Positions 1 to 64,000 of a stretch of DNA of 64,000 nucleotides are shown here, piece after piece. The first letter of the stretch is position 1. Each line of letters begins with the position of its first letter. Source of the stretch: Prostheceraeus crozeri. Lineage: Eukaryota; Platyhelminthes; Polycladida; Euryleptidae. Made by a program: the position numbers and the translations under genes. The DNA is taken from contig CAJQUW010005758.1 of the NCBI GenBank assembly GCA_907163375.1, positions 1-64,000 of the forward strand, in the 5' to 3' direction. A model generated the notes under the pieces. That model was not told where the DNA came from, made no database searches, and saw nothing but the letters and a program-made list of their open reading frames with translations.

Positions 1-235
1 TTGATCATCTAACTCTAGAAAAGAACCGTTTGGGTCAATTGACCCAGAAAATGAATAATATTTGAATCCGTACACCTCTAAAAATTTGCAGTAGTTGACT
101 TTATCTCCCTCGACTTTTCCTAAAACTGTAATGTGTTGAATATAAGCATAAAATAAAATTTCACGGATTTGTTAGTTTCGAATTTCTATCTACCAATTAT
201 GCATGAAAGACCGTTGGGTCAAATTGACCCACTTC

Positions 236-560
236 ATTCCTACACTCTAACGAAGCCATGCCTGGGCGTTCATTCACTGGTTCGTGCATGCGCTTTTTGT
301 TACAGTCAATGAAACAATGCGCCTTACACTCTTAACGAAGCCACGCCTGGGCCGTTCATTCACTGGTCTGCTACACGCGCTTTTTGTTACATCGTCAATG
401 AACAATGCGCCTACACTCTAACGAAGCCACGCCTGGGCGTTCATTCACTGGTCGTGCACGCGCTTTTTGTTACAGTCAATTAACAATGCGCCTACACTCT
501 AACGAAGCCACGCCTGGGCGTTCATTCACTTGGTCGTGCACGCGCTTATCTTCCTTGCTC
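236..560. repeat. about 82-89 bp tandem repeat, four copies
   Basis: Four units each begin with CCTACACTCTAACGAAG or a near variant, at about 239, 321, 410 and 491. They contain a GCCTGGGCGTTCATTCACTGG core. They lie in the 5' part of the piggyBac element, between its terminus and the transposase relic. Short reading frames here are just the repeat translated. Confidence 0.8.
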
Positions 561-701
561 GTGCACGACGCTTTCTTACTCCATACTTTCTTGCTCTATG
601 ATATTGAAGGTGACATTATTGATTGGCTATTTTCGTGAACGGAGTGTGGAGTAAGCGTTCACTGCTATCGGAGGAAGTTCAATGTTCATTTTCTGTCAGG
701 A

Positions 702-2437
702 TGATGACTGCACGATCACGGCGCACGGCAGCTGAAATCGCGCAAACTGCTTATAGCTAATGTGGATTCCGACGAGAGTGGAAGTGACGATGTTTGAACT
801 GAAAATGGACTTGCCTACGATCCATCTCCTGCAGTGAGCGATGAAGAGGAAAGTACTGACGAAAGTGAAGATCCCTATTGAAAGAGAAAGCGTCAGAAGA
901 AGTGCTGAAGCGAGAGAAATGCAGTTTACATCCTCTTGATGGAACTCATTGGACTCCGGGTGGATATTGGAAGCGTCACTGACAGAGGGGACAAGAGCAC
1001 CGGCACGAAACATTATACGACAAAGACACTGGTGCAACTCGTTTCATTTTTGAACAGAGTTGATAACGAATAAGATATTTTTATCGAACTTCTTGGTCAT
1101 GACAGCATTCTTCGAATCCCTTGACCTTCACTAGAGCTGAAGCAAACCGACAAGGAAAATCATGAGGTTTGAAATTTCTGAAAACGATTTAGTTCGCCTT
1201 CTTCGGACTGTGCATAATTAGAGGCGTTTCTACAAGGGAATAAGAACGAGCCGCTATCATCATTCTGGAGTCAAGAATTTGGAATAAATGTGTTCAAGGA
1301 GACAATGAGCAGAAATCGATTCAAGGACATAAAACGCTATAATACGCTTTGATGATAAAACAACCAGGTCAGAAAGAAGAGAAGCCAACAAGTTTGCAGC
1401 AATTCAAGAGGTCTATGGGAATCAGCCAATGAAAAGGTGCGGTGATGCTTTTTTTCCTGGACAACAACACAACTGTCGATGAACAGCTATTCCCCTGCAA
1501 GTGTCGGTGCCCTTTCTTGCAATATATTAGCGCAAAACCCGAATAAGTTTGGAATCAAATTTTGGTTCATTTGCGATGTTGATTAAGCAAGTATGTTTTG
1601 AACGCGGTTCCTTACACAGGGAAGGATGAACAACGTGATCCACGCGTTTCTGTTCCTGAATCCAGTTGTCATGAAAACTTGACCAAGCTTTACACCAACA
1701 GTGCATTTCAGTGACGACTGATAACTTTTTCACCTCCAGCTCCTTGGCCGAAAAATCTTTCTCAGAGGAACATAACTCTGTTGGGAACGATTCGACAAAA
1801 TAGACGTGAAATACCAAGGGAAGTTGCACATGTTGCCTTGCTTCAAAGCATATTCCGGTTCACTCATCTGCATTCTTCAAGTCTGAAAACCAAATGCTTT
1901 GCGGCTTACAAAGTCAAAACAACCAATAAACTGTGCTGGTTTTTATCAACTGCTGAGCACAGATCCGCGAAAGTCGATGAGAAACCATCCAAAGAAAAAA
2001 CCGGAAATTATCACGAAATCACAACAACAATCGAAATACGGCGTTGACATTTCCGACGCAAATGTTGAGGTTGTATTCTACAAAGTGCGCATCAAGGCGA
2101 TGGCCGCTTGCGGTTTTCTTCAACCTTTTGGACATCCTTTATGCCTCAATTCGTGGATCTTGGCGAAGGAAATGAACATGAGAAGTGCAAGAACACGCAG
2201 AGAATTTTTGTTACACATCGAAAGTTGTTCTGCAGCAAGGCACCCGTCCGAAAGCGTCCACCTCATTTCAATATTTCTACACTTCGTTCTCAAGCCCTGC
2301 AGAGCGGATCATCTGAAGAACGGACGAGATGTCAAACGTGCAAGTCCAATAAGACAAAGGTAACATGCTGCTCCTGTCACAAGTTTGTTTGTGGCAAGTG
2401 TTCCTCTCCCCTGTGCAATTCGTGCAGTTCCTCTTAG
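702..2437 (+). pseudogene. piggyBac-type transposase pseudogene
   Basis: Pieces of a piggyBac (DDE_Tnp_1_7) transposase appear in order but in different frames. An acidic N-terminal stretch lies at about 760-860. Around 1210-1350 the sequence encodes the conserved SRNRF region. GTIRQNR-REIP lies near 1780-1815. KPEIITK with YGVDISDAN, around the third catalytic aspartate, lies at about 1995-2065. The C-terminal cysteine-rich zinc domain (CQTC, CCSCHKFVCGKC) ends at 2437. Numerous frameshifts and stops make it non-functional. Its sequence differs from the two other piggyBac elements in the window, so it is a separate lineage. Stops lie between segments, so no single open product exists. Confidence 0.8.
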
Positions 2438-2598
2438 ACAGTCAGATGAGAGAGAATTCTTATCTCAACACTTTCAGCTTTTGTTATTACATATTTCAAT
2501 AAAAATTGTTCACCGACATTATGTATTTTTTTTTGTTGTGGGTCAATTGACCCAACGGTCCTTAATGGTTAAAAAATTTTTGGTCTTTCTAGTGTTAA

Positions 2599-4714
2599 AA
2601 AGGATAATGCTTTAAATGAAGTAAATCATGATATGTGGATGTTGCTGGACGCAAAGAGTAACACATGAAGAGACGACTGTTGAAGGAGCAATATTCGATA
2701 TTTTGAATGTTTCATGTGCATGTTTAAGTCCATTGCAACCACATTAATTATTTCATTCAATTCTGTTGGTTGCGTAATTGACCATTCTACGAGCCAGCCG
2801 ATGCATTCTGTAAAAAGAAGTCACGCAGGCAGTGTATCGATGCAGGGTAGTGTAAATAAAGGTCTACTAAGCTTAAGCCTATGATATAGGGGAAGGCGGG
2901 GTATTATGGACAACCCAGGTATTATGGACAAGTAGACTCCAGCAAGACAAATCCAGCAAAGCAAGTAACGCCTTTTTGCTAAATATGTGTGGTTCTCATA
3001 TTTCAATGAATGCTACATGCGGTCATGAGACACTTAAGTGTATCGATTTAGTACTATGCGGATCGATAGATGCTCAAGTGGACATGTTTGAATAAAAGTT
3101 CTGGATTCTGATAAGTCTAATACTGAGTGATGTTCTAGACTCAACTTTTGATGTTTGTTATTGTGTATCTCCAGCTGTTCACAAAATATCAAAAGTTTTC
3201 TTGAATTCCTGATTCTTTAAATTGCAGAGCCTGAAGTGTTTTCCTTAGTAGCACCGGGGTATTAAGGGAATTTTTGACCGGTGTATGATGGCCATACCCG
3301 TAATACCCCACTGTGGTTGACCGATTTCAAGGACTCATATGAACAACTAATTTGTTATTTGCAAGTTACCATTTCTGTTAGCGGATTATTTTTAATAGAA
3401 AATCCGTCAATAATTTGGCTAACTCTGCGGGCCAACTAATAGAGCTATTTTTAGAGTAGGGAATGCCCATGATGAATTAAGGTATATTCGAAACAGGGGA
3501 TCTCCCAGATCTTTGACTGGAAGCTAATTGACACATAATCTACTAACATGATGAGTCTTACTTAGTTTTAGTAATAATGATCCCGAATGGATACAAGTAC
3601 GCGACTACGAACGCTGCCAAGACAAAATTCACAATGAAGCAGAATGATGAGTCGCCTCTTACCATTGTTGATATCAGTCACGCCCTTAAAGAATCTATTC
3701 TCATCGCCACCCGGAGGATCGTATTCGAATTTTGTTTTAGGCTACGGTCGCCGTGAAGGAAACACAAAGATGAGCTGAGAACTATCGAATTTCATGTGTG
3801 CACTTTTCTATCTAATTAATGAACTTTCTTATTATTTTTGTTCCAGATGACCAGAGTCGATACGAGCATTAAAAGATGTTGTTTTTGACTTCTGAATTAT
3901 GTCCAGTAAATACATCACATTAAGCGATTCTTTAGAAATAGAGAATACATAATAATGCAACTAACAGAACCTTCACACGCAAGAATTATGCAATTGTGAA
4001 TTAAAATGTAGATTCCAATAATACCACATCGATTTCTTTGATGAAAAATGACACATTTTCGTGTATTTTATGTGGGCAGCAAAAAAATTATTTTGTCACC
4101 TGTTCACTATAGCATGTCGTCTTTGTCGCGACAATATCTCATGTGTGATTTCAAGGGCATTGGTTACTATCTACTATGTGTTCAAATTACCAACTTTTCA
4201 GTAGAAGCAAAAAACTGTGTGTAGATTGTAATTCTTATTGAAAATGGAAACCATCTTAGCATGTGGTTTAACATCCTTCAACTATCAACAAGATATTTTC
4301 AAATACAAATTGAATCCAAGGAGGGACTGCAATTGAGTGAAATTCATTTTAGGAATGCACATGTGAGATATTACTAGTTAACATTCCAGGCCCAACGTTG
4401 AAGTGACTTTTCCTTAAGATTTAGTTTATAATCAAAGGCGGACCGTGAAGGAGGCTAATGAGGCTGCAGCCTCAAGGACCCGTGTCGATGGAACTGGTAC
4501 TGTATCTATAAAAATGACTGACAATATTATTTTCAAGTTTCCGATTATTCCTGAGCGGAATGACATCAATATACACTGTATATCAATCTTCTAAAAAATT
4601 CAGCATTTGTTTTAGTTTCAGTTTTTACTCTGAAAACATGATAATTAAATATTTGTTTAAAAATCTATCCATGATAACATTAACTTCAGTGTGTATTCAA
4701 AATGAGCTGTTAAA
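2599..4714. other. gene-free host-type DNA between transposons
   Basis: No reading frame with recognisable protein features is seen on either strand. A short repeated phrase (GTATTATGGACAA) occurs at about 2902-2930. The sequence is AT-rich and of ordinary complexity. The right boundary is the outer terminus of Polinton A. Confidence 0.5.
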
Positions 4715-5309
4715 AGTAATGGGCAAAAGACCGTTCCAGGACACCATAAAATTCAAAAAAATAGTATTTTTAAAAACGACATAAATTCATGAATTTTGAC
4801 CCTTTTTCAGGTTTTTAAGACCTAAATTCATGAATTTAGTCGTTTTTAAAGATACCAATTTTTCAAAAAAATGGTACTTTTTAAATGGTCTAAATTCATG
4901 AATTTTATCCCTCTTTCAGGTTTTAAGACCTAAATTCATAAATTTAGGCGTTTTTAAAAATACCCAATTTTTCAAATTTTTCAAAATCTCAAAATTTCAG
5001 AATTACAATTTTTACTCACAAAGTCATGACCGTTCCAGGACACCGAAAAAATCATAAAAGTTAAGAATCTCAAAATTTGAGAATTTCAGTTTTCTCGCTT
5101 AAATCATGACCGTTCCAGAACACCGAAAAAATCATAAAAGTTAAGAATCTCAAATTTGTGATTATGACATTTTACTCCCAAAATCATGACCGATCCAGGA
5201 CACCGAAAATCATAAAAGTTGGTAATTTTAAAAACGTCTTTTAAATCCATTTTTCAGGTTTTTAAAATATGAGATAACTAAAATTATGTGACTAAAAATA
5301 TTTCTTTAA
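4715..5309 (+). repeat. Polinton A left terminal inverted repeat with subterminal repeats
   Basis: Its outer part matches the right end (23776-24186) in inverse orientation. The first 29 bases (4715-4743) also match the inverted right end of Polinton B exactly. The motif GACCGTTCCAGGACACC occurs at the terminus (about 4729) and, with small changes, again at 5028, 5108 and 5188. Each is followed by an AAAATCATAAAAGTT phrase, giving an approximately 80-bp array. The right repeat has only one internal copy (23881-23897), which explains its shorter length. Repeated terminal motifs could be binding sites for integrase or replication proteins; that is inference. Confidence 0.85.
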
Positions 5310-5311
5310 AA

Positions 5312-5932
5312 ATGGAAGAAACGAAAGTGGATGAAACAAAAGTGGAAGAAACCGCAAGAATATAACCTTCGTTATCACAGTTAAAAATAAGTGAATTGAA
5401 CGAAGAAAAACACAAAGATAGAGTACGCTATATGAAAGATAAGTAATCTCAATTATTATTAAGATTAGAGCATTATAAAAAATTAAGAAAGAGATGGACC
5501 AAAGTTAAGAATGTAACACAAGGAATTGGCATATTCTTAACAATAAGTTTAGGTGCTTTAACAATTGTTATATCTTCAGGTGTTTTAGCAATTCCAGTAG
5601 TTGCTACAGCTTTAACAGGTACGGGTGTTTTTGCAACTTCACTTGTTACAATGTTAGATAAATCTTTAATAACTAAGAAACGAAAATCATTAAAAACTAA
5701 GCATTTACATATTAAAGAAGTCTATGATAAACTACATTACTACTTTCAAAGAGTATGTGATGATAATGTTATTACGTTAGATGAGATTGAAAAATTTGAT
5801 CAAATAGCTAATGAAGTAAATAAATATCATTTCAATTACAGTCAGAAAAAGTTGATGATAAGAATAAACAGGATGGCAAAATTTCGAGTGATGGTAAAAT
5901 TTCTAATGAAGAAAATGACAAAATTTTTTTAG
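5312..5932 (+). pseudogene. membrane protein with coiled-coil ends, two in-frame stops
   Basis: One frame runs from ATG 5312 to 5932 and is interrupted by TAA at about 5363 and 5444. It encodes an acidic N-terminus, a basic region, then a long hydrophobic segment (about 5525-5650; GIGIFLTISLGALTIVISSG then more apolar residues). A charged, helical C-terminus follows. It lies just inside the left terminal repeat and reads inward. The start has the TTTAAAAATG context shared by other genes of this element. Hydrophobic proteins flanked by coiled coil are common in Polintons, but I do not recognise this family. It may be a minor virion or membrane component. Confidence 0.5.
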
Positions 5933-6070
5933 AAGAGCTAAAAACTTTAAGCGAAAATTTAAGCAAAACTTTATTAAACAAAACTTTATTAGACAAAACT
6001 TAAAACGAGAAAACTTTAAACGAAAAGATGTCAGACAACAAAGCAATAAAAAAATAATTTGTTCAGTAAA

Positions 6071-6937
6071 ATGTTTTCGTTGTATTCAAATGTTACCACA
6101 AAATTCAAATATTATATTTTAAAAATGAATAAAATTAAAGCTGATAATCAAAAAAGAATTAAACAATTAGAAAAGTTAATAAAAGAAAGAAATATTATGA
6201 AAGAAAATCATCTTCAACATAGAATGGTAAAAGCTGGTATTCAATCTGATATGTTTGAAAAAATGCAGCAAACCGAGCAAGTAAAAACTGATTTTGAAAA
6301 ACTATGGAACCATTTAAAACTCTTGAAAAAGAACTTACAAATAGTGATAAATTAATATAACAGATTCAGAACACAAAACTATATTAGATGACTATAGATT
6401 ACTAGAATCAAACATTAATAAAAAATTACCAAAATCTATGCAATTTGAACATTCTATTTTTTTATAGATGGAAAAACAATACCTAGATTTTATCTCGGAC
6501 AAAAAGAAATATTTCCACAACCTTTTCGAGGTTTAATTTTTTCACCAGATAAATATGCTTTTAATTTAGATAGAAATTTTGTTGATCTTTTAAGAGGGGC
6601 ATATTTAAATAATTATGCTGTAGAAGATCTCATAAAATATAAAGCTATGTTAGATAGAGTTGGTGCAGTAAAAACTCTTAGACGTTATAAACAATTAGAA
6701 AATTTATTATCAACGGGAGTTAAAGTAGGAACAGGATTACAAAAAGAAACAACTGTATTTTTACCAGATGATCCACAAGAATTACTAAATAGATTAAATA
6801 TTTTAATATCGGCAATAAAAGAAGTACATAACTCTAGTTTCAATGAAATTCATGCTATATTGAAAAGACTGTTCGAAAAGAAGATTCTAAATGAAGAGGA
6901 TTATGAAAGTGTAGCTGAAATATGTTGTTGTTTTTAA
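6071..6937 (+). pseudogene. coiled-coil protein of unknown function, frameshifted
   Basis: Two open segments appear to belong to one gene. ATG 6071 to about 6355 encodes a lysine/glutamate-rich coiled coil. The segment from about 6470 to 6937 has a conserved-looking stretch (FYLGQKEIFPQPF, then LIFSPDKYAFNLDRN) followed by DPQELLNRLNILISAIKEVH. The frames differ, and a frameshift with a stop lies between 6355 and 6470. The gene sits just upstream of the penton-like gene on the same strand. Function is unknown; position suggests a structural or assembly role. Confidence 0.45.
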
Positions 6938-6979
6938 TTTTTTTATAAAAAAATATTTATTCAAAATTTTAACTAAAAA

Positions 6980-7783
6980 ATGTCTTCGAGAGAATTATCA
7001 TCAGCAGATTTAGACAAAATTAATAATCATTTAGAAAATTTGACAGAGATTTTGGGTTCATCAAAATTTAGTACGACGTTAAAAATTATAACAACTACTT
7101 CATCACACAATCGTAATTTAGAACCCATTCTACATTTGGAACAAAATAAAAATTATCAAATTGCATTGACTAGTTTCTCCACATTTAACACTATTCAAAA
7201 TGTTATCAAAGATGTGAATGATCAATTTAGATATTCTACTGATAAAGGCAAAACGTGGAAAGTACTAACTTTTCTTCCTGGTTCTTACGAAATTGAATCA
7301 ATATCAAATGAAATTGAGAGACATTTAGGTATACCATTTAAAAATAAGAAACAATTACATTTTGCAGTTGAACCGGCAGTTAATAAATTTTCTCTTACTT
7401 TAGACGAAAATCATCAAGTTGATTTTAATCATGATAGATCATTGTCAAAGCTATTAGGATTTAATAAACAAACCTATAGTCAAGGTTATCATTTAGGTGA
7501 GAAGATTCCAAAAATAACTGAAATAAATTCAATTGTTGTACATTGTGACATTATTGAAGGAGGATATATAAATGGTAAATTGTCAAATTTAATATTCAGT
7601 TTTCCAGCTTTTACTGTACCCATTGGTTATAGATTAAATGTAATTCCACAAACATTAATATATTTCCCTATTACAAGAAAAACTATTAACAACATTAACA
7701 TGAGAATCACTGATGAAAAAGGACAAGAAATAAATTTTGGACGTGAAGAGATTATGATAGATCTTTTGGTTCGGGAGGTATAA
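6980..7783 (+). CDS. penton/minor capsid-like protein
   Basis: The 267-aa product resembles the minor capsid (penton-like) proteins of adintoviruses and Polintons. The N-terminal half has HLEQNKNYQIALTSFSTFN, then FLPGSYEIESISNEIERHLG. The middle has DFNHDRSLSKLLGFN and INSIVVHCDIIEGGYINGK. The C-terminus has RITDEKGQEINFGREEIMID, a closing strand pattern seen in this family and also in two larger proteins of Polinton B (35266-36816 and 36826-38223). The start is preceded by TTTTAACTAAAAAATG. The frame is intact although neighbouring genes are broken. The assignment rests on remembered family pattern and gene order; a capsid-associated protein of other function is possible. Confidence 0.6.
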   Translation: MSSRELSSADLDKINNHLENLTEILGSSKFSTTLKIITTTSSHNRNLEPILHLEQNKNYQIALTSFSTFNTIQNVIKDVNDQFRYSTDKGKTWKVLTFLPGSYEIESISNEIERHLGIPFKNKKQLHFAVEPAVNKFSLTLDENHQVDFNHDRSLSKLLGFNKQTYSQGYHLGEKIPKITEINSIVVHCDIIEGGYINGKLSNLIFSFPAFTVPIGYRLNVIPQTLIYFPITRKTINNINMRITDEKGQEINFGREEIMIDLLVREV

Positions 7784-7910
7784 ACTCCCGTTCTAGAGGT
7801 ATAAACTCCCACGCGAAGCTAGAGAAGTTTAATTTTCTTCTTCTTTATATTATTATTCTTATTCTTCTTCTTTAGAAACAAAAAAAATATAAAAATTAAA
7901 AATAAAATTT

Positions 7911-7925
7911 TTTTATTAAAAAATG
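7911..7925 (+). promoter_or_regulatory. TTTTTATTAAAAAATG start-codon motif (Polinton A example)
   Basis: The ATPase start codon is directly preceded by TTTTTTATTAAAAA. The same T-rich/A-rich run abuts the start codons at 5312, 6980, 16604, 17533, 18153, 19752 and 20316 on the plus strand, and at 14972, 16498 and 22077 on the minus strand. This is either a late-promoter-like element overlapping the initiation codon or simply an AT-rich leader. Confidence 0.4.
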
Positions 7926-8690
7926 AGTGAAGTGCCCCCATTAAATAAAAAAAAACTTAGATTTAATCATCATCCAAATTTATCGAATAAAGTTTTGACA
8001 GTTATTAGCGGAAGATCAGGTTGTGGAAAAACGTATCTATTATTTAAAATTTTAACGACTCCAAATGTTTTGGATTATAACAATTTTATAATTTATACAA
8101 CAACAGCAGAACAACCCGTCTATCAATTTTTAAAGTATGGATTTGAAAATAATCTTAAAAAAACAGCAATTGCTTCATTATTCAAAGAATATGAAAAATC
8201 TGAAGATGAAGAAGAAATAAGTTCGTGGTGTGAAGAAGCAGCAAAAAATAATCAGTTAGTTGAATCCAATAAAAATAAGCATATAAAGATACAATTAATA
8301 GATGATAGTGGTAATATGCAAGATCCTAGTAAACTAGATAAAACAATGAAACATTGTGTAATTTTTGATGATTGTGTTAATGATAGAAATCAGACAGTTC
8401 AGAGAAATTATTTCACAAGAGGCAGACATAACAACTGTAGTGTATTTTATTTAACACAAAGTATGTATTCATTAGACGGAAGTGTCATTAGAAAGAATGC
8501 AAATATATTTATACTATTTGAAATAAATGCAAGAAACTTAAGTGATTTGTTAAGAGATTTATGCGTAACAAATAAAGATGAATTTAAACAATCGTGTAAC
8601 AATGCTTGGTCAAAAGATTATGGCTTCATTACAATTAATATTGATAAAAAAATTCATGATAGAGTTTTCGAACAATTGTTCTGTGACTAG
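7923..8690 (+). CDS. FtsK/HerA-class genome packaging ATPase
   Basis: This 255-aa protein has the Walker A motif SGRSGCGKT at residues about 36-44 and a Walker B motif VIFDDCVND near residue 145. Downstream lies FYLTQSMYSLDG, the sensor/arginine-rich region typical of A32-like packaging ATPases of Polintons, adintoviruses and virophages. These ATPases drive genome entry into preformed icosahedral capsids. The frame is complete, with ATG in the TTATTAAAAAATG context. It follows the penton-like gene on the same strand and ends against a short GC-rich double hairpin at 8691. The polymerase lies convergent downstream. Confidence 0.9.
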   Translation: MSEVPPLNKKKLRFNHHPNLSNKVLTVISGRSGCGKTYLLFKILTTPNVLDYNNFIIYTTTAEQPVYQFLKYGFENNLKKTAIASLFKEYEKSEDEEEISSWCEEAAKNNQLVESNKNKHIKIQLIDDSGNMQDPSKLDKTMKHCVIFDDCVNDRNQTVQRNYFTRGRHNNCSVFYLTQSMYSLDGSVIRKNANIFILFEINARNLSDLLRDLCVTNKDEFKQSCNNAWSKDYGFITINIDKKIHDRVFEQLFCD

Positions 8691-8717
8691 GCTTCGCCTC
8701 GAGGGGCTTCGCCCTGA
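8691..8717. repeat. short GC-rich double-hairpin element
   Basis: Two small hairpins stand side by side: AGGC-TTCG-CCT and GGGC-TTCG-CCC. They are embedded in strongly AT-rich DNA directly after the ATPase stop. Related double hairpins occur inside minus-strand reading frames at 11341-11369, 14574-14600 and 15752-15779. The position here might let it act as a transcript end structure. Confidence 0.55.
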
Positions 8718-11340
8718 CTGAAAGTCGATAGAACATTTGTTTACCGAATGATAAAAATATACAAATATAGTGTTATAATATTTTATTTTTTTATTTTATA
8801 TATATATCAAATTTGTCTATCTTAGAAATTAGAAAATTAAAAAGGTAAAGTAGTTATTCCATCAGGTAAAATTTTTCTTTTATCATCAAATGGATCTAAT
8901 GCTAATTTATGTTCTTCTTTTAAATACATTTTATGTTTTTTTGAATTAAGTCTATAATTACATGCTGTTTATATTTCATTATTAAATAATACATTTTTAT
9001 AATCTTGAAATGTTATTTGATTAGCCACTGATGCCTTTGAAATTCCTTTTAATGTTTTATGTGTTTTAATATTACTAGTTGTATTATAACAATAACATTT
9101 AGATTTTAAAAATATAGCTTCTGTTATGAAATCTTCATTTCCTTCTAGTTCATCTTTTGCTTTACATAAATCAGAAGGATGAATGATATCTTTTATTTTT
9201 TTAATTTCTTCATCAAGTGAAGAATTATACGGTATTGTTAATTCTAAGAAAACAGAATCGGTATCTGTAAAGTGTAATTTATAGTTTTTGCCATAAGCAG
9301 GTGCTAAATAATCATATATAAATTTATACATAAATAGTTTAGCTAATTCTAATATAGTGAATCCAATAAAATTAAACTTATCATGTTTTACGCTAATTCG
9401 ACGTAAATGTACAGCACATAGTTCATCACTGAATCTAGTAGTTCTTTTATATGTAGGTTTCCTTGTTAAATTTTAAAATCTATGTTTATCATGAACTATT
9501 TCAATATTTTGTCTATTACGCACATTTTCTAAAGTCTTACCATAAAATGCATTATTCATTAATTTGAAGAACACGTTTCGAAAATCATCTTTATTTCTTT
9601 TTGCTATTTTACGTTTTTCAATATTGAACTCTATATAATTTTTTAACCACCTAGATTTTTGATAAAATAGTTTTCGATGTATTTTGGTGAGAATCATTCC
9701 ATGTTCTAAATACCAATCTAGCATTCTTCCTTCAACAACATACTTTCCTTTATTACTTTGTGTTAACATAAGTTTTTTTGTTGGTCTGTATTTCTTAGGA
9801 ATTATAGACTTTTGATAATCTGAAAAATCTTCTATATTGGGAATTTTGTTTTCGGGACAGAAGGGAAAATATTTTGTTTTATCTTTTATTTCATCAGGGT
9901 ATACTAAATCAACTTCATATATATAGCCATGATTATAATTTCCATCATATGTTTTTTGATAATCTAGAATATTACACCATTCCATCTCACCTGTTGGTAA
10001 TTCTTGTATCATGCAAGAAGAATATAAGCTATTAAAATCATAATATAACAAATAGTTTTCTCTCATGATTTCATCAACTGTTGGTTGACTCTCTTCATTT
10101 GATATAAGTCCTTCTATATTTTGATTAAACAATTTTATAAATTGATCTTTTTCTTCTAGATTTAAAGTTTTTAAATAACCATAATCATCAGGATTTTCTT
10201 TCTTATTATAACATTTAACATATCTATCACCTAAAACTGATGAAACACCACCTCTAATTCCAGATTCAAAAATTAATAATTTATCATATGTATTTTCTTT
10301 ATAATGTTTAAGTTTAACACCGGTATGTTTCAATCCTGCTAGCCATGTTAAACCTGGTGTAGAATAACAGTAACATGGATCTATTCCGTAATATTCTAAA
10401 CACATACCACGAAAGTTTTCAAAAAGATCAGTAAGGATTAATACATCTATCTGAAGATATTTCATTGTATAATCGTACATTGTTCTACAATTTAACTCTC
10501 TCCAATTCTTTTCAGCTTCTGCATAGTCTTCTTCAGATAATTGTGATTGTTTTAATGTTGATTTAAATTTATTTATTGGAGGAAGTTTTTGTTCTTTCAT
10601 TATTTCATTTATTCTATCTATATCTCCAGTTATATATTCATACGGAAATATTCCTTTCAAAGGTTTTAAATTATATTTATTTAATATTTTACATTGTTCA
10701 GGTTTCAAAGTTTTTCCCATAACATCTAATGAATAAGGAGTAAAAAATCTAAATGCATCTAAAATTCTAATACAACCTAATTGCATTGAAAAATATTCTT
10801 CTTCTGTTTTACATAGTACATTTATTTGTTGTTGTTGTAATTTTTCAGATAAAAATAAATCTTTCATTATTAAATGGAAATCATATTTAGAACCATTGTA
10901 GAAATATAAAGGAACAAAGTTATATTTAAATTTATTAGCATTAAGATTACAAGAATTATGTGCTGCACCTCTATATAATCCATTTAGATGATCATGATCT
11001 TTTACTTTATCAATATATTTGCCATTTTTATCATTTTTCTAAATTCTTTTCCACAGTAAAAACATTTTGTTTCAATAAAATTTAATTTTTCTTTTTCTGT
11101 TAATGGCATCATTGGTATATTTATTTCAAGCAATTGTGAAAAATAGTTTTGTAATTCTTCTACTTTCTTTGTAAACATTTCTGAACTATCTTCACCATAG
11201 TATTGAAAATATTCTGATTTAAATAATTCAGGATAATTTGAATGAATGTACATTCCCCAACATAATGGTTTTTGTTCAAATAAATATTTTTCTTTACTTT
11301 GTTCAGGTGCACCTTTTTCATATTTACAATTATCAGAATC

Positions 11341-11369
11341 GGGCGAAGCCCCAGAACCTTCGGTTCGAT
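11341..11369. repeat. double-hairpin palindromic insert inside polB frame
   Basis: GGGCGAAGCCC is followed by GAACCTTCGGTTC, two small perfect hairpins. They are read in frame on the minus strand as RTEGSGASPD-like residues. Nearly the same sequence occurs at 14574-14600 and 15752-15779, so this is a dispersed repeat and not a chance palindrome. Confidence 0.7.
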
Positions 11370-12516
11370 TTTGTATCATGTTAACATTATATGCTTCGAA
11401 ATCACAATAAATAGTAAAGGGTACTTTATTTTTCAAATAATGTTTATTATATATTAAATAATTATCTTTGGGAAAAGTATTTTCAACTGCTTCGTTTTGT
11501 TGACAATTTTCCAAATGTCTATTCATTTCTTCTTTAGTTCTAAAGCTCGTCATACGTTGGAGACAGGGAAAATTAGCATTATCTGAAGTTTTTGCAAATA
11601 TAGAAACATCTCTACACAATATAAAATGACCCTGATAATATAATATATTCGCTTGTGCTGATTGTTTTGTTTGTTTTAATTTTTCAAATTTATCTTTATA
11701 TATTTCATATGTTTCATCAATTTGTCTTTGTAAATCTTTTTCAGACTGTTGACAATTTTGATTTAATATTTGTAGCTGTTGTTCATATTCTTTATTATAT
11801 TGTTCTTTATATTGCTGTTGACATTTTTTTAGACATTCATTTAATTCTTTATTGTCTTCATTATTTAATTCTTTATTGTCTTCATTTAATTCTTGAATCG
11901 TTTCTATCTTATTTTGATATTTATGGTGATATTCTTGTACTAATATTTTTGTTTGTTGTTGATAATCTGTTTTACAATTTTGTAAAATGTTATTTAAATT
12001 TTGTAATTTTTGTTGATATTCTAAAGATAAAGATGAATAATTGTAATCACAATCATCATTACGTCCTTTATAATTATTATGATTAATCATTATTGGTGAT
12101 AGTGTTTTAACAATTTCAAATTTTTCAGTACATATTATTTTTCCTTGGTAAAAAATATTATGATGCATGTAATTTCCTCTTTTATTGTATACTATTTCTG
12201 ATTGACATAAATTTTTATTATTCAAATAAAATTTGTTTGAATTTGAGTAAAATGGAGTATTATCACCAATAGAAACATAATTCATATTTAATTCAAAAAC
12301 ATTTACTTCTACTAAATTTTTATTCTTTTTATGCAACTTGATTAACCTATTATAATCATATGGAAATTCATCTAAGCCATCAGAGAGATCAAATTCATTT
12401 ATGTATTCTTCTTTATTGTAATGACTTAGTCTTTCTCTATGATATTCTGCAGGATGTAAATGTGCTATAATACTCCACAGAAAACAATAATCATCTTCAT
12501 TTTTTATGTTGATTAT

Positions 12517-14206
12517 CCCTCCAGGCGGTGGGCCCTTCAGCCACCTTCCAGGCGGGGGGGGGGCATATTTATGCCCCCCAGGATATCCTAAACTAAGTGT
12601 ACGAATTTTATGAAATGCTGGCCCTTACACATTTCGGACATGCTGAATTCAGTGGTGCCCTTTGCATTACTCAATTTGACTGTCTTCATGCTATAAATAG
12701 TATTTCAAAATTTGAAAATGCGTTTTTTTTCAGAAAATGTATTTTTTATGTTTTTAGCAAAATTTTATCATCAGATTATCGCAAAAATTGACTCAAACAT
12801 GTTTCAAGTTCTCTGAATACAATGGTGGTGTTCGCATTGCTTTAAAATTTGAATATATGCAAAAATAGCATTTTAAATTTTGAAAATTTATTTGTTTAGT
12901 TATTATCAAATAAAATTATATATATAGTTTTTTTTGAGTTAATCAACAGAGAGGACTCTAAAAGTATTGAAACATTTATCACTCTTATCAAAAGATCTTT
13001 TTGTTAATGTCATAGAAGCATATTTGATTCAAACAAATGTTTTTCATTGTTGAATACAACTCAAGTTGATCAAATTTGGTTAGAGGTGATTATGAAGATA
13101 TCTGTTACCGATTCCAATGCAGTCAAGTTAGTCACGCAATAGCGCCTTCGGCGTGTTTGTAAGTGATGAAAGGATGCAGTAGGAAGGCGATTGAACGTGA
13201 TACGCAGACTTATTGCCTCTACTGCCAAGGTAGACAAGGATTCTGTGGACTATTCGGTCAACTGATTATGTAAGTTGAAAAGGGAAATCTGAAATGTCCT
13301 ACAATGCTAGCCTTAGCTGCACAACTAATGCAACCTCGCATTCAAGAACGGCTGACCAACCCCATCGGATTGAATGGCGATACCCTGAAGGCGCTGGCCA
13401 TGGTAAGCGGTGAAAGTCTGATTCGTGCATCACCAACAGCACATTCATCGACTGCACGAGGAAGGTGCGTTATGTGTCTGCAGGATCTGCAAAGTGGACG
13501 CTCTTCCGGTCACAGAACAGAAAAGAACGAGATGGCCAAATATGGGCCATGTAGCATCTGGAATGATTATGTATGCCAAAAACATTGCTTGAACATGCGT
13601 GTATGTAAACATTGTCAAAAATAAATCTTTTATAGTGTTTAGAACGCATTTTTTCTACAAATTTTGAAAACAGTATTCCATATATTTATGTTCAAATAGT
13701 ACATGTACATGCCTACATGTAGAAAATACATTGCCTACATGTAGAAAATACATAACATATACATGTGAATATATTTTCAATACATAGCAGTAATAAAAAA
13801 GATGTAAAAACTAATATTACTCTATAAAGTACTTACAATATCATTGTAAGTAGTATATGCAGCTTATTTTCAAATTTGAATTGGTAAACCGTGATAAGCA
13901 TAAAGTTATTTATAGTCAAATAAGTTATTCTATACGTAATGAGTGATTCCAAGCAATAGCAATTCATTCATAGACAAAATTTCTGAAGAATTTCACTGAT
14001 TTGATAAAATTTCGAAAGTACTTTTCAATAAAGGTCATGTAAAGGTCGTTCCTGTGATCCAATTTTAATAATTTTACAGGAAATTGTCAAAAATACCCAA
14101 AAAATAAGCTACTGAAAATTTCAGAATCATACGTTTCATATTTCATGAATTAGATCCAAAAATACAGAGGGGGGGCATAAATATGCCCCCCCCACCGCCT
14201 GGAGGG
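12517..14206 (+). mobile_element. piggyBac derivative inserted in Polinton A polB
   Basis: The ends are inverted repeats: CCCTCCAGGCGGTGGG at the left, and its complement ending CCGCCTGGAGGG at 14206. Each is followed inward by a second palindrome (GGGGGCATATTTATGCCCCC type). The right flank is TTAA (14207-14210) and the left flank is TTAT (12513-12516), a mutated TTAA duplication. Only a C-terminal transposase remnant lies inside, so it is a deleted copy. Removing it restores continuity of flanking polB homology, so it arrived after the Polinton. Confidence 0.85.
13304..13624 (+). pseudogene. piggyBac transposase C-terminal zinc domain remnant
   Basis: This 106-aa frame ends with a cysteine-rich region, CVMCLQDLQSGR, then YVCQKHCLNMRVCKHCQK. 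That is the CxxC...CxxHC...CxxC cross-brace typical of piggyBac transposase C-termini, which binds subterminal DNA. The catalytic DDD domain is missing; the upstream 700 bp of the insert shows no open frame. It lies near the right end of the element, as expected for a transposase tail retained after internal deletion. Confidence 0.7.
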
Positions 14207-14573
14207 TTAATTGTGGTGAACTGAAAGGTAAAGGAACATAACTACCACCAGTATTATTTTTACATTTATCAATTACTATTTTCTTAGATAGTATTTAAAC
14301 AAGTCTCCAACCAGATTCACGTAACTGGGCTTCAATTATACAATTTTCTAATTTAAGTATCATTTGTTCAAATATGGGTTGTATATCACTTACATTATGA
14401 ATTTCTTGTGAATTTGTAAAATGTCCTTGTATTATTTCTTCAGGAATTCCATCAGGTCCAGTTTTTGTATAAAGTACTTCTACATTCATATAACTTTTGA
14501 AAGATTTCTTAAATATATTATAAAAGTTGGATAGAATATCAGAAAAAGTTTCATCGGTTTCATTATGTTCAAC

Positions 14574-14600
14574 GGGCGAAGCCCTAGAACCTTCGGTTCG
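14574..14600. repeat. double-hairpin palindromic insert, second copy
   Basis: GGGCGAAGCCC plus GAACCTTCGGTTC, as at 11341-11369. It lies in the N-terminal part of the broken polymerase frame. Confidence 0.7.
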
Positions 14601-15242
14601 TACCGATTCATTAAATAAATATTTTATATCTGTTACAGCTTCATCGGTTTTTTAGTTTCATCAAATTCATCTATTTCGTTAAATTCATCAGTATCGCTAA
14701 ATAAATATCTTCCATCTGGTACATGTTCACTCTTCACTATTAAAAACTTTTTTAAATTCCGAATGTGAATAATCATCAAACATTTTTTTAACTTTTATAT
14801 CAGTAGGTAATGTTTCTAGATAGTTTTTATAACTATTTAATTTTAATATATTTCCTTCATCAACTCGATCTACATTTTGTAAATGCAATTTACTATTTAA
14901 ATGAGATTGATAACTTCTTTTTGTTTGCAAATTTTTTTTACATAAGACACAAAAATACTTGGTATTTTCCATTTTTTAAAAAAAAAATTGTGTTTTAATT
15001 TTAGATATAAACATTCTAATAACAAGGTCTTGAGAGTTATTATATATTATTATATATTTCACGTTCTTAAGTTATTTTATTTTCTTTATCACATTAAGTT
15101 TTATCATATAAAGTTTTATCATATTAAGTTTTATCATATAACGTTTTATCAAAAGATAATTTAAATTTATTTTCACTAACTATTGATTCTTCATCATCAT
15201 AAATTGATTCTTCATCATCATCATCAATTGATTCTTCAATCA

Positions 15243-15713
15243 TCATAAATTACACTTTTTGGTATAGGATGCCATTCCCTGATAGGATACTATACTATCT
15301 CTTATTTGAATATCTAACTCTAAATTACATTTTTTATCTGATAATAATATAATAGAGAAAAATATTGGTCTTTGATCTCTTTTGGAAAATTTAATAACAC
15401 CACCATAATCTGAATCACTTTTAGTTTTTATTAAAGATGATAAAATTTTAAATTGATTAGATGCAAATCCTAATTTAAATTTTGTAGACCCGACACATAG
15501 TTGTCTAACAGTATCTTCAACTATACCATCATTATTACTTTCAATTGTAAGAAAATGAAATTTAGATAAATTTTGATTATATGTAGTATTAATATCATGT
15601 ACATCAGTATGAGATATAAATTTTTCTTCACTTAAATTTTTATAATTACTAATATTTTTATAATCTTTTTTACCATTTACACCTTTTTCAGATGTTTCAG
15701 AATCTTCATTCAT
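15243..15713 (-). CDS. unknown protein, possibly second half of a two-domain gene
   Basis: 156 aa from ATG 15713, overlapping the upstream gene's end (15710) by 4 nt in an ATGA arrangement. The second half has the alternating strand pattern KFKLGFASNQFKILSSLI and RPIFFSIILLSDKKCNLELD. Together with the upstream gene it faintly recalls a sliding-clamp or processivity-factor fold, but no diagnostic motif is present and I make no firm call. The 4-nt overlap may be a true gene junction or a frameshift splitting one protein. It lies just upstream of polB on the same strand. Confidence 0.5.
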   Translation of the reverse strand: MNEDSETSEKGVNGKKDYKNISNYKNLSEEKFISHTDVHDINTTYNQNLSKFHFLTIESNNDGIVEDTVRQLCVGSTKFKLGFASNQFKILSSLIKTKSDSDYGGVIKFSKRDQRPIFFSIILLSDKKCNLELDIQIRDSIVSYQGMASYTKKCNL

Positions 15714-16498
15714 ATTATCATTATTATTATTATTAGAGATTCTTTAAGATCGGGCAAAGCCCTAGAACCTTCGGTTCGTTTATTATGATTATGATTATGG
15801 ACATTGTTAATAGTATAAGGTGTAGTCCACATATAAATTTTTTCTTGTTGAGCTAAACCATTTATATAAGATTTTAACAAATTAATATTTAAATTTGAAT
15901 ATAATCCTATATATGTATCATCATCATATCTTTGCGGCATTTCTAATGTTTCTTGTTTATAAATTGTGTCTCTATAATAAACTTGACATAATAATTTTTC
16001 GTTATGTTTTTTACTCTCGATATGAATATTATATTGGTTTTGTTCATCAACAAATAATCTAATTTTTTCTTGAGAAAAAGATTTTAATTTTTTAACTAAT
16101 TCTTTAATATTGATATAATTGATAATTTTAGTTTCTATCCAATCAGTATTACTAATTGGTAATACTGCTCTAATAAAACCATAAACATTATTATGACCTA
16201 TTATAACCATATTTTCTTTATTTAATTCTACATAAGCCGCATCATTATATTTACTTACAATATCCATAAATTTTATAAATGGATCCCCCGGAAAAATACA
16301 ATAATTAGTTTCTATGGAAGGTAAACCTTTTGTCTGTTCTCTAAATATTTCGGCTTGTAATTCGAATAAAATATTTACATCTATACATGGATTATTATTA
16401 TTATCAAAACATTTATTTTCAAATCCCGTTGATCTCGTCGAATAAGAAGAACAGGATGATGCGGACGAATATAATTTTTTTAAATTAGCTTTATCCAT
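15710..16498 (-). CDS. unknown protein, polB-adjacent
   Basis: 262 aa from ATG 16498, whose leader is a run of TAATAAAAATAAAAAAATG. Serine-rich N-terminus, then a mixed alpha/beta body containing ETNYCIFPGDPFIKFMDIVS and EKIRLFVDEQNQYNIHIES. Near its end it contains the in-frame double-hairpin insert (15752-15779), read as RTEGSRALPD, followed by a low-complexity isoleucine run. That suggests the true C-terminus continues in the frame of 15243-15713 and the present end is a frameshift product. Function is unknown; a role in replication is only guessed from its position. Confidence 0.5.
   Translation of the reverse strand: MDKANLKKLYSSASSCSSYSTRSTGFENKCFDNNNNPCIDVNILFELQAEIFREQTKGLPSIETNYCIFPGDPFIKFMDIVSKYNDAAYVELNKENMVIIGHNNVYGFIRAVLPISNTDWIETKIINYINIKELVKKLKSFSQEKIRLFVDEQNQYNIHIESKKHNEKLLCQVYYRDTIYKQETLEMPQRYDDDTYIGLYSNLNINLLKSYINGLAQQEKIYMWTTPYTINNVHNHNHNKRTEGSRALPDLKESLIIIIMII
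15752..15779. repeat. double-hairpin palindromic insert, third copy
   Basis: GGGCAAAGCCC with GAACCTTCGGTTC. It is the same element as at 11341 and 14574, with one base change in the first loop. Confidence 0.7.
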
Positions 16499-16603
16499 TT
16501 TTTTATTTTTATTAGAAAAAATTTTATTTTTTTATTTTTATTAGAAAAAATTTTATTTTTTTTTCTCATTATATAAAAAAATTACTTTTTTATTGTTTTA
16601 AAA

Positions 16604-16963
16604 ATGATGTTACCAAATGTTGGTGGAGGTGCATATATCCCGAATAATCGTGAATTAGAAATAGAGATAGAAAATTATATCATGAAAACTGGAGACGTTT
16701 TATCTGGTCCATTGCATCTTTCTATTCTTCCGCAACAAAATACAGAGTTAACAAATAAACAATATGTTGATACACAAATCAATGACTCAAAAGAAAAATA
16801 TATAAACGATGTTTTGGTTCCACTGATGAATGAATTAAAGTTGCTTAAACTTAATGACAAATCATTAAACGAAAAATTATTAAAACTTGATAAAAAGGAT
16901 AGAGAGCTAGAAGCAGATATAGCAAAACTTTTTAAAAATATTTCTGAACAATCAAAAATTTAA
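16604..16963 (+). CDS. fibre-like protein with a tail-fibre pattern
   Basis: 119 aa. Residues about 27-57 read MKTGDVLSGPLHLSILPQQN, then TELTNKQYVDTQI. This is the G-x-L-x-G-x-L ... K-x-YVD-x-x-I pattern common at the shaft start of trimeric phage and viral fibres. The remainder is a heptad-rich coiled coil (LMNELKLLKLNDKSLNEKLL). The N-terminus is glycine-rich (NVGGGAYIP), as in penton-binding tails. A host-attachment fibre anchored to the penton is a reasonable inference. The start has the TTTTAAAAATG context. It is read divergently from the gene ending at 16498. Confidence 0.5.
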   Translation: MMLPNVGGGAYIPNNRELEIEIENYIMKTGDVLSGPLHLSILPQQNTELTNKQYVDTQINDSKEKYINDVLVPLMNELKLLKLNDKSLNEKLLKLDKKDRELEADIAKLFKNISEQSKI

Positions 16964-17148
16964 AATATTACTTTCTATAAAGTTATAATCTGCAGTCATT
17001 AAAAATAAACAACAGATAAAATTATTGAAAGAACAATTAGAAGATGAAATAGAAAAAACTACCTGAAAGAATTAAAAAAAATTTAAAGCAGTTACAAGCT
17101 ACATTCCAAAAAAATGTTGATGAATTAAGTTCTAAAATTACTCAACAA

Positions 17149-17493
17149 ATGAAAAAGATGAATAGAATAATAAATGAAATAAACTCACTTAATCAAAAAG
17201 TTGATAAAATGAAAACTCTTAAAATCAATTTAGAAAATGAATTAAAGAAAAATTTACAAGAAAACTCTAAAGAAAATAAAGAACAGTTAGATTCTGTTAA
17301 AAGACAATTAGATGTTCTTAAAATTAAGTTAAATGCTCTTAAAGCGGCGTTGAAGATGAATCAGGAGAAAATGCAAGTTAATAGAAAAGAAATTAAAGTA
17401 CATCACACGCTACTTGACGCAATAGATAAAGTGCAACGGAAAATTAATAAAGTTATCACGAAGTTGTTGGACATTCACACACGTAAATCTTAA
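17149..17493 (+). CDS. coiled-coil protein, probably 5'-truncated
   Basis: 114 aa, almost entirely heptad repeats rich in K, N, E and L (INSLNQKVDKMKTLKINLEN). Coding-like coiled-coil sequence continues upstream to about 17000 in other frames, so the original gene probably started near 16990 and has been frameshifted. It lies between the fibre-like and virion core-like genes, suggesting a structural or fibre-associated role. No catalytic motif is visible. Confidence 0.4.
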   Translation: MKKMNRIINEINSLNQKVDKMKTLKINLENELKKNLQENSKENKEQLDSVKRQLDVLKIKLNALKAALKMNQEKMQVNRKEIKVHHTLLDAIDKVQRKINKVITKLLDIHTRKS

Positions 17494-17532
17494 CGTAAAT
17501 ATTTTCCCAAAAGTCAAATTTATTCCTAAAAA

Positions 17533-18018
17533 ATGCCTATAATTTATAAACACAATCTTAAACATTTTGCTTCAAATCAAAGAATTGCTCATGAACCACG
17601 TATGAATCCTGTTTATCATTATGATAATAGAGAAACAGTTCACACGGAAGGAGCTGGCATCTTTTCTGGTATTGGAAGTATCGTTAACTTAATTAAAGAT
17701 AATAAAGATTTGATTACATCTGCTGCCAAAGGAGCAGCTGCTATAGGTAGTACAGCTAGTGCAATATCAAATGCTGTTAAGTCTCAAAACGAATTAAAAC
17801 AACTAGAAGCTATTCGTAAACTTAGGAATGATTCTGAAGAACTAAAAAATTTAAAAAACCTTTCAGAGGAAACAAAAAATAAAATTGCTAACATAGCTGT
17901 AGGGGGTGAAACCTTGAGAAGCGGAGCTCCCTCTGATAGTAAACATAAGAAGAAATCAGGCGTAGCCATAAAACGTTCAATTGAAGAAATAAGAGGTAAT
18001 GGTCTAGCAAAATTCTAA
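17533..18018 (+). CDS. minor virion protein with amphipathic/lytic-like segment
   Basis: 161 aa. After a polar N-terminus comes GAGIFSGIGSIVNLIKDNKD, then ITSAAKGAAAIGSTASAISN, a glycine/alanine-rich amphipathic stretch resembling the membrane-active region of adenovirus protein VI-like Polinton proteins. A charged helical region and a basic KHKKK tail follow. The start has the CTAAAAAATG context. The gene lies directly before the major capsid gene, where minor virion components are usually found. The frame is intact. Membrane disruption during entry would be the expected role by analogy; this is inference from composition and location. Confidence 0.5.
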   Translation: MPIIYKHNLKHFASNQRIAHEPRMNPVYHYDNRETVHTEGAGIFSGIGSIVNLIKDNKDLITSAAKGAAAIGSTASAISNAVKSQNELKQLEAIRKLRNDSEELKNLKNLSEETKNKIANIAVGGETLRSGAPSDSKHKKKSGVAIKRSIEEIRGNGLAKF

Positions 18019-18120
18019 AATATATTTTTTAGTAAAATTTTTTTAGTAAAATTTTTTTAGTAAAATTTTTTTAGCAAAATTTTTTTTAGTAAAATTATTT
18101 TAGTAAAATTTTTTTAGTAC
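18019..18120. repeat. short tandem AGTAAAATTTTTTT repeats
   Basis: About seven units of 14-16 bp fill the gap between the pVI-like and capsid genes. They end close to the capsid gene's start-codon motif. Confidence 0.8.
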
Positions 18121-18152
18121 AAAAACAAAAAGTCAAATTATTTTTTATAAAA

Positions 18153-19455
18153 ATGTCTTCGCTAATTGAAAATAAATTTGAATTAGATAAACCACCAGGT
18201 GTTAGTTATAATCAAAAAAAGAATGACTATATAAGAATTGCTATGAATCCCGGATCTTCTAGTAGAGTAAATACTGAAGGTGATTTAATTTTTGAAGTTG
18301 ATAATCAGCAGAGTTATTTATATTTACCTGATTCATTTTTACACTGTGAATATTCTTTATATAGTGATGCCAATTTTACAACACCATTACCAGATACCGA
18401 TAATATTGCACTAGAGAATAATTTCTTTCCAAGATTATTTACACAAATGCGTTTAGATATTGCAACTCAAAATATAGAAACAATAAGTGATTCTCCAGGT
18501 GTAATTGATACAATGCTTAGATTTGTAACAATTGGTGAAAATAATATAAAGTATGAAATCGAAGGTTGGTTTCCTGATACTAATGATGGTATAATTGTTG
18601 ATGATTTAACTCACGCTGGAACAGATGCAGCAGGAATTGTGAAAGATGTAGAAAATATTGCAAAACATTTAAATAAAACAAACAATAGTGCATATAAAGA
18701 AAGACGTGAATTTAACAAGAAAAGTAAACAGACAGTTAATTGGTCATTGTCTCCATTATTCGGATATTTAGATTATGATAAAATATCATATCAATTAAAA
18801 TTTAAGTTAATAATTCATCGTACAGCAAATAATGAATTAATATTTTTGGTAAGACTGGAAAAAAAGCATATTTAAAAATTGATAGACTTGAATGGTGGAT
18901 TAAGCATATTGCTCCTAGTTTAGAGATTGAAACAGCTATTGCAAAAAGATTAAATACAAACAAACCAATTCCAGTAAATTTTCTAAAGCGTACTGCTAGT
19001 TCAGTAACTTTTTCAGAGCAAAGATTTAACTGGCATTTTACTAGAACTGCGAATACTCCAAGATATTTATTACTAACTTTTCAAAGAAATAATTCTCCAA
19101 GTTTTGATAAGAACAACAATCTTTTTCATATTAATACAATTCGAAGTTTACAAGTTTCATTAAATCAAACCCGATAGGTTGATCCAGTAAGATTCGATGA
19201 TACCTTCTTATCGAAATCTTTGTATAGAATATAGTTGAACCACAATTAACTCCTGGAGATTGGAGACATTTATATCCTGTTTTCTGTTTCGATTTAAGTG
19301 CACAATCTGAAGATATTATCAAGACTGGTTGTGATGTAACAATTAATATTGAAAAGAAAGATTCCACAACTTCATTGATGGCTCATGGTTTAGTGCTAGA
19401 AGATGTAAAATATTCTATTGAAATTCTTAATGGAAAGATGGCTAGGATTGGTTAG
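18153..19455 (+). pseudogene. major capsid protein (double jelly-roll type), frameshifted
   Basis: The first 240 residues (18153-18875) are open and show strand-rich, capsid-like sequence: NPGSSSRVNTEGDLIFEVDN, TQMRLDIATQNIETI and YDKISYQLKFKLIIHR. Homologous sequence continues after a frameshift near 18850 through about 19160 (RLEWWIKHIAPSLE). It continues again after another disruption near 19165-19240 to about 19455, ending in a pattern typical of Polinton and adintovirus capsid C-termini. At least two frameshifts make it a pseudogene. Location after the pVI-like gene and before the pX-like gene matches the late structural block. This family forms hexon-like trimers. Confidence 0.65.
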
Positions 19456-19479
19456 TAACCTGAGGACCTTTGGTCCGAT

Positions 19480-19745
19480 TAATTAATTTTTTTTGATAAC
19501 TTAAAATTTTGATAACTAGAATAGATTAAAAATTCTTAACTTAAAATTTTTCATAACTAGAATAGATTAAAATTTTTCGTAACTTAAAATTTTTTCATAA
19601 CTAGAATAGATTAAAAATTTTCGTAACTTAAAATTTTTTCATAACTAGAATAGATTAAAAATTTTCGTAACCTCAAATTTTTTCATAACTAGAATAGATT
19701 AAAATTTTTGATAACTTGAAAAATTCTTAACTTAAAATTTTTTTA
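19480..19745. repeat. about 46-bp tandem repeat, six copies
   Basis: Units contain CATAACTAGAATAGATTAAAAATTTT plus TCGTAACTTAAAA. They fill the spacer between the capsid and pX-like genes and end in the TTTTTATTAAAAATG start motif. A palindrome GGACCTTTGGTCC lies just before, at about 19464. Confidence 0.8.
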
Positions 19746-19751
19746 TTAAAA

Positions 19752-20234
19752 ATGTGGCAAGCGAAAAGTAATAATAATAAAACTGTTGAATTAAAATTAC
19801 GTAATATTGTTGACAAAAATACCCCTAAAACTATTACTATTAATAAGAAAAAGTATTACATAAGTAAACCAATGATAGAGAATATTAAATTACAAGAAGA
19901 AAAGAATGGCGGGATTCTCCCATTAATTCCACTAATAATAGGTGGTATAGCAGCAGCAGGAAGTGTTGCAGGCGGGACAGCTGGTATTGTCCAAGCAGTA
20001 AATAAAAATAAATCAGAGAAGGCAGCATTAGAAGAACAAAAACGTCATAATAGGGAGTTAGAGAAAGTTGCTAGGGGGGAAGGAGTAGTAGATAATTTCA
20101 TTAGTAAATTAAAATTAGTTGATGAAGGAAAACGAGTTCTTAAAAATATTCTCCACAATGTTGATGATTTAATTGAAATTAAGGAAACTAAAGATGGTTC
20201 TGGAATATATCTAAGTCCTAGTATGATTCGGTAA
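19752..20234 (+). CDS. pX/core-like virion protein with hydrophobic segment
   Basis: 160 aa. A basic N-terminal half (TITINKKKYYISKPM) is followed by a glycine-flanked hydrophobic stretch NGGILPLIPLIIGGIAAAGS and an alanine/glycine-rich continuation. A charged coiled-coil tail ends with GSGIYLSPSMIR. The GG-hydrophobic-AGG arrangement is characteristic of small Polinton/adintovirus proteins compared with adenovirus core protein X. The start follows TTTTTATTAAAAATG. It is one of the intact frames in this decayed element. It probably sits inside the virion, binding DNA or membrane. Confidence 0.55.
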   Translation: MWQAKSNNNKTVELKLRNIVDKNTPKTITINKKKYYISKPMIENIKLQEEKNGGILPLIPLIIGGIAAAGSVAGGTAGIVQAVNKNKSEKAALEEQKRHNRELEKVARGEGVVDNFISKLKLVDEGKRVLKNILHNVDDLIEIKETKDGSGIYLSPSMIR

Positions 20235-20315
20235 TAACCTCAGAAACTTTGGTTCGATCGCCTAAAGCCTCTGAACAAGGTTCTATTCGATAAAACTTTT
20301 ATTTTATCTTTTAAA

Positions 20316-20770
20316 ATGAATTCTACAAATTCTGAAAATTTAATTAATTTAAAAATTGCTAATTTAGATTTATTAAATTATCTATTAAAAAAAATAAAAA
20401 CTCAAATTGTAAAATTTATGAAGGTAACGACATACAAAAAACATTAGAAAACTTTCCTTGATTTATTTGGAGTAAATATTCGAAAGAAAAACATCTTCCT
20501 GGTCATTCATATACCGGTCCTGGAACTCGATTAGATATAAGACTAGATGAGAATAATAATCAAAAACCAGGTGAAGAACCAATAAATAGAGTAGATGCCG
20601 CCGCTTATAGACATGATTTAGCTTATCGAAATCATGATCTAAGTTCTCGACATGCAGCTGATAAGAAGATGATTCAAGAATTAGATAGTATTCAAAATCC
20701 TACATTTAGAGGAAAAATTGAAAGAATTTTTGTTAAGAAAGCTTTACAAGCTAAAATATTATTCGGTCAG
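20316..20770 (+). pseudogene. parvovirus-type phospholipase A2 domain protein, frameshifted
   Basis: From ATG 20316 (TTTTAAAATG context) the frame soon stops. After a shift near 20400-20440 the sequence encodes GHSYTGPGTRLD (a YxGPGT-like calcium-binding loop). Then comes EPINRVDAAAYRHDLAYRNH, which holds the HDxAY catalytic core, and RHAADKKM. This is the secreted-PLA2-like fold of parvovirus VP1 proteins, also found in Polintons, and used by parvoviruses to escape endosomes. The frame then continues without a stop into integrase sequence. The frameshift breaks the gene's N-terminus but leaves the catalytic signature readable. Confidence 0.75.
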
Positions 20771-21606
20771 GGTTTAAATGAAACGACAGCAAAGCTGTCT
20801 GAGAGCAACGCTCGAACCTACGCGTCCGAAATCCACAAGCAATACAGAAGGCCTAAATATTTATTGAAAGTAAAAGTATTTAATAAAGATGATATTTGGA
20901 GTGCTGATCTTATTCATATGCCGAATGAAAGGGACTACAAATACTGATTGACCGTTATAGATTTATATACACGATACGCTTGGGTAAAGCCTTTAAAAAA
21001 CAAAAGTGGTCTATCAGTTAAATATGCGTTTGAAGAAATCTTTAAAGAAAGTAAGAGAAAGCCAAAAAATTGTTTGTTGATAAAGGGTCGGAATTTTATA
21101 ACCGAAACGTTCAGCCACTATTTGAAACTGTTTATTCAACTGAAAATGCAGGGAAGGCCGTAGTAATTCAGCGATTCAATCGGACGTTAAAAAATAAATT
21201 ATTCAAGAAATTTACTGAGCGAGGAAATCAGAAATGGTTGAAGATATTACCAGGAATTGTAGAAGAGTACAATAATAAAGTTCATTCTGGCATTGAAGAA
21301 ACCCCAAAGAATGCTTCTGACGACCCTGATTTAATCCGAAAGAAAATATTCGAGAATAATTATTCGAATGAGAGTAATCCGAATTTGCAGAAACTTAAGC
21401 CGAAATTTAAAATTGGTGATAGAGTTAGAATATTTAAGTATAAGAACAAATTTGAAAAAGGCTTCGTCGGATACTGGACGAAAGAGATAATTGAATTTTG
21501 TAAAATAAATCAAACTTATCCGATTACTTACGAAATCAAAGATTTAGATGATGAAGATATCAGAGGCCGATTTTATCAAAATGAATTACAACGAACTGAT
21601 TTTTAA
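20771..21606 (+). pseudogene. int: Polinton integrase (rve family), inactivated
   Basis: Retroviral-type integrase in three pieces. From the PLA2 frame, 20780-20947 gives HKQYRR and WSADLIHM, with the first catalytic Asp. An in-frame TGA follows at 20945-20947. 20948-21100 gives TVIDLYTRYAWVKPLKNK. After a frameshift, 21070-21606 gives VDKGSEF (second Asp), QRFNRTLKNK and a C-terminal KIGDRVRIFKYKNKFEKGF SH3-like domain. Polinton B reads ERFNRT at the catalytic glutamate; here it is Gln, so the DDE triad is lost. About 20780-20845 is noticeably more GC-rich than its surroundings. Integrases of this class insert the linear element. Confidence 0.85.
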
Positions 21607-21630
21607 TTATCATTATTATTATTATTGGAA

Positions 21631-22077
21631 CTAACGTTTCGGGAATGAAATTCCCTTTTTCAATACTAACATAATATCAAGAAATGGTACTCCTTTTTGT
21701 AATTTAAATAAAACATAAAAACATAATTGACCACAGTAAGTAGTTCCCGGTTTTTGAATTTGAAATGTATTATAAGTTCCATTGCCAAGTAATTTTTTGA
21801 CTTCGTTTGTTGGATGCAATCCATAAGAGTCAAAATAGTAATTATCTCCATTTTTATTAGACATACCTGCACACCAATGTACACCTTTTTGATCTGACGT
21901 ATGAAGATTTGTTATGAAATTTATAGTTATTGTTGGCTTATTCTTTAGGAATTGTAATTCGTCTCTCATTAGAACATGAAAATTCTTTATTCCCAATTGA
22001 TTTGCGATTTTCTTTAAATCGAAATTTGTAGTTGTTTGCGTTCCATATAATTTCAAAAACTCATTTATGTTGCTCAT
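21631..22077 (-). CDS. adenain-like cysteine protease
   Basis: 148 aa, complete, from ATG 22077 (TTATTATAAAATG context). Catalytic residues of the adenovirus protease/Ulp1 clan can be placed: His in KGVHWCAGM, Asp in YYFDSYGL, and Cys in TTYCGQLCFYVLF with its helix. Length is near the 130-200 aa usual for Polinton proteases, which process virion proteins during maturation. It is convergent with the integrase. Pieces of its N-terminal coding region recur downstream at 22380-22795. Confidence 0.85.
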   Translation of the reverse strand: MSNINEFLKLYGTQTTTNFDLKKIANQLGIKNFHVLMRDELQFLKNKPTITINFITNLHTSDQKGVHWCAGMSNKNGDNYYFDSYGLHPTNEVKKLLGNGTYNTFQIQKPGTTYCGQLCFYVLFKLQKGVPFLDIMLVLKKGISFPKR

Positions 22078-22109
22078 TTTATAATAAAAAAATTCTTAAG
22101 GGACCCCTA

Positions 22110-22290
22110 GAAGTCAGAAGGGAGGGGGTATTGATTTAAAACTGTTCCATAATGATGACTTTCCTTACTACTTTGTCAGAAGGGGGGTATTGATTTAAAA
22201 CTGTTCTCGAATGATGACTTTCCTTACTACTTAGTCAGAAGGGGGGGCTATTGATTTAAAACTGTTCTCTAATGATGACTTTCCTTACTA
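22110..22290. repeat. about 64-bp tandem repeat, three copies
   Basis: Each unit reads GTCAGAAGGGGGGTATTGATTTAAAACTGTT and then ATGATGACTTTCCTTACTAC. It lies directly upstream of the protease start, so it is either promoter-region duplication or slippage product. Confidence 0.85.
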
Positions 22291-22379
22291 CTTATTCGAT
22301 TTTGAAATGATTTAATTTAATCTAAATTAAAAAGGTACATTTGTAAGGAATTAGTTTATTAGCAGAGTTAGTGTTTCGT

Positions 22380-22795
22380 ACATCTTTAATCAACTGAAAT
22401 TCATTTCTCATCAATATGTGAAAATTCTTTATTCCCAATTGATTAGCAATCTCATTTAAATCGAAATTGACGTGGTTTGATTGCCGTATATTTTTAAAAA
22501 CTCAGTCATGTTATTAACCTGAGGACATATATCGCCTATATTATTACTCAGTATAACTGTCGGATTTTCATCATTCATTTTAAAGGAAATAAATTCTATC
22601 ATTAAAATTACCTCAGGCTTATGATCTTTTAGTTCGCACAATTTATTTCTCATAAATACATGAAAGTTTTTATATTCCTAATTGTTTAGCTATTTTCTTG
22701 AGATCGAAGTTTGTAGTTGTTTGTTTATCGTATTGTTTTAGGAAGTCGTTTATGTTTAATTTCTTTTTGTTTTTTCATTTATATTTGTCATTTTC
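22380..22795 (-). pseudogene. two partial duplicates of the protease N-terminus
   Basis: About 22400-22512 and 22620-22795 each repeat the protease start region (FLKIYGNQTT; the IKNFHV/LMRDEL-type segment) in decayed form. A protease-like phrase (SSEQKGIHQPAG) also appears on the opposite strand at about 22855-22900. They look like remnants of tandem gene amplification; none keeps the catalytic residues. Confidence 0.55.
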
Positions 22796-22959
22796 TTTGT
22801 TAGTTAATTACGTGAAGACTGAAAAGTGACAACGACGCTGACAGTTGATAAATCTTTATTCATCAGAACAAAAAGGAATACATCAGCCTGCAGGACAAAA
22901 AGGAAAAAAAAGAATCGCAGATTCCCACGAAGCGTCAAACTTCAATCTAAACGTTACAA

Positions 22960-23358
22960 CTATTGGTGTTGTTGATTATCTTCTTCTCTTTGAGCATGCT
23001 GTTGCCGTTGTTGCTCTTCTATTCGCATTTGTTCTTGTACTTGTTCATATGTTGGTGGGTTTGATACTTCAAAATTAATAGGTTGACTTGTTTGCTGTAT
23101 AATATTTTCTTCCTCCACTTCTGATAATTGTCTATTCATATTATAAAATAATTTCTGTCTCTGTTCAATAAGGTTTAGTATTTTTTTGTCAATTCTAAAA
23201 TTGACTCTTCTTTCACCAAGATTTTGAAACAAGACACCAATGTTATGATCACGAAATAAATTGCTCCTCGATTGAAGTTGTATGATTTGCCTTGTCAGTC
23301 CTTCTATTCTCTGACGTTTTACTTGAAGTCGAAGTCTGCGTTCAATAGATCCAACCAT
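22960..23358 (-). CDS. Q-rich protein with a PPxY motif
   Basis: 132 aa from ATG 23358. The N-terminal two thirds are basic and helical (RLRLQVKRQRIEGLTRQIIQ). The C-terminal third is glutamine/glutamate rich and contains NPPTYEQVQEQ, with PPTY at residues 101-104. PPxY is the short motif by which many viral and cellular proteins bind WW domains of NEDD4-family ubiquitin ligases. I do not recognise the protein family. Its base composition is less AT-rich than the rest of Polinton A. The frame is open to its end and is the last gene before the right terminal repeat. Confidence 0.5.
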   Translation of the reverse strand: MVGSIERRLRLQVKRQRIEGLTRQIIQLQSRSNLFRDHNIGVLFQNLGERRVNFRIDKKILNLIEQRQKLFYNMNRQLSEVEEENIIQQTSQPINFEVSNPPTYEQVQEQMRIEEQQRQQHAQREEDNQQHQ

Positions 23359-23775
23359 GATATTGTGATAAAGTCAACGCTTTACGCAAGTACTCTCTTT
23401 CAAACGAACTGAGATAAGTTTAAAATTTGTTAAATGAGATATAGTTTATAAGCATCAATGAAATCCCTATGACAACGTTGACGCGACAATTGTAACTTTC
23501 TAAAACAATAGCGTTCAAGTAACCAATGAATTGCTGCCAATTTGTGAGCAGTTTTGGATTCCAAAACGGTTTTGGCAGCAAATGCGGTCACGGATGGAAA
23601 ACTGGCAGCACATTTGGCAAGTGGGGGGGGGAAGAGAAAGACATAAGTGCGGGTAACAGCTGTTTGATCTGCATTGTTTTATGAATGCGGGTATCAACTG
23701 TTCCCTACAATTGGGAGGTTCATCAGAGTGCAAAGCAGTAACAATAACAGGCATTCTAAGAGATTGTGTTACATA
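23359..23775. other. spacer before right terminal repeat
   Basis: Higher GC than the rest of Polinton A, with a GTGGGGGGGG tract at about 23620. No supported gene is seen; a short minus-strand frame at 23515-23754 has no family features. Confidence 0.4.
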
Positions 23776-24186
23776 TTTAAAGAAATATTTTTAGTCACAT
23801 AATTTTAGTTATCTCATATTTTAAAAACCTGAAAAATGGATTTAAAAGACGTTTTTAAAATTAACATTTTTATGATTTTTGGTGTCCTGGAACGGTCATG
23901 ATTTTAAGGGTGAAAATTGTAATTCTCAAATTTGAGATTTTGAAAAAATTGAAAAATTGGGTATTTTTAAAAACGCCTAAATTTATGAATTTAGGTCTTC
24001 ATAACCTGAAAAATGACCAAAATTCATGAATTTAGACCATTTAAAAAGTACCATTTTTTGAAAAATCGGTATCTTTAAAAACGACTAAATTCATGAATTT
24101 AGGTCTTAAAAACCTGAAAAAGGGACAAAATTCATGAATTTATGTCGTTTTTAAAAATACTATTTTTTGAATTTTATGGTGTCCTG
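23776..24186 (-). repeat. Polinton A right terminal inverted repeat (outer end missing)
   Basis: Inverse of 4738-5309, but shorter because only one internal GGTGTCCTGGAACGGTC copy (23881-23897) is present. It ends at ...ATGGTGTCCTG (24186). The last part of the expected 29-bp terminus is absent and Polinton B sequence follows at once. Confidence 0.85.
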
Positions 24187-24925
24187 AGTAGTAAGCAAAA
24201 CTCCACTTCTGGACCGCGCAAGATGGCGGCCATCGCTGCGTCCCCCCCCCCTCTGGCACGGCAGAGTGTCGTGGTCGGCCGCCGTGGTGCTTCGTGTCTG
24301 AGTCCCCCCCCCTCTGGAACGACAGAGGTTGTGGTCTGTCGTGGTGTGCCGGCCAGGTGGGTCCACGTTCACAACATGTTCGCTGACGTCCCCCCCCCCT
24401 CTGCAACGACAGAGTGTGAGACTCGGGTGAGTTGGTCCGACCGCCTGGTTGACGTGGGCGACCGTCTAGGTTGACGTGGGCGACCGCCAGGATTAGTCTT
24501 GAGGCTATAGTGTGTGATGTTTTTGGTGCAATCTGCTGAATGTTGGGTTGTAAAATGGGTTGTTTCGAGTGGAAGGAGTGGTCGGATGAGAAAACGGAGG
24601 TCAGATTCGGATTCAGCGTGAAATTCTGCATCGGTAGGGTGAGTTTCAAGGCAATCGGTGAGAAAAAATTTTCAACATTTTTCGAAAAACGACAGAGTTA
24701 GAATTTGGGACGTTTTGGTGTGTAGCGCCCAAACGAAGCATCGGATGAGAAAACGGAGGCCAGATTCGGAATCTACGTGAAATTTTGGGTTAGGAAGGAT
24801 GTTTCCAGCGAAATCGGAGAGAAAAAATTTTCGGCTGACGTCCCCCCCCCCTGGACAGCTTGCTTCCAGTGGACGGATTTTGTCGTGCGATAGCTCGTTT
24901 GAAAGCTAAGAGTGAGACAAATTCA
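24187..24925 (+). repeat. Polinton B left terminal inverted repeat
   Basis: Starts AGTAGTAAGCAAAACTCC and matches the inverse of 47310-48048. It contains GC-rich units with C-tracts followed by TCTGGAACGACAGAG-type palindromic phrases, and two copies of GTTGACGTGGGCGACCG. An approximately 215-bp stretch (about 24520-24735) has no match in the right copy. The right copy has one extra 60-bp unit. Reading frames on both strands here are repeat translations. Confidence 0.85.
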
Positions 24926-26310
24926 GTGAAAGAATCGGCTTGTTCCTATCTGTCTTCGTTCAAAAGTTAGAGCGGTTACAAGATTTTAGGTCGGAGCTCG
25001 CTCACCTGAAAAAATCCTAAGTGTCAGAGTGACTTTGTATGGGTAAAATTTTGAAAATTTTCCAAAGTGTGGCATTTCGACCTGGGACCCTCACCAAAAC
25101 ATTTTTCATCAAATTTCACTGACCCCCCCCCCCGACAGCAATCTTCTAACTTTGGTTCTAGTGGACGGATTTTGTCTTACAGCTACTCGTTTGAAAGAGG
25201 AGAAAAAACTGCTCGACAACATTTTTTGTTGCGAGTCAATCGGACCAGCCGTTCACAAGTTAGAGCGGTTACAAGATTTTAGGTCGGAGCTCACCTGAAA
25301 AAATCCTAAATGTCAGAGTGACTTTGTATGGGTAAAATTTTGAAAATTTTCCAAAGTGTGGAATTTCGACCTGGGACCGTCACCAAAACATTTTTCATCA
25401 AATTTCACTGACCCCCCCCCCCGACAGCAATCTTCTAACTTTGGTTCTAGTGGACGGATTTTGTCTTACAGCTACTCGTTTGAAAGAGGAGAAAAAACTG
25501 CTCGACAACATTTTTTATTGCGAGTCAATCGGACCAGCCGTTCACAAGTTAGAGCGGTTACAAGATTTTAGGTCGGAGCTCGCTCACCTGAAAAAATCCT
25601 AAGTGTCAGAGTGACTTTGTATGGGTAAAATTTTGAAAATTTTCCAAAGTGTGGAATTTCGACCTCGGACCGCCACCAAAACATTTTTCATCAAATTTCA
25701 CTGACCTCCCCCCCCCGGACAGCTAGCTTCTATCTTGGCTTCTAGTGGACGGATTTTGTCGTGCGATAGCTCGTTTGAAAGCTAAGAGTGAGACAAATTC
25801 AGTGAAAGAATCGGCTTGTTCCTATCTGTCTTCGTTCAAAAGTTAGAGCGGTTACAAGATTTTAGGTCGGAGCTCACTCACCTGAAAAAATCCTAAGTGT
25901 CAGAGTGACTTTGTATGGGTAAAATTTTGAAAATTTTCCAAAGTGTGGAATTTCGACCTAGGACCGCCACCAAAACATTTTTCATCAAATTTCACTGACC
26001 TCCCCCCCCCCGGACAGCTAGCTTCTATCTTGGCTTCTAGTGGACGGATTTTGTCGTGCAATAGCTCGTTTGAAAGCTAAGAGTGAGACAAATTCAGTGA
26101 AAGAATCGGCTTGTTCCTATCTGTCTTCGTTCAAAAGTTAGAGCGGTTACAAGATTTTAGGTCGGAGCTCACTCACCTGAAAAAATCCTAAGTGTCAGAG
26201 TGACTTTGTATGGGTAAAATTTTGAAAATTTTCCAAAGTGTGGAATTTCGACCTGGGACCGTCACCAAAACATTTTTCATCAAATTTCTCTGAATGAGGG
26301 GGGGCGGGGG
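24840..26310 (+). repeat. about 280-295 bp tandem array, five copies, then an inverted partial copy
   Basis: Units begin with a run of 9-11 C residues plus GACAGC at about 24843, 25123, 25411, 25706 and 26001. Each includes GTGGACGGATTTTGTC and GGTTACAAGATTTTAGGTCGG. At about 26297-26400 a partial unit recurs inverted (GGGGGGGGAGGTCAGTG), giving a large hairpin with the last direct unit. The first unit overlaps the terminal repeat and also exists at the right end; the amplification is on the left only. No gene is supported. Confidence 0.9.
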
Positions 26311-26603
26311 GGGGAGGTCAGTGAAATTTGATGAAAAATGTTTTGGTTAAGGTCCCAGGTTGAAATTCGGAAGTTTTAAATTTTTCAAAATTTTCACCAC
26401 ACTGGAGCTCTCACACTTAGGAATTTTTTCACTTGTGGCATGTTACATGGACATGTGCTGGCGGACCAACTTCCCGTGGTCATATGAGAATGGTTCAGGT
26501 GTCATATTGTAAAGAATGATGAGACAAATCGTTTGCAACAAACCGCATGTCGCTACGATGAATACTTTCGGAGATAGAGCCATTTTAAGTTTTCTTCCGA
26601 GCA

Positions 26604-26610
26604 TATATAA
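26604..26610 (+). promoter_or_regulatory. TATA box of the leftmost gene
   Basis: TATATAA within GAGCATATATAAACCCCC. The expected transcript would start about 30 bp downstream and run into a predicted 5'-UTR intron (donor GTAAGC at 26653, acceptor TTATCTTACAG ending 27182) before ATG 27201. Confidence 0.6.
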
Positions 26611-26698
26611 ACCCCCGACAACGTAAGTCTGATCACTTCATCGAAAGACGAGGTAAGCGACGGTCGTCGCTCTGAGCTCCCGATATCGGGTGCAAAGG

Positions 26699-26756
26699 AC
26701 TCTATCTTTTGAAGTAGGCAAGCTATCTTGCTACTTCAAAGTTTGTATGATAGAGT
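26699..26756 (+). ncRNA. long stable hairpin inside predicted 5'-UTR intron
   Basis: An outer 8-bp stem (ACTCTATC with GATAGAGT) encloses a near-perfect 14-bp inner stem (TTTGAAGTAG-CAAG with CTTG-CTACTTCAAA, one bulged G) closed by the loop CTAT. The hairpin is about 58 nt long. It lies inside the predicted intron 26653-27182, so it could be processed as a small RNA or act in splicing. No further evidence for expression is visible. Confidence 0.4.
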
Positions 26757-26944
26757 TTGATAGTGTCTTTACTACTGATAAAATTTTTTAAAAGTAGTAT
26801 GAGTAGTAAAATGCGGAATTTTTTAAAAATTCTTAATTTTCACTTTTTTCAAAGTTTTAACATATAGACTAAGGTTTTCAAGTATGCTGAGTTCAAATAT
26901 GCTATCAGATTTGAAATTTAACTAAGTCTAAGGCAGCTTTGAGG

Positions 26945-27125
26945 GGTTAGATCCCAGCTACTGATCACTACCTTTGACTCGGCGTTCCTGTTACCACTTC
27001 GGGGCAGTGACAATGATGTCTTCAGCTGTAAAGAGCGGGTATCGGGGAAGATCTCTCACTTCCCTAGTGATCGGTACAAGGCCTTCGGGCTGTCGACGGG
27101 ATCGAGTGCCACTCACTACACTCTT
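26945..27125 (+). other. structured, GC-balanced segment of the same intron
   Basis: Long-range complementarity (CTGATCACTA at about 26960 with TAGTGATCGG at about 27074) encloses several short hairpins (GGAAG...CTTCC, GGCC-TTCG-GGCT). No open frame is supported. It may be a structured RNA of unknown role, or chance pairing. Confidence 0.3.
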
Positions 27126-27200
27126 TAGGAATATGACTGTACTACATGATTCCAAACTTATACAAATTTCATTATCTTACAGTTCACAATAAAATCTAAC

Positions 27201-28390
27201 ATGGCCAATGACAAAAATCGTAAATATCACATCAAAATGTGCTCTTGTGGCGAGTTAATCGCAGTGCGGACGCCAAAGCTCATGTGAAGAAGGCGGGCAC
27301 CGGCCACATGATTGTCTTGAATAGGGTTGCTTGCGTAAAGTGTAGAGTGCTGAAGGGTGATGAGGATGAGGTGCGTTTTTACAGAGTGCATGCTGACTGT
27401 AGTGGTGGTTTAGTGACTGATTTGAGATTTACGCAGTTGATTGTGGAAAAGAGGGAGCGAATGTTGGCGAATGTTGCGAATGTTGTTGAGAATGTTGTTG
27501 AGAATGTTGTTGAGAATGTTGTTGAGAATGATGAGTTGGCGAGAGCGGTTGCGTCGTTGGAGGGTGAGATTGAGCAGCGGAAGAGAGTGCTTGAGAGTGA
27601 TGATGAGGATGATGTGGATTTAGATAGGGAGCGTGTGAGGAAGCGTGTGAGGAAGTTGAGCTCTTCGTCATCGGAGGTGTCCAACATCGTCATCACCGAC
27701 CCCCCGAAGAGCTCATCTTCCCCAAAAGTGAAGAGTGGTGGGATTCGTATGCAGTCGGCGAGGTGGTTGAAGGATGAAGAGAAGAGGCATGTTTCGCAGC
27801 AGATGGCGCATGAGTTGTTAGTGAATAAGTTTGAGAGTTTGAAGAAAGTGAAGGATGAAGTTGTGAAGGAGTTGGATGAGTTGAAAAAGAAGGATTTGAA
27901 GTCGAAGGAGGTGGCGGATGAAAACATTAGAATGAGGCGTTGTGTGACTGATTTGAAGAATAAGACGCGAGAGTTGGAAGAGAAGAATGATGCGTGTGAG
28001 AAGAGGGCGAGTGCTGCGGAGAGAAGAATGAGAGATGCAGAGGCGAAGTTTGAGGAGATGATGAAGGAGATGAGTGTGTTGAGAGCGAGGAATGTTGAGT
28101 TGGAGAGGACTGTGGCTCGGCGGGGTGATGAGAGGCAGGCGTGTGAGAAGTTGGAGCGCATGAGGGATGAGTGAGAACGTGTGAATGAGGATCGTTTGTT
28201 TGAATTTCACATCCCTATTCGGGACAATCATTTGGCCGGCGAAGTATTGGTAAATAAAAATCTGGACGAGTCAATTATTTGCTACAACGGTCATCCGAGC
28301 AAGAAGTGTCTCCATGCAAGCTTACGAATGCGCGGTCACTTGCATAAATTTTCGATTCGGAAACGCGCGAGACTACCTAAGGATGACTAA
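27201..28390 (+). pseudogene. zinc-motif plus long coiled-coil protein, two frame breaks
   Basis: Three segments probably form one gene. ATG 27201 opens KYHIKMCSCGELIAV, with a CxC motif. After a 1-nt frame change near 27260-27280 the main frame continues with ACVKC, giving a CxC...CxxC zinc-knuckle arrangement. It then runs through a repeat NVVENVVENVVENVVEN (about 27470-27530), an acidic/serine patch and about 130 residues of coiled coil. TGA at 28172-28174 ends this frame. The same frame reopens and runs to 28390 (FHIPIRDNHLAGEV; RMRGHLHKFSIRKR). A 60-nt GT-AG intron (28395-28454) and a histone-like stem-loop follow. The codon style is GC-rich at third positions, unlike Polinton A. Function is unknown; nuclear or DNA-binding is a guess. 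Confidence 0.5.
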
Positions 28391-28394
28391 CTTG

Positions 28395-28454
28395 GTAAGT
28401 GAAAAGCAAATAAGATAGTATATCCTATTCTAATACATATCATTTTCATTGCAG
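28395..28454 (+). other. predicted 60-nt intron in 3' untranslated region
   Basis: Donor GTAAGTG four bases after the stop codon at 28390; acceptor ATTTTCATTGCAG ending at 28454. It removes the spacer between the coding end and the stem-loop at 28507-28522. Confidence 0.5.
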
Positions 28455-28488
28455 ATCTTTGCCCGCCTTCACCACCCCATCAATTTAC

Positions 28489-28627
28489 TCCCGAGAACGA
28501 ACCATCGGCTCTCTTAAGGGCCACCTAGGGCAAGACATGATAGAACCTCCACGCGGTTTGCCCTGGCAGTCTTCGGACTGGCGAATACTATCATTAAGTT
28601 GAATCTGCTATCAGTCAACTTGAACGT
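28489..28627 (+). repeat. conserved intergenic cassette, copy 1
   Basis: About 140 bp conserved almost unchanged at 28960-29098 and 29479-29618. It contains, in order, CCCGAGAACGAACCATC, a histone-like stem-loop, a GGGCAAGACATGATAG phrase, a UUCG hairpin (CAGTC-TTCG-GACTG) and a 7-bp stem (AAGTTGA...TCAACTT). In this copy ATG of the GCCACCATGG phrase is replaced by CTAG, arguing against translation. It is followed 20 bp later by the TATA box of the next gene. Confidence 0.8.
28507..28522 (+). terminator. histone-type 3' stem-loop, copy 1
   Basis: GGCTCTCTTAAGGGCC followed by ACC. It fits the metazoan replication-dependent histone mRNA consensus (6-bp stem GGYYYU/ARRRCC, 4-nt loop, trailing ACC) at all but the first loop base. 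A purine-rich GGCAAGACATGA lies about 8-10 nt downstream, where the U7 snRNA-binding histone downstream element would be. Confidence 0.6.
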
Positions 28628-28645
28628 TGCGTCGCGTTAGAGGGG

Positions 28646-28652
28646 TATATAA
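28646..28652 (+). promoter_or_regulatory. TATA box for the 88-aa gene
   Basis: TATATAA in GAGGGGTATATAAACC, 33 bp before ATG 28685 (TTTCATTTCATTTCAATCATG). The short leader suggests transcription starts almost at the start codon or at the T-rich run. Confidence 0.6.
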
Positions 28653-28684
28653 ACCACTGCCTCTCATTTCATTTCATTTCAATC

Positions 28685-28951
28685 ATGCAGACGCCGAACA
28701 GTCAAGTTAGCTCTCCTCGCGGACCGCAGATAAGGCCGCGAAATTTATTTGAGGAGTTTGTCAGGCTAGAGGAGCAAGACAGAGTCCACAACAATCTTGC
28801 TCGGATTGGCAATCCGATGACAGCAACTGCTGTCAATCCAACGGAATGGTGCTACATTCCACTCTATACTCACATGCCAGTTAGTGTGGAAGTCGACAGT
28901 GCTACCAAAGAGAGAGTCTTTGACTCTCTCAGCAGAATTGGTAGGCTGTAG
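28685..28951 (+). CDS. small protein of unknown function (88 aa)
   Basis: From ATG 28685 to TAG 28951. Proline/arginine N-terminus (SSPRGPQIRPRNLFEEFVRL), then EEQDRVHNNLARIGNPMT and a C-terminal stretch with TEWCYIPLYTHMPVSVEV. It is not a histone and matches no family I know. It has its own TATA box 33 bp upstream and a histone-type stem-loop 28 nt after the stop. That forms a compact single-exon transcription unit like those of replication-dependent histone genes. It lies between two copies of the conserved intergenic cassette. Confidence 0.65.
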   Translation: MQTPNSQVSSPRGPQIRPRNLFEEFVRLEEQDRVHNNLARIGNPMTATAVNPTEWCYIPLYTHMPVSVEVDSATKERVFDSLSRIGRL

Positions 28952-28959
28952 GATGACGA

Positions 28960-29098
28960 CTCCCGAGAACGAACCATCGGCTCTCTTAAGGGCCACCATG
29001 GGGCAAGACATGATAGAACCTCCTCGCGGTTTGCCCTGGGCAGTCTTCGGACTGGCGAATACTATCATTAAGTTGAATCTGCTATCAGTCAACTTGAA
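28960..29098 (+). repeat. conserved intergenic cassette, copy 2
   Basis: Same block as 28489-28627, including the UUCG hairpin and the AAGTTGA/TCAACTT stem. The next TATA box lies about 70 bp after its end. Confidence 0.8.
28979..28994 (+). terminator. histone-type 3' stem-loop, copy 2
   Basis: GGCTCTCTTAAGGGCCACC, 28 nt after the TAG of the 88-aa gene, with GGGCAAGACATGATAG downstream. Confidence 0.65.
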
Positions 29099-29167
29099 CA
29101 TTATGCAGTCGATTGCTATCCCTGAAGCATTCTGATTCGCTGTTGAGCAATTCATTGTTGAAAACCC

Positions 29168-29174
29168 TATATAA
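29168..29174 (+). promoter_or_regulatory. TATA box for the 83-aa gene
   Basis: TATATAA in AACCCTATATAAGCC, 42 bp before ATG 29216. Confidence 0.6.
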
Positions 29175-29215
29175 GCCAGAAGATTGTAGCGCTTCTCATT
29201 CAATTTGAAGTCACG

Positions 29216-29467
29216 ATGGAAGCGACATCTGCCGACAATATTCCCGTCTTCACTGATGAAGACAACGGCATTCCCGAGTTCGTCATCCTCGACGAGTGGG
29301 ATGAGGATGAGAAGAAGGGGAAGATCAAGAGGATCGTTTGGACGGATGAGGTGTGGACTCCAAATACCACCCGCATCCGAAAGGTGCCAGATGCACCACC
29401 ACGGCTTAGGCGGTATAGGGTATACGAGAACCTAACCGTCATACCTATTGACTATTCAAGCCAATAG
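29216..29467 (+). CDS. small acidic protein of unknown function (83 aa)
   Basis: From ATG 29216 to TAG 29467. The N-terminal half is acidic (VFTDEDNGIPEF, DEWDEDEKKG); the C-terminal half is basic and proline-containing (RIRKVPDAPPRLRRYRVYEN). No family is recognised. Like the gene before it, it has a TATA box close upstream and a histone-type stem-loop 31 nt after the stop. Both genes and their cassettes look like a repeated transcription-unit design. The reverse frame is open over much of its length but lacks a promoter and is judged a shadow. Confidence 0.6.
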   Translation: MEATSADNIPVFTDEDNGIPEFVILDEWDEDEKKGKIKRIVWTDEVWTPNTTRIRKVPDAPPRLRRYRVYENLTVIPIDYSSQ

Positions 29468-29478
29468 TCATCTTGTTA

Positions 29479-29618
29479 CTCCCGAGAACGAACCATCGGC
29501 TCTCTTAAGGGCCACCATGGGGCAAGACATGATAGAACCTCCTCGCGGTTTGCCCTGGGCAGTCTTCGGACTGGCGAATACTATCATTAAGTTGAATCTG
29601 CTATCAGTCAACTTGAAC
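29479..29618 (+). repeat. conserved intergenic cassette, copy 3
   Basis: Third near-identical copy of the 140-bp block. No TATA-headed gene follows immediately. Confidence 0.8.
29498..29513 (+). terminator. histone-type 3' stem-loop, copy 3
   Basis: GGCTCTCTTAAGGGCCACC, 31 nt after the TAG of the 83-aa gene, with the same purine-rich downstream phrase. Confidence 0.65.
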
Positions 29619-29960
29619 GTTGCAAATGAAGTTCGGTGTAATACTTCCTTTCGACGGGCGTTCCTGTAAAGGGCGGCGGTGAAACCCGTAGCTATGTATA
29701 CCGCAAGGGACATTCGGCAATGGTCAATCTTGTTAAACCTCTCTGCGTCATGTTTGCAAGTGATTGCCTCTGTCTCAACGTAGCATGCATTCGCGTCAGG
29801 GCGACATTTAGCCAACTGTCGAAGGTTGCCTAAAACTTTCCATTGCATACGTTATGAGAACCATGAGTTCTACCTGTCTCTATCAATGAGACGAATTGAT
29901 GAATGGAATGAAATGGGAGGACACTCACGCGCCACACGCAACATAACACACTTCTCTCTT
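29619..29960. other. gene-free segment, moderately structured
   Basis: No supported frame. GC-balanced sequence with short complementary pieces (GGGCGGCGGTGAAACCCG; GCGTCAGGGCGAC). It may be untranslated RNA or a relic. Confidence 0.3.
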
Positions 29961-30368
29961 CCGTAGTCTAACAAGCTCTTTACACATGGATCGCAGTCGA
30001 TTGCTATCCCTGTATCAGAAGTGTAAGCTATCTTAATTTATTTGACACTATTTTATCTACCATCATCGTCCATATGAAATGTTTTTAGATTTACAAGTTA
30101 GACTAAGCGTGCTACTATTTCCAAATGAAAAAGTATACATGGTTAAATCATCCACTTAAGCCCATCCGTAGTCTAACAAGCTCTTTACACATGGATCGCA
30201 GTCGATTGCTATCCCTGTATCAGAAGTGTAAGCTATCTTAATTTATTTGACACTATTTCATCTACCATCATCGTCCATATGAAATTTTATAAGATTTACA
30301 AGTTAAACTAAGCGTGCTACTATTTCCAAATGCAAAAAGTATACATGGTTAAATTATTCACTAAAACC
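29961..30368. repeat. 204-bp tandem duplication
   Basis: TCCGTAGTCTAACAAGCTC starts at 29961 and again at 30165, and the following 200 bp match closely. Both units hold GCAGTCGATTGCTATCCCTG, a 20-mer also found at 29105-29124. Confidence 0.85.
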
Positions 30369-30407
30369 CCATTCAAGTAAGTCAGTATGAAAGCAAAGAT
30401 AATACGA

Positions 30408-30421
30408 AATAAACATTTATT
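30408..30421. terminator. convergent poly(A) signals
   Basis: AATAAA on the plus strand (30408-30413) and on the minus strand (30416-30421). The minus-strand signal overlaps the stop codon of the 145-aa gene. Confidence 0.55.
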
Positions 30422-30857
30422 ATGGCATGTATTTCAAAAGGTCTTCATCGTCAATATCGTCCCAGAGTCTGGCTTCACATAGAATACAAAAACAGTTGAG
30501 CTGCTTTAAACGTTCTTCTGCAGCGTCCCTCACTTTCTCAATGTACGCCCACTCCGCCACGGTTCGCGGTTGGGAGTTAGGGGTGTACCACTCCCATATT
30601 TGATGCAAGTGCGACTTGCTGGTCATCTCCATCACCCCTTCGGCATCATATTGTAAATATTTCCACCGTATGCCTGTTAGGTCGGGCAACTCCTCTTCAT
30701 CCTCCTCCGATAATGATAACTTTCGTATATTGTCGAGATTGTATGTCTTCTCCACCTTCGCCTTTCTTGGTGCATTTGGTGTAACGAGCACCTTTGCTGA
30801 TGTATATGGAGAGGAGAACTCCAATGCGGTATTTGGTGTTGTTGGAGGACTTGTCAT
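30420..30857 (-). CDS. unknown acidic protein (145 aa)
   Basis: From ATG 30857. Serine/threonine/proline-rich N-terminus (SPPTTPNTALEFSSPYTSAK), an acidic patch (LSLSEEDEEELPDLTG), then a tryptophan-rich body (GIRWKYLQYD, HQIWEWYTPNSQP). The C-terminus has CFCILC followed by acidic residues. No family is recognised. It is divergent from polB, sharing the roughly 250-bp promoter region that contains two CCAAT boxes (30931-30952). Its own stop codon lies within the minus-strand AATAAA signal. The open plus-strand frame opposite (30616-30876) is a shadow. Confidence 0.6.
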   Translation of the reverse strand: MTSPPTTPNTALEFSSPYTSAKVLVTPNAPRKAKVEKTYNLDNIRKLSLSEEDEEELPDLTGIRWKYLQYDAEGVMEMTSKSHLHQIWEWYTPNSQPRTVAEWAYIEKVRDAAEERLKQLNCFCILCEARLWDDIDDEDLLKYMP

Positions 30858-30930
30858 GTTGTCTTTGAAATGCTGACTTTGAATAATGATAACTTTAACA
30901 TTTTTCTAATTCTTAAGTATACACAAGCAG

Positions 30931-30977
30931 CCAATCAGAATGAACATCCAATGAATGAAGAGGATGAAAGTATATAA
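30931..30977 (+). promoter_or_regulatory. CCAAT-CCAAT-TATA promoter of polB
   Basis: CCAAT at 30931 and 30948 (12 nt apart), then 18 nt to TATATAA at 30971. The right-end promoter at 47225-47271 has the same geometry (12 nt, then 17 nt). The transcript would begin near 31000 and reach ATG 31114. Confidence 0.7.
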
Positions 30978-31113
30978 GCAAAGTGACATTCAGGTCATTT
31001 CATTTAATCTGTGAATCATACAAGTGACGAACGCACGATCTCTCTCTTTGACTATTATTTGAGTGAAGTCTCTATCTTGTAGAAGTATCAACCTTAAACT
31101 TGATTTCGTTGAA

Positions 31114-34100
31114 ATGGTAAGTTGAAAATTTCCTCTCATCTCCATCAAACGTGTGACTAATAGCATCTTCCTCAATTTCAGGCATCAACTTCATCACCAA
31201 CGCCCTCTCTTCTCGAGGAAAGTTTAGAGTTATTGAGTCAAGGTAGGTTGTAACACTACACTGAGGCTTGAACAGAGATGAAAGAATGATTTCTCTTTCA
31301 GGTGATGTGAGTTCCAGCTCAGGACTCTCGCGGCAAGGCAACGAGTGGGAATGTGCCGACTGCGGACATATGTTTACAAGGAAGCACAGTCTCCTTCGAC
31401 ACATCAAACAACGTGTGTGTCAACGCAAAGCGGCGTCAATCTCCGGAGGTGAAGTTGATTCTGACGATGACATCTCCTTTCCTTGCGATTTGTGCCCTCT
31501 TTCTTTTGATAGTCACTTTCAGCGATCTTCGCACAGACTTCAACACACGCATGCAAATGATCACTACACCAACGGTACCTCTACCATCTCCCTCATTAAT
31601 GTTTCACATAATAATTTAGTACGCGACTACTGCATGGAGTCCAATACTCAAATTGTAGATTTTCCTGAGTGGCTCCTTCAAAATTCTAACATTATCGAAG
31701 CGCTCTTCAATAATTTAGACAATTTTAGAATGAAGGCGCTCATCTACTTTAAACTAAAATATATTAAAATAGATTTTCAAACGGGTCAAGTGACGGAGAG
31801 AATACAGTTTCATATTCCTTCCTCTTCCGCAACCGAAGTTGTAGACTGCGAGTCTTGGCTAAATTTTCACATTCAATGTTTAAAATCAAATGTAGATAAA
31901 TTCAATCAACGCGACAGCGCTCTCATTTTTGATGGTGTGGACTCAGCCATATTCAAAATTTCCCTATTAGAAAGTCATGCAGCTCGAGGCACATTTAAAC
32001 TTCCAAAAACGTTGTATAATAAGAAAGCTGTCATCAATGTTGATTGTAAATCACAGTGTTTCAAATATGCAGTCCTATCCATCCTTCACTATAATGATAT
32101 CAACGCGCATCGAGATCGCACCTATAGCTATAGACAGTGGGAGGATGAACTAGACTTTGAAGGTTGTGATAGTAACAACATGAAAATCAAAGATGTAGAA
32201 ACGTTCGAAAAACATAATAAGATTAAAATTGTCGTTCACGTGTAGGAGAAGGGGTTGAAGGGTGCCCGCTATAATTCACGTTCAACTTGTTATGAACGTG
32301 TAGTCAACCTCTTATTAGTAAAACAAGATGATAGCGAGGAATGGCACTACTGTGGTATTCCCAAAATCTCTCGCTTGTACACTCACTTGGGGCACTCTAA
32401 AAGAGGTGAACATTTTGTATGCGACCGCTGCATCCGCTCATTTTGGAGTAAAGATAAATTTGAAACTCACTATGAATGGTGCAAGCGAGGTAAATTACAA
32501 ATGGAACGCATGCCCAAAGATAAAATATTTTCACATAGGGATAATGGTGACGAATTAAGTCCCCTGCGTGTCATTTACGCAGACATAGAATGCTACATTG
32601 ATGATATCATCCACAAGCCAGCAGCCATATCCTGCTATGAAGTATGGCATGACCACTTTAGGAATAGACAAAACAAAATGCATACTTGGCAAGGTGAAGA
32701 TTGCATTTCAAAATTTCTAGAATTTCTCGATAAAGCTGCAAAATTTCAACAATCATATGATTCCCAATTGCAGCGTAAGTCACTACATATGTCAGATGAA
32801 GACAAACAAAAATTTGAAAGTTGCACATCCTGTCCTAAATGTCATAAAACGTTTGATGACGATAAAATTAAGAAAGTGCGTGATCATGATCACATCACTG
32901 GTAAATTTAGAAACGCACTCTGCTCCAATTGTAACTTTTCACTTAGGTTGAGACGTCGTGTACTACCCGTCATTTTTCATAACTTTAAGGGCTATGACAG
33001 TCATATGCTCATAAAAGGAGGGTTGAGCCAGATGAAATCGTGGCAGTTTAATGTAATAGCACAAACGAGAGAAAAATTCATGGCAATGACAGCAAAAGTA
33101 CCAGTAGATAAAACTAAAGAAAATAAGACAGTCTTCTTCGAAATAAAATTTTTAGATTCATTTCAATTCATGTCAGCGTCACTAGCTTCTCTCGTTCGTA
33201 ATCTCAAGTTTCTTCCCCATAGTCAAACTTTGAAGAAACACTATCCAAACTTAACGGATGAAATAATCACTCGCAAAGGAGTCTTTCCTTATGCGTATTT
33301 TAGCTCAATGTCTAAACTAAATGAAACAACCCTTCCTTCCATTGACAAATTCAAAAACGATTTGACGGGTGAAGATTGTCCAGTAGAGGACTATGAACAT
33401 GCTCAAGAGGCATGGTTAAAATTTAATTGTAAAACGTTTGGCGATTATATGATCGCTTACTTAGAATTAGATGTCATTTTGCTGGCTGATGTCTTTCAGG
33501 AGTTTCGACGAGTGGCATTAGAAGAAGACAAATTAGATCCTATCCACTTTGTCAGTCTACCAGCCATGTCCTTTAAATCAGCCTTTAAAATGACTGGTGA
33601 GACCATTCATCTCTTACAAGACCCGGAGATGTATAATATATTTGAGCGCGGAATACGCGGTGGTCTCACATTTGTAAATAAACATCATATAAAATCTGAA
33701 ACAGTAGGTGATGATCATATCCACCTAAAGTACTATGACCAAAATAATTTATATGGCAGTTCACTGTCTAAACCACTACCTCATTCCGAGTTTAGTTGGT
33801 TAAATCAAAATGAGCTTGAGTATTACTCCAACCCTTCAAACATACTGAATATTCCAGATGAAGGTGATTGGGGATATTATTTTGAAGTGGATTTGATTTA
33901 TCCAAATAGTATTAAAAATAAAACTGCTGATTTCCCACTCGCACCTGAATCTGGCGAAGTGACTGAAGATATGTTTTCACCATTCATGTCACAATTTCAT
34001 AATAACTTAACAGAGTGTGGACAGCCAAGGTACAAACCATGCCGCAAACTTTTACTCACCCAATATGATAAGAAAAATTATCTCGTACACTTCTGCATAT

Positions 34101-35086
34101 TAAAATTCTATTTAGAAATGGGCATGCTTCTAAAGTCAGTTCACCGCATTATCAAATTTAGACAGAAAGCCTTCCTCAAACCCTACATAGATAGTAACAG
34201 TCAAAAACGTGCACTCGCCCAAAATAATTTTGAAAAGGATTTTTATAAATATAAGAATAATAGTCTATTCGGAATGACCATGGAGGATGTTAGAAAACGT
34301 ATGAATTACAAACTAGTCGTTGATGAACAAAAATATCACAAATTGACCTCATCACCTCTTTTCATTGATAGAGACATCATCGATGAGGATCTTGTAGGTG
34401 TTAAAATGATTAAATCAGAAGTTGAGTTGTGCAAACCCATCTATATTGGGCAAGCCGTTTTAGATTATTCCAAGCTTGAAATGTATCAACTCTTCTACAA
34501 AATATTAAAACCATGCCCTCTCGTAAAAGAGGTTCGCTTGCTGGGTGGTGATACAGATAGTTTCTTTTTAGGAATTACCACTCAAAAAGATTTAAATTTT
34601 AATGAAGTAGGTAAGTCATTAGAAAAATATTTCGATACATCTAACTACAATCCCACTCATCCACTCTATTCCATACAGAATAAAGCCAAACTTGGTTGTT
34701 TTAAGGATGAAACAGCAGGAAAGGAAATAGATGAAATGATTCTCCTCCGTCCTAAAATGTATTCCATGAAACTAAAAGAATGTGCAGATAGTATTAAGCG
34801 TGCTAAAGGTATATCAAAATCCATTGTTCATAAAATGAAACATCGGTCCTATAAGAAGGCCTATAAAAATAAAACTATAACGTTTGTCAATATGACAATC
34901 TTAAAATCTCAAGTTCATACTGTGAAAACGTACACGTTCAAGAAACGAGCACTTTCAGCATGGGAGGATAAGAGGTGTTGGATAGGACATAACACATCTC
35001 TTCCACATGGACATCCTGACACAAACATACCTCCACCCAAAAGAATAAAACTCACGCTACCACATTCAGGAGATGTATTGACATAA
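31114..35086 (+). pseudogene. polB: protein-primed family B DNA polymerase (Polinton B), one in-frame stop
   Basis: Three exons. ATG 31114-31116 is followed at once by intron 31117-31181 (GTAAGT...TTTCAG); exon 2 is 31182-31242; intron 31243-31301 follows; the last exon starts at 31302. The reading phase is consistent across all three. N-terminal C2H2 fingers (CADCGHMF..; CDLCPLSF..) precede an extended domain. TAG at 32243-32245 interrupts the frame, which then stays open to 35086. Counting from 32255: ExoI DIEC at 110, HDH/C-x2-C patch 210-226, ExoII NFKGYD 243-248, ExoIII YLELD 402-406, Pol A YDQNNLY 494-500, Pol B KNNSLFG 667-673, Pol C DTDS 766-769. The active-site motifs are intact; only the stop argues against function. 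It could be an allele, a sequencing error or recoded. Confidence 0.92.
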
Positions 35087-35236
35087 TCAACTTTAACTCA
35101 GTATTTTGATGTTGCTTTTTGTAGATATACATGGTTGTTTTATGTATCGCATGAGATCGTTTCTTCCTTGTGAATATATGCCTACAGTCAGCCCATTCCC
35201 CCTATATCTGTGAAAAGACTTTTTCATATACATATT

Positions 35237-35250
35237 TTTATTTCAATAAA
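35237..35250. terminator. convergent poly(A) signals between polB and penton-like gene
   Basis: AATAAA plus strand at 35245-35250 and minus strand at 35237-35242. They serve the two converging transcripts ending at 35086 and 35266. Confidence 0.6.
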
Positions 35251-35265
35251 CATATCACAATGACT

Positions 35266-36816
35266 TCACTTTGTTTTCCGAAACACTAAAGTTACGAGGG
35301 ATTTAGTATCTTTCACATGGATACACTCTTGTAAACCATTGGTAATTTTGATAGCAATAGAGGGTATAGTTTGTTTGACGACGGGATGATAGAAAATAGA
35401 TTCAAACATCTTCTCGACTATTCCATATGAAGCGTCTTTATCATGAATGAAATCACGTAAAATGTATTCTTTTTTCTCGCCAACAGAAATAGGTAAAATC
35501 AAATCACTTTGAATGTAAAGGTGTTGTTCATGTTTATCAAGTGTCATTGGTGTTTCTATACCAATCGTATGCGCAGCAGCAAACACAGTTTGTAGCATTG
35601 AAAAGCCAAAGAGTTTTTTCAAATTTTTACTCAATTGACATTGAATGTCATCACCCAGTTTCAGAACAACGCGTTGTTTTTCAATTGAAAACGAAATGTG
35701 GTGTGTCTTTACATCATATTTACTTTTCATCACATGCTTCAACTTCTGTTGTATATAAGGATTTACTACATGAGTGAAGCTTTCAACTGTATGATATAGA
35801 CGCGGCATTATATTGATAGCAACTTTAGATTCTTCATAAGACTGGTAAATTTTCTTGATGCGATCGCCATAGATGTCCACCCACCATTCATCATTAACTG
35901 AATCAGCTTTAGTGTGATATTCATGAGAACCATACACCACACCGCTTCCAATAATAGGCGTATAATGTCTTACAAAATGACGCAAGGTTGGAGAGAAATA
36001 AACTGTAAGTTTGTCATTATATTTCTGAATAACCAACTTATTTTTGTCCGCCATAATTTTCTCTCCATACTTCTTACCCACAGTCTCATTCCATCGTTTT
36101 ACTAACTCAATAAGTGATAAAGGTTGAACACCACGCTTTTTCAAAATGATGCGTTCTTCGCATTCTACAACATCTTCATCAAATATTTTAAATCTATAAT
36201 GAAATTTGTTGATTCGAGTTGAATAAACTTTTTTAACATTTGCAGTAGCAATTGACGTTAGATGTAGTCCATGACCAAAACCAAGATGTGGATAGAATTC
36301 ACTATCCAACCTCAGCGTAAGACCTTTAGTAAAAGAATGAAAGCGGAGGAACTGTCTCCCACTCCAATGATAGATAGTAAACTCATAAGCTTTCTGATTT
36401 TTATTCTTCATGATGGAAGTATTACCACTGTTGAATGCCTTAATAATTTTCTCATTCCCAAATGGCTCATAAGAATCTGATTTTATCTGAATCCATTCAT
36501 AGTTCCACTTTCCATCTGATGTTAAATTGTATGGGAACTGAAATGCATTATTCATCGTTATTCCATCATGGGTGCGAGGAGTCAATATCATTTCTTCCAA
36601 ATCATTCACATTCTGAATATTGCTATCATAGCAAATACTAGAAACGCCAACCTCCCATTCTCCTTCTAAATGCAGTGGCCGATTTAATTCTACTCGATAG
36701 TCTGATGGTTTATTTTTGGGAAATTTATTCATAGAAGCATTACTGGGCAAGTAGATTAGAAACGAGTCCTTATTTTCACTTTCCATATTATTCACATTGG
36801 AAAAATATATTAGCAT
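35266..36816 (-). CDS. large penton/minor-capsid-family protein, paralogue 1
   Basis: 516 aa from ATG 36816; an internal ATG at 36783 (MESENKD) could be the true start. N-terminal signature LIYLPSNASMNKFPKNKPSD, then LEGEWEVGVSSICYD, which is widespread in Polinton genomes. The C-terminus has the IAIKITNGLQECIHVKDTKS pattern, matching the closing strands of the paralogue downstream and of the penton-like gene in Polinton A. The gene follows its paralogue by 9 bp on the same strand, so the two are probably co-transcribed. The assignment to penton or another capsid-surface protein is inferred from family pattern and location. Confidence 0.55.
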   Translation of the reverse strand: MLIYFSNVNNMESENKDSFLIYLPSNASMNKFPKNKPSDYRVELNRPLHLEGEWEVGVSSICYDSNIQNVNDLEEMILTPRTHDGITMNNAFQFPYNLTSDGKWNYEWIQIKSDSYEPFGNEKIIKAFNSGNTSIMKNKNQKAYEFTIYHWSGRQFLRFHSFTKGLTLRLDSEFYPHLGFGHGLHLTSIATANVKKVYSTRINKFHYRFKIFDEDVVECEERIILKKRGVQPLSLIELVKRWNETVGKKYGEKIMADKNKLVIQKYNDKLTVYFSPTLRHFVRHYTPIIGSGVVYGSHEYHTKADSVNDEWWVDIYGDRIKKIYQSYEESKVAINIMPRLYHTVESFTHVVNPYIQQKLKHVMKSKYDVKTHHISFSIEKQRVVLKLGDDIQCQLSKNLKKLFGFSMLQTVFAAAHTIGIETPMTLDKHEQHLYIQSDLILPISVGEKKEYILRDFIHDKDASYGIVEKMFESIFYHPVVKQTIPSIAIKITNGLQECIHVKDTKSLVTLVFRKTK

Positions 36817-36825
36817 ACTTTTGCA

Positions 36826-38223
36826 TTAACTCTTCATTCGGAAATGGAGTGTAATACTTGTCACAGCATCTTTATGAAAAGGAATCAACGCACCAGCATC
36901 ATCATAAATGGCAATATCAATTTGTGGGATGTAGTTTGATTTCAGCTTTGTATAATGCACTTTCTTGAAAGTATGCTCAGATAAAATACTGCAGCTTTTT
37001 GGCTGGTATGGTATCATTGCTAGCAATGGAGCTTCAACATCTCCCACACGTACATCTTCACCAATATTGGAATATATCTGAAAATAGTTAATACGACGCG
37101 ATAGCGACATGTCTGCGCTAGCTTTGGTTACAGTACCACTTTTAAAGATATTTTGATCAAAACCCAAAATGTCCATTAGAGTTTTATCCATAATTAGTTC
37201 AATACCTTTTCCATTTATAGTGAGAGACAAAGCACCTTCTTTTTCAGAAAATGAAATATGTTGCTCATTAATCACTTCATTTAAATAATCTACAACCAAT
37301 TTAACCGAAGTAATAATGCGAGGCATCAACACTCTTGTTTCATGTAAGAAACCACCAAAAGGCTCTACACACTTTCTGTATAAAGATACGGTCCATTCTG
37401 TATCAAATTGATTTGACCTTTCACATGGTAAATGTTGCATATCAGATTTTCCATGAACAGCTGCAGAACGATGTCGTAAGAACTGATGAAAATCTTTTGA
37501 ACAAACTAATACTAGATCATCATCATTTAATTTGCTTATTGCAATATGATTAGATGATTTAATATAAGTCAATGTTGCCACTTGTTTGTCATCTACTCGA
37601 AGGAGATAATTAAATTTCTTCAATAATGTTTCAGGAGTCATGTTTGTCTTTCTTGGCTTAATCACAATCTTCTTCACCAACGTCTTCTCATTTCTTGGAA
37701 TAAGATCTACATAATAAGCTTCCTCTCGATATATTAACTGTTTATGACCACTTATGTGGTAATTAACGTTAAAATTATCATAGCTTGTTAAGGCGCTAGC
37801 GAGGTAGCCTAAATCATTTCTTAAACTTGGACTTAAACCAACAATCCAATCTTTCTCAACTACATGATGTACATAATTATAATCATCATTGTGCGGAGTA
37901 AATTGGACAATATGTTTACACGCTTTATTCAAGAAATCATATATAAACTTTTTACATGATAAGAGATCTTTCTTTGGCCACTGTGGAATGTATATTCGGC
38001 ACCCCTTTTCACATTGGTAAGCAGCTGTACGTCTCATATTAATAGTCAACACCTCATGATCAAAAGTATAGACACAGTTGCTATAAACAAGTTGAGTGAC
38101 ACCCACTTCCCAATTCCCATTTAGCTGTTGTGCATGATCAATGGGAGTAGAAAAGAGTGCGGCTCGATTGCTAGTAAATCTCTTTGTAGCCGCATTGCTA
38201 AGCAAAATATGATAAAACGACAT
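36826..38223 (-). CDS. large penton/minor-capsid-family protein, paralogue 2
   Basis: 465 aa from ATG 38223. N-terminus SFYHILLSNAATKRFTSNRA and LNGNWEVGVTQLVYS align with the LPSNAS...WEVGV signature of the downstream paralogue. The C-terminus PQIDIAIYDDAGALIPFHKD and TSITLHFRMKS is the typical family ending. Middle regions are strand-rich and divergent, suggesting the pair took on different capsid positions. The start is 35 bp from the divergent start of the PC4-like gene, so both promoters share a very short region (38224-38258). Confidence 0.6.
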   Translation of the reverse strand: MSFYHILLSNAATKRFTSNRAALFSTPIDHAQQLNGNWEVGVTQLVYSNCVYTFDHEVLTINMRRTAAYQCEKGCRIYIPQWPKKDLLSCKKFIYDFLNKACKHIVQFTPHNDDYNYVHHVVEKDWIVGLSPSLRNDLGYLASALTSYDNFNVNYHISGHKQLIYREEAYYVDLIPRNEKTLVKKIVIKPRKTNMTPETLLKKFNYLLRVDDKQVATLTYIKSSNHIAISKLNDDDLVLVCSKDFHQFLRHRSAAVHGKSDMQHLPCERSNQFDTEWTVSLYRKCVEPFGGFLHETRVLMPRIITSVKLVVDYLNEVINEQHISFSEKEGALSLTINGKGIELIMDKTLMDILGFDQNIFKSGTVTKASADMSLSRRINYFQIYSNIGEDVRVGDVEAPLLAMIPYQPKSCSILSEHTFKKVHYTKLKSNYIPQIDIAIYDDAGALIPFHKDAVTSITLHFRMKS

Positions 38224-38258
38224 TTTTATATTGCTAATCTGCAACTTTGCATAACATC

Positions 38259-38615
38259 ATGAAGACTTGGATTTTGGACTCTCTACAATATATCAGAGTT
38301 GATCGTGATGGAAACGTACATTTCAAAAATTCTCATGGTCATACATCAAGAGGAATTACATTAACATGGCGACAATTTGTCAACCTCAATGATATCATGA
38401 GGGATTTGGAATATTTTGAAACATTAAGATTCATCTCCTTGGGTGATCAAGTTTGGCTTCAACATTACAGAAATGAAATTCAAATCTACCATTCTCATTC
38501 CGCAAACTGTTTCTCATTTCGCAAATACAATTGGGAGAAGTATAGAAGATACATACATCGCTCCATCATGACATTTATTCGTCGTGAGTTCATCGCCCTA
38601 CTATGCAAATCTTAA
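38259..38615 (+). CDS. PC4/p15-like protein 1
   Basis: 118 aa from ATG 38259. LDSLQYIRVDRDGNVHFKNS, then RGITLTWRQFVNLNDIMRDL, fits the strand-strand-strand-helix pattern of the transcription coactivator p15/PC4 ssDNA-binding domain (KGISLS..QW..L in the cellular family). A second strand-helix half follows (WLQHYRNEIQIYH; FSFRKYNWEKYRRYIHRSI). PC4 stabilises open promoter DNA and binds ssDNA. This is the first gene of a plus-strand set with a paralogue and a TBP-like gene. Similarity is at the level of pattern and not long identity, so another small nucleic-acid-binding fold cannot be excluded. Confidence 0.5.
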   Translation: MKTWILDSLQYIRVDRDGNVHFKNSHGHTSRGITLTWRQFVNLNDIMRDLEYFETLRFISLGDQVWLQHYRNEIQIYHSHSANCFSFRKYNWEKYRRYIHRSIMTFIRREFIALLCKS

Positions 38616-38637
38616 TCAGATATGATTACCACGCACC

Positions 38638-39288
38638 ATGAGTTGGAAATTAGATTCCCTACAACGTATTGAAACGGATCATGATCGAAACGTCTATTTC
38701 AAAGATTCAACTGGAAATGTGAGAAGAGAGTTTGTTTTATCTTATCGTCATTTTCAATCTCTACATCATATCATGAAGGACTTGAAATACTTCTATATGA
38801 AAAGACATTCACGTATTGGAAATCGCATCTGGCTGCGCGTCAACAATCGGCGAATTCAACTCTATCATTCCCAACTTCATACTAACTTCACATTTCATCA
38901 AGGTAGTTGGGAAAAGTATAAAAGGAAGGTACATCGCTCAATTTACTCATTCTTTCATCATGAAGCGCCATCGCTACACCATCGTCAACATTCTCCGTCG
39001 CTTCAGACTCTACACCAAAATCGATCTCACAACATTACGCCAACAGCTTCCAAACAGCAAGTATTACCCGGGCCGTCCTCAAATGTTAGTGGTGAAGATG
39101 AACAATTCACGGAATCTTCAACTCTTCCCAAATGGGACTGTACAGATTCTCGGCGCCCTTTCTCATTCATCGGCGCAGTCAATGCGCTTAGAGCTACAAA
39201 GACTACTACGTCGGATATGGAAGAGGGAGAGGTGTGTGATGTCGAATCTGACTGTGGACAATATGGTGATCTCTACTCAATTGAGTGA
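38638..39288 (+). CDS. PC4/p15-like protein 2 with overprinted tail
   Basis: 216 aa. The first 105 residues are a diverged copy of the gene 22 bp upstream: KLDSLQRIETDHDRNVYFKD, REFVLSYRHFQSLHHIMKDL, NFTFHQGSWEKYKRKVHRSI. The paralogue stops at about this point. Here the frame continues another 110 residues of low-complexity Ser/Gln/His/Pro sequence. That part overlaps the TBP-like gene (38960-39288) in a different frame. The tail is probably read-through over the TBP gene and not a conserved domain. Tandem duplication followed by loss of the stop is the simplest history. Confidence 0.5.
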   Translation: MSWKLDSLQRIETDHDRNVYFKDSTGNVRREFVLSYRHFQSLHHIMKDLKYFYMKRHSRIGNRIWLRVNNRRIQLYHSQLHTNFTFHQGSWEKYKRKVHRSIYSFFHHEAPSLHHRQHSPSLQTLHQNRSHNITPTASKQQVLPGPSSNVSGEDEQFTESSTLPKWDCTDSRRPFSFIGAVNALRATKTTTSDMEEGEVCDVESDCGQYGDLYSIE

Positions 39289-39505
39289 CAGTCTATCATT
39301 TTTGAAGATTCGTACCAGCAGTTACAGTTTGTGTTATGAACCCGAACTTTTTCCTGCAGCTCTCATTAGTTGTTGGTTGCCTGTGCATGTGGCAATCTTT
39401 CATAATAGTAAAGTGATCATTACTGGACTAAAATCTCATGAACAAGCAAATATGATCCTAGACTATCTCATTGAGTATGTACGTACCCAGCGGATTGTAA
39501 AATAA
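38960..39505 (+). CDS. TATA-binding-protein-like factor
   Basis: 181 aa from ATG 38960, the length of the TBP core. Two saddle repeats are visible. Repeat 1 runs TIVNILRRFRLYTKIDLTTL to MVVKM-like strands and NLQLFPNGTVQILGALSHSS. Repeat 2 has VDNMVISTQL, then YSLCYEPELFPAALISCWLP, VAIFHNSKVIITGLKSHEQA and a final helix. The YEPELFP, IF.S.K.I.TG.K and NMV positions match the second repeat of cellular TBP. The DNA-contacting regions have diverged. It overlaps the PC4-like gene 2 by 329 nt. Its stop codon is embedded in AATAAA. A role in directing RNA polymerase II to the element's TATA boxes is inference. Confidence 0.75.
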   Translation: MKRHRYTIVNILRRFRLYTKIDLTTLRQQLPNSKYYPGRPQMLVVKMNNSRNLQLFPNGTVQILGALSHSSAQSMRLELQRLLRRIWKRERCVMSNLTVDNMVISTQLSDSLSFLKIRTSSYSLCYEPELFPAALISCWLPVHVAIFHNSKVIITGLKSHEQANMILDYLIEYVRTQRIVK

Positions 39506-39536
39506 AAAACAATTTTTCCAACATGATGTTTTTATT
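39501..39536. terminator. convergent poly(A) signals overlapping two stop codons
   Basis: Plus-strand AATAAA (39501-39506) contains the TAA of the TBP-like gene. Minus-strand AATAAA (39531-39536) contains the TAA of the protease gene. The arrangement is very compact. Confidence 0.65.
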
Positions 39537-39993
39537 TCAAATCATGATAGAACTTACAAATCATTTTTTCATTAGAGGATGGATTACATGAAAAGTTTTG
39601 AATAATAGATGCAAATCGAGATACATGTAAACGTTTTAAGATGAAGTACAGTACAAAAGCACCACACGTTGATGAAAGTGGATGTTGTAGTATGCGTTCA
39701 TTTCGCTGATATTGACGCGTATGTTTTCTCAACCACTGCTGTGTTGGTATATTTGGAGGTTGAGCAAGAGAGTCAAATAGTTCACCACGTCGGTCTTTTC
39801 CAATAAAGATCGCTTTCCAATGCTCACCGCCTAAATTCTGTGAATGAGTGTTTAGCACAATAAAGATGGGATAGTGATTTACTGCAGGTGGTAAGGTATC
39901 GAGTGAATAGACATTATCGAAAGCTTTCAACGTCGCTTCGTCTGCATTATGCTGCACTTTAGTCTTAATATCGTCAGCAGTCAACCAACTCAT
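39532..39993 (-). CDS. adenain-like maturation protease
   Basis: 153 aa from ATG 39993. Catalytic residues: His in GGEHWKAIFIG, Asp in ELFDSLAQPP, and Cys in SSTCGAFVLYFILKRL. The start overlaps the capsid gene's stop as TAATG, a termination-reinitiation style junction. This family cleaves virion precursor proteins, so it fits the capsid operon-like block. The sequence is well diverged from the Polinton A protease. Confidence 0.9.
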   Translation of the reverse strand: MSWLTADDIKTKVQHNADEATLKAFDNVYSLDTLPPAVNHYPIFIVLNTHSQNLGGEHWKAIFIGKDRRGELFDSLAQPPNIPTQQWLRKHTRQYQRNERILQHPLSSTCGAFVLYFILKRLHVSRFASIIQNFSCNPSSNEKMICKFYHDLK

Positions 39994-41270
39994 TAACGAT
40001 TATACTGAAGAATCACGTCACGATACTTTGTAATTTCAATATTTGAATCGAAGACTGCATAAATTAATACATTGATCGTCTCAGGTAGTGTTCTTTTGAA
40101 CGTCAAATCCAAACGAATATTATGAGGCACGTTCGCTTGACGATAGGGTGCACTAATATCGCTGTCAGCAGTCAAATCAAATGCATAAATAGTATATCCA
40201 CTCTTAAACTCTTTCATAGTCAGTCCGTTGGTATCATCCGTATTGTAAAAGCCAAAGACATCCATAAAATCAACATAACTGCGCATAAATTGATCCGAAG
40301 CAAAATCTGGTTTGTAGGGTGGACCAGGATGACTCACACCATTAACACGTAAAGCAATTTCACTTAACTGATTGTGTTTAAAATTGAAAGGATTCTTCTT
40401 TATATTACCATTAAATGCATCATTTTCAACCATTGCCACCATGAGGAGCTTCGGTGCTTCCGATGGAAAGAGGCCATCTTTCATGAAACTCTTTTGATCT
40501 TTCGGAATTGTAAAGGTGAGAAGCTTTGTATGCTGAACGGGGTAAATGGCATTTTGGCGGTTAAGACCTTCAGCATGCCCTCTAATGACACTTGGATTCG
40601 GTACTACTCGACGAATGTAAAGTGCAATATCTTCCACATGAATTCTAAAATTGTCAACTTTAGCAAATGCATTCAGCGCAAATTCAGGCTTATTCAATGT
40701 CAGCTTGAGTCGCATGCTGGTATTACAGAGTAAAAACTTTGACTGTCTAAAGAAGTCTAAATTCAGCGGACCATATAGCTGACATACTCTACTATCTTTA
40801 ATCATAGCAGATCGCTTTACAAAGCCACTGTTTGTTTCAACATCAAATTTTCCTGCTTCATCTCTGTACCATCCCATGGCTTCCATATGACTTTTTTGTG
40901 CTGCTGGATGAAACTGCGATACATGAGTGAAATATGATTTATAGGGATAATCGCTTTGACCACCTTCCACCTGCTGCTCTCCAATCGTTAGAGAAACATC
41001 GCGAAGTAATGTAGTCAATGGTAAATTGTTCAGTCCAACTTTATGTGCATCGTCAATAGCAGTTCCATCTGCTTGCTGAATTCTAAACCTCAAATCAAGC
41101 ATCGCATAACTCAAATCTATGTAGTCATCACTACCACCAGGAATAACAAATTCAATGGGGCCAGCATTCTCAGCTGTTCGAGGATGATAATCTACAATAC
41201 TTGAACTAAGAATATCTGTCTGTATGGCTTGTTGATCGAACAAACAAAAACCGGAAGTTTTACACTCCAT
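39993..41270 (-). CDS. major capsid protein (double jelly-roll)
   Basis: 425 aa. Contains the Polinton capsid landmarks: GPIEFVIPGGSDDYIDLSYA near residue 40, QSDYPYKSYFTHVSQFHPAA near 105, a YGPLNLDFFRQSKFLL strand, HNIRLDLTFKRTLPETINVL near 390 and a final strand FDSNIEITKYRDVI. This matches the animal proteins annotated as F54H12.2-like, which belong to Polintons. It assembles as pseudo-hexagonal trimers. The gene is complete. Downstream it overlaps the protease (TAATG); upstream it follows the pVI-like gene by 2 bp, indicating one late transcription unit. Confidence 0.85.
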   Translation of the reverse strand: MECKTSGFCLFDQQAIQTDILSSSIVDYHPRTAENAGPIEFVIPGGSDDYIDLSYAMLDLRFRIQQADGTAIDDAHKVGLNNLPLTTLLRDVSLTIGEQQVEGGQSDYPYKSYFTHVSQFHPAAQKSHMEAMGWYRDEAGKFDVETNSGFVKRSAMIKDSRVCQLYGPLNLDFFRQSKFLLCNTSMRLKLTLNKPEFALNAFAKVDNFRIHVEDIALYIRRVVPNPSVIRGHAEGLNRQNAIYPVQHTKLLTFTIPKDQKSFMKDGLFPSEAPKLLMVAMVENDAFNGNIKKNPFNFKHNQLSEIALRVNGVSHPGPPYKPDFASDQFMRSYVDFMDVFGFYNTDDTNGLTMKEFKSGYTIYAFDLTADSDISAPYRQANVPHNIRLDLTFKRTLPETINVLIYAVFDSNIEITKYRDVILQYNR

Positions 41271-41272
41271 GA

Positions 41273-41728
41273 TTAGAAGTTATAGCAGCGTCGTCGTTTA
41301 GCGCCTGATGAATGATTAGAGCCTCTGCGACGTTTGCGTGAATGCCTTTTGACTGAAGATTGCACCTTACCAGCTCCGCGATGTTTCCTCCTTCCTTTTC
41401 TCATTCGTTTAGGTGATTTCTTTCCTTGAGTAACACCAGCAATGGTCTGCTTCAATGTTTTTAAACCGCGTTCCTTCCCACGATTCAACAAACTGCTCTT
41501 GAAACTTCTACCTCTGGAAAGATCACTAGCAACATCACCAGCAAAGCCAACGGCATTACTTAAAACATTTCGTTTTAAAGATCTACCGACATTGGATATG
41601 AGAGGTGCTACAACAGATTTCAGTGCACCAAGTATGCTACCTCCACGTTGGCGGCGAGCACCGATGTAAATTTGTCCTCCACCACTTACGTAGGAGGGTC
41701 GTGAATAAAATGAGGCAGTTGGATTCAT
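41273..41728 (-). CDS. pVI/core-like basic virion protein
   Basis: 151 aa from ATG 41728. N-terminus glycine-rich (YVSGGGQIYIGARRQRGGS), then an amphipathic stretch ILGALKSVVAPLISNVGRSL and the ASDLSRGRSFKSSLLNRGKE segment typical of Polinton minor virion proteins compared with adenovirus pVI. The C-terminal 50 residues are extremely basic (RMRKGRRKHRG; RHSRKRRRGS), indicating DNA binding. It ends 2 bp before the capsid start. It corresponds to the 161-aa gene of Polinton A by position and pattern. Confidence 0.65.
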   Translation of the reverse strand: MNPTASFYSRPSYVSGGGQIYIGARRQRGGSILGALKSVVAPLISNVGRSLKRNVLSNAVGFAGDVASDLSRGRSFKSSLLNRGKERGLKTLKQTIAGVTQGKKSPKRMRKGRRKHRGAGKVQSSVKRHSRKRRRGSNHSSGAKRRRCYNF

Positions 41729-41768
41729 AGCTCAAACCCTAAACATTGTTAGTTACAACTTTGCATGA

Positions 41769-42989
41769 ATCACTGTCGATCACTTAGATGAAAGATGTCG
41801 GCACGACGCATCCAAGAGTTCATACTTGAAGGATAACCAGTCCATTTAACAAGACACCATTCTTCACCTTGCCGTTTTTTACATCGAATGATTTTCTCTA
41901 CCAAATATGTTTCACTTTCAGTGAAACCTCAATCTCATCGCGGTAAAAGCTACCCTCAATTTCTTCATTATCGTAATCTTTCAACTTGTAGGTGGTCGGA
42001 GAGTCTTTTTGATTAATCCTTGATACTGTAAATACCTCCTCTGTCCAATTCGGGAGGTACCCTTTAGCAAAAACACTTTTCACTTTTGAGATACGAACTT
42101 TATCGCCAATTTTCACATCACTTTTCACATGAGTGCGTTTACGTTGGAATGATTCGCGCACTTTATCTACATTGTCAGCATTTACATCTACTGGTCTGAG
42201 TCCAATAGAACGATGGATAGAGTGATTGTAGGCATGGAGTGTATCTTGTAGAACCTTTGTCCAATTTTGTGTTAAGTTGGCAGTAAAATGTCGCCACAAG
42301 CGATTTTTTAATGTGCGATTAAAACGTTCAACGAGTGCAGCTTTATAAGCGCTCTTTACACTAAACAACTCAATGTCATGCCTCTCAAATAAACTTGTCA
42401 CATGCTGATTTTCAAACTCTTTTCCTTGATCACTCTGAATTCTTTTTGGAATGCGACCTTCTCGAAAAATTGTTTGGAATGCTTTTGCTACTCCTTTCCC
42501 TTCTTTAGTTTTTAAAGGTTGAGCCCACGCATAACGCGAGAAAATATCAATGACGGTTAAAATAAAATTATTGCCCGAGTTATGTTTTGAAATGGAGGCA
42601 ACATCGCACAAATCTGCTTGCCACTGTTCATCGATGTCATGAACAATATAATGGCGGGTGCGGTACTTCTTTTTCGCTTGTTTGTGGAGTGTATAGGTAG
42701 CCTGACCCTTTAACCATCGTTTCACTTGTGATTGTGGAAGACCACTCGCTTTTGATAATTTCTTGATAGATGCAAATCCTGCCGGATGTTTTACATCATA
42801 ATAGATTGACTTCAAACGTTCAGTCGATGACGGCTGACTCTTTTTCCTCCTTCTCATCTTTTTTCTTTCTTGCCTTTCTACATTTACAACAACTGCAGCA
42901 TTTAGCTTTAGCGGTTTTGCGATCGTGTTCACATTGCTTAGGGGTTTCATTATGAGAGCTGGCGCAGCAAGTGCAAGTGACAACGACAT
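41769..42989 (-). CDS. int: Polinton integrase with chromodomain in the -1 frame
   Basis: Frame 42989-41898 (363 aa): helical N-terminal region (TERLKSIYYDVKHPAGFASI), core with the catalytic triad WQADLCD, SDQGKEFEN and VERFNRTLKN, then an SH3-like domain GDKVRISKVKSVFAKGYLPN. All three acidic residues are present. The frame stops at 41898, but the -1 frame is open from about 41930 to TGA 41769 and encodes ETYLVEKIIRCKK, then WCLVKWTGYPSSMNSWM, a clear chromodomain. The frames overlap by roughly 30 nt with no canonical slippery heptamer. Chromodomains on integrases direct insertion to modified histones. Either a small indel split the gene or frameshifting is used. Confidence 0.85.
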
Positions 42990-43035
42990 TCACCTCTGGC
43001 GGCTCATTACATGGCAAGCAACACATCTGCTTCAT
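42820..43035 (-). CDS. cysteine-rich small protein overlapping the integrase start
   Basis: 71 aa from ATG 43035, in a different frame from the integrase and overlapping its first 170 nt. Twelve cysteines: CCLPC, CTCCASS, KCCSCCKC, plus a highly basic/acidic tail RKARKKKDEKEEKE. It could be an independent zinc- or metal-binding protein. It could also be the missing N-terminal zinc domain of the integrase joined by frameshifting over the A-rich stretch near 42860. The density of cysteines argues that this frame, rather than the integrase frame, is the selected one upstream of 42880. Confidence 0.5.
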   Translation of the reverse strand: MKQMCCLPCNEPPEVNVVVTCTCCASSHNETPKQCEHDRKTAKAKCCSCCKCRKARKKKDEKEEKESAVID

Positions 43036-43036
43036 A

Positions 43037-43729
43037 TTAATAGTCTGAGAACATGTATTTCCTAGGAGGAGCTGTTTTACGTTTTCCTTTTACCAGTTTT
43101 AGTGGCGATGTAGATCTACGTCGAGTTCTTCCTCTTGTTTGCTTAGTGAGTGTGGGAGGGGATGTAGCAGGTGACGTCTTAAACCAATTTGTTGGCATTT
43201 TCATCGCCTGAAGCATTGGAGTAGTAGCCACTGTTGAATCAAGTTCTTTCAATGTCTCATTATTTAAAGCAAATTTTGGCACATTATGCTTTTTCAATAG
43301 TTTAAGAAAGTATGACCAACCAGGTGGAACATAGCCCTGACGGCGCTTTCTACGTGTCGCATACTGAATCAAGTCTTCATAACGTGAAGCATCAATCACT
43401 TTATTTTCATCTGTAATGATTTCTCCTCTATCATTTACATTGAGATGGGGTTCAATACTGTTGAAAAGAGATATGGCATGTGCGCGAGATGCTAAAGGTG
43501 TAGCAGTCGATACAGAGTCACGCATCTTATTCTTCAAGTTTTTCAATTGCTCAACAGTTTCCGATTGTAATAATACAGCACGATGTGGATCTTTGATGTG
43601 AACATTTTGCTGATAATCTATTTCTTTCCTATACATTTGATTTGCAAGAGGTTGCTTTACTTGCTGCATGGCAGTCAATTGTACATATTCATCCTGAGGA
43701 ATAACAATCATGCGAGAATAAGAACTCAT
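43037..43729 (-). CDS. conserved Polinton protein of unknown function
   Basis: 230 aa from ATG 43729, overlapping the ATPase end by 4 nt (ATGA). N-terminus MIVIPQDEYVQLTAMQQVKQ, a helical middle, RRKRRQGYVPPGWSYFLKLL, and a basic C-terminus (TRGRTRRRSTSPLKLVKGKR) ending in RKYMFSDY. The opening IPxxEYxxL and the link to the ATPase recur in other Polintons, where the protein has no assigned role. Position suggests capsid assembly or packaging. It ends 2 bp before the cysteine-rich frame begins. Confidence 0.55.
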   Translation of the reverse strand: MSSYSRMIVIPQDEYVQLTAMQQVKQPLANQMYRKEIDYQQNVHIKDPHRAVLLQSETVEQLKNLKNKMRDSVSTATPLASRAHAISLFNSIEPHLNVNDRGEIITDENKVIDASRYEDLIQYATRRKRRQGYVPPGWSYFLKLLKKHNVPKFALNNETLKELDSTVATTPMLQAMKMPTNWFKTSPATSPPTLTKQTRGRTRRRSTSPLKLVKGKRKTAPPRKYMFSDY

Positions 43730-44343
43730 AGTTTGTAGATAATCATGGGAGTTTTCAAAATATCACTTCGAAATCTAAATTCTTCCGGACACTCTTGCGT
43801 AAAGTCAATGAATAAGTAACCGTATGGTTTTTCAGTAGCTGCTTGAAAAATTTCAATTAAGGCTTTTGATCCTCTGGGTGCAACTTGTCGCGCTAAAATT
43901 TCAAATTGACTTTTATCTCGCGGATTCTTGAAAATAGCATAATAGTGTGTATTCAGGTTTCGTGTACGAGCTTCTTTTCCATCAGGAAACAAATTTTGTG
44001 TAATATAGATGATAAAACACCTTTTATGGTGTGCTGCGCGAGTGAACATATCTGTAACATCTTTTGAATTCTTACTTTCTTTTAATAAATCATCCAATAC
44101 AACAACATCATTAGACTGAAGTTTATCCACTGGAATAATTCCTTCATGTCGAATAAAGTTGCGACTTTGCAATTCCTGAAACAGCGACGGTTGATAAATA
44201 CCATAACACCAAATCACTCGATTGATAGGTTCCTTAAACAACTCCCTTCTTTTATCCAATAAATTCAGCGTGAAAACAGTTTTACCTGCATGAGATGGAC
44301 CTGATACAGTCAGAACTTTATCACATTGAAGTCTGAAATCCAT
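43726..44343 (-). CDS. FtsK/HerA-class packaging ATPase
   Basis: 205 aa from ATG 44343; sequence upstream in frame has only TTG starts, and packaging ATPases of this family usually begin just before the first strand. Walker A SGPSHAGKT at about residues 14-22; Walker B DVVVLDDLL near 95; CFIIYITQNLFPDGKEAR contains the sensor/arginine region. All expected residues are present. It translocates the genome into the capsid. The downstream gene overlaps by 4 nt; upstream lies the pX-like gene. Confidence 0.9.
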   Translation of the reverse strand: MDFRLQCDKVLTVSGPSHAGKTVFTLNLLDKRRELFKEPINRVIWCYGIYQPSLFQELQSRNFIRHEGIIPVDKLQSNDVVVLDDLLKESKNSKDVTDMFTRAAHHKRCFIIYITQNLFPDGKEARTRNLNTHYYAIFKNPRDKSQFEILARQVAPRGSKALIEIFQAATEKPYGYLFIDFTQECPEEFRFRSDILKTPMIIYKL

Positions 44344-44374
44344 TTTATTACTTTGAGACTCAACATTTGCATAA

Positions 44375-44731
44375 TTAACGCTTAGAGCCAAAGATATTTC
44401 CCAATAGGTTGCCCACGGCAGGAGCTATCATTGGAAGTATTGCTGAAAGGAAACCGCCCTTTTGTGTTAGAGTTTTCCTCTTTCTTTGAAGGGCGACTTT
44501 AGGATTGGAGATGAAACGCAATTTCGTAGCATATCGCTTAAGTAACTTTCGTTGTTTTGGCGCTAATTTCTTCGTCCTCAACTTCCTCACATGAGAAATA
44601 ATTTCACAAATGAATTTATCGTTAGCATGTCGTATAGCATTGTATCGCTGATTTGCTTTCATTCGTCGGAGAGCTTGAATGGCTGAAGAAAACTTTTGAC
44701 TTTTACGTTTCGTCATTTTACGTTTCGCCAT
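44375..44731 (-). CDS. pX-like basic protein with C-terminal hydrophobic segment
   Basis: 118 aa from ATG 44731. Strongly basic through residue 90 (MAKRKMTKRKSQKF; KKLAPKQRKLLKRYATKLRF). It ends LTQKGGFLSAILPMIAPAVG then NLLGNIFGSKR. The K/R-rich body with a GGF-hydrophobic tail is the Polinton counterpart compared with adenovirus core protein X, likely condensing DNA and touching membrane. It corresponds to the 160-aa gene of Polinton A. Confidence 0.65.
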   Translation of the reverse strand: MAKRKMTKRKSQKFSSAIQALRRMKANQRYNAIRHANDKFICEIISHVRKLRTKKLAPKQRKLLKRYATKLRFISNPKVALQRKRKTLTQKGGFLSAILPMIAPAVGNLLGNIFGSKR

Positions 44732-44782
44732 TTTCCGTGTTAGTCTTTGCTAAAACCTATCTTTACCACATTTGCATAGGTA

Positions 44783-45106
44783 CTAACTATTGCGACATAA
44801 GTGACACTCGAAATGAGCAATGTCACAGTGGTTACATTGGCAAAGTTGAATGCAATTACGTATGAAACAGCGTTGACAAAAAGCATGCTTACATCTCTTG
44901 AAGATGCGCTTTTCATTTCCATCCTTTCGCTTACATACATCGCAACACATAGTTTCACCGTTACTGATGTCTATAGCAAGTCTTTTTGAAGATATGAATT
45001 TGCTAGCCTTTTCTAAATAATAGACGCATGTACAGAAGGAATATACTTCGAGAGTGAGCAGACATAGCTCGAAAACCAGTTGTGCTACAATCAAGTACCA
45101 CTGCAT
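44783..45106 (-). CDS. membrane-anchored RING-type zinc protein
   Basis: 107 aa from ATG 45106 (an upstream TTG is unlikely in a eukaryote). The N-terminal 30 residues are hydrophobic (WYLIVAQLVFELCLLTLEVY), a signal anchor. The C-terminal half reads CCDVCKRKDG, then FKRCKHAFCQRCFI and CNHCDIAHFECHLC: C-x2-C, C-x-H-x2-C-x2-C and C-x2-C spacing of a RING finger. RING proteins are usually ubiquitin ligases; the viral role here is unknown. It lies between the pX-like gene and the orphan PolB-type domain on the same strand. Confidence 0.6.
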   Translation of the reverse strand: MQWYLIVAQLVFELCLLTLEVYSFCTCVYYLEKASKFISSKRLAIDISNGETMCCDVCKRKDGNEKRIFKRCKHAFCQRCFIRNCIQLCQCNHCDIAHFECHLCRNS

Positions 45107-45108
45107 TT

Positions 45109-45519
45109 TCAATTTTTCTTTATGGAAAGTTGAATGTGAATATCTGAAATCGCTTCAATCACTAGACTGCTACCATGATGGTTAAATGCGTTAAGACGTT
45201 CAGCAATTTTTATCATATGTCTTTTAAAAAATTCTTCGGGGTGATCTACCACTTCCATTGAATAAGAAGCAAAATGGAAAGAGCGACTTTCCACCTCTTC
45301 CTTTCCAAAATGACTAAACTTAATTTTCGCAACTAATCGCGCCATGATAATGCTATCAGAGAATGTATTCATTAACTCTAGAAATAGAGTGCTAGCATCA
45401 TCGACCACTGCTTCGATGTCGGTCTCATCTTTATGAAATTTTATCACATAATCTTGAACAGCTCCTTTTAAACTTTGCCTATGAAAACGTAATGTTCCGC
45501 AGTCGTTTGAGAAAGACAT
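45109..45519 (-). CDS. stand-alone copy of the polB N-terminal domain
   Basis: 136 aa from ATG 45519. ARLVAKIKFSHFGKEEVESR, SMEVVDHPEEFFKRHMIKIA and ERLNAFNHHGSSLVIEAISD follow position by position the region before the exonuclease domain in Polinton B polB. There, encoded at about 31720-31980, it reads KALIYFKLKYIKI, DCESWLNFHIQCLK and DKFNQRDSALIFDGVDSAIF. The Polinton A polymerase has the same domain ending RESGW. Here it is detached and encoded on the opposite strand at the right end. It may partner the polymerase or terminal protein, or be a repurposed duplicate. Function of the domain is not established. Confidence 0.6.
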   Translation of the reverse strand: MSFSNDCGTLRFHRQSLKGAVQDYVIKFHKDETDIEAVVDDASTLFLELMNTFSDSIIMARLVAKIKFSHFGKEEVESRSFHFASYSMEVVDHPEEFFKRHMIKIAERLNAFNHHGSSLVIEAISDIHIQLSIKKN

Positions 45520-45606
45520 GATCGCCCTTTATCTAACCCATCCATTGCATGAAAACAACAACTCTTCTCATAGTAACATTTATTGAATAATGGTAACAAG
45601 CATGCA

Positions 45607-46137
45607 TTATAAATCAATGGTTTGAAAGAGATAAAATAGATACAGCTGGTAACTATCATACAGCGAGCAATGATAACCATACAGGACTTTGGCAGTGTTG
45701 AGGTAAGGAGGAAAGAAGCATTGGTTATGAACGTAGCTACTACAACGAACAGACAAAATAGGAACACACAAATCCTTAAAACGTTTTGTGACTTCATGAT
45801 AATGTTGATTCACTCTACTATCCCAAGGTGGGAGCAAAATATCATCAATGATTAGATTGGGAAATACTTTCCTCTCCTTACCAGGATTATTACAAAAGAT
45901 GCGTATAACATTGAAAGCAGCTAACCATCGTTTAAAGTCAATAAGAAGAGCACTCTCACAAGAAAAGCCATAGTCTTGCAAATATTTCAGATTAAGTCCA
46001 TGAATGTGTTTTCTCGCCCATTGATCAACATTGGGATCGCAGTTGGCATGTTGATGATAGACACTAACAATCTGATATGTCCAATTGTTCATAGCAATAG
46101 CACTGAGCTCCTGTACAGGTTCACCCTCACAATCCAT
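45607..46137 (-). CDS. DEDDh (DnaQ-like) nuclease-like protein
   Basis: 176 aa from ATG 46137. It opens with MDCEGEPVQELSAIAM, where D-x-E fits ExoI of DEDD exonucleases. KHIHGLNLKYLQDYGF follows (the H-x-x-GL motif seen in RNase T/DnaQ relatives). NLIIDDILLPPWD is a candidate for a second acidic site, and YGYHCSLYDSYQLYLF has the H-x4-D ExoIII pattern. Short proteins of this kind occur in invertebrate Polintons without known function. Single-strand DNA or RNA trimming during replication or repair is possible. The minus-strand AATAAA near 45586 follows it. Confidence 0.5.
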   Translation of the reverse strand: MDCEGEPVQELSAIAMNNWTYQIVSVYHQHANCDPNVDQWARKHIHGLNLKYLQDYGFSCESALLIDFKRWLAAFNVIRIFCNNPGKERKVFPNLIIDDILLPPWDSRVNQHYHEVTKRFKDLCVPILSVRCSSYVHNQCFFPPYLNTAKVLYGYHCSLYDSYQLYLFYLFQTIDL

Positions 46138-46189
46138 AAAAATGATGATAGAAGCCTAAAACGGAAATTTACACATCTAAGGAAACGTT

Positions 46190-46390
46190 CTATAACATAT
46201 TAAAAAATGAAGAATTACATCGATGCTTTTCACGACAAAATACACAAATGATATGATGGCAACGAAGAAGTAAAATGTATCTAATAAGACCACGTCTACG
46301 ACACTCAAAGCACATAAGCGAATTGTCATAGGGTAGAGTTAGGAAAGGACTAGCAATTCTCCTTCTTTGATTTGCGTTTTGATGTAGCAT
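46190..46390 (-). CDS. second RING-like small zinc protein
   Basis: 66 aa from ATG 46390. CFECRRRGLIRYILLLRCHH, then IICVFCREKHRC: C-x2-C...C-x-H-x2-C-x2-C...C, a compact RING-like arrangement lacking the last pair. The start overlaps the end of the 131-aa gene by 41 nt in another frame. Together with 44783-45106 it makes two small RING-like genes in one segment. Function is unknown. Confidence 0.45.
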   Translation of the reverse strand: MLHQNANQRRRIASPFLTLPYDNSLMCFECRRRGLIRYILLLRCHHIICVFCREKHRCNSSFFNML

Positions 46391-46745
46391 TCTTCTCCGA
46401 CTTGCGCTTCGTACTACTGCTGTTAAGGATTTGATCAATTATGTCGTCCACGTTGGGTGGTTTCGGAATATATAGGATGGATTCCATATGCATGGAGAGA
46501 GAGGCTATTTTATTATCCTTGTGTCGACCATAATATAGCCCATTCACTTTGAAAAGGATATCCCAAGTACCTTCTCCGAGCTCATCACATCTGATGGGTA
46601 TTGAATGATCTCCCTCCTTCTTATAGTAAGTACACCAATGTGATACCGGTAGGCAAATGTGATTACCATCCCAAATCTTTCTATAGGGAGTATCCTTGTC
46701 ATCTCTCGCCTTCCACTCTTGAGCAAGAGGAGTAGGAATGTCCAT
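46350..46745 (-). CDS. unknown protein (131 aa from first ATG)
   Basis: The frame is open from 46802, but the first ATG is 46745. Residues upstream of that ATG (YIRHQLDIIEEYVTLN) look coding. The body reads DDKDTPYRKIWDGNHICLPV and EGTWDILFKVNGLYYGRHKD; the C-terminus is lysine-rich (STKRKSEKNATSKRKSKKEN), like a nuclear localisation tail. The preceding frame (46799-47053) ends exactly where this one opens, at a GTGAGT sequence. They may therefore be one gene joined by splicing or split by an indel. Confidence 0.5.
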   Translation of the reverse strand: MDIPTPLAQEWKARDDKDTPYRKIWDGNHICLPVSHWCTYYKKEGDHSIPIRCDELGEGTWDILFKVNGLYYGRHKDNKIASLSMHMESILYIPKPPNVDDIIDQILNSSSTKRKSEKNATSKRKSKKENC

Positions 46746-46798
46746 ATTTAATGTCACGTACTCCTCAATAATATCAAGTTGGTGGCGAATGTATGGAC

Positions 46799-47123
46799 TC
46801 ACGGGATCAGTATGTAGTCCCCATACTGATTGTGCATTATCTTGACATCCGTGGAAGGGAGCATTCCCGTTTGGAGTACTACGCTATGATCATCATAACG
46901 CAAGGCTTGTTTAAATTTACGCTGTAGCGGTGTAGGATTATGTACCTTGGATGTTTCTTCCACTGGCCTCAGTTGTAGATGATCTGACCGTAGCGAACCT
47001 TGTAACGTTTGACCGCCATTTTGTCCTACTAGTGCAGCAGATGGAGTAGATGCCTGAAAATGAAAAAAGATTGTATTAAGTTTACGTTCAAGGGAGGAGA
47101 GGGAGGAAGTAGCGACTTACCAT
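46799..47123 (-). CDS. right-end early gene, intron directly after ATG
   Basis: ATG 47123-47121 is followed at once by GTAAGT (intron 47120-47054, ending TTTTCAG). Exon 2 starts GCATCTACTCC at 47053 and is open to TGA 46799, about 85 residues in all. The same ATG|GT...AG|GCATC(A/T)ACT structure is used by polB, and both promoters are alike. The body includes LVGQNGGQTLQGSLRSDHLQ and FKQALRYDDHSVVLQTGM. No family is recognised. It may continue into 46350-46745. Confidence 0.55.
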
Positions 47124-47224
47124 TTTAGTTGGATAATAGAACAGGGAACTAGAGAGAGAGAAAATGTGCGTCCGTCACTCGTGTGATTCAACGATGGAAT
47201 GATTCTCACTGTGGAAGGCTCGCT

Positions 47225-47271
47225 ATTTATAAAGAAATGCTTGATTCTCATTGGATGATGATCCTCATTGG
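47225..47271 (-). promoter_or_regulatory. CCAAT-CCAAT-TATA promoter of the right-end gene
   Basis: On the minus strand, CCAAT at 47271-47267 and 47254-47250 (12 nt apart), then 17 nt to TTATAAA near 47232-47226. It has the same geometry as the polB promoter at 30931-30977. Confidence 0.7.
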
Positions 47272-47309
47272 ACAATAACATCAAGTTGATTCCAAATCTG
47301 GCATCCGTT

Positions 47310-48077
47310 TACCAATCCGATAGTTCGTTTTGAAGCTACAGCCCAAACGTCCCAAATTCTAACTCTGTCGTTTTTCACCAATGTCCCAAAATCTTAAATG
47401 GCGTCTCACATCTAAACGAAGGCAGATACGAACAAGCCGATTCTTTCACTGAATTTGTCTCACTCTTAGCTTTCAAACGAGCTATCGCACGACAAAATCC
47501 GTCCACTGGAAGCAAGCTGTCCAGGGGGGGGACGTCAGCCGAAAATTTTTTCTCTCAGATTTCGCTGGAAACATCCTTCCTAACCCAAAATTTCACGTAG
47601 ATTCCGAATCTGGCCTCCGTTTTCTCATCCGATGCTTCGTTTGGACGCTACACACCAAAAACATCACACACTATAGCCTCAAGACTAATCCTGGCGGTCG
47701 CCCACGTCAACCTAGACGGTCGCCCACGTCAACCAGGCGGTCGGACCAACTCACCCGAGTCTCACACTCTGTCGTTGCAGAGGGGGGGGACGTCAGCGAA
47801 CATGTTGTGAACGTGGACCCACCTGGCCGGCACACCACGACAGACCACAACCTCTGTCGTTCCAGAGGGGGGGACTCAGACACGAAGCACCACGGCGGCC
47901 GACCACGACACTCTGCCGTGCCAGAGGGGGGGGACTCAGACACGAAGCACCACGGCGGCCGACCACGACACTCTGCCGTGCCAGAGGGGGGGGGACGCAG
48001 CGATGGCCGCCATCTTGCGCGGTCCAGAAGTGGAGTTTTGCTTACTACTGTCCTGGAACGGTCTTTTGCCCATTACT
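47310..48077 (-). repeat. Polinton B right terminal inverted repeat with complete terminus
   Basis: Inverse of 24187-24925 with one extra 60-bp GC-rich unit (a 60-bp sequence repeated at about 47876 and 47936). It ends with CTTACTAC and the 29-bp sequence TGTCCTGGAACGG...CATTACT (48049-48077). That is the exact inverse of 4715-4743 at the left end of Polinton A. Confidence 0.9.
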
Positions 48078-48319
48078 TGCACCTGCAGCAGTGACAAAAC
48101 AATTCAGATTGGTTATTGGACTCGCACTGTATTTCTATATTGACTGATAAAAACAAATCATATCAATTGCACATGCAATTCATATAGCATCTTATGAGAA
48201 ATTAATTGTCAGATCTCAGTTTTCGAACTTTTGCTTGCACTGAAGATTCATTTCGCTTCACATAACTTTTGACAGCATTCTTCGCTATATAGCATATTGA
48301 AAAAACTACGCAAAATGTA

Positions 48320-48533
48320 TGAAATTTGGTTTTTCGAAAATTTGTCACTACCTAAATTTTTGGCCACGTGAAATTTGGAGACTACCTAAATTTTTGAAAT
48401 TTAGTTTTTCGAAAATTTGTCACTACCTAAATTTTTGGCCACGTGAAGTTTGGAGACTACCTAAGTTTTGAAAAATCTCGCAAGGTGTGATATCCGGTGC
48501 GAGCGAAGCGAAGCGACGCGCCGGATATCATAC
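48320..48533. repeat. 75-bp direct repeat and a 13-bp-armed hairpin
   Basis: TTTCGAAAATTTGTCACTAC followed by a CACGTGAA phrase is repeated at about 48334 and 48409. Then TGATATCCGGTGCG pairs with CGCGCCGGATATCA around a GAAGCGAAGCGAC loop (48488-48533). It marks the 3' side of the P-like transposase fragment and may be that element's terminus. Confidence 0.6.
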
Positions 48534-48534
48534 C

Positions 48535-49310
48535 CTATACTACTAACTTTCCTCGACTAGACAATTCAGTAAGCTCCGATGAGTTCACAAATTCATCATC
48601 AATTTCAAAATGTGAAGTAGTACTTGAAATTAACTGACTCTTGCAACAGTCTTTTCTAAGCCTCCTTGAAATTACATGAGCAATATACCCACCGACAAAA
48701 CGTATTATTTGTATTTCCGACTCTTCAATATCAACTTCCGAATAATTGAGTGGATAATCATTAATGTAAGAGACCTGATAGTCAAAATCACCTTGATAGT
48801 CTAGCTCATCAGAAGTTGAAAAATCAAGATCGGACAGTTGGATCTTTGAATGCTTTAGAGAAGAATAAATCTTGATTTTTCGTTCACTTTCCATCACTTG
48901 TTTAACACTTACATAATAGTTAGAACCACTCATCTGTCTGTAAAGTCCAAAGCGATGCTCAATCACATCACTTTGACAATGTCCAAACAACACAAAACGG
49001 AATCCAATTTCAAACAAATACTCTGCAAATTCAGCTAAGGTTTGACACATGAGCTCACATGCAATAAAGGTCTCGCTTGTTAGGCCTCTTTTGCCACTTG
49101 AGCGCCATTCGACAAAAAAAGAATGATACTTTTTAAGAGGTGACAAGCGAGAGTCATGAGGTGAGGAAATAGGAAGCCTAGCATTGTCTTATGAAAACCG
49201 ACAGTCTGTGATTTCACATTTATAATCTTCAAGAGAAGGCACATTTGATGTAAAAATATTCTAGTCTCTTCCCACTGTGGATGACCATACAAAACATGGT
49301 AAGCCAAAGC
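48535..49310 (-). pseudogene. P-element/THAP9-like transposase C-terminal fragment
   Basis: Two overlapping minus-strand frames (49307-49080 and 49146-48535). The first has MCLLLKIINVKSQTVGF. The second has GLTSETFIACELMCQTLAEF, VIEHRFGLYRQMSGSNYYVS and VKQVMESERKIKI, then IIRFVGGYIAHVISRRL. The D-x-x-E-x-R-FGLYRQ-SGSN block is characteristic of P-element-related transposases with THAP domains. The N-terminal THAP and GTP-binding parts are absent. The frame change near 49100 and the truncation make it a pseudogene. Confidence 0.65.
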
Positions 49311-50171
49311 ATTGACGGTCGACTCATGGAAAACTCCCGCAGCAAGTTTGAACGATGATCGTTGTATTGAGCTGTGAGAGTGTTGCCTGTGGCTGCCTCA
49401 CTCTTTAGTCTCTTCCCCTACTTTGGTATCGAGCGCACGCGCACATTTTTTCGCTTCCAGTCCAGAACCACTATTTATAGAGAAGTCTATGCGACGCATG
49501 TTAGAACTAAGCCTACATTTAGTATGGTGCACAAGTTGATAGGAAATATCCATACTAGCTGCGGATAATGGTATTCACCTTTCATCCTCAGCCAACAAAC
49601 GATCATCCATATAACAAAAATATGTAGTTTATGTCAAGCTTCCATGTGACCTCTCGCATTTTCAAAGCTTGCTAAGCGAGACATTAAATCATGTGTGGAC
49701 CACGGCCCAATTTCATGCTTTCTGTTGACATCAGGTCTGTGAACAATGCCTCTCTGTGAAGATCTTTGATCGTCAAAGAATTAATAGACAGGAGTCATTA
49801 TAATTGCTCATTCTCAGACTGTCTCGGAATGTTTAGGACATCCTCATGATATTTTACAGATCAATATTATTTGTGGGATGTAACAATGATTTTAATAATA
49901 AATTGAACAAATAGTAACACCTATAACGACTCATTTGCCCCAATGTATGGAGCAGCTTCCACCATATTTGAGATTTGCAATAGATTCAATTATTGTTCTG
50001 ATTATTGTCAAAAATCAGCCTCGAAAATCAGAATATATTTCTTGTATATACCGGCATTTTGAAAGGACAACTTTAATATTGATTGAACATGATTGCCTTT
50101 TGGCAGCGACACCGGCAAATGTGTTACAGGCGTTGCTTGTGTGCCCTCTTTATATTTTGCGGAAATACTCC
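49311..50171. other. host-type spacer
   Basis: No frame with recognisable protein features. AT-rich, unremarkable sequence up to the TTAA that begins the first 468-bp direct repeat. Confidence 0.4.
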
Positions 50172-50639
50172 TTAAGAAACTGCGGTTTTACGAATTTCAT
50201 ATCAGTCCTGACTGTTGACTATGGCTCCAAACTGATTCGAAGTTCATTCTCATTGACATTTATCAAACTCTGTGTTCATGCGATGAATAGCAGTATATGT
50301 GAAGTGTGTCGTTGCAGTTTACCGCTCTGGCCCTCCATAGACACAATAAAGTTATGCTTGAGTTATAAAGCTTGTCAATGCGTACCGAATTGGCCTTTAA
50401 GATCATTCATCGCTTGTAGCTTCTCTCCCACAAGACAGTCAACGTGTTATGACAACAGACTTTTGTAGCGTGTTTTTGTATTGAACATATTCTTGAAGTT
50501 CTTTGATCGTATTGATTGAGCATCATGCTCAGTTCGTGTGTAGGGCTTAATCATCGAGCTAAGGAAATGAATTGTTTTACAGATCGCTCTACTGCATGCA
50601 CAAAAGCAATTTATATGATTTATTTTTTTTCTAAAACAA
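50172..50639 (+). repeat. 468-bp direct repeat, copy 1
   Basis: From TTAAGAAACTGCGG to CTAAAACAA, nearly identical to 53896-54363. It directly flanks the left end of the piggyBac element. It is far longer than the 4-bp duplication piggyBac makes. Confidence 0.9.
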
Positions 50640-50946
50640 CCCTTGACTACCAGGACATTTTTCGATAACGTTGAATATATTACAAAAGCCGATTATTTCG
50701 TTTTTGATGAAGTGGTCTTTCAGTACCGCGGCCGCAAATCAGAGACTAAACTCACAATACCAAAATCGAAATATTCGTCGCGCACAAATGTGTCTCTAAA
50801 CACCAAGGTTTCAGATACAATGAGATACGGAATTACCATTCACGAACATTTCGTCGTCCAAGAATTGGTCGCATTATACCAGCGACGAAGATTTCGTCAT
50901 TGGTAAGATTTTTGGTATTTTTTGTTGACTCCTGCTTAGCTGCGTG

Positions 50947-51725
50947 CAGGGATTGTAAAAATTAATTGGTTAATAATTAATTGCAATTTAATTGGACCAA
51001 TTAATTGATGGATAATTTGTATTCAATTATTAATTGATTGAATCATTAAAATTAATTGCAATTAATTCTCAATTAATTGCAATTAATTGGATCACTGTCA
51101 ATAAATTCCGCCTATGTTAGCACTTGGTACTTACTTGGTTCCTACTTTTTTTAAAAATTTACCTTCAACATTTGTACATTCAAACTCCATCTAGGTCTAC
51201 ACACACTCCTTTGAGATCAACTTCCATTTAACAATTGAAAATCGCAGGCGTGCGGATTGCATACGAGGAAGTGCACGCATGTCATACTCGTGTGAATTTT
51301 TAGTCTGAGGTTAGGGATGATTGATGACTAGTACAGGTTGCTTCTATTGTATGAATACAAAAATTATTTAAATTCACCTCATTTCGCATTTTTCACTTGA
51401 GAACATAGTTCAGATATTCTTAATAGATCTTAGTACCTGTAATTTGAGTCTTTAATCTAGTCTGATTTCAGAGATAATTTATAGAAAGTCTAAGGAATAT
51501 CCGTCGATAAAATGTTCCTTTCTATAAAAAGTCAAAAAATCAAGTCGAGAAAATGAATCACATCTAGGGTTAAATGAATGAACGCAATTAAGGCCCACGT
51601 AGGCCTATTAAGAATATTGGCAATTAATTGCAATTAATTGATTGATGAATTTCCAATTAAAAATTAATTGATTGATGGCAAAATAATTGATTTTTTATTT
51701 GCCAATCAATTATTTACAATCCCTG
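50947..51725. mobile_element. small hAT-like non-autonomous insertion
   Basis: Inverted ends CAGGGATTGTAAA (50947) and its complement ending CAATCCCTG (51725). Both are followed inward by TTAATTG-rich repeats (50960-51080 and 51615-51700). No coding frame. Ends starting CAGGG are usual for hAT elements, but an 8-bp target duplication is not evident. It separates the piggyBac 5' region from its transposase frame. Confidence 0.6.
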
Positions 51726-53317
51726 ATTGTGAATACGATTCTGATTCATCTGAACCGGAAGAAATCTCAGACGACGATGCTCCTACTGACAATTCTTTAT
51801 GGTCAGACGGTGTCCAACTTCATCCACCTTCCCTTTTCACGGGACAGCCTGGTTTTTCTCAAAATTTTGAGACAGAGATAGACTGCTTCAAATACTTTTT
51901 CAGTGATGACATTGTGGAACTGATTATTCGAGAAACGAACAGATACGCCAAGGCAATGCATAGATCAAGAATTCAAAAGTGGGAAGATCTTACTAAGGAA
52001 GAATTCTCGTCTTTTCTTGGACTGTGTCTTATCATGGGATTAGTGAAAAAGCCGGCTGTTTCGGATTACTGGATTGATGATTGAGTATTTCAAGCACCAG
52101 TGTTTTCTCGAGTGATGTCGCGGAACAGATTCCAACAAATCATGAGTATGCTCCACTTCAATAACAACGACACTGCTGATACATCAGATTCATTGTACAA
52201 AATCCGGCCTGTTCTTGACATTGTGCTGAGTCTCTTCCAAACTTACACACCAAGTAGTGTTCTGTCTATTGATGAATTACTTCAGAAATTCAAAGGACGG
52301 CTTCACTGGCGTCAATACATTCCGTCCAAGCGACAAGCGTGCAAGGTACGGGATGAAAATATTCGTTGTCTGTGAGTCTTCAAAAAGTTATATCTACAAC
52401 TTTATTGTATATACAGGCAGAAATGCTCTCGCTAAGTTTTCTCCGTCTGATATACACGGAAGAATTTACATGGATCATCATCTGCATTACTTTTCGACGA
52501 AGTTGATTCTCTCATTAACGGAATCTCTGAAAGGAAAGGGCTACGTTCTGGTTCTTGACAACTTTTTTACTTCCGTTGAACTTTGCAGACGCTGTATTGA
52601 GTTGCAATTCGATTTGTTTGGCACAATAAGAAAGAATCGAAAGGAATTGCCCAAAGAATTCGTCGGCAAAACAATAGATCGAGGTGAGCTCCAAACTTCC
52701 TGCAGAGTCATTGATAATCATGCTGTGACACTTTTCAAATACTGTGATCCAAGAAAGAGCAAAAAGAAGGTCGTTCATATGATTTCAACACTGCACGATT
52801 CATTGATGGTGTCGAAAACCAAGAGGAATCAAGCAATCGACGTTCCTCAGATTATCCATGATTATAACCACACGATGGTTGGTGTTGACCGCGTTTCTCA
52901 AGTGGTCAGCACCATTTCGGTTGTGAGAAGATCCACCAAATGGTACAAGAAACTGTTTTTTATGTTGGTGGATTTTATCATACACAATTCATTTGTGATT
53001 TTTTCATCAAATATTCAGTGTACGAGGATGGCATATATATTAGTGCCACTATTCATGGCCTTTTGGCTTGTGGAGCAAGTATGAAGAGGATCCCTAGATC
53101 GATCGACGGCAACACGCCCCTTAGGCTGTTGAGTCAGAATTCTCATTTCCTGAGAATTCGAGTCGGCGATGAAAACCACAAATCTGTTTCGCAGGTGCGT
53201 TGTATGTTCTTCAAGAAAGCGTCGTAAGGATACAAAGTACATCTGTGAAGCATGTGGCGGTGTCTCTTTGTGTGCTGCACCCTGCTTCGAGGAGTTCCAT
53301 ACCAAAAGCTCCATTTG
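51726..53317 (+). pseudogene. piggyBac transposase, near full length, broken
   Basis: N-terminal acidic region CEYDSDSSEPEEISDDDAP, then QKWEDLTKEEFSSFLGLCLI. Catalytic aspartates are recognisable in VLSIDELLQKFKGRLHWRQY, VLVLDNFFTSVELC and NHTMVGVDRVSQ. The C-terminal zinc domain (KYICEACGGVSLCAAPCFEE) ends at 53317. An in-frame TGA at 52082-52084 and a frameshift near 52360 break it. The start is displaced by the hAT-like insertion, and another shift precedes the zinc domain. It is better preserved than the copy at 702-2437. Confidence 0.85.
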
Positions 53318-53895
53318 AACTTTTGTGCTTTGTCGTGATTATGTACATTGACTTGTATGAACATTAATTTGCGATTTTGTGGCATGAGTAGCGAGTTAGG
53401 CCTACTTTTGCTGTTTGTAATTTTGCTAAATTGAAGCACAACAGTTAAGACAAATGCAGTTTTGTTTACTTAAATTTGAGAGAGAAAAATTAAAAAATGG
53501 TTGGAGAGAATAGAATTCATTAAAGCTTGCAGCCATGAGTGACATCTTTAACACCTTTCAGCACTAATTCAAAGGAATATGCGTACGTGTATATGAGTTG
53601 AATTCGCAATTTAAGCGTAATGAGAGCGCATCGTGATAACTTCAGATGATGCGGCACAGAGAAACCATTCCTTAAAATAAAGTCGTGGTACAGAAAAACC
53701 ATTCCGCGAATGACGATTATTTCGGCTTTGGCAATATGAGCAATGACATCGAAATTATCTGTCGGTGAAATGTGACGCGCCAAAGAATAACGAAATAGTC
53801 GTCATCGATATTCCAGACACTGACACTGAATTTTGACCTCGGTTTGAGAAATTCAACATCAAATGACGAACATTTCGTGCTTGGTAGCTTAAGGG

Positions 53896-54363
53896 TTAAG
53901 AAACTGCGGTTTTACGAATTTCATATCAGTCCTGACTGTTGACTATGGCTCCAAACTGATTCGAAGTTCATTCTCATTGACATTTATCAAACTCTGTGTT
54001 CATGCGATGAATAGCAGTATATGTGAAGTGTGTCGTTGCAGTTTACCGCTCTGGCCCTCCATAGACACAATAAAGTTATGCTTGAGTTATACAGCTTGTC
54101 AATGCGTACCGAATTGGCCTTTAAGATCATTCATCGCTTGTAGCTTCTCTCCCACAAGACAGTCAACGTGTTATGACAACAGACTTTTGTAGCGTGTTTT
54201 TGTATTGAACATATTCTTGAAGTTCTTTGATCGTATTGATTGAGCATCATGCTCAGTTCGTGTGTAGGGCTTAATCATCGAGCTAAGGAAATGAATTGTT
54301 TTACAGATCGCTCTACTGCATGCACAAAAGCAATTTATATGATTTATTTTTTTTCTAAAACAA
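53896..54363 (+). repeat. 468-bp direct repeat, copy 2
   Basis: Same length and near-identical sequence to 50172-50639. Its first four bases are the TTAA flanking the piggyBac right end. Confidence 0.9.
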
Positions 54364-56089
54364 AGAATAGAAGTATATAGCATTGCATCCGATATTTAAG
54401 TTGTATATATTGTTTCTGTGATCCATTACAATTTACACATGGAATAGTATTACAATGTTTTTACGATGGCGTTTTAGAACAAGCTTTTTAGATTATATTG
54501 CTGATAAGGCGCTTGATTTATTGGCATTCAATATATAGGCTTACTGGAAAGGCAACACAATAGAAATTCTGCGGCAGTTTCCAGTGGATAAATGCAAGCC
54601 ATTTCCAAGTAAAAAGAAAACGAGTTGCCTAAAATAAACCACTTTGAATAGAATCAGACCTTTTATTTTTCTTTGTCTGCCTTGCAGTTGTAAATGTAAT
54701 GACCGTGTCCACTTTCGCATGATCGTCCCTGTTAGTGAATAAATCACATCCTTTATGTGTTACCGCTTCTGCTTCTCTCTCCTTTAAGAAGTCATTATTT
54801 CGGATTTTTCCATCTGATTCATTCACACTCCACAGTACAGCAAAGTACACGAGGTTTCGATGGTTGTCGTCACACCCTGATCATGTGATGAAAGTTAAGA
54901 AAAAAAATGTCCAGCAATGGGCTCGACTGCAATTACTTCTCATTCTTAATTTTGAAATTCGATTTTAACAGACAGGTCATATATTGTTTTCTAATGAAAG
55001 CCACATGATGCTCTGAGTCTGAGCATTGATGTTTATATGAAAAATATCTTCCCTAAAGACATCTGATTCAACACATCGATCCCTTTATGTACCTACAAAT
55101 GTTCAGTATTTCATGATTGAAATGAAAGCTGTTATAAACTTGAAACTCGGAAGAGACGTGGAGACTAGGGAAGAAATAAAGCAGGAAAAAGCAAAATTTC
55201 TGAAGTTCGGTTACAAGGCGTTTCTGCTGATGGTTGATCCAGTCATCACTCAATTGATGTTGGGTGATCATCTGCAGCAAGACTTCACCATGATGATTAT
55301 TGTTTAAGTGAAGAATTGGAAGTAGGCTTGCTTTTCCATTCAGTCGATGTTCTTTTCATCTAGTTTTTTTGGTTTTTCGAGTTCCTCTCCTTTGTATGAA
55401 CATTATACTCTCATCCTCAAATGCAATCATTGCGATGTTGATAATCGTAATAAAGATGTGCATTGGCTTCAAAATGAGACCTTATTTGTTAATTTCTGTT
55501 GGAGAATTAGAAAGCTATGCTACTTTGAAATTTAGTCATGTTTTTATGCGCACCCTGTATACATGTACAGTACATGTTCTCATTTTGGGAGATAAGAGGA
55601 ATCTGTAAGTTACCAATCTTGAATTGCACATGCATAAATATCATGCAAATATGATGCGCAAACATTATATCAATAATCAATGCTACTCTAAATGAAAACC
55701 ATCAATTTTCTAAAAAGTGCTTTTAAAAATGATCTTGCAGTAAATCAATTTTGCCCAAATTTTTGCTGAATGTTCAATATACATACAAACTGAAAGTCAC
55801 AAAAAATTGAACTTTCTTCGATTTTTTTAGAAAAATTGAATCTGACTTATTTTAGGGGATATAAAAAGAGCCCCTGGTCTTGATAGGGTTAAAGCATCAT
55901 GATTTACGAAGCTCTTGCGTCAACCATTTTCTTTACTCCCTGGATAGAGTTAACTGGAATTTCATCTACGATGACTCAGTTTCGCTTGACATTAAGTGAC
56001 AAAAGTTTTAAGACACTGTAATTGAGTTGGCTGACAAATGAGTCGCGCATATAGGACAGTCGTGAAGAGATTAGCCTTGGATAACGTCT
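54364..56089. other. host-type spacer
   Basis: Only short unsupported frames. No repeats or motifs of note. Confidence 0.35.
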
Positions 56090-57773
56090 TTCGTGAAGTC
56101 TCTAATTAATCAACGTCGGGACGCCTTCCGCTGTGGAAACTTTGCCGTGTATAATTATCTGAAGGAAAATGTGCGATCTGAAATAGTTAGGCCGAAGTCA
56201 GTTTGGACCCAAAGTATGACTGCCAAAGATTTGTGGAGTGCCATCAGTACACATGTTGGAGTACATGTCAATAATCCACTACAACGTCTTCTGTCTCAGC
56301 AGGATTGTCTTTCAGAGACCACTGAAGACATTAGCCAGCATTTGGCTTCCCGTTTCAAGCAAGCCTGTTTCAATTGCACCTGTTTACAATACTTCGTGGC
56401 ACTCAGAATTTAATGAAATAGTCGTGCATATGTTCTTCTTTCTAAGTTGAAGCCATAATTTATCATCACATGACATTCCGAATATTCTTTGCAAGGAATC
56501 GGCTCCATTGATTTATGAAGTGTTGACTCATTAGTTCAAAATGTCCTTCGAAAAACAGTATGTGCCTCTGGTATGGAAAACATGTGCTGTATCTCCTATC
56601 CCGAACCGTGCAAATGCAAATCTTGATGACCTCACGATTATAAGCATTTTACCGACTTGGCAAAGCTCCTGGAGACTTTAATTTTGCAATCGATGAAGCA
56701 ACAGCTTATTGATAAATTCGCCAATTTTCAGTTTGGTTTTAAACCGGGTTTCTCAACCTCGTGTGCTCTGCTAAAAATTCAGGATTGCGTTACGAAATTT
56801 CTTGACAATGACTTAGTCTCTGGTGTCTACATGATATCGTACGATTGTGCAAAAGCATTTGACAAGCTACCACATGAAATTGTACTACACAGGATTATTG
56901 ATTACTCTTTCCCTACCGGCTTCGTCAGATGGATTCAATCGTATCTGACAGATAGGCAACAGCTTGTGCTAGTTGGTTTCCAATTAAGCTCTAGTGTCCT
57001 ATGGTGTTCCACAAGGGTCTATAATTGGTCCATATTTATTCACAATGTCTATCGGTTCCGCACCTGTATCCCCCACCTGTGTCTCACATCTGCTCTGTCG
57101 TAAAGTGCGCGGATGATGCCACACTGATTTTGCCTTTTCTAAGCAATCCCTCTCAGTCGTTGGAAAATACATCTCATCATCACAATCGCATGCTAAATTG
57201 GTCTGAATCTATTCGAATTTCTCTAAATGATGGCAAGTGCAAATCAATAACGATCAAAAAGAAGAACACCAATGCACTATCAAAACTTCCATCAGTCAAA
57301 ACGTGGATTAACTTAAGATTCTTGGGATTTCATTGAACTCAAGTTGGAACTGGAGTGACCATTTTGATAGCGTATTATCTGCCTGTTCCCGCCGCTTATG
57401 TGGCTTACGGGTGTTGAAGCAATCGGGTTTCTCTAGAGATCATCTTCTTAAGACATATAATTCTCTCATGCGTTCTTGCATTGAGTATTGTGCTCCGTTG
57501 TTTTTAACTATGTCTTCATGCGACTCCGGCAGGCTTGATATATTTCAGAAGCTTGTTCATCGTGTCATCTGTGGTGATGACGGGTGGAAGGGCTGCTTAT
57601 GTCCCTTACCTCAACGGCGACAGACGTTGTCCCTAAGGTTCCTGGAATTGGCAGCATCAGAAAATCATATTCCTAATGATCTGTTACCTCCGATGTCATC
57701 GTCGGGTAGATTCCTGTTACCTTATCGTTGCACGAAACGACGTGGTGATTCGTTCTTTCTGAAGGCTTGTTAA
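56090..57773 (+). pseudogene. non-LTR retrotransposon (CR1/jockey-like) reverse transcriptase fragment
   Basis: Broken plus-strand frames encode reverse transcriptase landmarks: QFGFKPGFSTSCALLKIQDC, MISYDCAKAFDKLPHEIVLH, FVRWIQSYLTDRQQLVLVGF. The active-site motif appears as CADDATLILP where YADD is usual (about 57108-57137). The C-terminal thumb-like part follows (RLCGLRVLKQSGFSRDHLLK; RSCIEYCAPLFL), ending at 57773. Several frameshifts separate the pieces. No endonuclease domain or 3' repeat was recognised, so it is a dead fragment. Confidence 0.75.
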
Positions 57774-60700
57774 ATCTACAATTTCGACTGTACAAAACCA
57801 AAGCTTTAATTTCGACTTCTAAATACTCAAATTACTCTATAAGTACACTGTGTAACCTTTCTTCACTCAACTTCTAGTTATTTGCAACCACTACTTGATC
57901 TGATGTATCGATTTTCATTCGGCAGGTGAAAAAGGTGATGCCTCGATAGTTTACTCGAGGGCGCCCTTATTCAGGATTATGATAGGGCCTACAACCTATG
58001 CAACATAAAATTGCCCTTTTTTCTCAGGTTCACCATCAGTTAGTAGGCCTAAAGAGATGCGACTGAATGCAGCCTGGCGAAGTCGTGTTTGCGAAAACGT
58101 GATAAAATTTGCGAAAAATGAGAATGCAGCAAAATTTTAATGACATCTTTTTTTTCCTACCAACTCATCAACTTCATTATTTTAAAACCAAACATCTACT
58201 TTCCTTCAAAACCGGTTACTGTATGACTTTATAACTGTATAACCTGTATACTTTGGATTTGAATTCCTTATTGATATTACGAAATTGACCTTGATTTCAT
58301 AGACGTTTTAGTGCGAAGCTCTGAGATCCTATACGATTCATCGAACGCTATAAAAAGAAGTTGGCGTGTTCCTAGTCATTTTGGCCCCATAAAAAATGGT
58401 CATTTCGGCCCCATATACTTATGCTATTTTAACTACAAGCTTACAATCAAAACCAAGAAAATGTTGTGATACATAGGAGCCATGTATTACATAAATATGC
58501 TTGGCTTCATCTCAAATGCTGCAAAATTGTTTGGGGAGTGGTATGTGGATTGTTCGAGGATATCAAAAACAACGATTCTTGATGTTATTGCAGCCGCGTC
58601 GAATGGCAGCGCCCATGCGGTATCAAAAGCCTGCAAATGAACAAATCAAGTTGCATATTCAGGTACACACTTCCTATTTCATTAAGGGATTTGGAGTCAG
58701 ACATTCAGCTAGAGACATGGCAACAAAAATGGAAGAATGCTGCATCAGCTCAGCCGGTGTAATAGATGCGAGACCAAATATTTGCCGCCTCAACTTATAA
58801 GTAGCAGCCACAGCCATTCCAGCAACATCTACTTATTCATTCTACTGCCCCGCACATAGCATCCCCTTTTGTTTTGTTTTTTACTTATCTATATTGGGTT
58901 CTTCCTAACTCAACCAAGAAATCATGAGCTCCGTTCATGAGTCTGCAAGCCGATTCCACTGATTTAACTTCCTGCAATGAAACAAAAACTACTTACCTTC
59001 CCTGCTTCTTGACACACGCTATGTGCGTAGATTTAGGCTGATAGCTTCGCTAATATCGACAAACCACAAAATTCGACGTCCAGCTGGTATGTTTAGAAAT
59101 GCATGCAGTATTTAAACAAAATCTAATATAATCTAATTTAGAAGGAGTTTGTAACAGAAACACATCTTCACAAAGTATATCAATCTGTAGTTTCCGACAT
59201 TGTGTCATCATTTTCTCTAAAAGCGTTAAGATTTCCTGATAGAGTGAACAATTCTCTATCCAATGATATCAAGTTCGTTGTATGTCTTTGCAAGATAAAA
59301 ATAACATAATTGTCACGTGAATGAAATATGTCCAATTTTGAATTATTACTTTTATAATTCAAATAATTTCTTGTAAAACCATTGATATTGCCATGAACTA
59401 CTTTTTATTACAGCGTGATTCCATTCGAAGCAACTTCTGCTCTATTGATATCAATCTCCCTCCTGATCATGAATCTGGACATAGATTTCACAAATTCGCA
59501 GTCGATTTTCTTAGAAGATCAAAATTAGAGATGAGAGTGGTTCCGCTAACTTCACACACGTTAATTATCTTCCTATGGCGACAATATATATTACGAAGCC
59601 GAAAACATGTTATATTGGAACAATCGGAATCCTGATGTTGATACATTCTCATTTGAATTTTACCAATTATCTTTATTTCTTCACCCCTTGGGGTACACTC
59701 GGACCATTGTAGGCACCCCGATTGAAAATCACTGAGCTATAGCAGTCAAAGGTAGCCTTTTTTGGTATGCGAGTTGCGCATAATTCGAAACTAACTTATT
59801 CGGTGCATGCACTTGATGAATCGATGCACATACATGTAAACCATGACTGGTAGATCACCGGTCATTCATTTATACTCATAAATGTCATCATTCATCATTG
59901 TATTACTTGTTGTGCGCATTTTCAAAGTTTGAAAAATATACGTTTCTGATTTCTGATGTCTAAGTATCTCTCTAGTCAGTTAAACTGAACTGCAACATTG
60001 TAAGAAGTATGTAAACATAACATAATTTTTATGACGCAACATTGCGAACCGCTTCTTGAACTTTATTGTTCTTCAAATCATTATTCAAAGCGACTGACAG
60101 AACCGGACAATATTAGTGAAAGTTGGCGTTGATAAAGTGAAACTTTTGTTGCTTTTCCGTTTTGTATAGGGAAAAATATTCAAAGACACTTGGAAGTAGA
60201 CTACTAATCAGTTTAGTTAATACGTCTATTCATCACTGAATTCACAGCTGTTTTTGCTCGTGTATTCGGTTTGCAGTTTCAGTTTGGTTTTCACAATGAG
60301 TACTAAAGTCTTCATTGTTGATTTGATGAAGAGATCTCATTGCTGTTAGAGAGACAATTAAATATGTTTACTTATGCATCTAGTTTTAAGCAATGCTCGT
60401 TCTCAAATACAGCTTCAGGAATCACGTACAGCATAAGTGAATTTTGAAAGAATTAGGCCTTTGGTGATAGATGCGGCTGATTTATTTTCATAAATTTGCT
60501 AATGCATTCTCCAAGACGATGGAACCCATCATATTTACCAAAGTTTAAGAGAGCAGTTTTGATTCACAAATCATATTATTTGGAAGTGGATTGTGGGACT
60601 TTGGCATGAATTGTTTCTTCTATTATACGCGTATATATACTTCCTAAATTGGGAAATTTTACGCTACAGGTTTAATTTTGCGAAATAGAAATTATATATT

Positions 60701-63050
60701 ATAGTTATTATTTCTACTTGTCCATCTTGTGTATGATACTGACTTAATTAAAGCCTAGTAATTGATTTGCATGTCACCAATAATTTGCATCATCAAGCAA
60801 TAACTTTACAATAAACAGTATGAAAGCAATGCATTGTGAAACAGATGACATGCTTATACATGCAGATTGTAGACTACAGACAGATGAACATCATGTATGT
60901 GAGTCAGCTTCCAACAAGCTTGGTTGATTTCAGGTTGTGCTTTCATCTTGTCACAATTATGACTTGAAATTTCAATTTGCGTGTTTGAATACAGATGATC
61001 AGCGACCTACATAATACTGTTGTTGACAATTAAGCTATTTAATGATCATTCTAGTGTTTTAGTAATGTCTTCGATAACTTGCAGTTCTCATAGTATATTA
61101 TCATTCTATCGATTTAGAGGTATTCATCCTTTTACTAATTTGCAAAAATGTTGGCGGCGAGGAAATCTCCCAGTTTGCAATATTGGATACAATTTTAGTT
61201 GATCAGATAATGTCCGGACTGTTTTCGAGACCGCTCTGGCAGCCCTGTTCATTAGAGTTACTGGTTTCATTGATGCTTCACAATAAGACATTGTAAACAT
61301 GACATCAAATTGCATTTTCTGGTTTGTTTTATAACAACTAAAAATAATTTGATGCACTATATAATGATGTTTCAAGAGTACATTTATGAGGCTTTACGAA
61401 AGTTATCGAATTTACGTTATCGCCATCGAAATCACAATTTTGACTTTTCGAAGATCGATATTGCAAATAAAATGAAATTATCAATAAAATAAGTAGAAAT
61501 GTAAAATAAAATAGTAAAATAATTACCGCAACCAATAAAATATAATCTTAAATAGAAAGTGGAACTGAATAAGGCAATGAAGTACATAATCAAGATCGCT
61601 TGCTTATTATTATTTATGCTTTGCACTGCGAATTCTAAACATGCTACCAGAGATCATGTGAGATTACATGACGCTGTATTCATTCTGGTCTGGATGACTT
61701 TGAACTCTGCTGGATGTAAGTACATTTTGTAATTGACATGATTTCATGCATTTGCTATTGGTTAATGATCACATCGTAATATATGAACTTGTGAATAAGT
61801 TATATTGATTTACTATTTTGTTGATGAATAATGGCAGCCGCAGATACTTTGAAACAATTAACAAGTTTCTCGCATTAACAGCATCTGTCTTATGCTCGCT
61901 CTCGGCTGATGAATTTTCACCGGCTCAAATCGCTCTTCTTGCAATTATGCGACTGTTTGGTCTACTTGTCAATTAGGCATGGTTAGCAAAAGCTAATTGC
62001 CAATAATTTGGACAAATCAATCAATGAAAGTATTGTGTTTGTAGGACAGAGATACAGAACTGGACATGCAACAAATAAGCAAAACAAAACTTCTATAGTG
62101 TTCTAAAGTCCAGAGATTATCAGTTTGTGATGAATTGTTAGAAGCATCTCAAAAATCACATAAGCTGTTATGTCTTCCATACGTTGGAGACTTGTGACGA
62201 CATTGCATGTTAAGTAGTCAATCAAATAGCTTTGACGTCAATACAAATCAAACAATTAATTGCAACTGTTGACAATTGGGGCGATGCACCGGTGCATGGG
62301 TTCTTCTGCGAGAACCGGCTTTTGGTCGGGTGCACCGAACAAATCGACATTTTACTACACAGTTTTATTTGAAATTAATTAATTCTATAATTCTAACCGC
62401 AAATCTTAGTCGCAACAGATACGAGTACAAAGGAATGATCTTTAAGCAGACAGCATGCCTATGATTAATCTACGAGTAACTAGGAAAGCATTATTCAATT
62501 AATTATATACTGCAAATTTCTAAGTGATGAAATTGAAGCATTTCGAAAGCCAAGGATGTATCATTAGATTACTCATGCATTTCCGGATGATGAGAAAAAG
62601 TGAAAACTGACGAAAATAATACATGATTATGAAGTTTATTATATTATAATTCATTAGCATAATTTCTAATAATTAATTATATTGTTAAGCTCATGAGAAA
62701 TCTGTTTAAGGTCACAAAATCTCATTTCTGGTGACCCAAAAATCTCGGAATTTCATCGTGAATATGTCATGGACCATCTCATTGCCAAGAATTACAAGAT
62801 ATATCCAGTGTTCGACCCGATAGATTTTTTCGCACGATAAGGTAACAGTGAATTATTTCAGAGAGACTTTCTGAAACCGAGTAATGTCTACAGTACGCGA
62901 CAGCAATTTTTAAACATGCAACATTTCAACGAATTTTTGACATAAAAGTCTAAAATTGTGTCAGATAACTGCATTACTTTTGTAATAAATCATGTAATCA
63001 CATCAAGAATGTAAATTCGAGCAACTTCTTACAGGAGAAGCTTACGTTCA
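57774..63050. other. long gene-free host-type region
   Basis: Only short frames without recognisable domains. A 14-bp palindrome ATGCACCGGTGCAT at 62283-62296 sits in a locally GC-rich patch of pairing segments (GGTTCT...AGAACC), possibly a short repeat. Nothing else is supported. Confidence 0.4.
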
Positions 63051-63059
63051 TGAAATTGA

Positions 63060-63950
63060 GTTCAGTATTTTGAATGAAATACTCAAGAATCGATCAATGC
63101 ACTCATACGTCGTGGCATCGATCTAACCAAAGATTGCAGAATGTTCAATATCTCATCATCGATTTGCCACACTTAAATGAATGCATCAATTATGTCGTTT
63201 TTATTGATTTCGGCTTCATTTTCAGAATTCGTTTCTTCACCATTCCACACAGATTCTCGATCGGGTTGATATCCGGGGACGATGGGGGTCAATCCATGAC
63301 GGTGATATTGCTACAACGAAATTCTTCCATCGCCCGTTTGCTCTTATGACACTATCTTGTTGAAATACTCCATCTGAGCCAGGATACCACTGCTGAAGCT
63401 GCTGAATAACACGATTACTGATTATTTCTGACACATACCATTCGATATTCATTTGACCCTCCACAATATGGCTTCGTCCTGGGCCGTAAAATGAGAAGTA
63501 AGACCAAATAATTACTCGGGTGTTTTGTCGTTAAATAATAATGCTCAGAAGTAAGAGGAAAACCATTGACAACTCCGACAAATTGTGGACTCTCTCAATT
63601 CAGTCACAGTTTCGTCATCACAGATCACTTTATTACACTGATCTTCTCCCCAATTACGGTGCTGCAATGCCCATTCCCGCACTGACAACCTTTTTTTGTC
63701 TGAGCTTTAGTAAAAAAGCGCTTACTTTTTGGACGGTCAGCATTACAACCGATGTCATTCAATCCTCTTTGCATTGTCCTTAGGCTAACGGAATCAGCTC
63801 GTTCACCCATCTCTTCTTAAATATCTTTTGCAGTCATTCTCGGATTGTTTCCACAGATGATACGCATACGAAAGAGATCTCGTTCTGATAGCTTTTTATT
63901 TGAACTACCAGTTTTGATATATTAAATCTGCATTTTCAGTCTCGCGATGT
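63060..63950 (-). pseudogene. Tc1-like transposase pseudogene
   Basis: Read leftward. KLSERDLFRMRIICGNNPRM and GERADSVSLRTMQRGLNDIG form the helix-turn-helix region (about 63895-63740). A DDETVTEF-type first catalytic site lies near 63610. QQDSVIRANG lies near 63360. The NPIEN-type block follows (about 63280-63240, PPSSPDINPIEN in local frames), marking the last catalytic acid. Multiple frameshifts and stops are present. The element continues toward the window's right edge; its terminal repeats are not visible. Confidence 0.65.
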
Positions 63951-64000
63951 TGTTTCAAAACAAGACTCCCACTGGCTTTGCACATACCAACAATGTTTGC

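Follow-up and report, generated by a model that had tools for sequence, protein, structure and literature searches.

A genuine family of TATA-binding proteins (TBPs) is encoded in Polintons, and in the element described here the TBP gene is overprinted with a gene for a PUR-like protein, a candidate single-stranded DNA (ssDNA)-binding protein. The element, Polinton B, lies in the window, the whole stretch of 64,000 nucleotides of Prostheceraeus crozeri DNA that was analysed (source contig C4790, genome of 2.05 Gb). The Polinton TBP most likely serves the element as a general transcription factor. With a probability of about 0.65, we propose that a module dedicated to transcription and replication resides in Polinton B; its TBP would bind the core promoters of the element and recruit host TFIIB and RNA polymerase II (Pol II). 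The presence of a TBP look-alike and an overlapping gene for a likely ssDNA-binding protein suggests that this virus-like element brings along part of its own gene-switching machinery.

A TBP gene within Polinton B

Three plus-strand genes lie inside Polinton B where the preliminary description had placed them: gene 1 (38259–38615), gene 2 (38638–39288) and the TBP gene (38960–39505). The last encodes a protein of 181 residues with both saddle repeats, an assignment that both profile and structure searches bear out. The Pfam TBP model (PF00352) matches it in two stretches with an E-value of 7.6e-21 and 74.2 bits against a cut-off of 22.9, far beyond chance. Ten NCBIfam TBP models match as well, each below its curated cut-off, and solved TBPs are retrieved by sequence with a best E-value of 2.8e-14. 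The AlphaFold2 model of the protein has a mean pLDDT of 95.5, and the structure search matched it to the TBP saddle: at E ≤ 0.001 there are 44 PDB matches, each of them a TBP entry or an initiation complex or fusion containing TBP, the identity of the matched chain in some complexes being taken from the title. TM-scores normalised to the query range from 0.72 to 0.82 for the PDB TBP matches, with 20–27% identity to solved TBPs in the structure alignments. Among viral models, the best named Foldseek matches are TBPs of large DNA viruses, at no more than 20% identity among the matches listed. With a family profile, a single TBP gene is detected in the window, and Polinton A has none. For gene 1, gene 2 and the TBP gene no useful PHROGs result was obtained; nothing was found in the GTDB genomes with the TBP alignment, or in IMG/VR with the TBP alignment, the polymerase and a 425-aa protein of the element as queries.

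Polinton B itself (24187–48049; 23,863 bp) has AG...CT ends and the Polinton hallmarks of terminal inverted repeats and a 6-bp target-site duplication, GTCCTG, on both sides. With known Polinton/Maverick elements it shares these features and a retroviral-type integrase (rve; 41898–42989, minus strand; Pfam E 9.5e-11, 42.3 bits against a cut-off of 32.6); candidates for a protease, a packaging ATPase and a protein-primed family-B polymerase are recognised by weak match or by eye. The polymerase ORF (943 aa; 32255–35086, plus strand) shows polymerase motifs by eye, and an endonuclease VII-type domain is the only one above cut-off in its Pfam scan. The candidate C48/adenain-type protease (39532–39993, minus strand) falls just under the cut-off of Peptidase_C48 (E 0.00066, 20.0 bits against 20.7), and the packaging-ATPase-like protein (43726–44343, minus strand) has a weak match to Pox_A32 (E 0.026) that is also below cut-off. 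The 425-aa protein (39993–41270, minus strand), which we take to be a candidate major capsid protein of the double jelly-roll type, has no family match in Pfam or NCBIfam. The products of the minus-strand neighbours 35266–36816 and 36826–38244 are possibly virion proteins; their N-termini are alike (34.8% over 66 residues, one compared with a copy of the other). A zinc-finger ORF (31268–32245, plus strand) lies in front of the polymerase ORF in the same frame, with a stop between them in the window copy. No TFIIB gene was recognised by Pfam among the 18 scanned ORFs of Polinton B. Polyadenylation-type signals lie near 6 of 19 stop codons and are not counted as evidence.

Polintons A and B abut at about 24186, and a unit of about 290 nt is present in repeated copies at 24832–26293, adjoining the left inverted repeat. 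The same short sequence occurs, inverted, in the left flank of A (about 4715–4742) and the right flank of B (48050–48080), which looks as if both Polintons sit in a host palindrome.

A saddle remodelled in its N-terminal half

Saddle positions are given in yeast numbering and were mapped to solved TBPs across up to 61 family sequences; we take the roles of the saddle, TFIIB-contact and TFIIA-contact positions to be those assigned in the TBP–DNA literature. The C-terminal half of the saddle is standard, with N159, V161 and F207 in all 61 sequences and F190 and T215 in 60 of the 61; the exception is L205, which is mostly Ala in the family. The TFIIB-contact loop (E186, E188 and L189) is kept in the window protein, and across the family E186 is found in 60/61 and E188 in 61/61 sequences.

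Judged from these alignments, the N-terminal half is remodelled family-wide. It keeps N69 (49 of the 49 sequences with letters) and F116 (61/61). Val122 is replaced by Gln in 61 of 61 sequences (Q122), position 99 is Pro in the window protein and in 57 of the 58 sequences with letters, Thr is absent from position 124, and most sequences have Met or His in place of V71. Three of the four intercalating phenylalanines (F99, F116, F190 and F207) are thus kept and F99 is lost. The N-terminal half of TBP reads the downstream half of the TATA box, so that altered specificity is expected there. Positions on the TFIIA-contact face and in helix 2 also differ from those of cellular TBPs, and the protein partners may therefore differ as well.

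Two PUR-like genes and a conserved overlap

Genes 1 and 2 are paralogues, as had been proposed from the sequence, and are 42–43% identical. Gene 1 encodes 118 aa (relatives P0062–P0064, 118–119 aa), and gene 2 encodes 216 aa, with a PUR-like domain at about residues 1–110 followed by an acidic-ended tail that is predicted to be disordered. Their earlier designation as PC4-like holds at the level of the PUR/Whirly/PC4 superfamily and finds no support for PC4 proper: there is no PC4 profile match, and the double repeat is far more like PUR-alpha. The PUR double-repeat fold is present, with PUR-alpha as the best fold match and MRP1/MRP2, Whirly and PC4 also among the matches listed; for gene 2 this result is based on an alignment of 11 sequences, and identities to PUR-alpha, MRP1/MRP2 and Whirly are 7–9%. 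A plain Foldseek search with gene 2 gave no E-value below 0.001, and neither a PC4 nor a PUR Pfam model appeared for either gene among matches up to E 10, a range in which the HMMER filters drop most matches above about 0.1. The Foldseek and VIA listings are of limited length, and folds absent from them may still be related.

The three genes had been described as lying back to back; instead, gene 2 extends 329 nt into the TBP gene in the +1 frame (38960–39288, plus strand). The tails of four gene 2 relatives (P0067–P0070) align with the gene 2 tail without gaps at 98, 78, 64 and 61% identity and, when translated in the shifted frame, fit 17, 17, 17 and 16 of 17 conserved TBP residues. In a control of 50 shifted registers each, the mean fit was 22–25% and the maximum 44–50%. 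P0067 is 99% identical to the window, so that the weight rests on the other three relatives. This gene 2 protein comes from a JGI source, on a contig of 10,296 bases, where it carries the name hypothetical protein.

An overlap by chance, or as a by-product of TBP coding, is rejected: constraint on TBP alone with random synonymous codons gives a mean of 7.0–8.4 stops in the gene 2 frame and a tail identity of 22–32%, against the 61–78% without any stop observed in P0068–P0070. With a codon retention of p = 0.8 the by-product identity rises to 48–85% and the probability of no stop to 0.0005–0.14, which makes the test weak for close relatives alone. The tails of P0068–P0070 have no exact TBP partner within the set of 60 TBP relatives described below; relatives are probably found as either tail or TBP because gene callers usually keep only one of two overlapping ORFs.

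Conservation, copy number and a second lineage

A protein search yielded 60 relatives among 99 candidates, all with a TBP domain, some of them partial and none named by a source; their identity to the window TBP in the alignment is 31–78%. Within the same genome the best 150 of 11,886 candidates are all 100% identical over 181 residues, which puts the copy number of the TBP gene at 150 at least. Two of the relatives used as queries (P0019 and P0001) retrieved further TBP variants in this genome among the matches listed. Substitutions were counted against the window in 30 of 31 loci, with L025 (84.8% identical) omitted; as L011 and L038 represent a single copy, these loci amount to 29 copies. 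The nonsynonymous-to-synonymous ratio per site is 0.23 for TBP outside the overlap, 0.42 for gene 1 and 0.59 for the gene 2 domain; inside the overlap TBP has 0.51 and the gene 2 tail 0.78. Drift of the copies after insertion has probably raised these values above the true ratios under selection. The gene is thus neither confined to a single copy nor free of purifying selection.

Seven copies in the same genome (L029–L035) form a second lineage, lineage C, whose TBP is 42–44% identical to that of the window and has a 179-aa open frame in all seven copies fetched. In one of them (L030) a PUR-like ORF overlaps the TBP gene by 341 nt, also in the +1 frame, and the probability of no stop with random synonymous codons is 0.001. 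The PUR-like gene is kept together with the DNA polymerase, which is 57–64% identical over most of the longer matches (53% for one piece in L029); the zinc-finger part is about 40% identical in most copies. In L034 the region of the zinc-finger and polymerase ORFs is a single ORF of 1190 aa.

In the sequence fetched for six of the seven copies (about 20 kb), tblastn with the Polinton B proteins (E ≤ 1e-3) gave no match to the capsid protein, the integrase, the protease or the ATPase, a search that relatives too divergent for tblastn may have escaped. In the upstream flank of L032 (L044) the integrase is matched at 38% and the protease weakly, with ambiguous ownership. One copy could be delimited (L034 with L040 and L048) on contig C1266, at about 65.57–82.06 kb, with a length of about 16.5 kb; its inverted repeats are 94% alike, and over 109 bp they share 88% identity with the repeat of Polinton B. 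From its gene content this copy looks like a capsid-less, integrase-less derivative that keeps the PUR–TBP module. Lineage C may borrow functions in trans and is possibly a satellite mobilised in this way.

Promoter boxes

Five TATA boxes had been listed upstream of Polinton B genes, at 26604, 28646, 29168, 30971 and 47226. All five exist, and only two of them lie within 50 nt of the ATG of a tested ORF: 28646–28653 (plus strand; −39/−37 from the ATG of an 88-aa ORF) and 29168–29175 (plus strand; −48/−46 from that of an 83-aa ORF). A sixth TATA box, TATAAAAG (38917–38924, plus strand), is located 43 nt upstream of the TBP ATG, within gene 2 codons. It is kept in a copy of about 85% identity (L046), and TATAAA is found there in 7/7 lineage C copies; since TATAAAAG encodes conserved gene 2 residues, its conservation alone is no proof of a promoter. 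The TATA box as a general promoter signal of Polinton B is rejected, because TATAWA occurs within 55 nt of only 4 of the 18 genes; one of the four sites is at −7, and the mean expected at random is 0.68 (P 0.0044). TATAWAAG is not enriched over the window (11 against 9.1 expected).

A different motif emerged from an unbiased k-mer test of the 80 nt upstream of ATGs, in which ATGCAAA ranks first among 7-mers: it precedes 6 of 18 genes against 0.3 expected, with a p-value of 4.3e-7 before correction and of about 0.007 after multiplication by 16,384. Within 55 nt the count is again 6/18, whereas 5000 sets of random positions averaged 0.22 and never exceeded 4. The zinc-finger start and the first ATG of the polymerase ORF, both without a box, are outside the 18-gene set, and including them gives 6/20; a 109-aa ORF with a TTG start (44783–45112) and the ORFs at 27239–28174 are outside it as well. 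Just one of 92 internal in-frame ATGs has the motif upstream, and that one is an alternative start (36786) of a gene that itself has a box (first ATG 36816). Over the whole window ATGCAAA is not enriched (19 against 25 expected), only its placement being unusual. Polinton A has ATGCAAA upstream of 0 of its 16 starts and TATAWA at 6 of 16 genes. With exact ATGCAAA at 6/18 and TATAWA at 4/18 genes within 55 nt, many genes of Polinton B have no recognisable box.

The box upstream of gene 2 is TATGCAAAT (38602–38610, plus strand; −36 from the ATG). The others are on the minus strand: TATGCAAAT again at 44365–44373 (−30 from the ATG of the packaging-ATPase-like gene) and at 44770–44778 (−47 from that of the 118-aa gene 44375–44731), TATGCAAAG at 38245–38253 (−30 from the ATG of the 36826–38223 gene), CATGCAAAG at 41759–41767 (−39 from the ATG of a basic 151-aa gene), AATGCAAAA at 36819–36827 (−11 from the first ATG of the 35266–36816 gene and −41 from the ATG at 36786) and a weaker box, CATGCAATG, at 45543–45551 (−32 from the ATG of a 136-aa gene). 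Five of the seven are outside coding sequence, and the other two share bases with the 3′ end of the gene before them. The core TATGCAAA is preserved at all four readable sites, two in L046 and two in L051, both of which are about 85% identical to the window; one of the two L046 boxes differs at the ninth base with its core intact. The box of the 118-aa gene is intact although only 36 of the 52 leader positions match; for the short intergenic region 38224–38258 the figure is 29 of 44 columns. The copy on C11536 is not collinear with the window.

Proposed function and alternatives

The proposed module comprises two PUR-like proteins that would bind ssDNA and a TBP whose N-terminal half shares its DNA with the acidic-ended tail of gene 2. 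TBP would probably be made early, from its canonical TATA box (TATAAAAG, −43). Since the C-terminal half of its saddle and its TFIIB-contact loop are standard, it should have retained the bending of TATA-type DNA and its hold on TFIIB, while the remodelled N-terminal half would read the downstream half of the site unlike that of a cellular TATA box. Redirection of Pol II to the promoters of the element is plausible because the TFIIB-contact residues of cellular TBPs are kept. The PUR-like proteins would most likely bind the strands displaced in replication, or melted promoters.

A more far-reaching version, which we regard as tentative and rather improbable, gives the Polinton its own core-promoter code: the remodelled TBP would read TATGCAAA while its own gene is read from an ordinary TATA box by host TBP, and replacement of one TBP by the other would act as an early/late switch. 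The changes of Val122 to Gln and Phe99 to Pro and the loss of Thr124 could suit TATGCAAA, which may be seen as a TATA-box relative with a G-C centre and lies mostly 30–47 nt before the ATG in genes of structural and late type. Such a switch would resemble that of beta- and gammaherpesviruses, here in a 24-kb transposon in which the switch gene overprints that of an ssDNA-binding partner. The boxes could instead be recognised by a host factor unrelated to the element TBP, either a POU (octamer) factor or some other, a reading that we place somewhat short of even odds. ATGCAAAT is the classical POU octamer, and lineage C keeps TBP yet has no ATGCAA box in the 70-nt ORF upstream regions listed; for these two reasons the link between TBP and box is put forward as a hypothesis. 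However, octamers usually lie further upstream of the core promoter, whereas these boxes are mostly 30–47 nt upstream of the ATG, where the TBP gene and two ORFs have their TATA boxes. A TBP acting mainly as a decoy against the host, titrating TFIIB or occupying host TATA boxes and so depressing host transcription while the element uses other promoters, is unlikely. The kept TFIIB-contact loop beside an altered N-terminal half could indeed hold TFIIB without normal promoter recognition, but F116, Q122, N159, V161 and F207 are invariant across all 61 sequences, which suggests that DNA binding has been retained, and Polinton B has its own boxes, similarly spaced from its ATGs.

For the PUR-like genes we see an even chance that they encode replicative ssDNA-binding proteins (SSBs) of protein-primed replication and not transcription factors, the cassette then being a replication-plus-transcription module. 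Consistent with this are the best fold match to PUR-alpha, with MRP1/MRP2, Whirly and PC4 also listed, the retention of a PUR-like gene with the DNA polymerase in lineage C and the acidic end of the tail, which recalls the acidic tails of replicative SSBs. The same tail could equally be an activation domain, and such close overlap with the TBP gene is perhaps a sign of co-regulation. That TBP is a captured host gene decaying without function in the element is scarcely credible: an identity of only 20–27% to solved TBPs could be so read, but the 60 relatives, the lineage C proteins with their open frames in every copy fetched, the overlap conserved in two frames and the ratio of 0.23 all speak against it.

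Comparison with known systems

Virus-encoded TBPs were previously known from very large DNA viruses, with a distant form in herpesviruses, and Polintons are proposed ancestors of many eukaryotic DNA viruses. The preliminary description knew of no TBP/PC4 cassette in Polintons, and full-text literature searches of mostly open-access papers agree, with no paper on a TBP gene in a Polinton or Maverick among those listed. The term TATA has no occurrence in the Polinton, Maverick and animal-virus papers in which it was counted, and TBP none in those counted for TBP. In the excerpts returned, papers with both 'polinton' and 'tbp' concern other matters, and the occurrences of TATA in PMC12220804 are an author's name.

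A conserved TBP family in Polintons would extend independent promoter recognition to much smaller elements, and it raises the question of whether the TBPs of giant viruses were acquired by the same route. The family-wide change in one saddle half, together with the conserved candidate boxes in one element, makes a direct test of TBP specificity possible, and a genetic handle on the purpose of the module comes from the stretch conserved in two frames and from the apparently capsid-less lineage in which the module is retained.

With cellular TBP, the TFIID subunit that defines PF00352, the Polinton protein shares the two-repeat saddle fold, the DNA contacts of the C-terminal half and the TFIIB-contact loop; it differs in its low overall identity, in the family-wide replacement of the F99, V122 and T124 contacts and in being encoded by a mobile element. 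The PUR-like proteins stand apart from PUR-alpha, Whirly, MRP1/MRP2 and PC4 by their low identity to the first three, by the lack of a Pfam PUR or PC4 match and by the overlapping acidic tail. Giant-virus TBPs have the fold in common with the Polinton protein, the Foldseek matches including Nucleocytoviricota (Heterosigma akashiwo virus 01 and Terrestrivirus), but giant viruses and mirusviruses measure hundreds of kilobases, compared with a transposon of 24 kb. In excerpts of published work, the giant virus CpV-BQ1 has two TFIIBs and a TBP that are proposed to redirect host Pol II (PMC12085832), 59% of mirusvirus genomes have a TBP (PMC10132985), and the alga Cymbomonas, which also has Polinton-like viruses, carries TBP genes in putative mirusvirus-derived elements (PMC10675990). 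The closest functional analogy, as far as the excerpted text of PMC4893493 describes it, is the herpesvirus late pre-initiation complex, in which the TBP-like BcRF1/ORF24/UL87 acts on its own late-promoter box and recruits Pol II. There a complex of the TBP-like protein and five others uses the box TATT, whereas the candidate box in the Polinton is ATGCAAA and its pairing with the element TBP is hypothetical.
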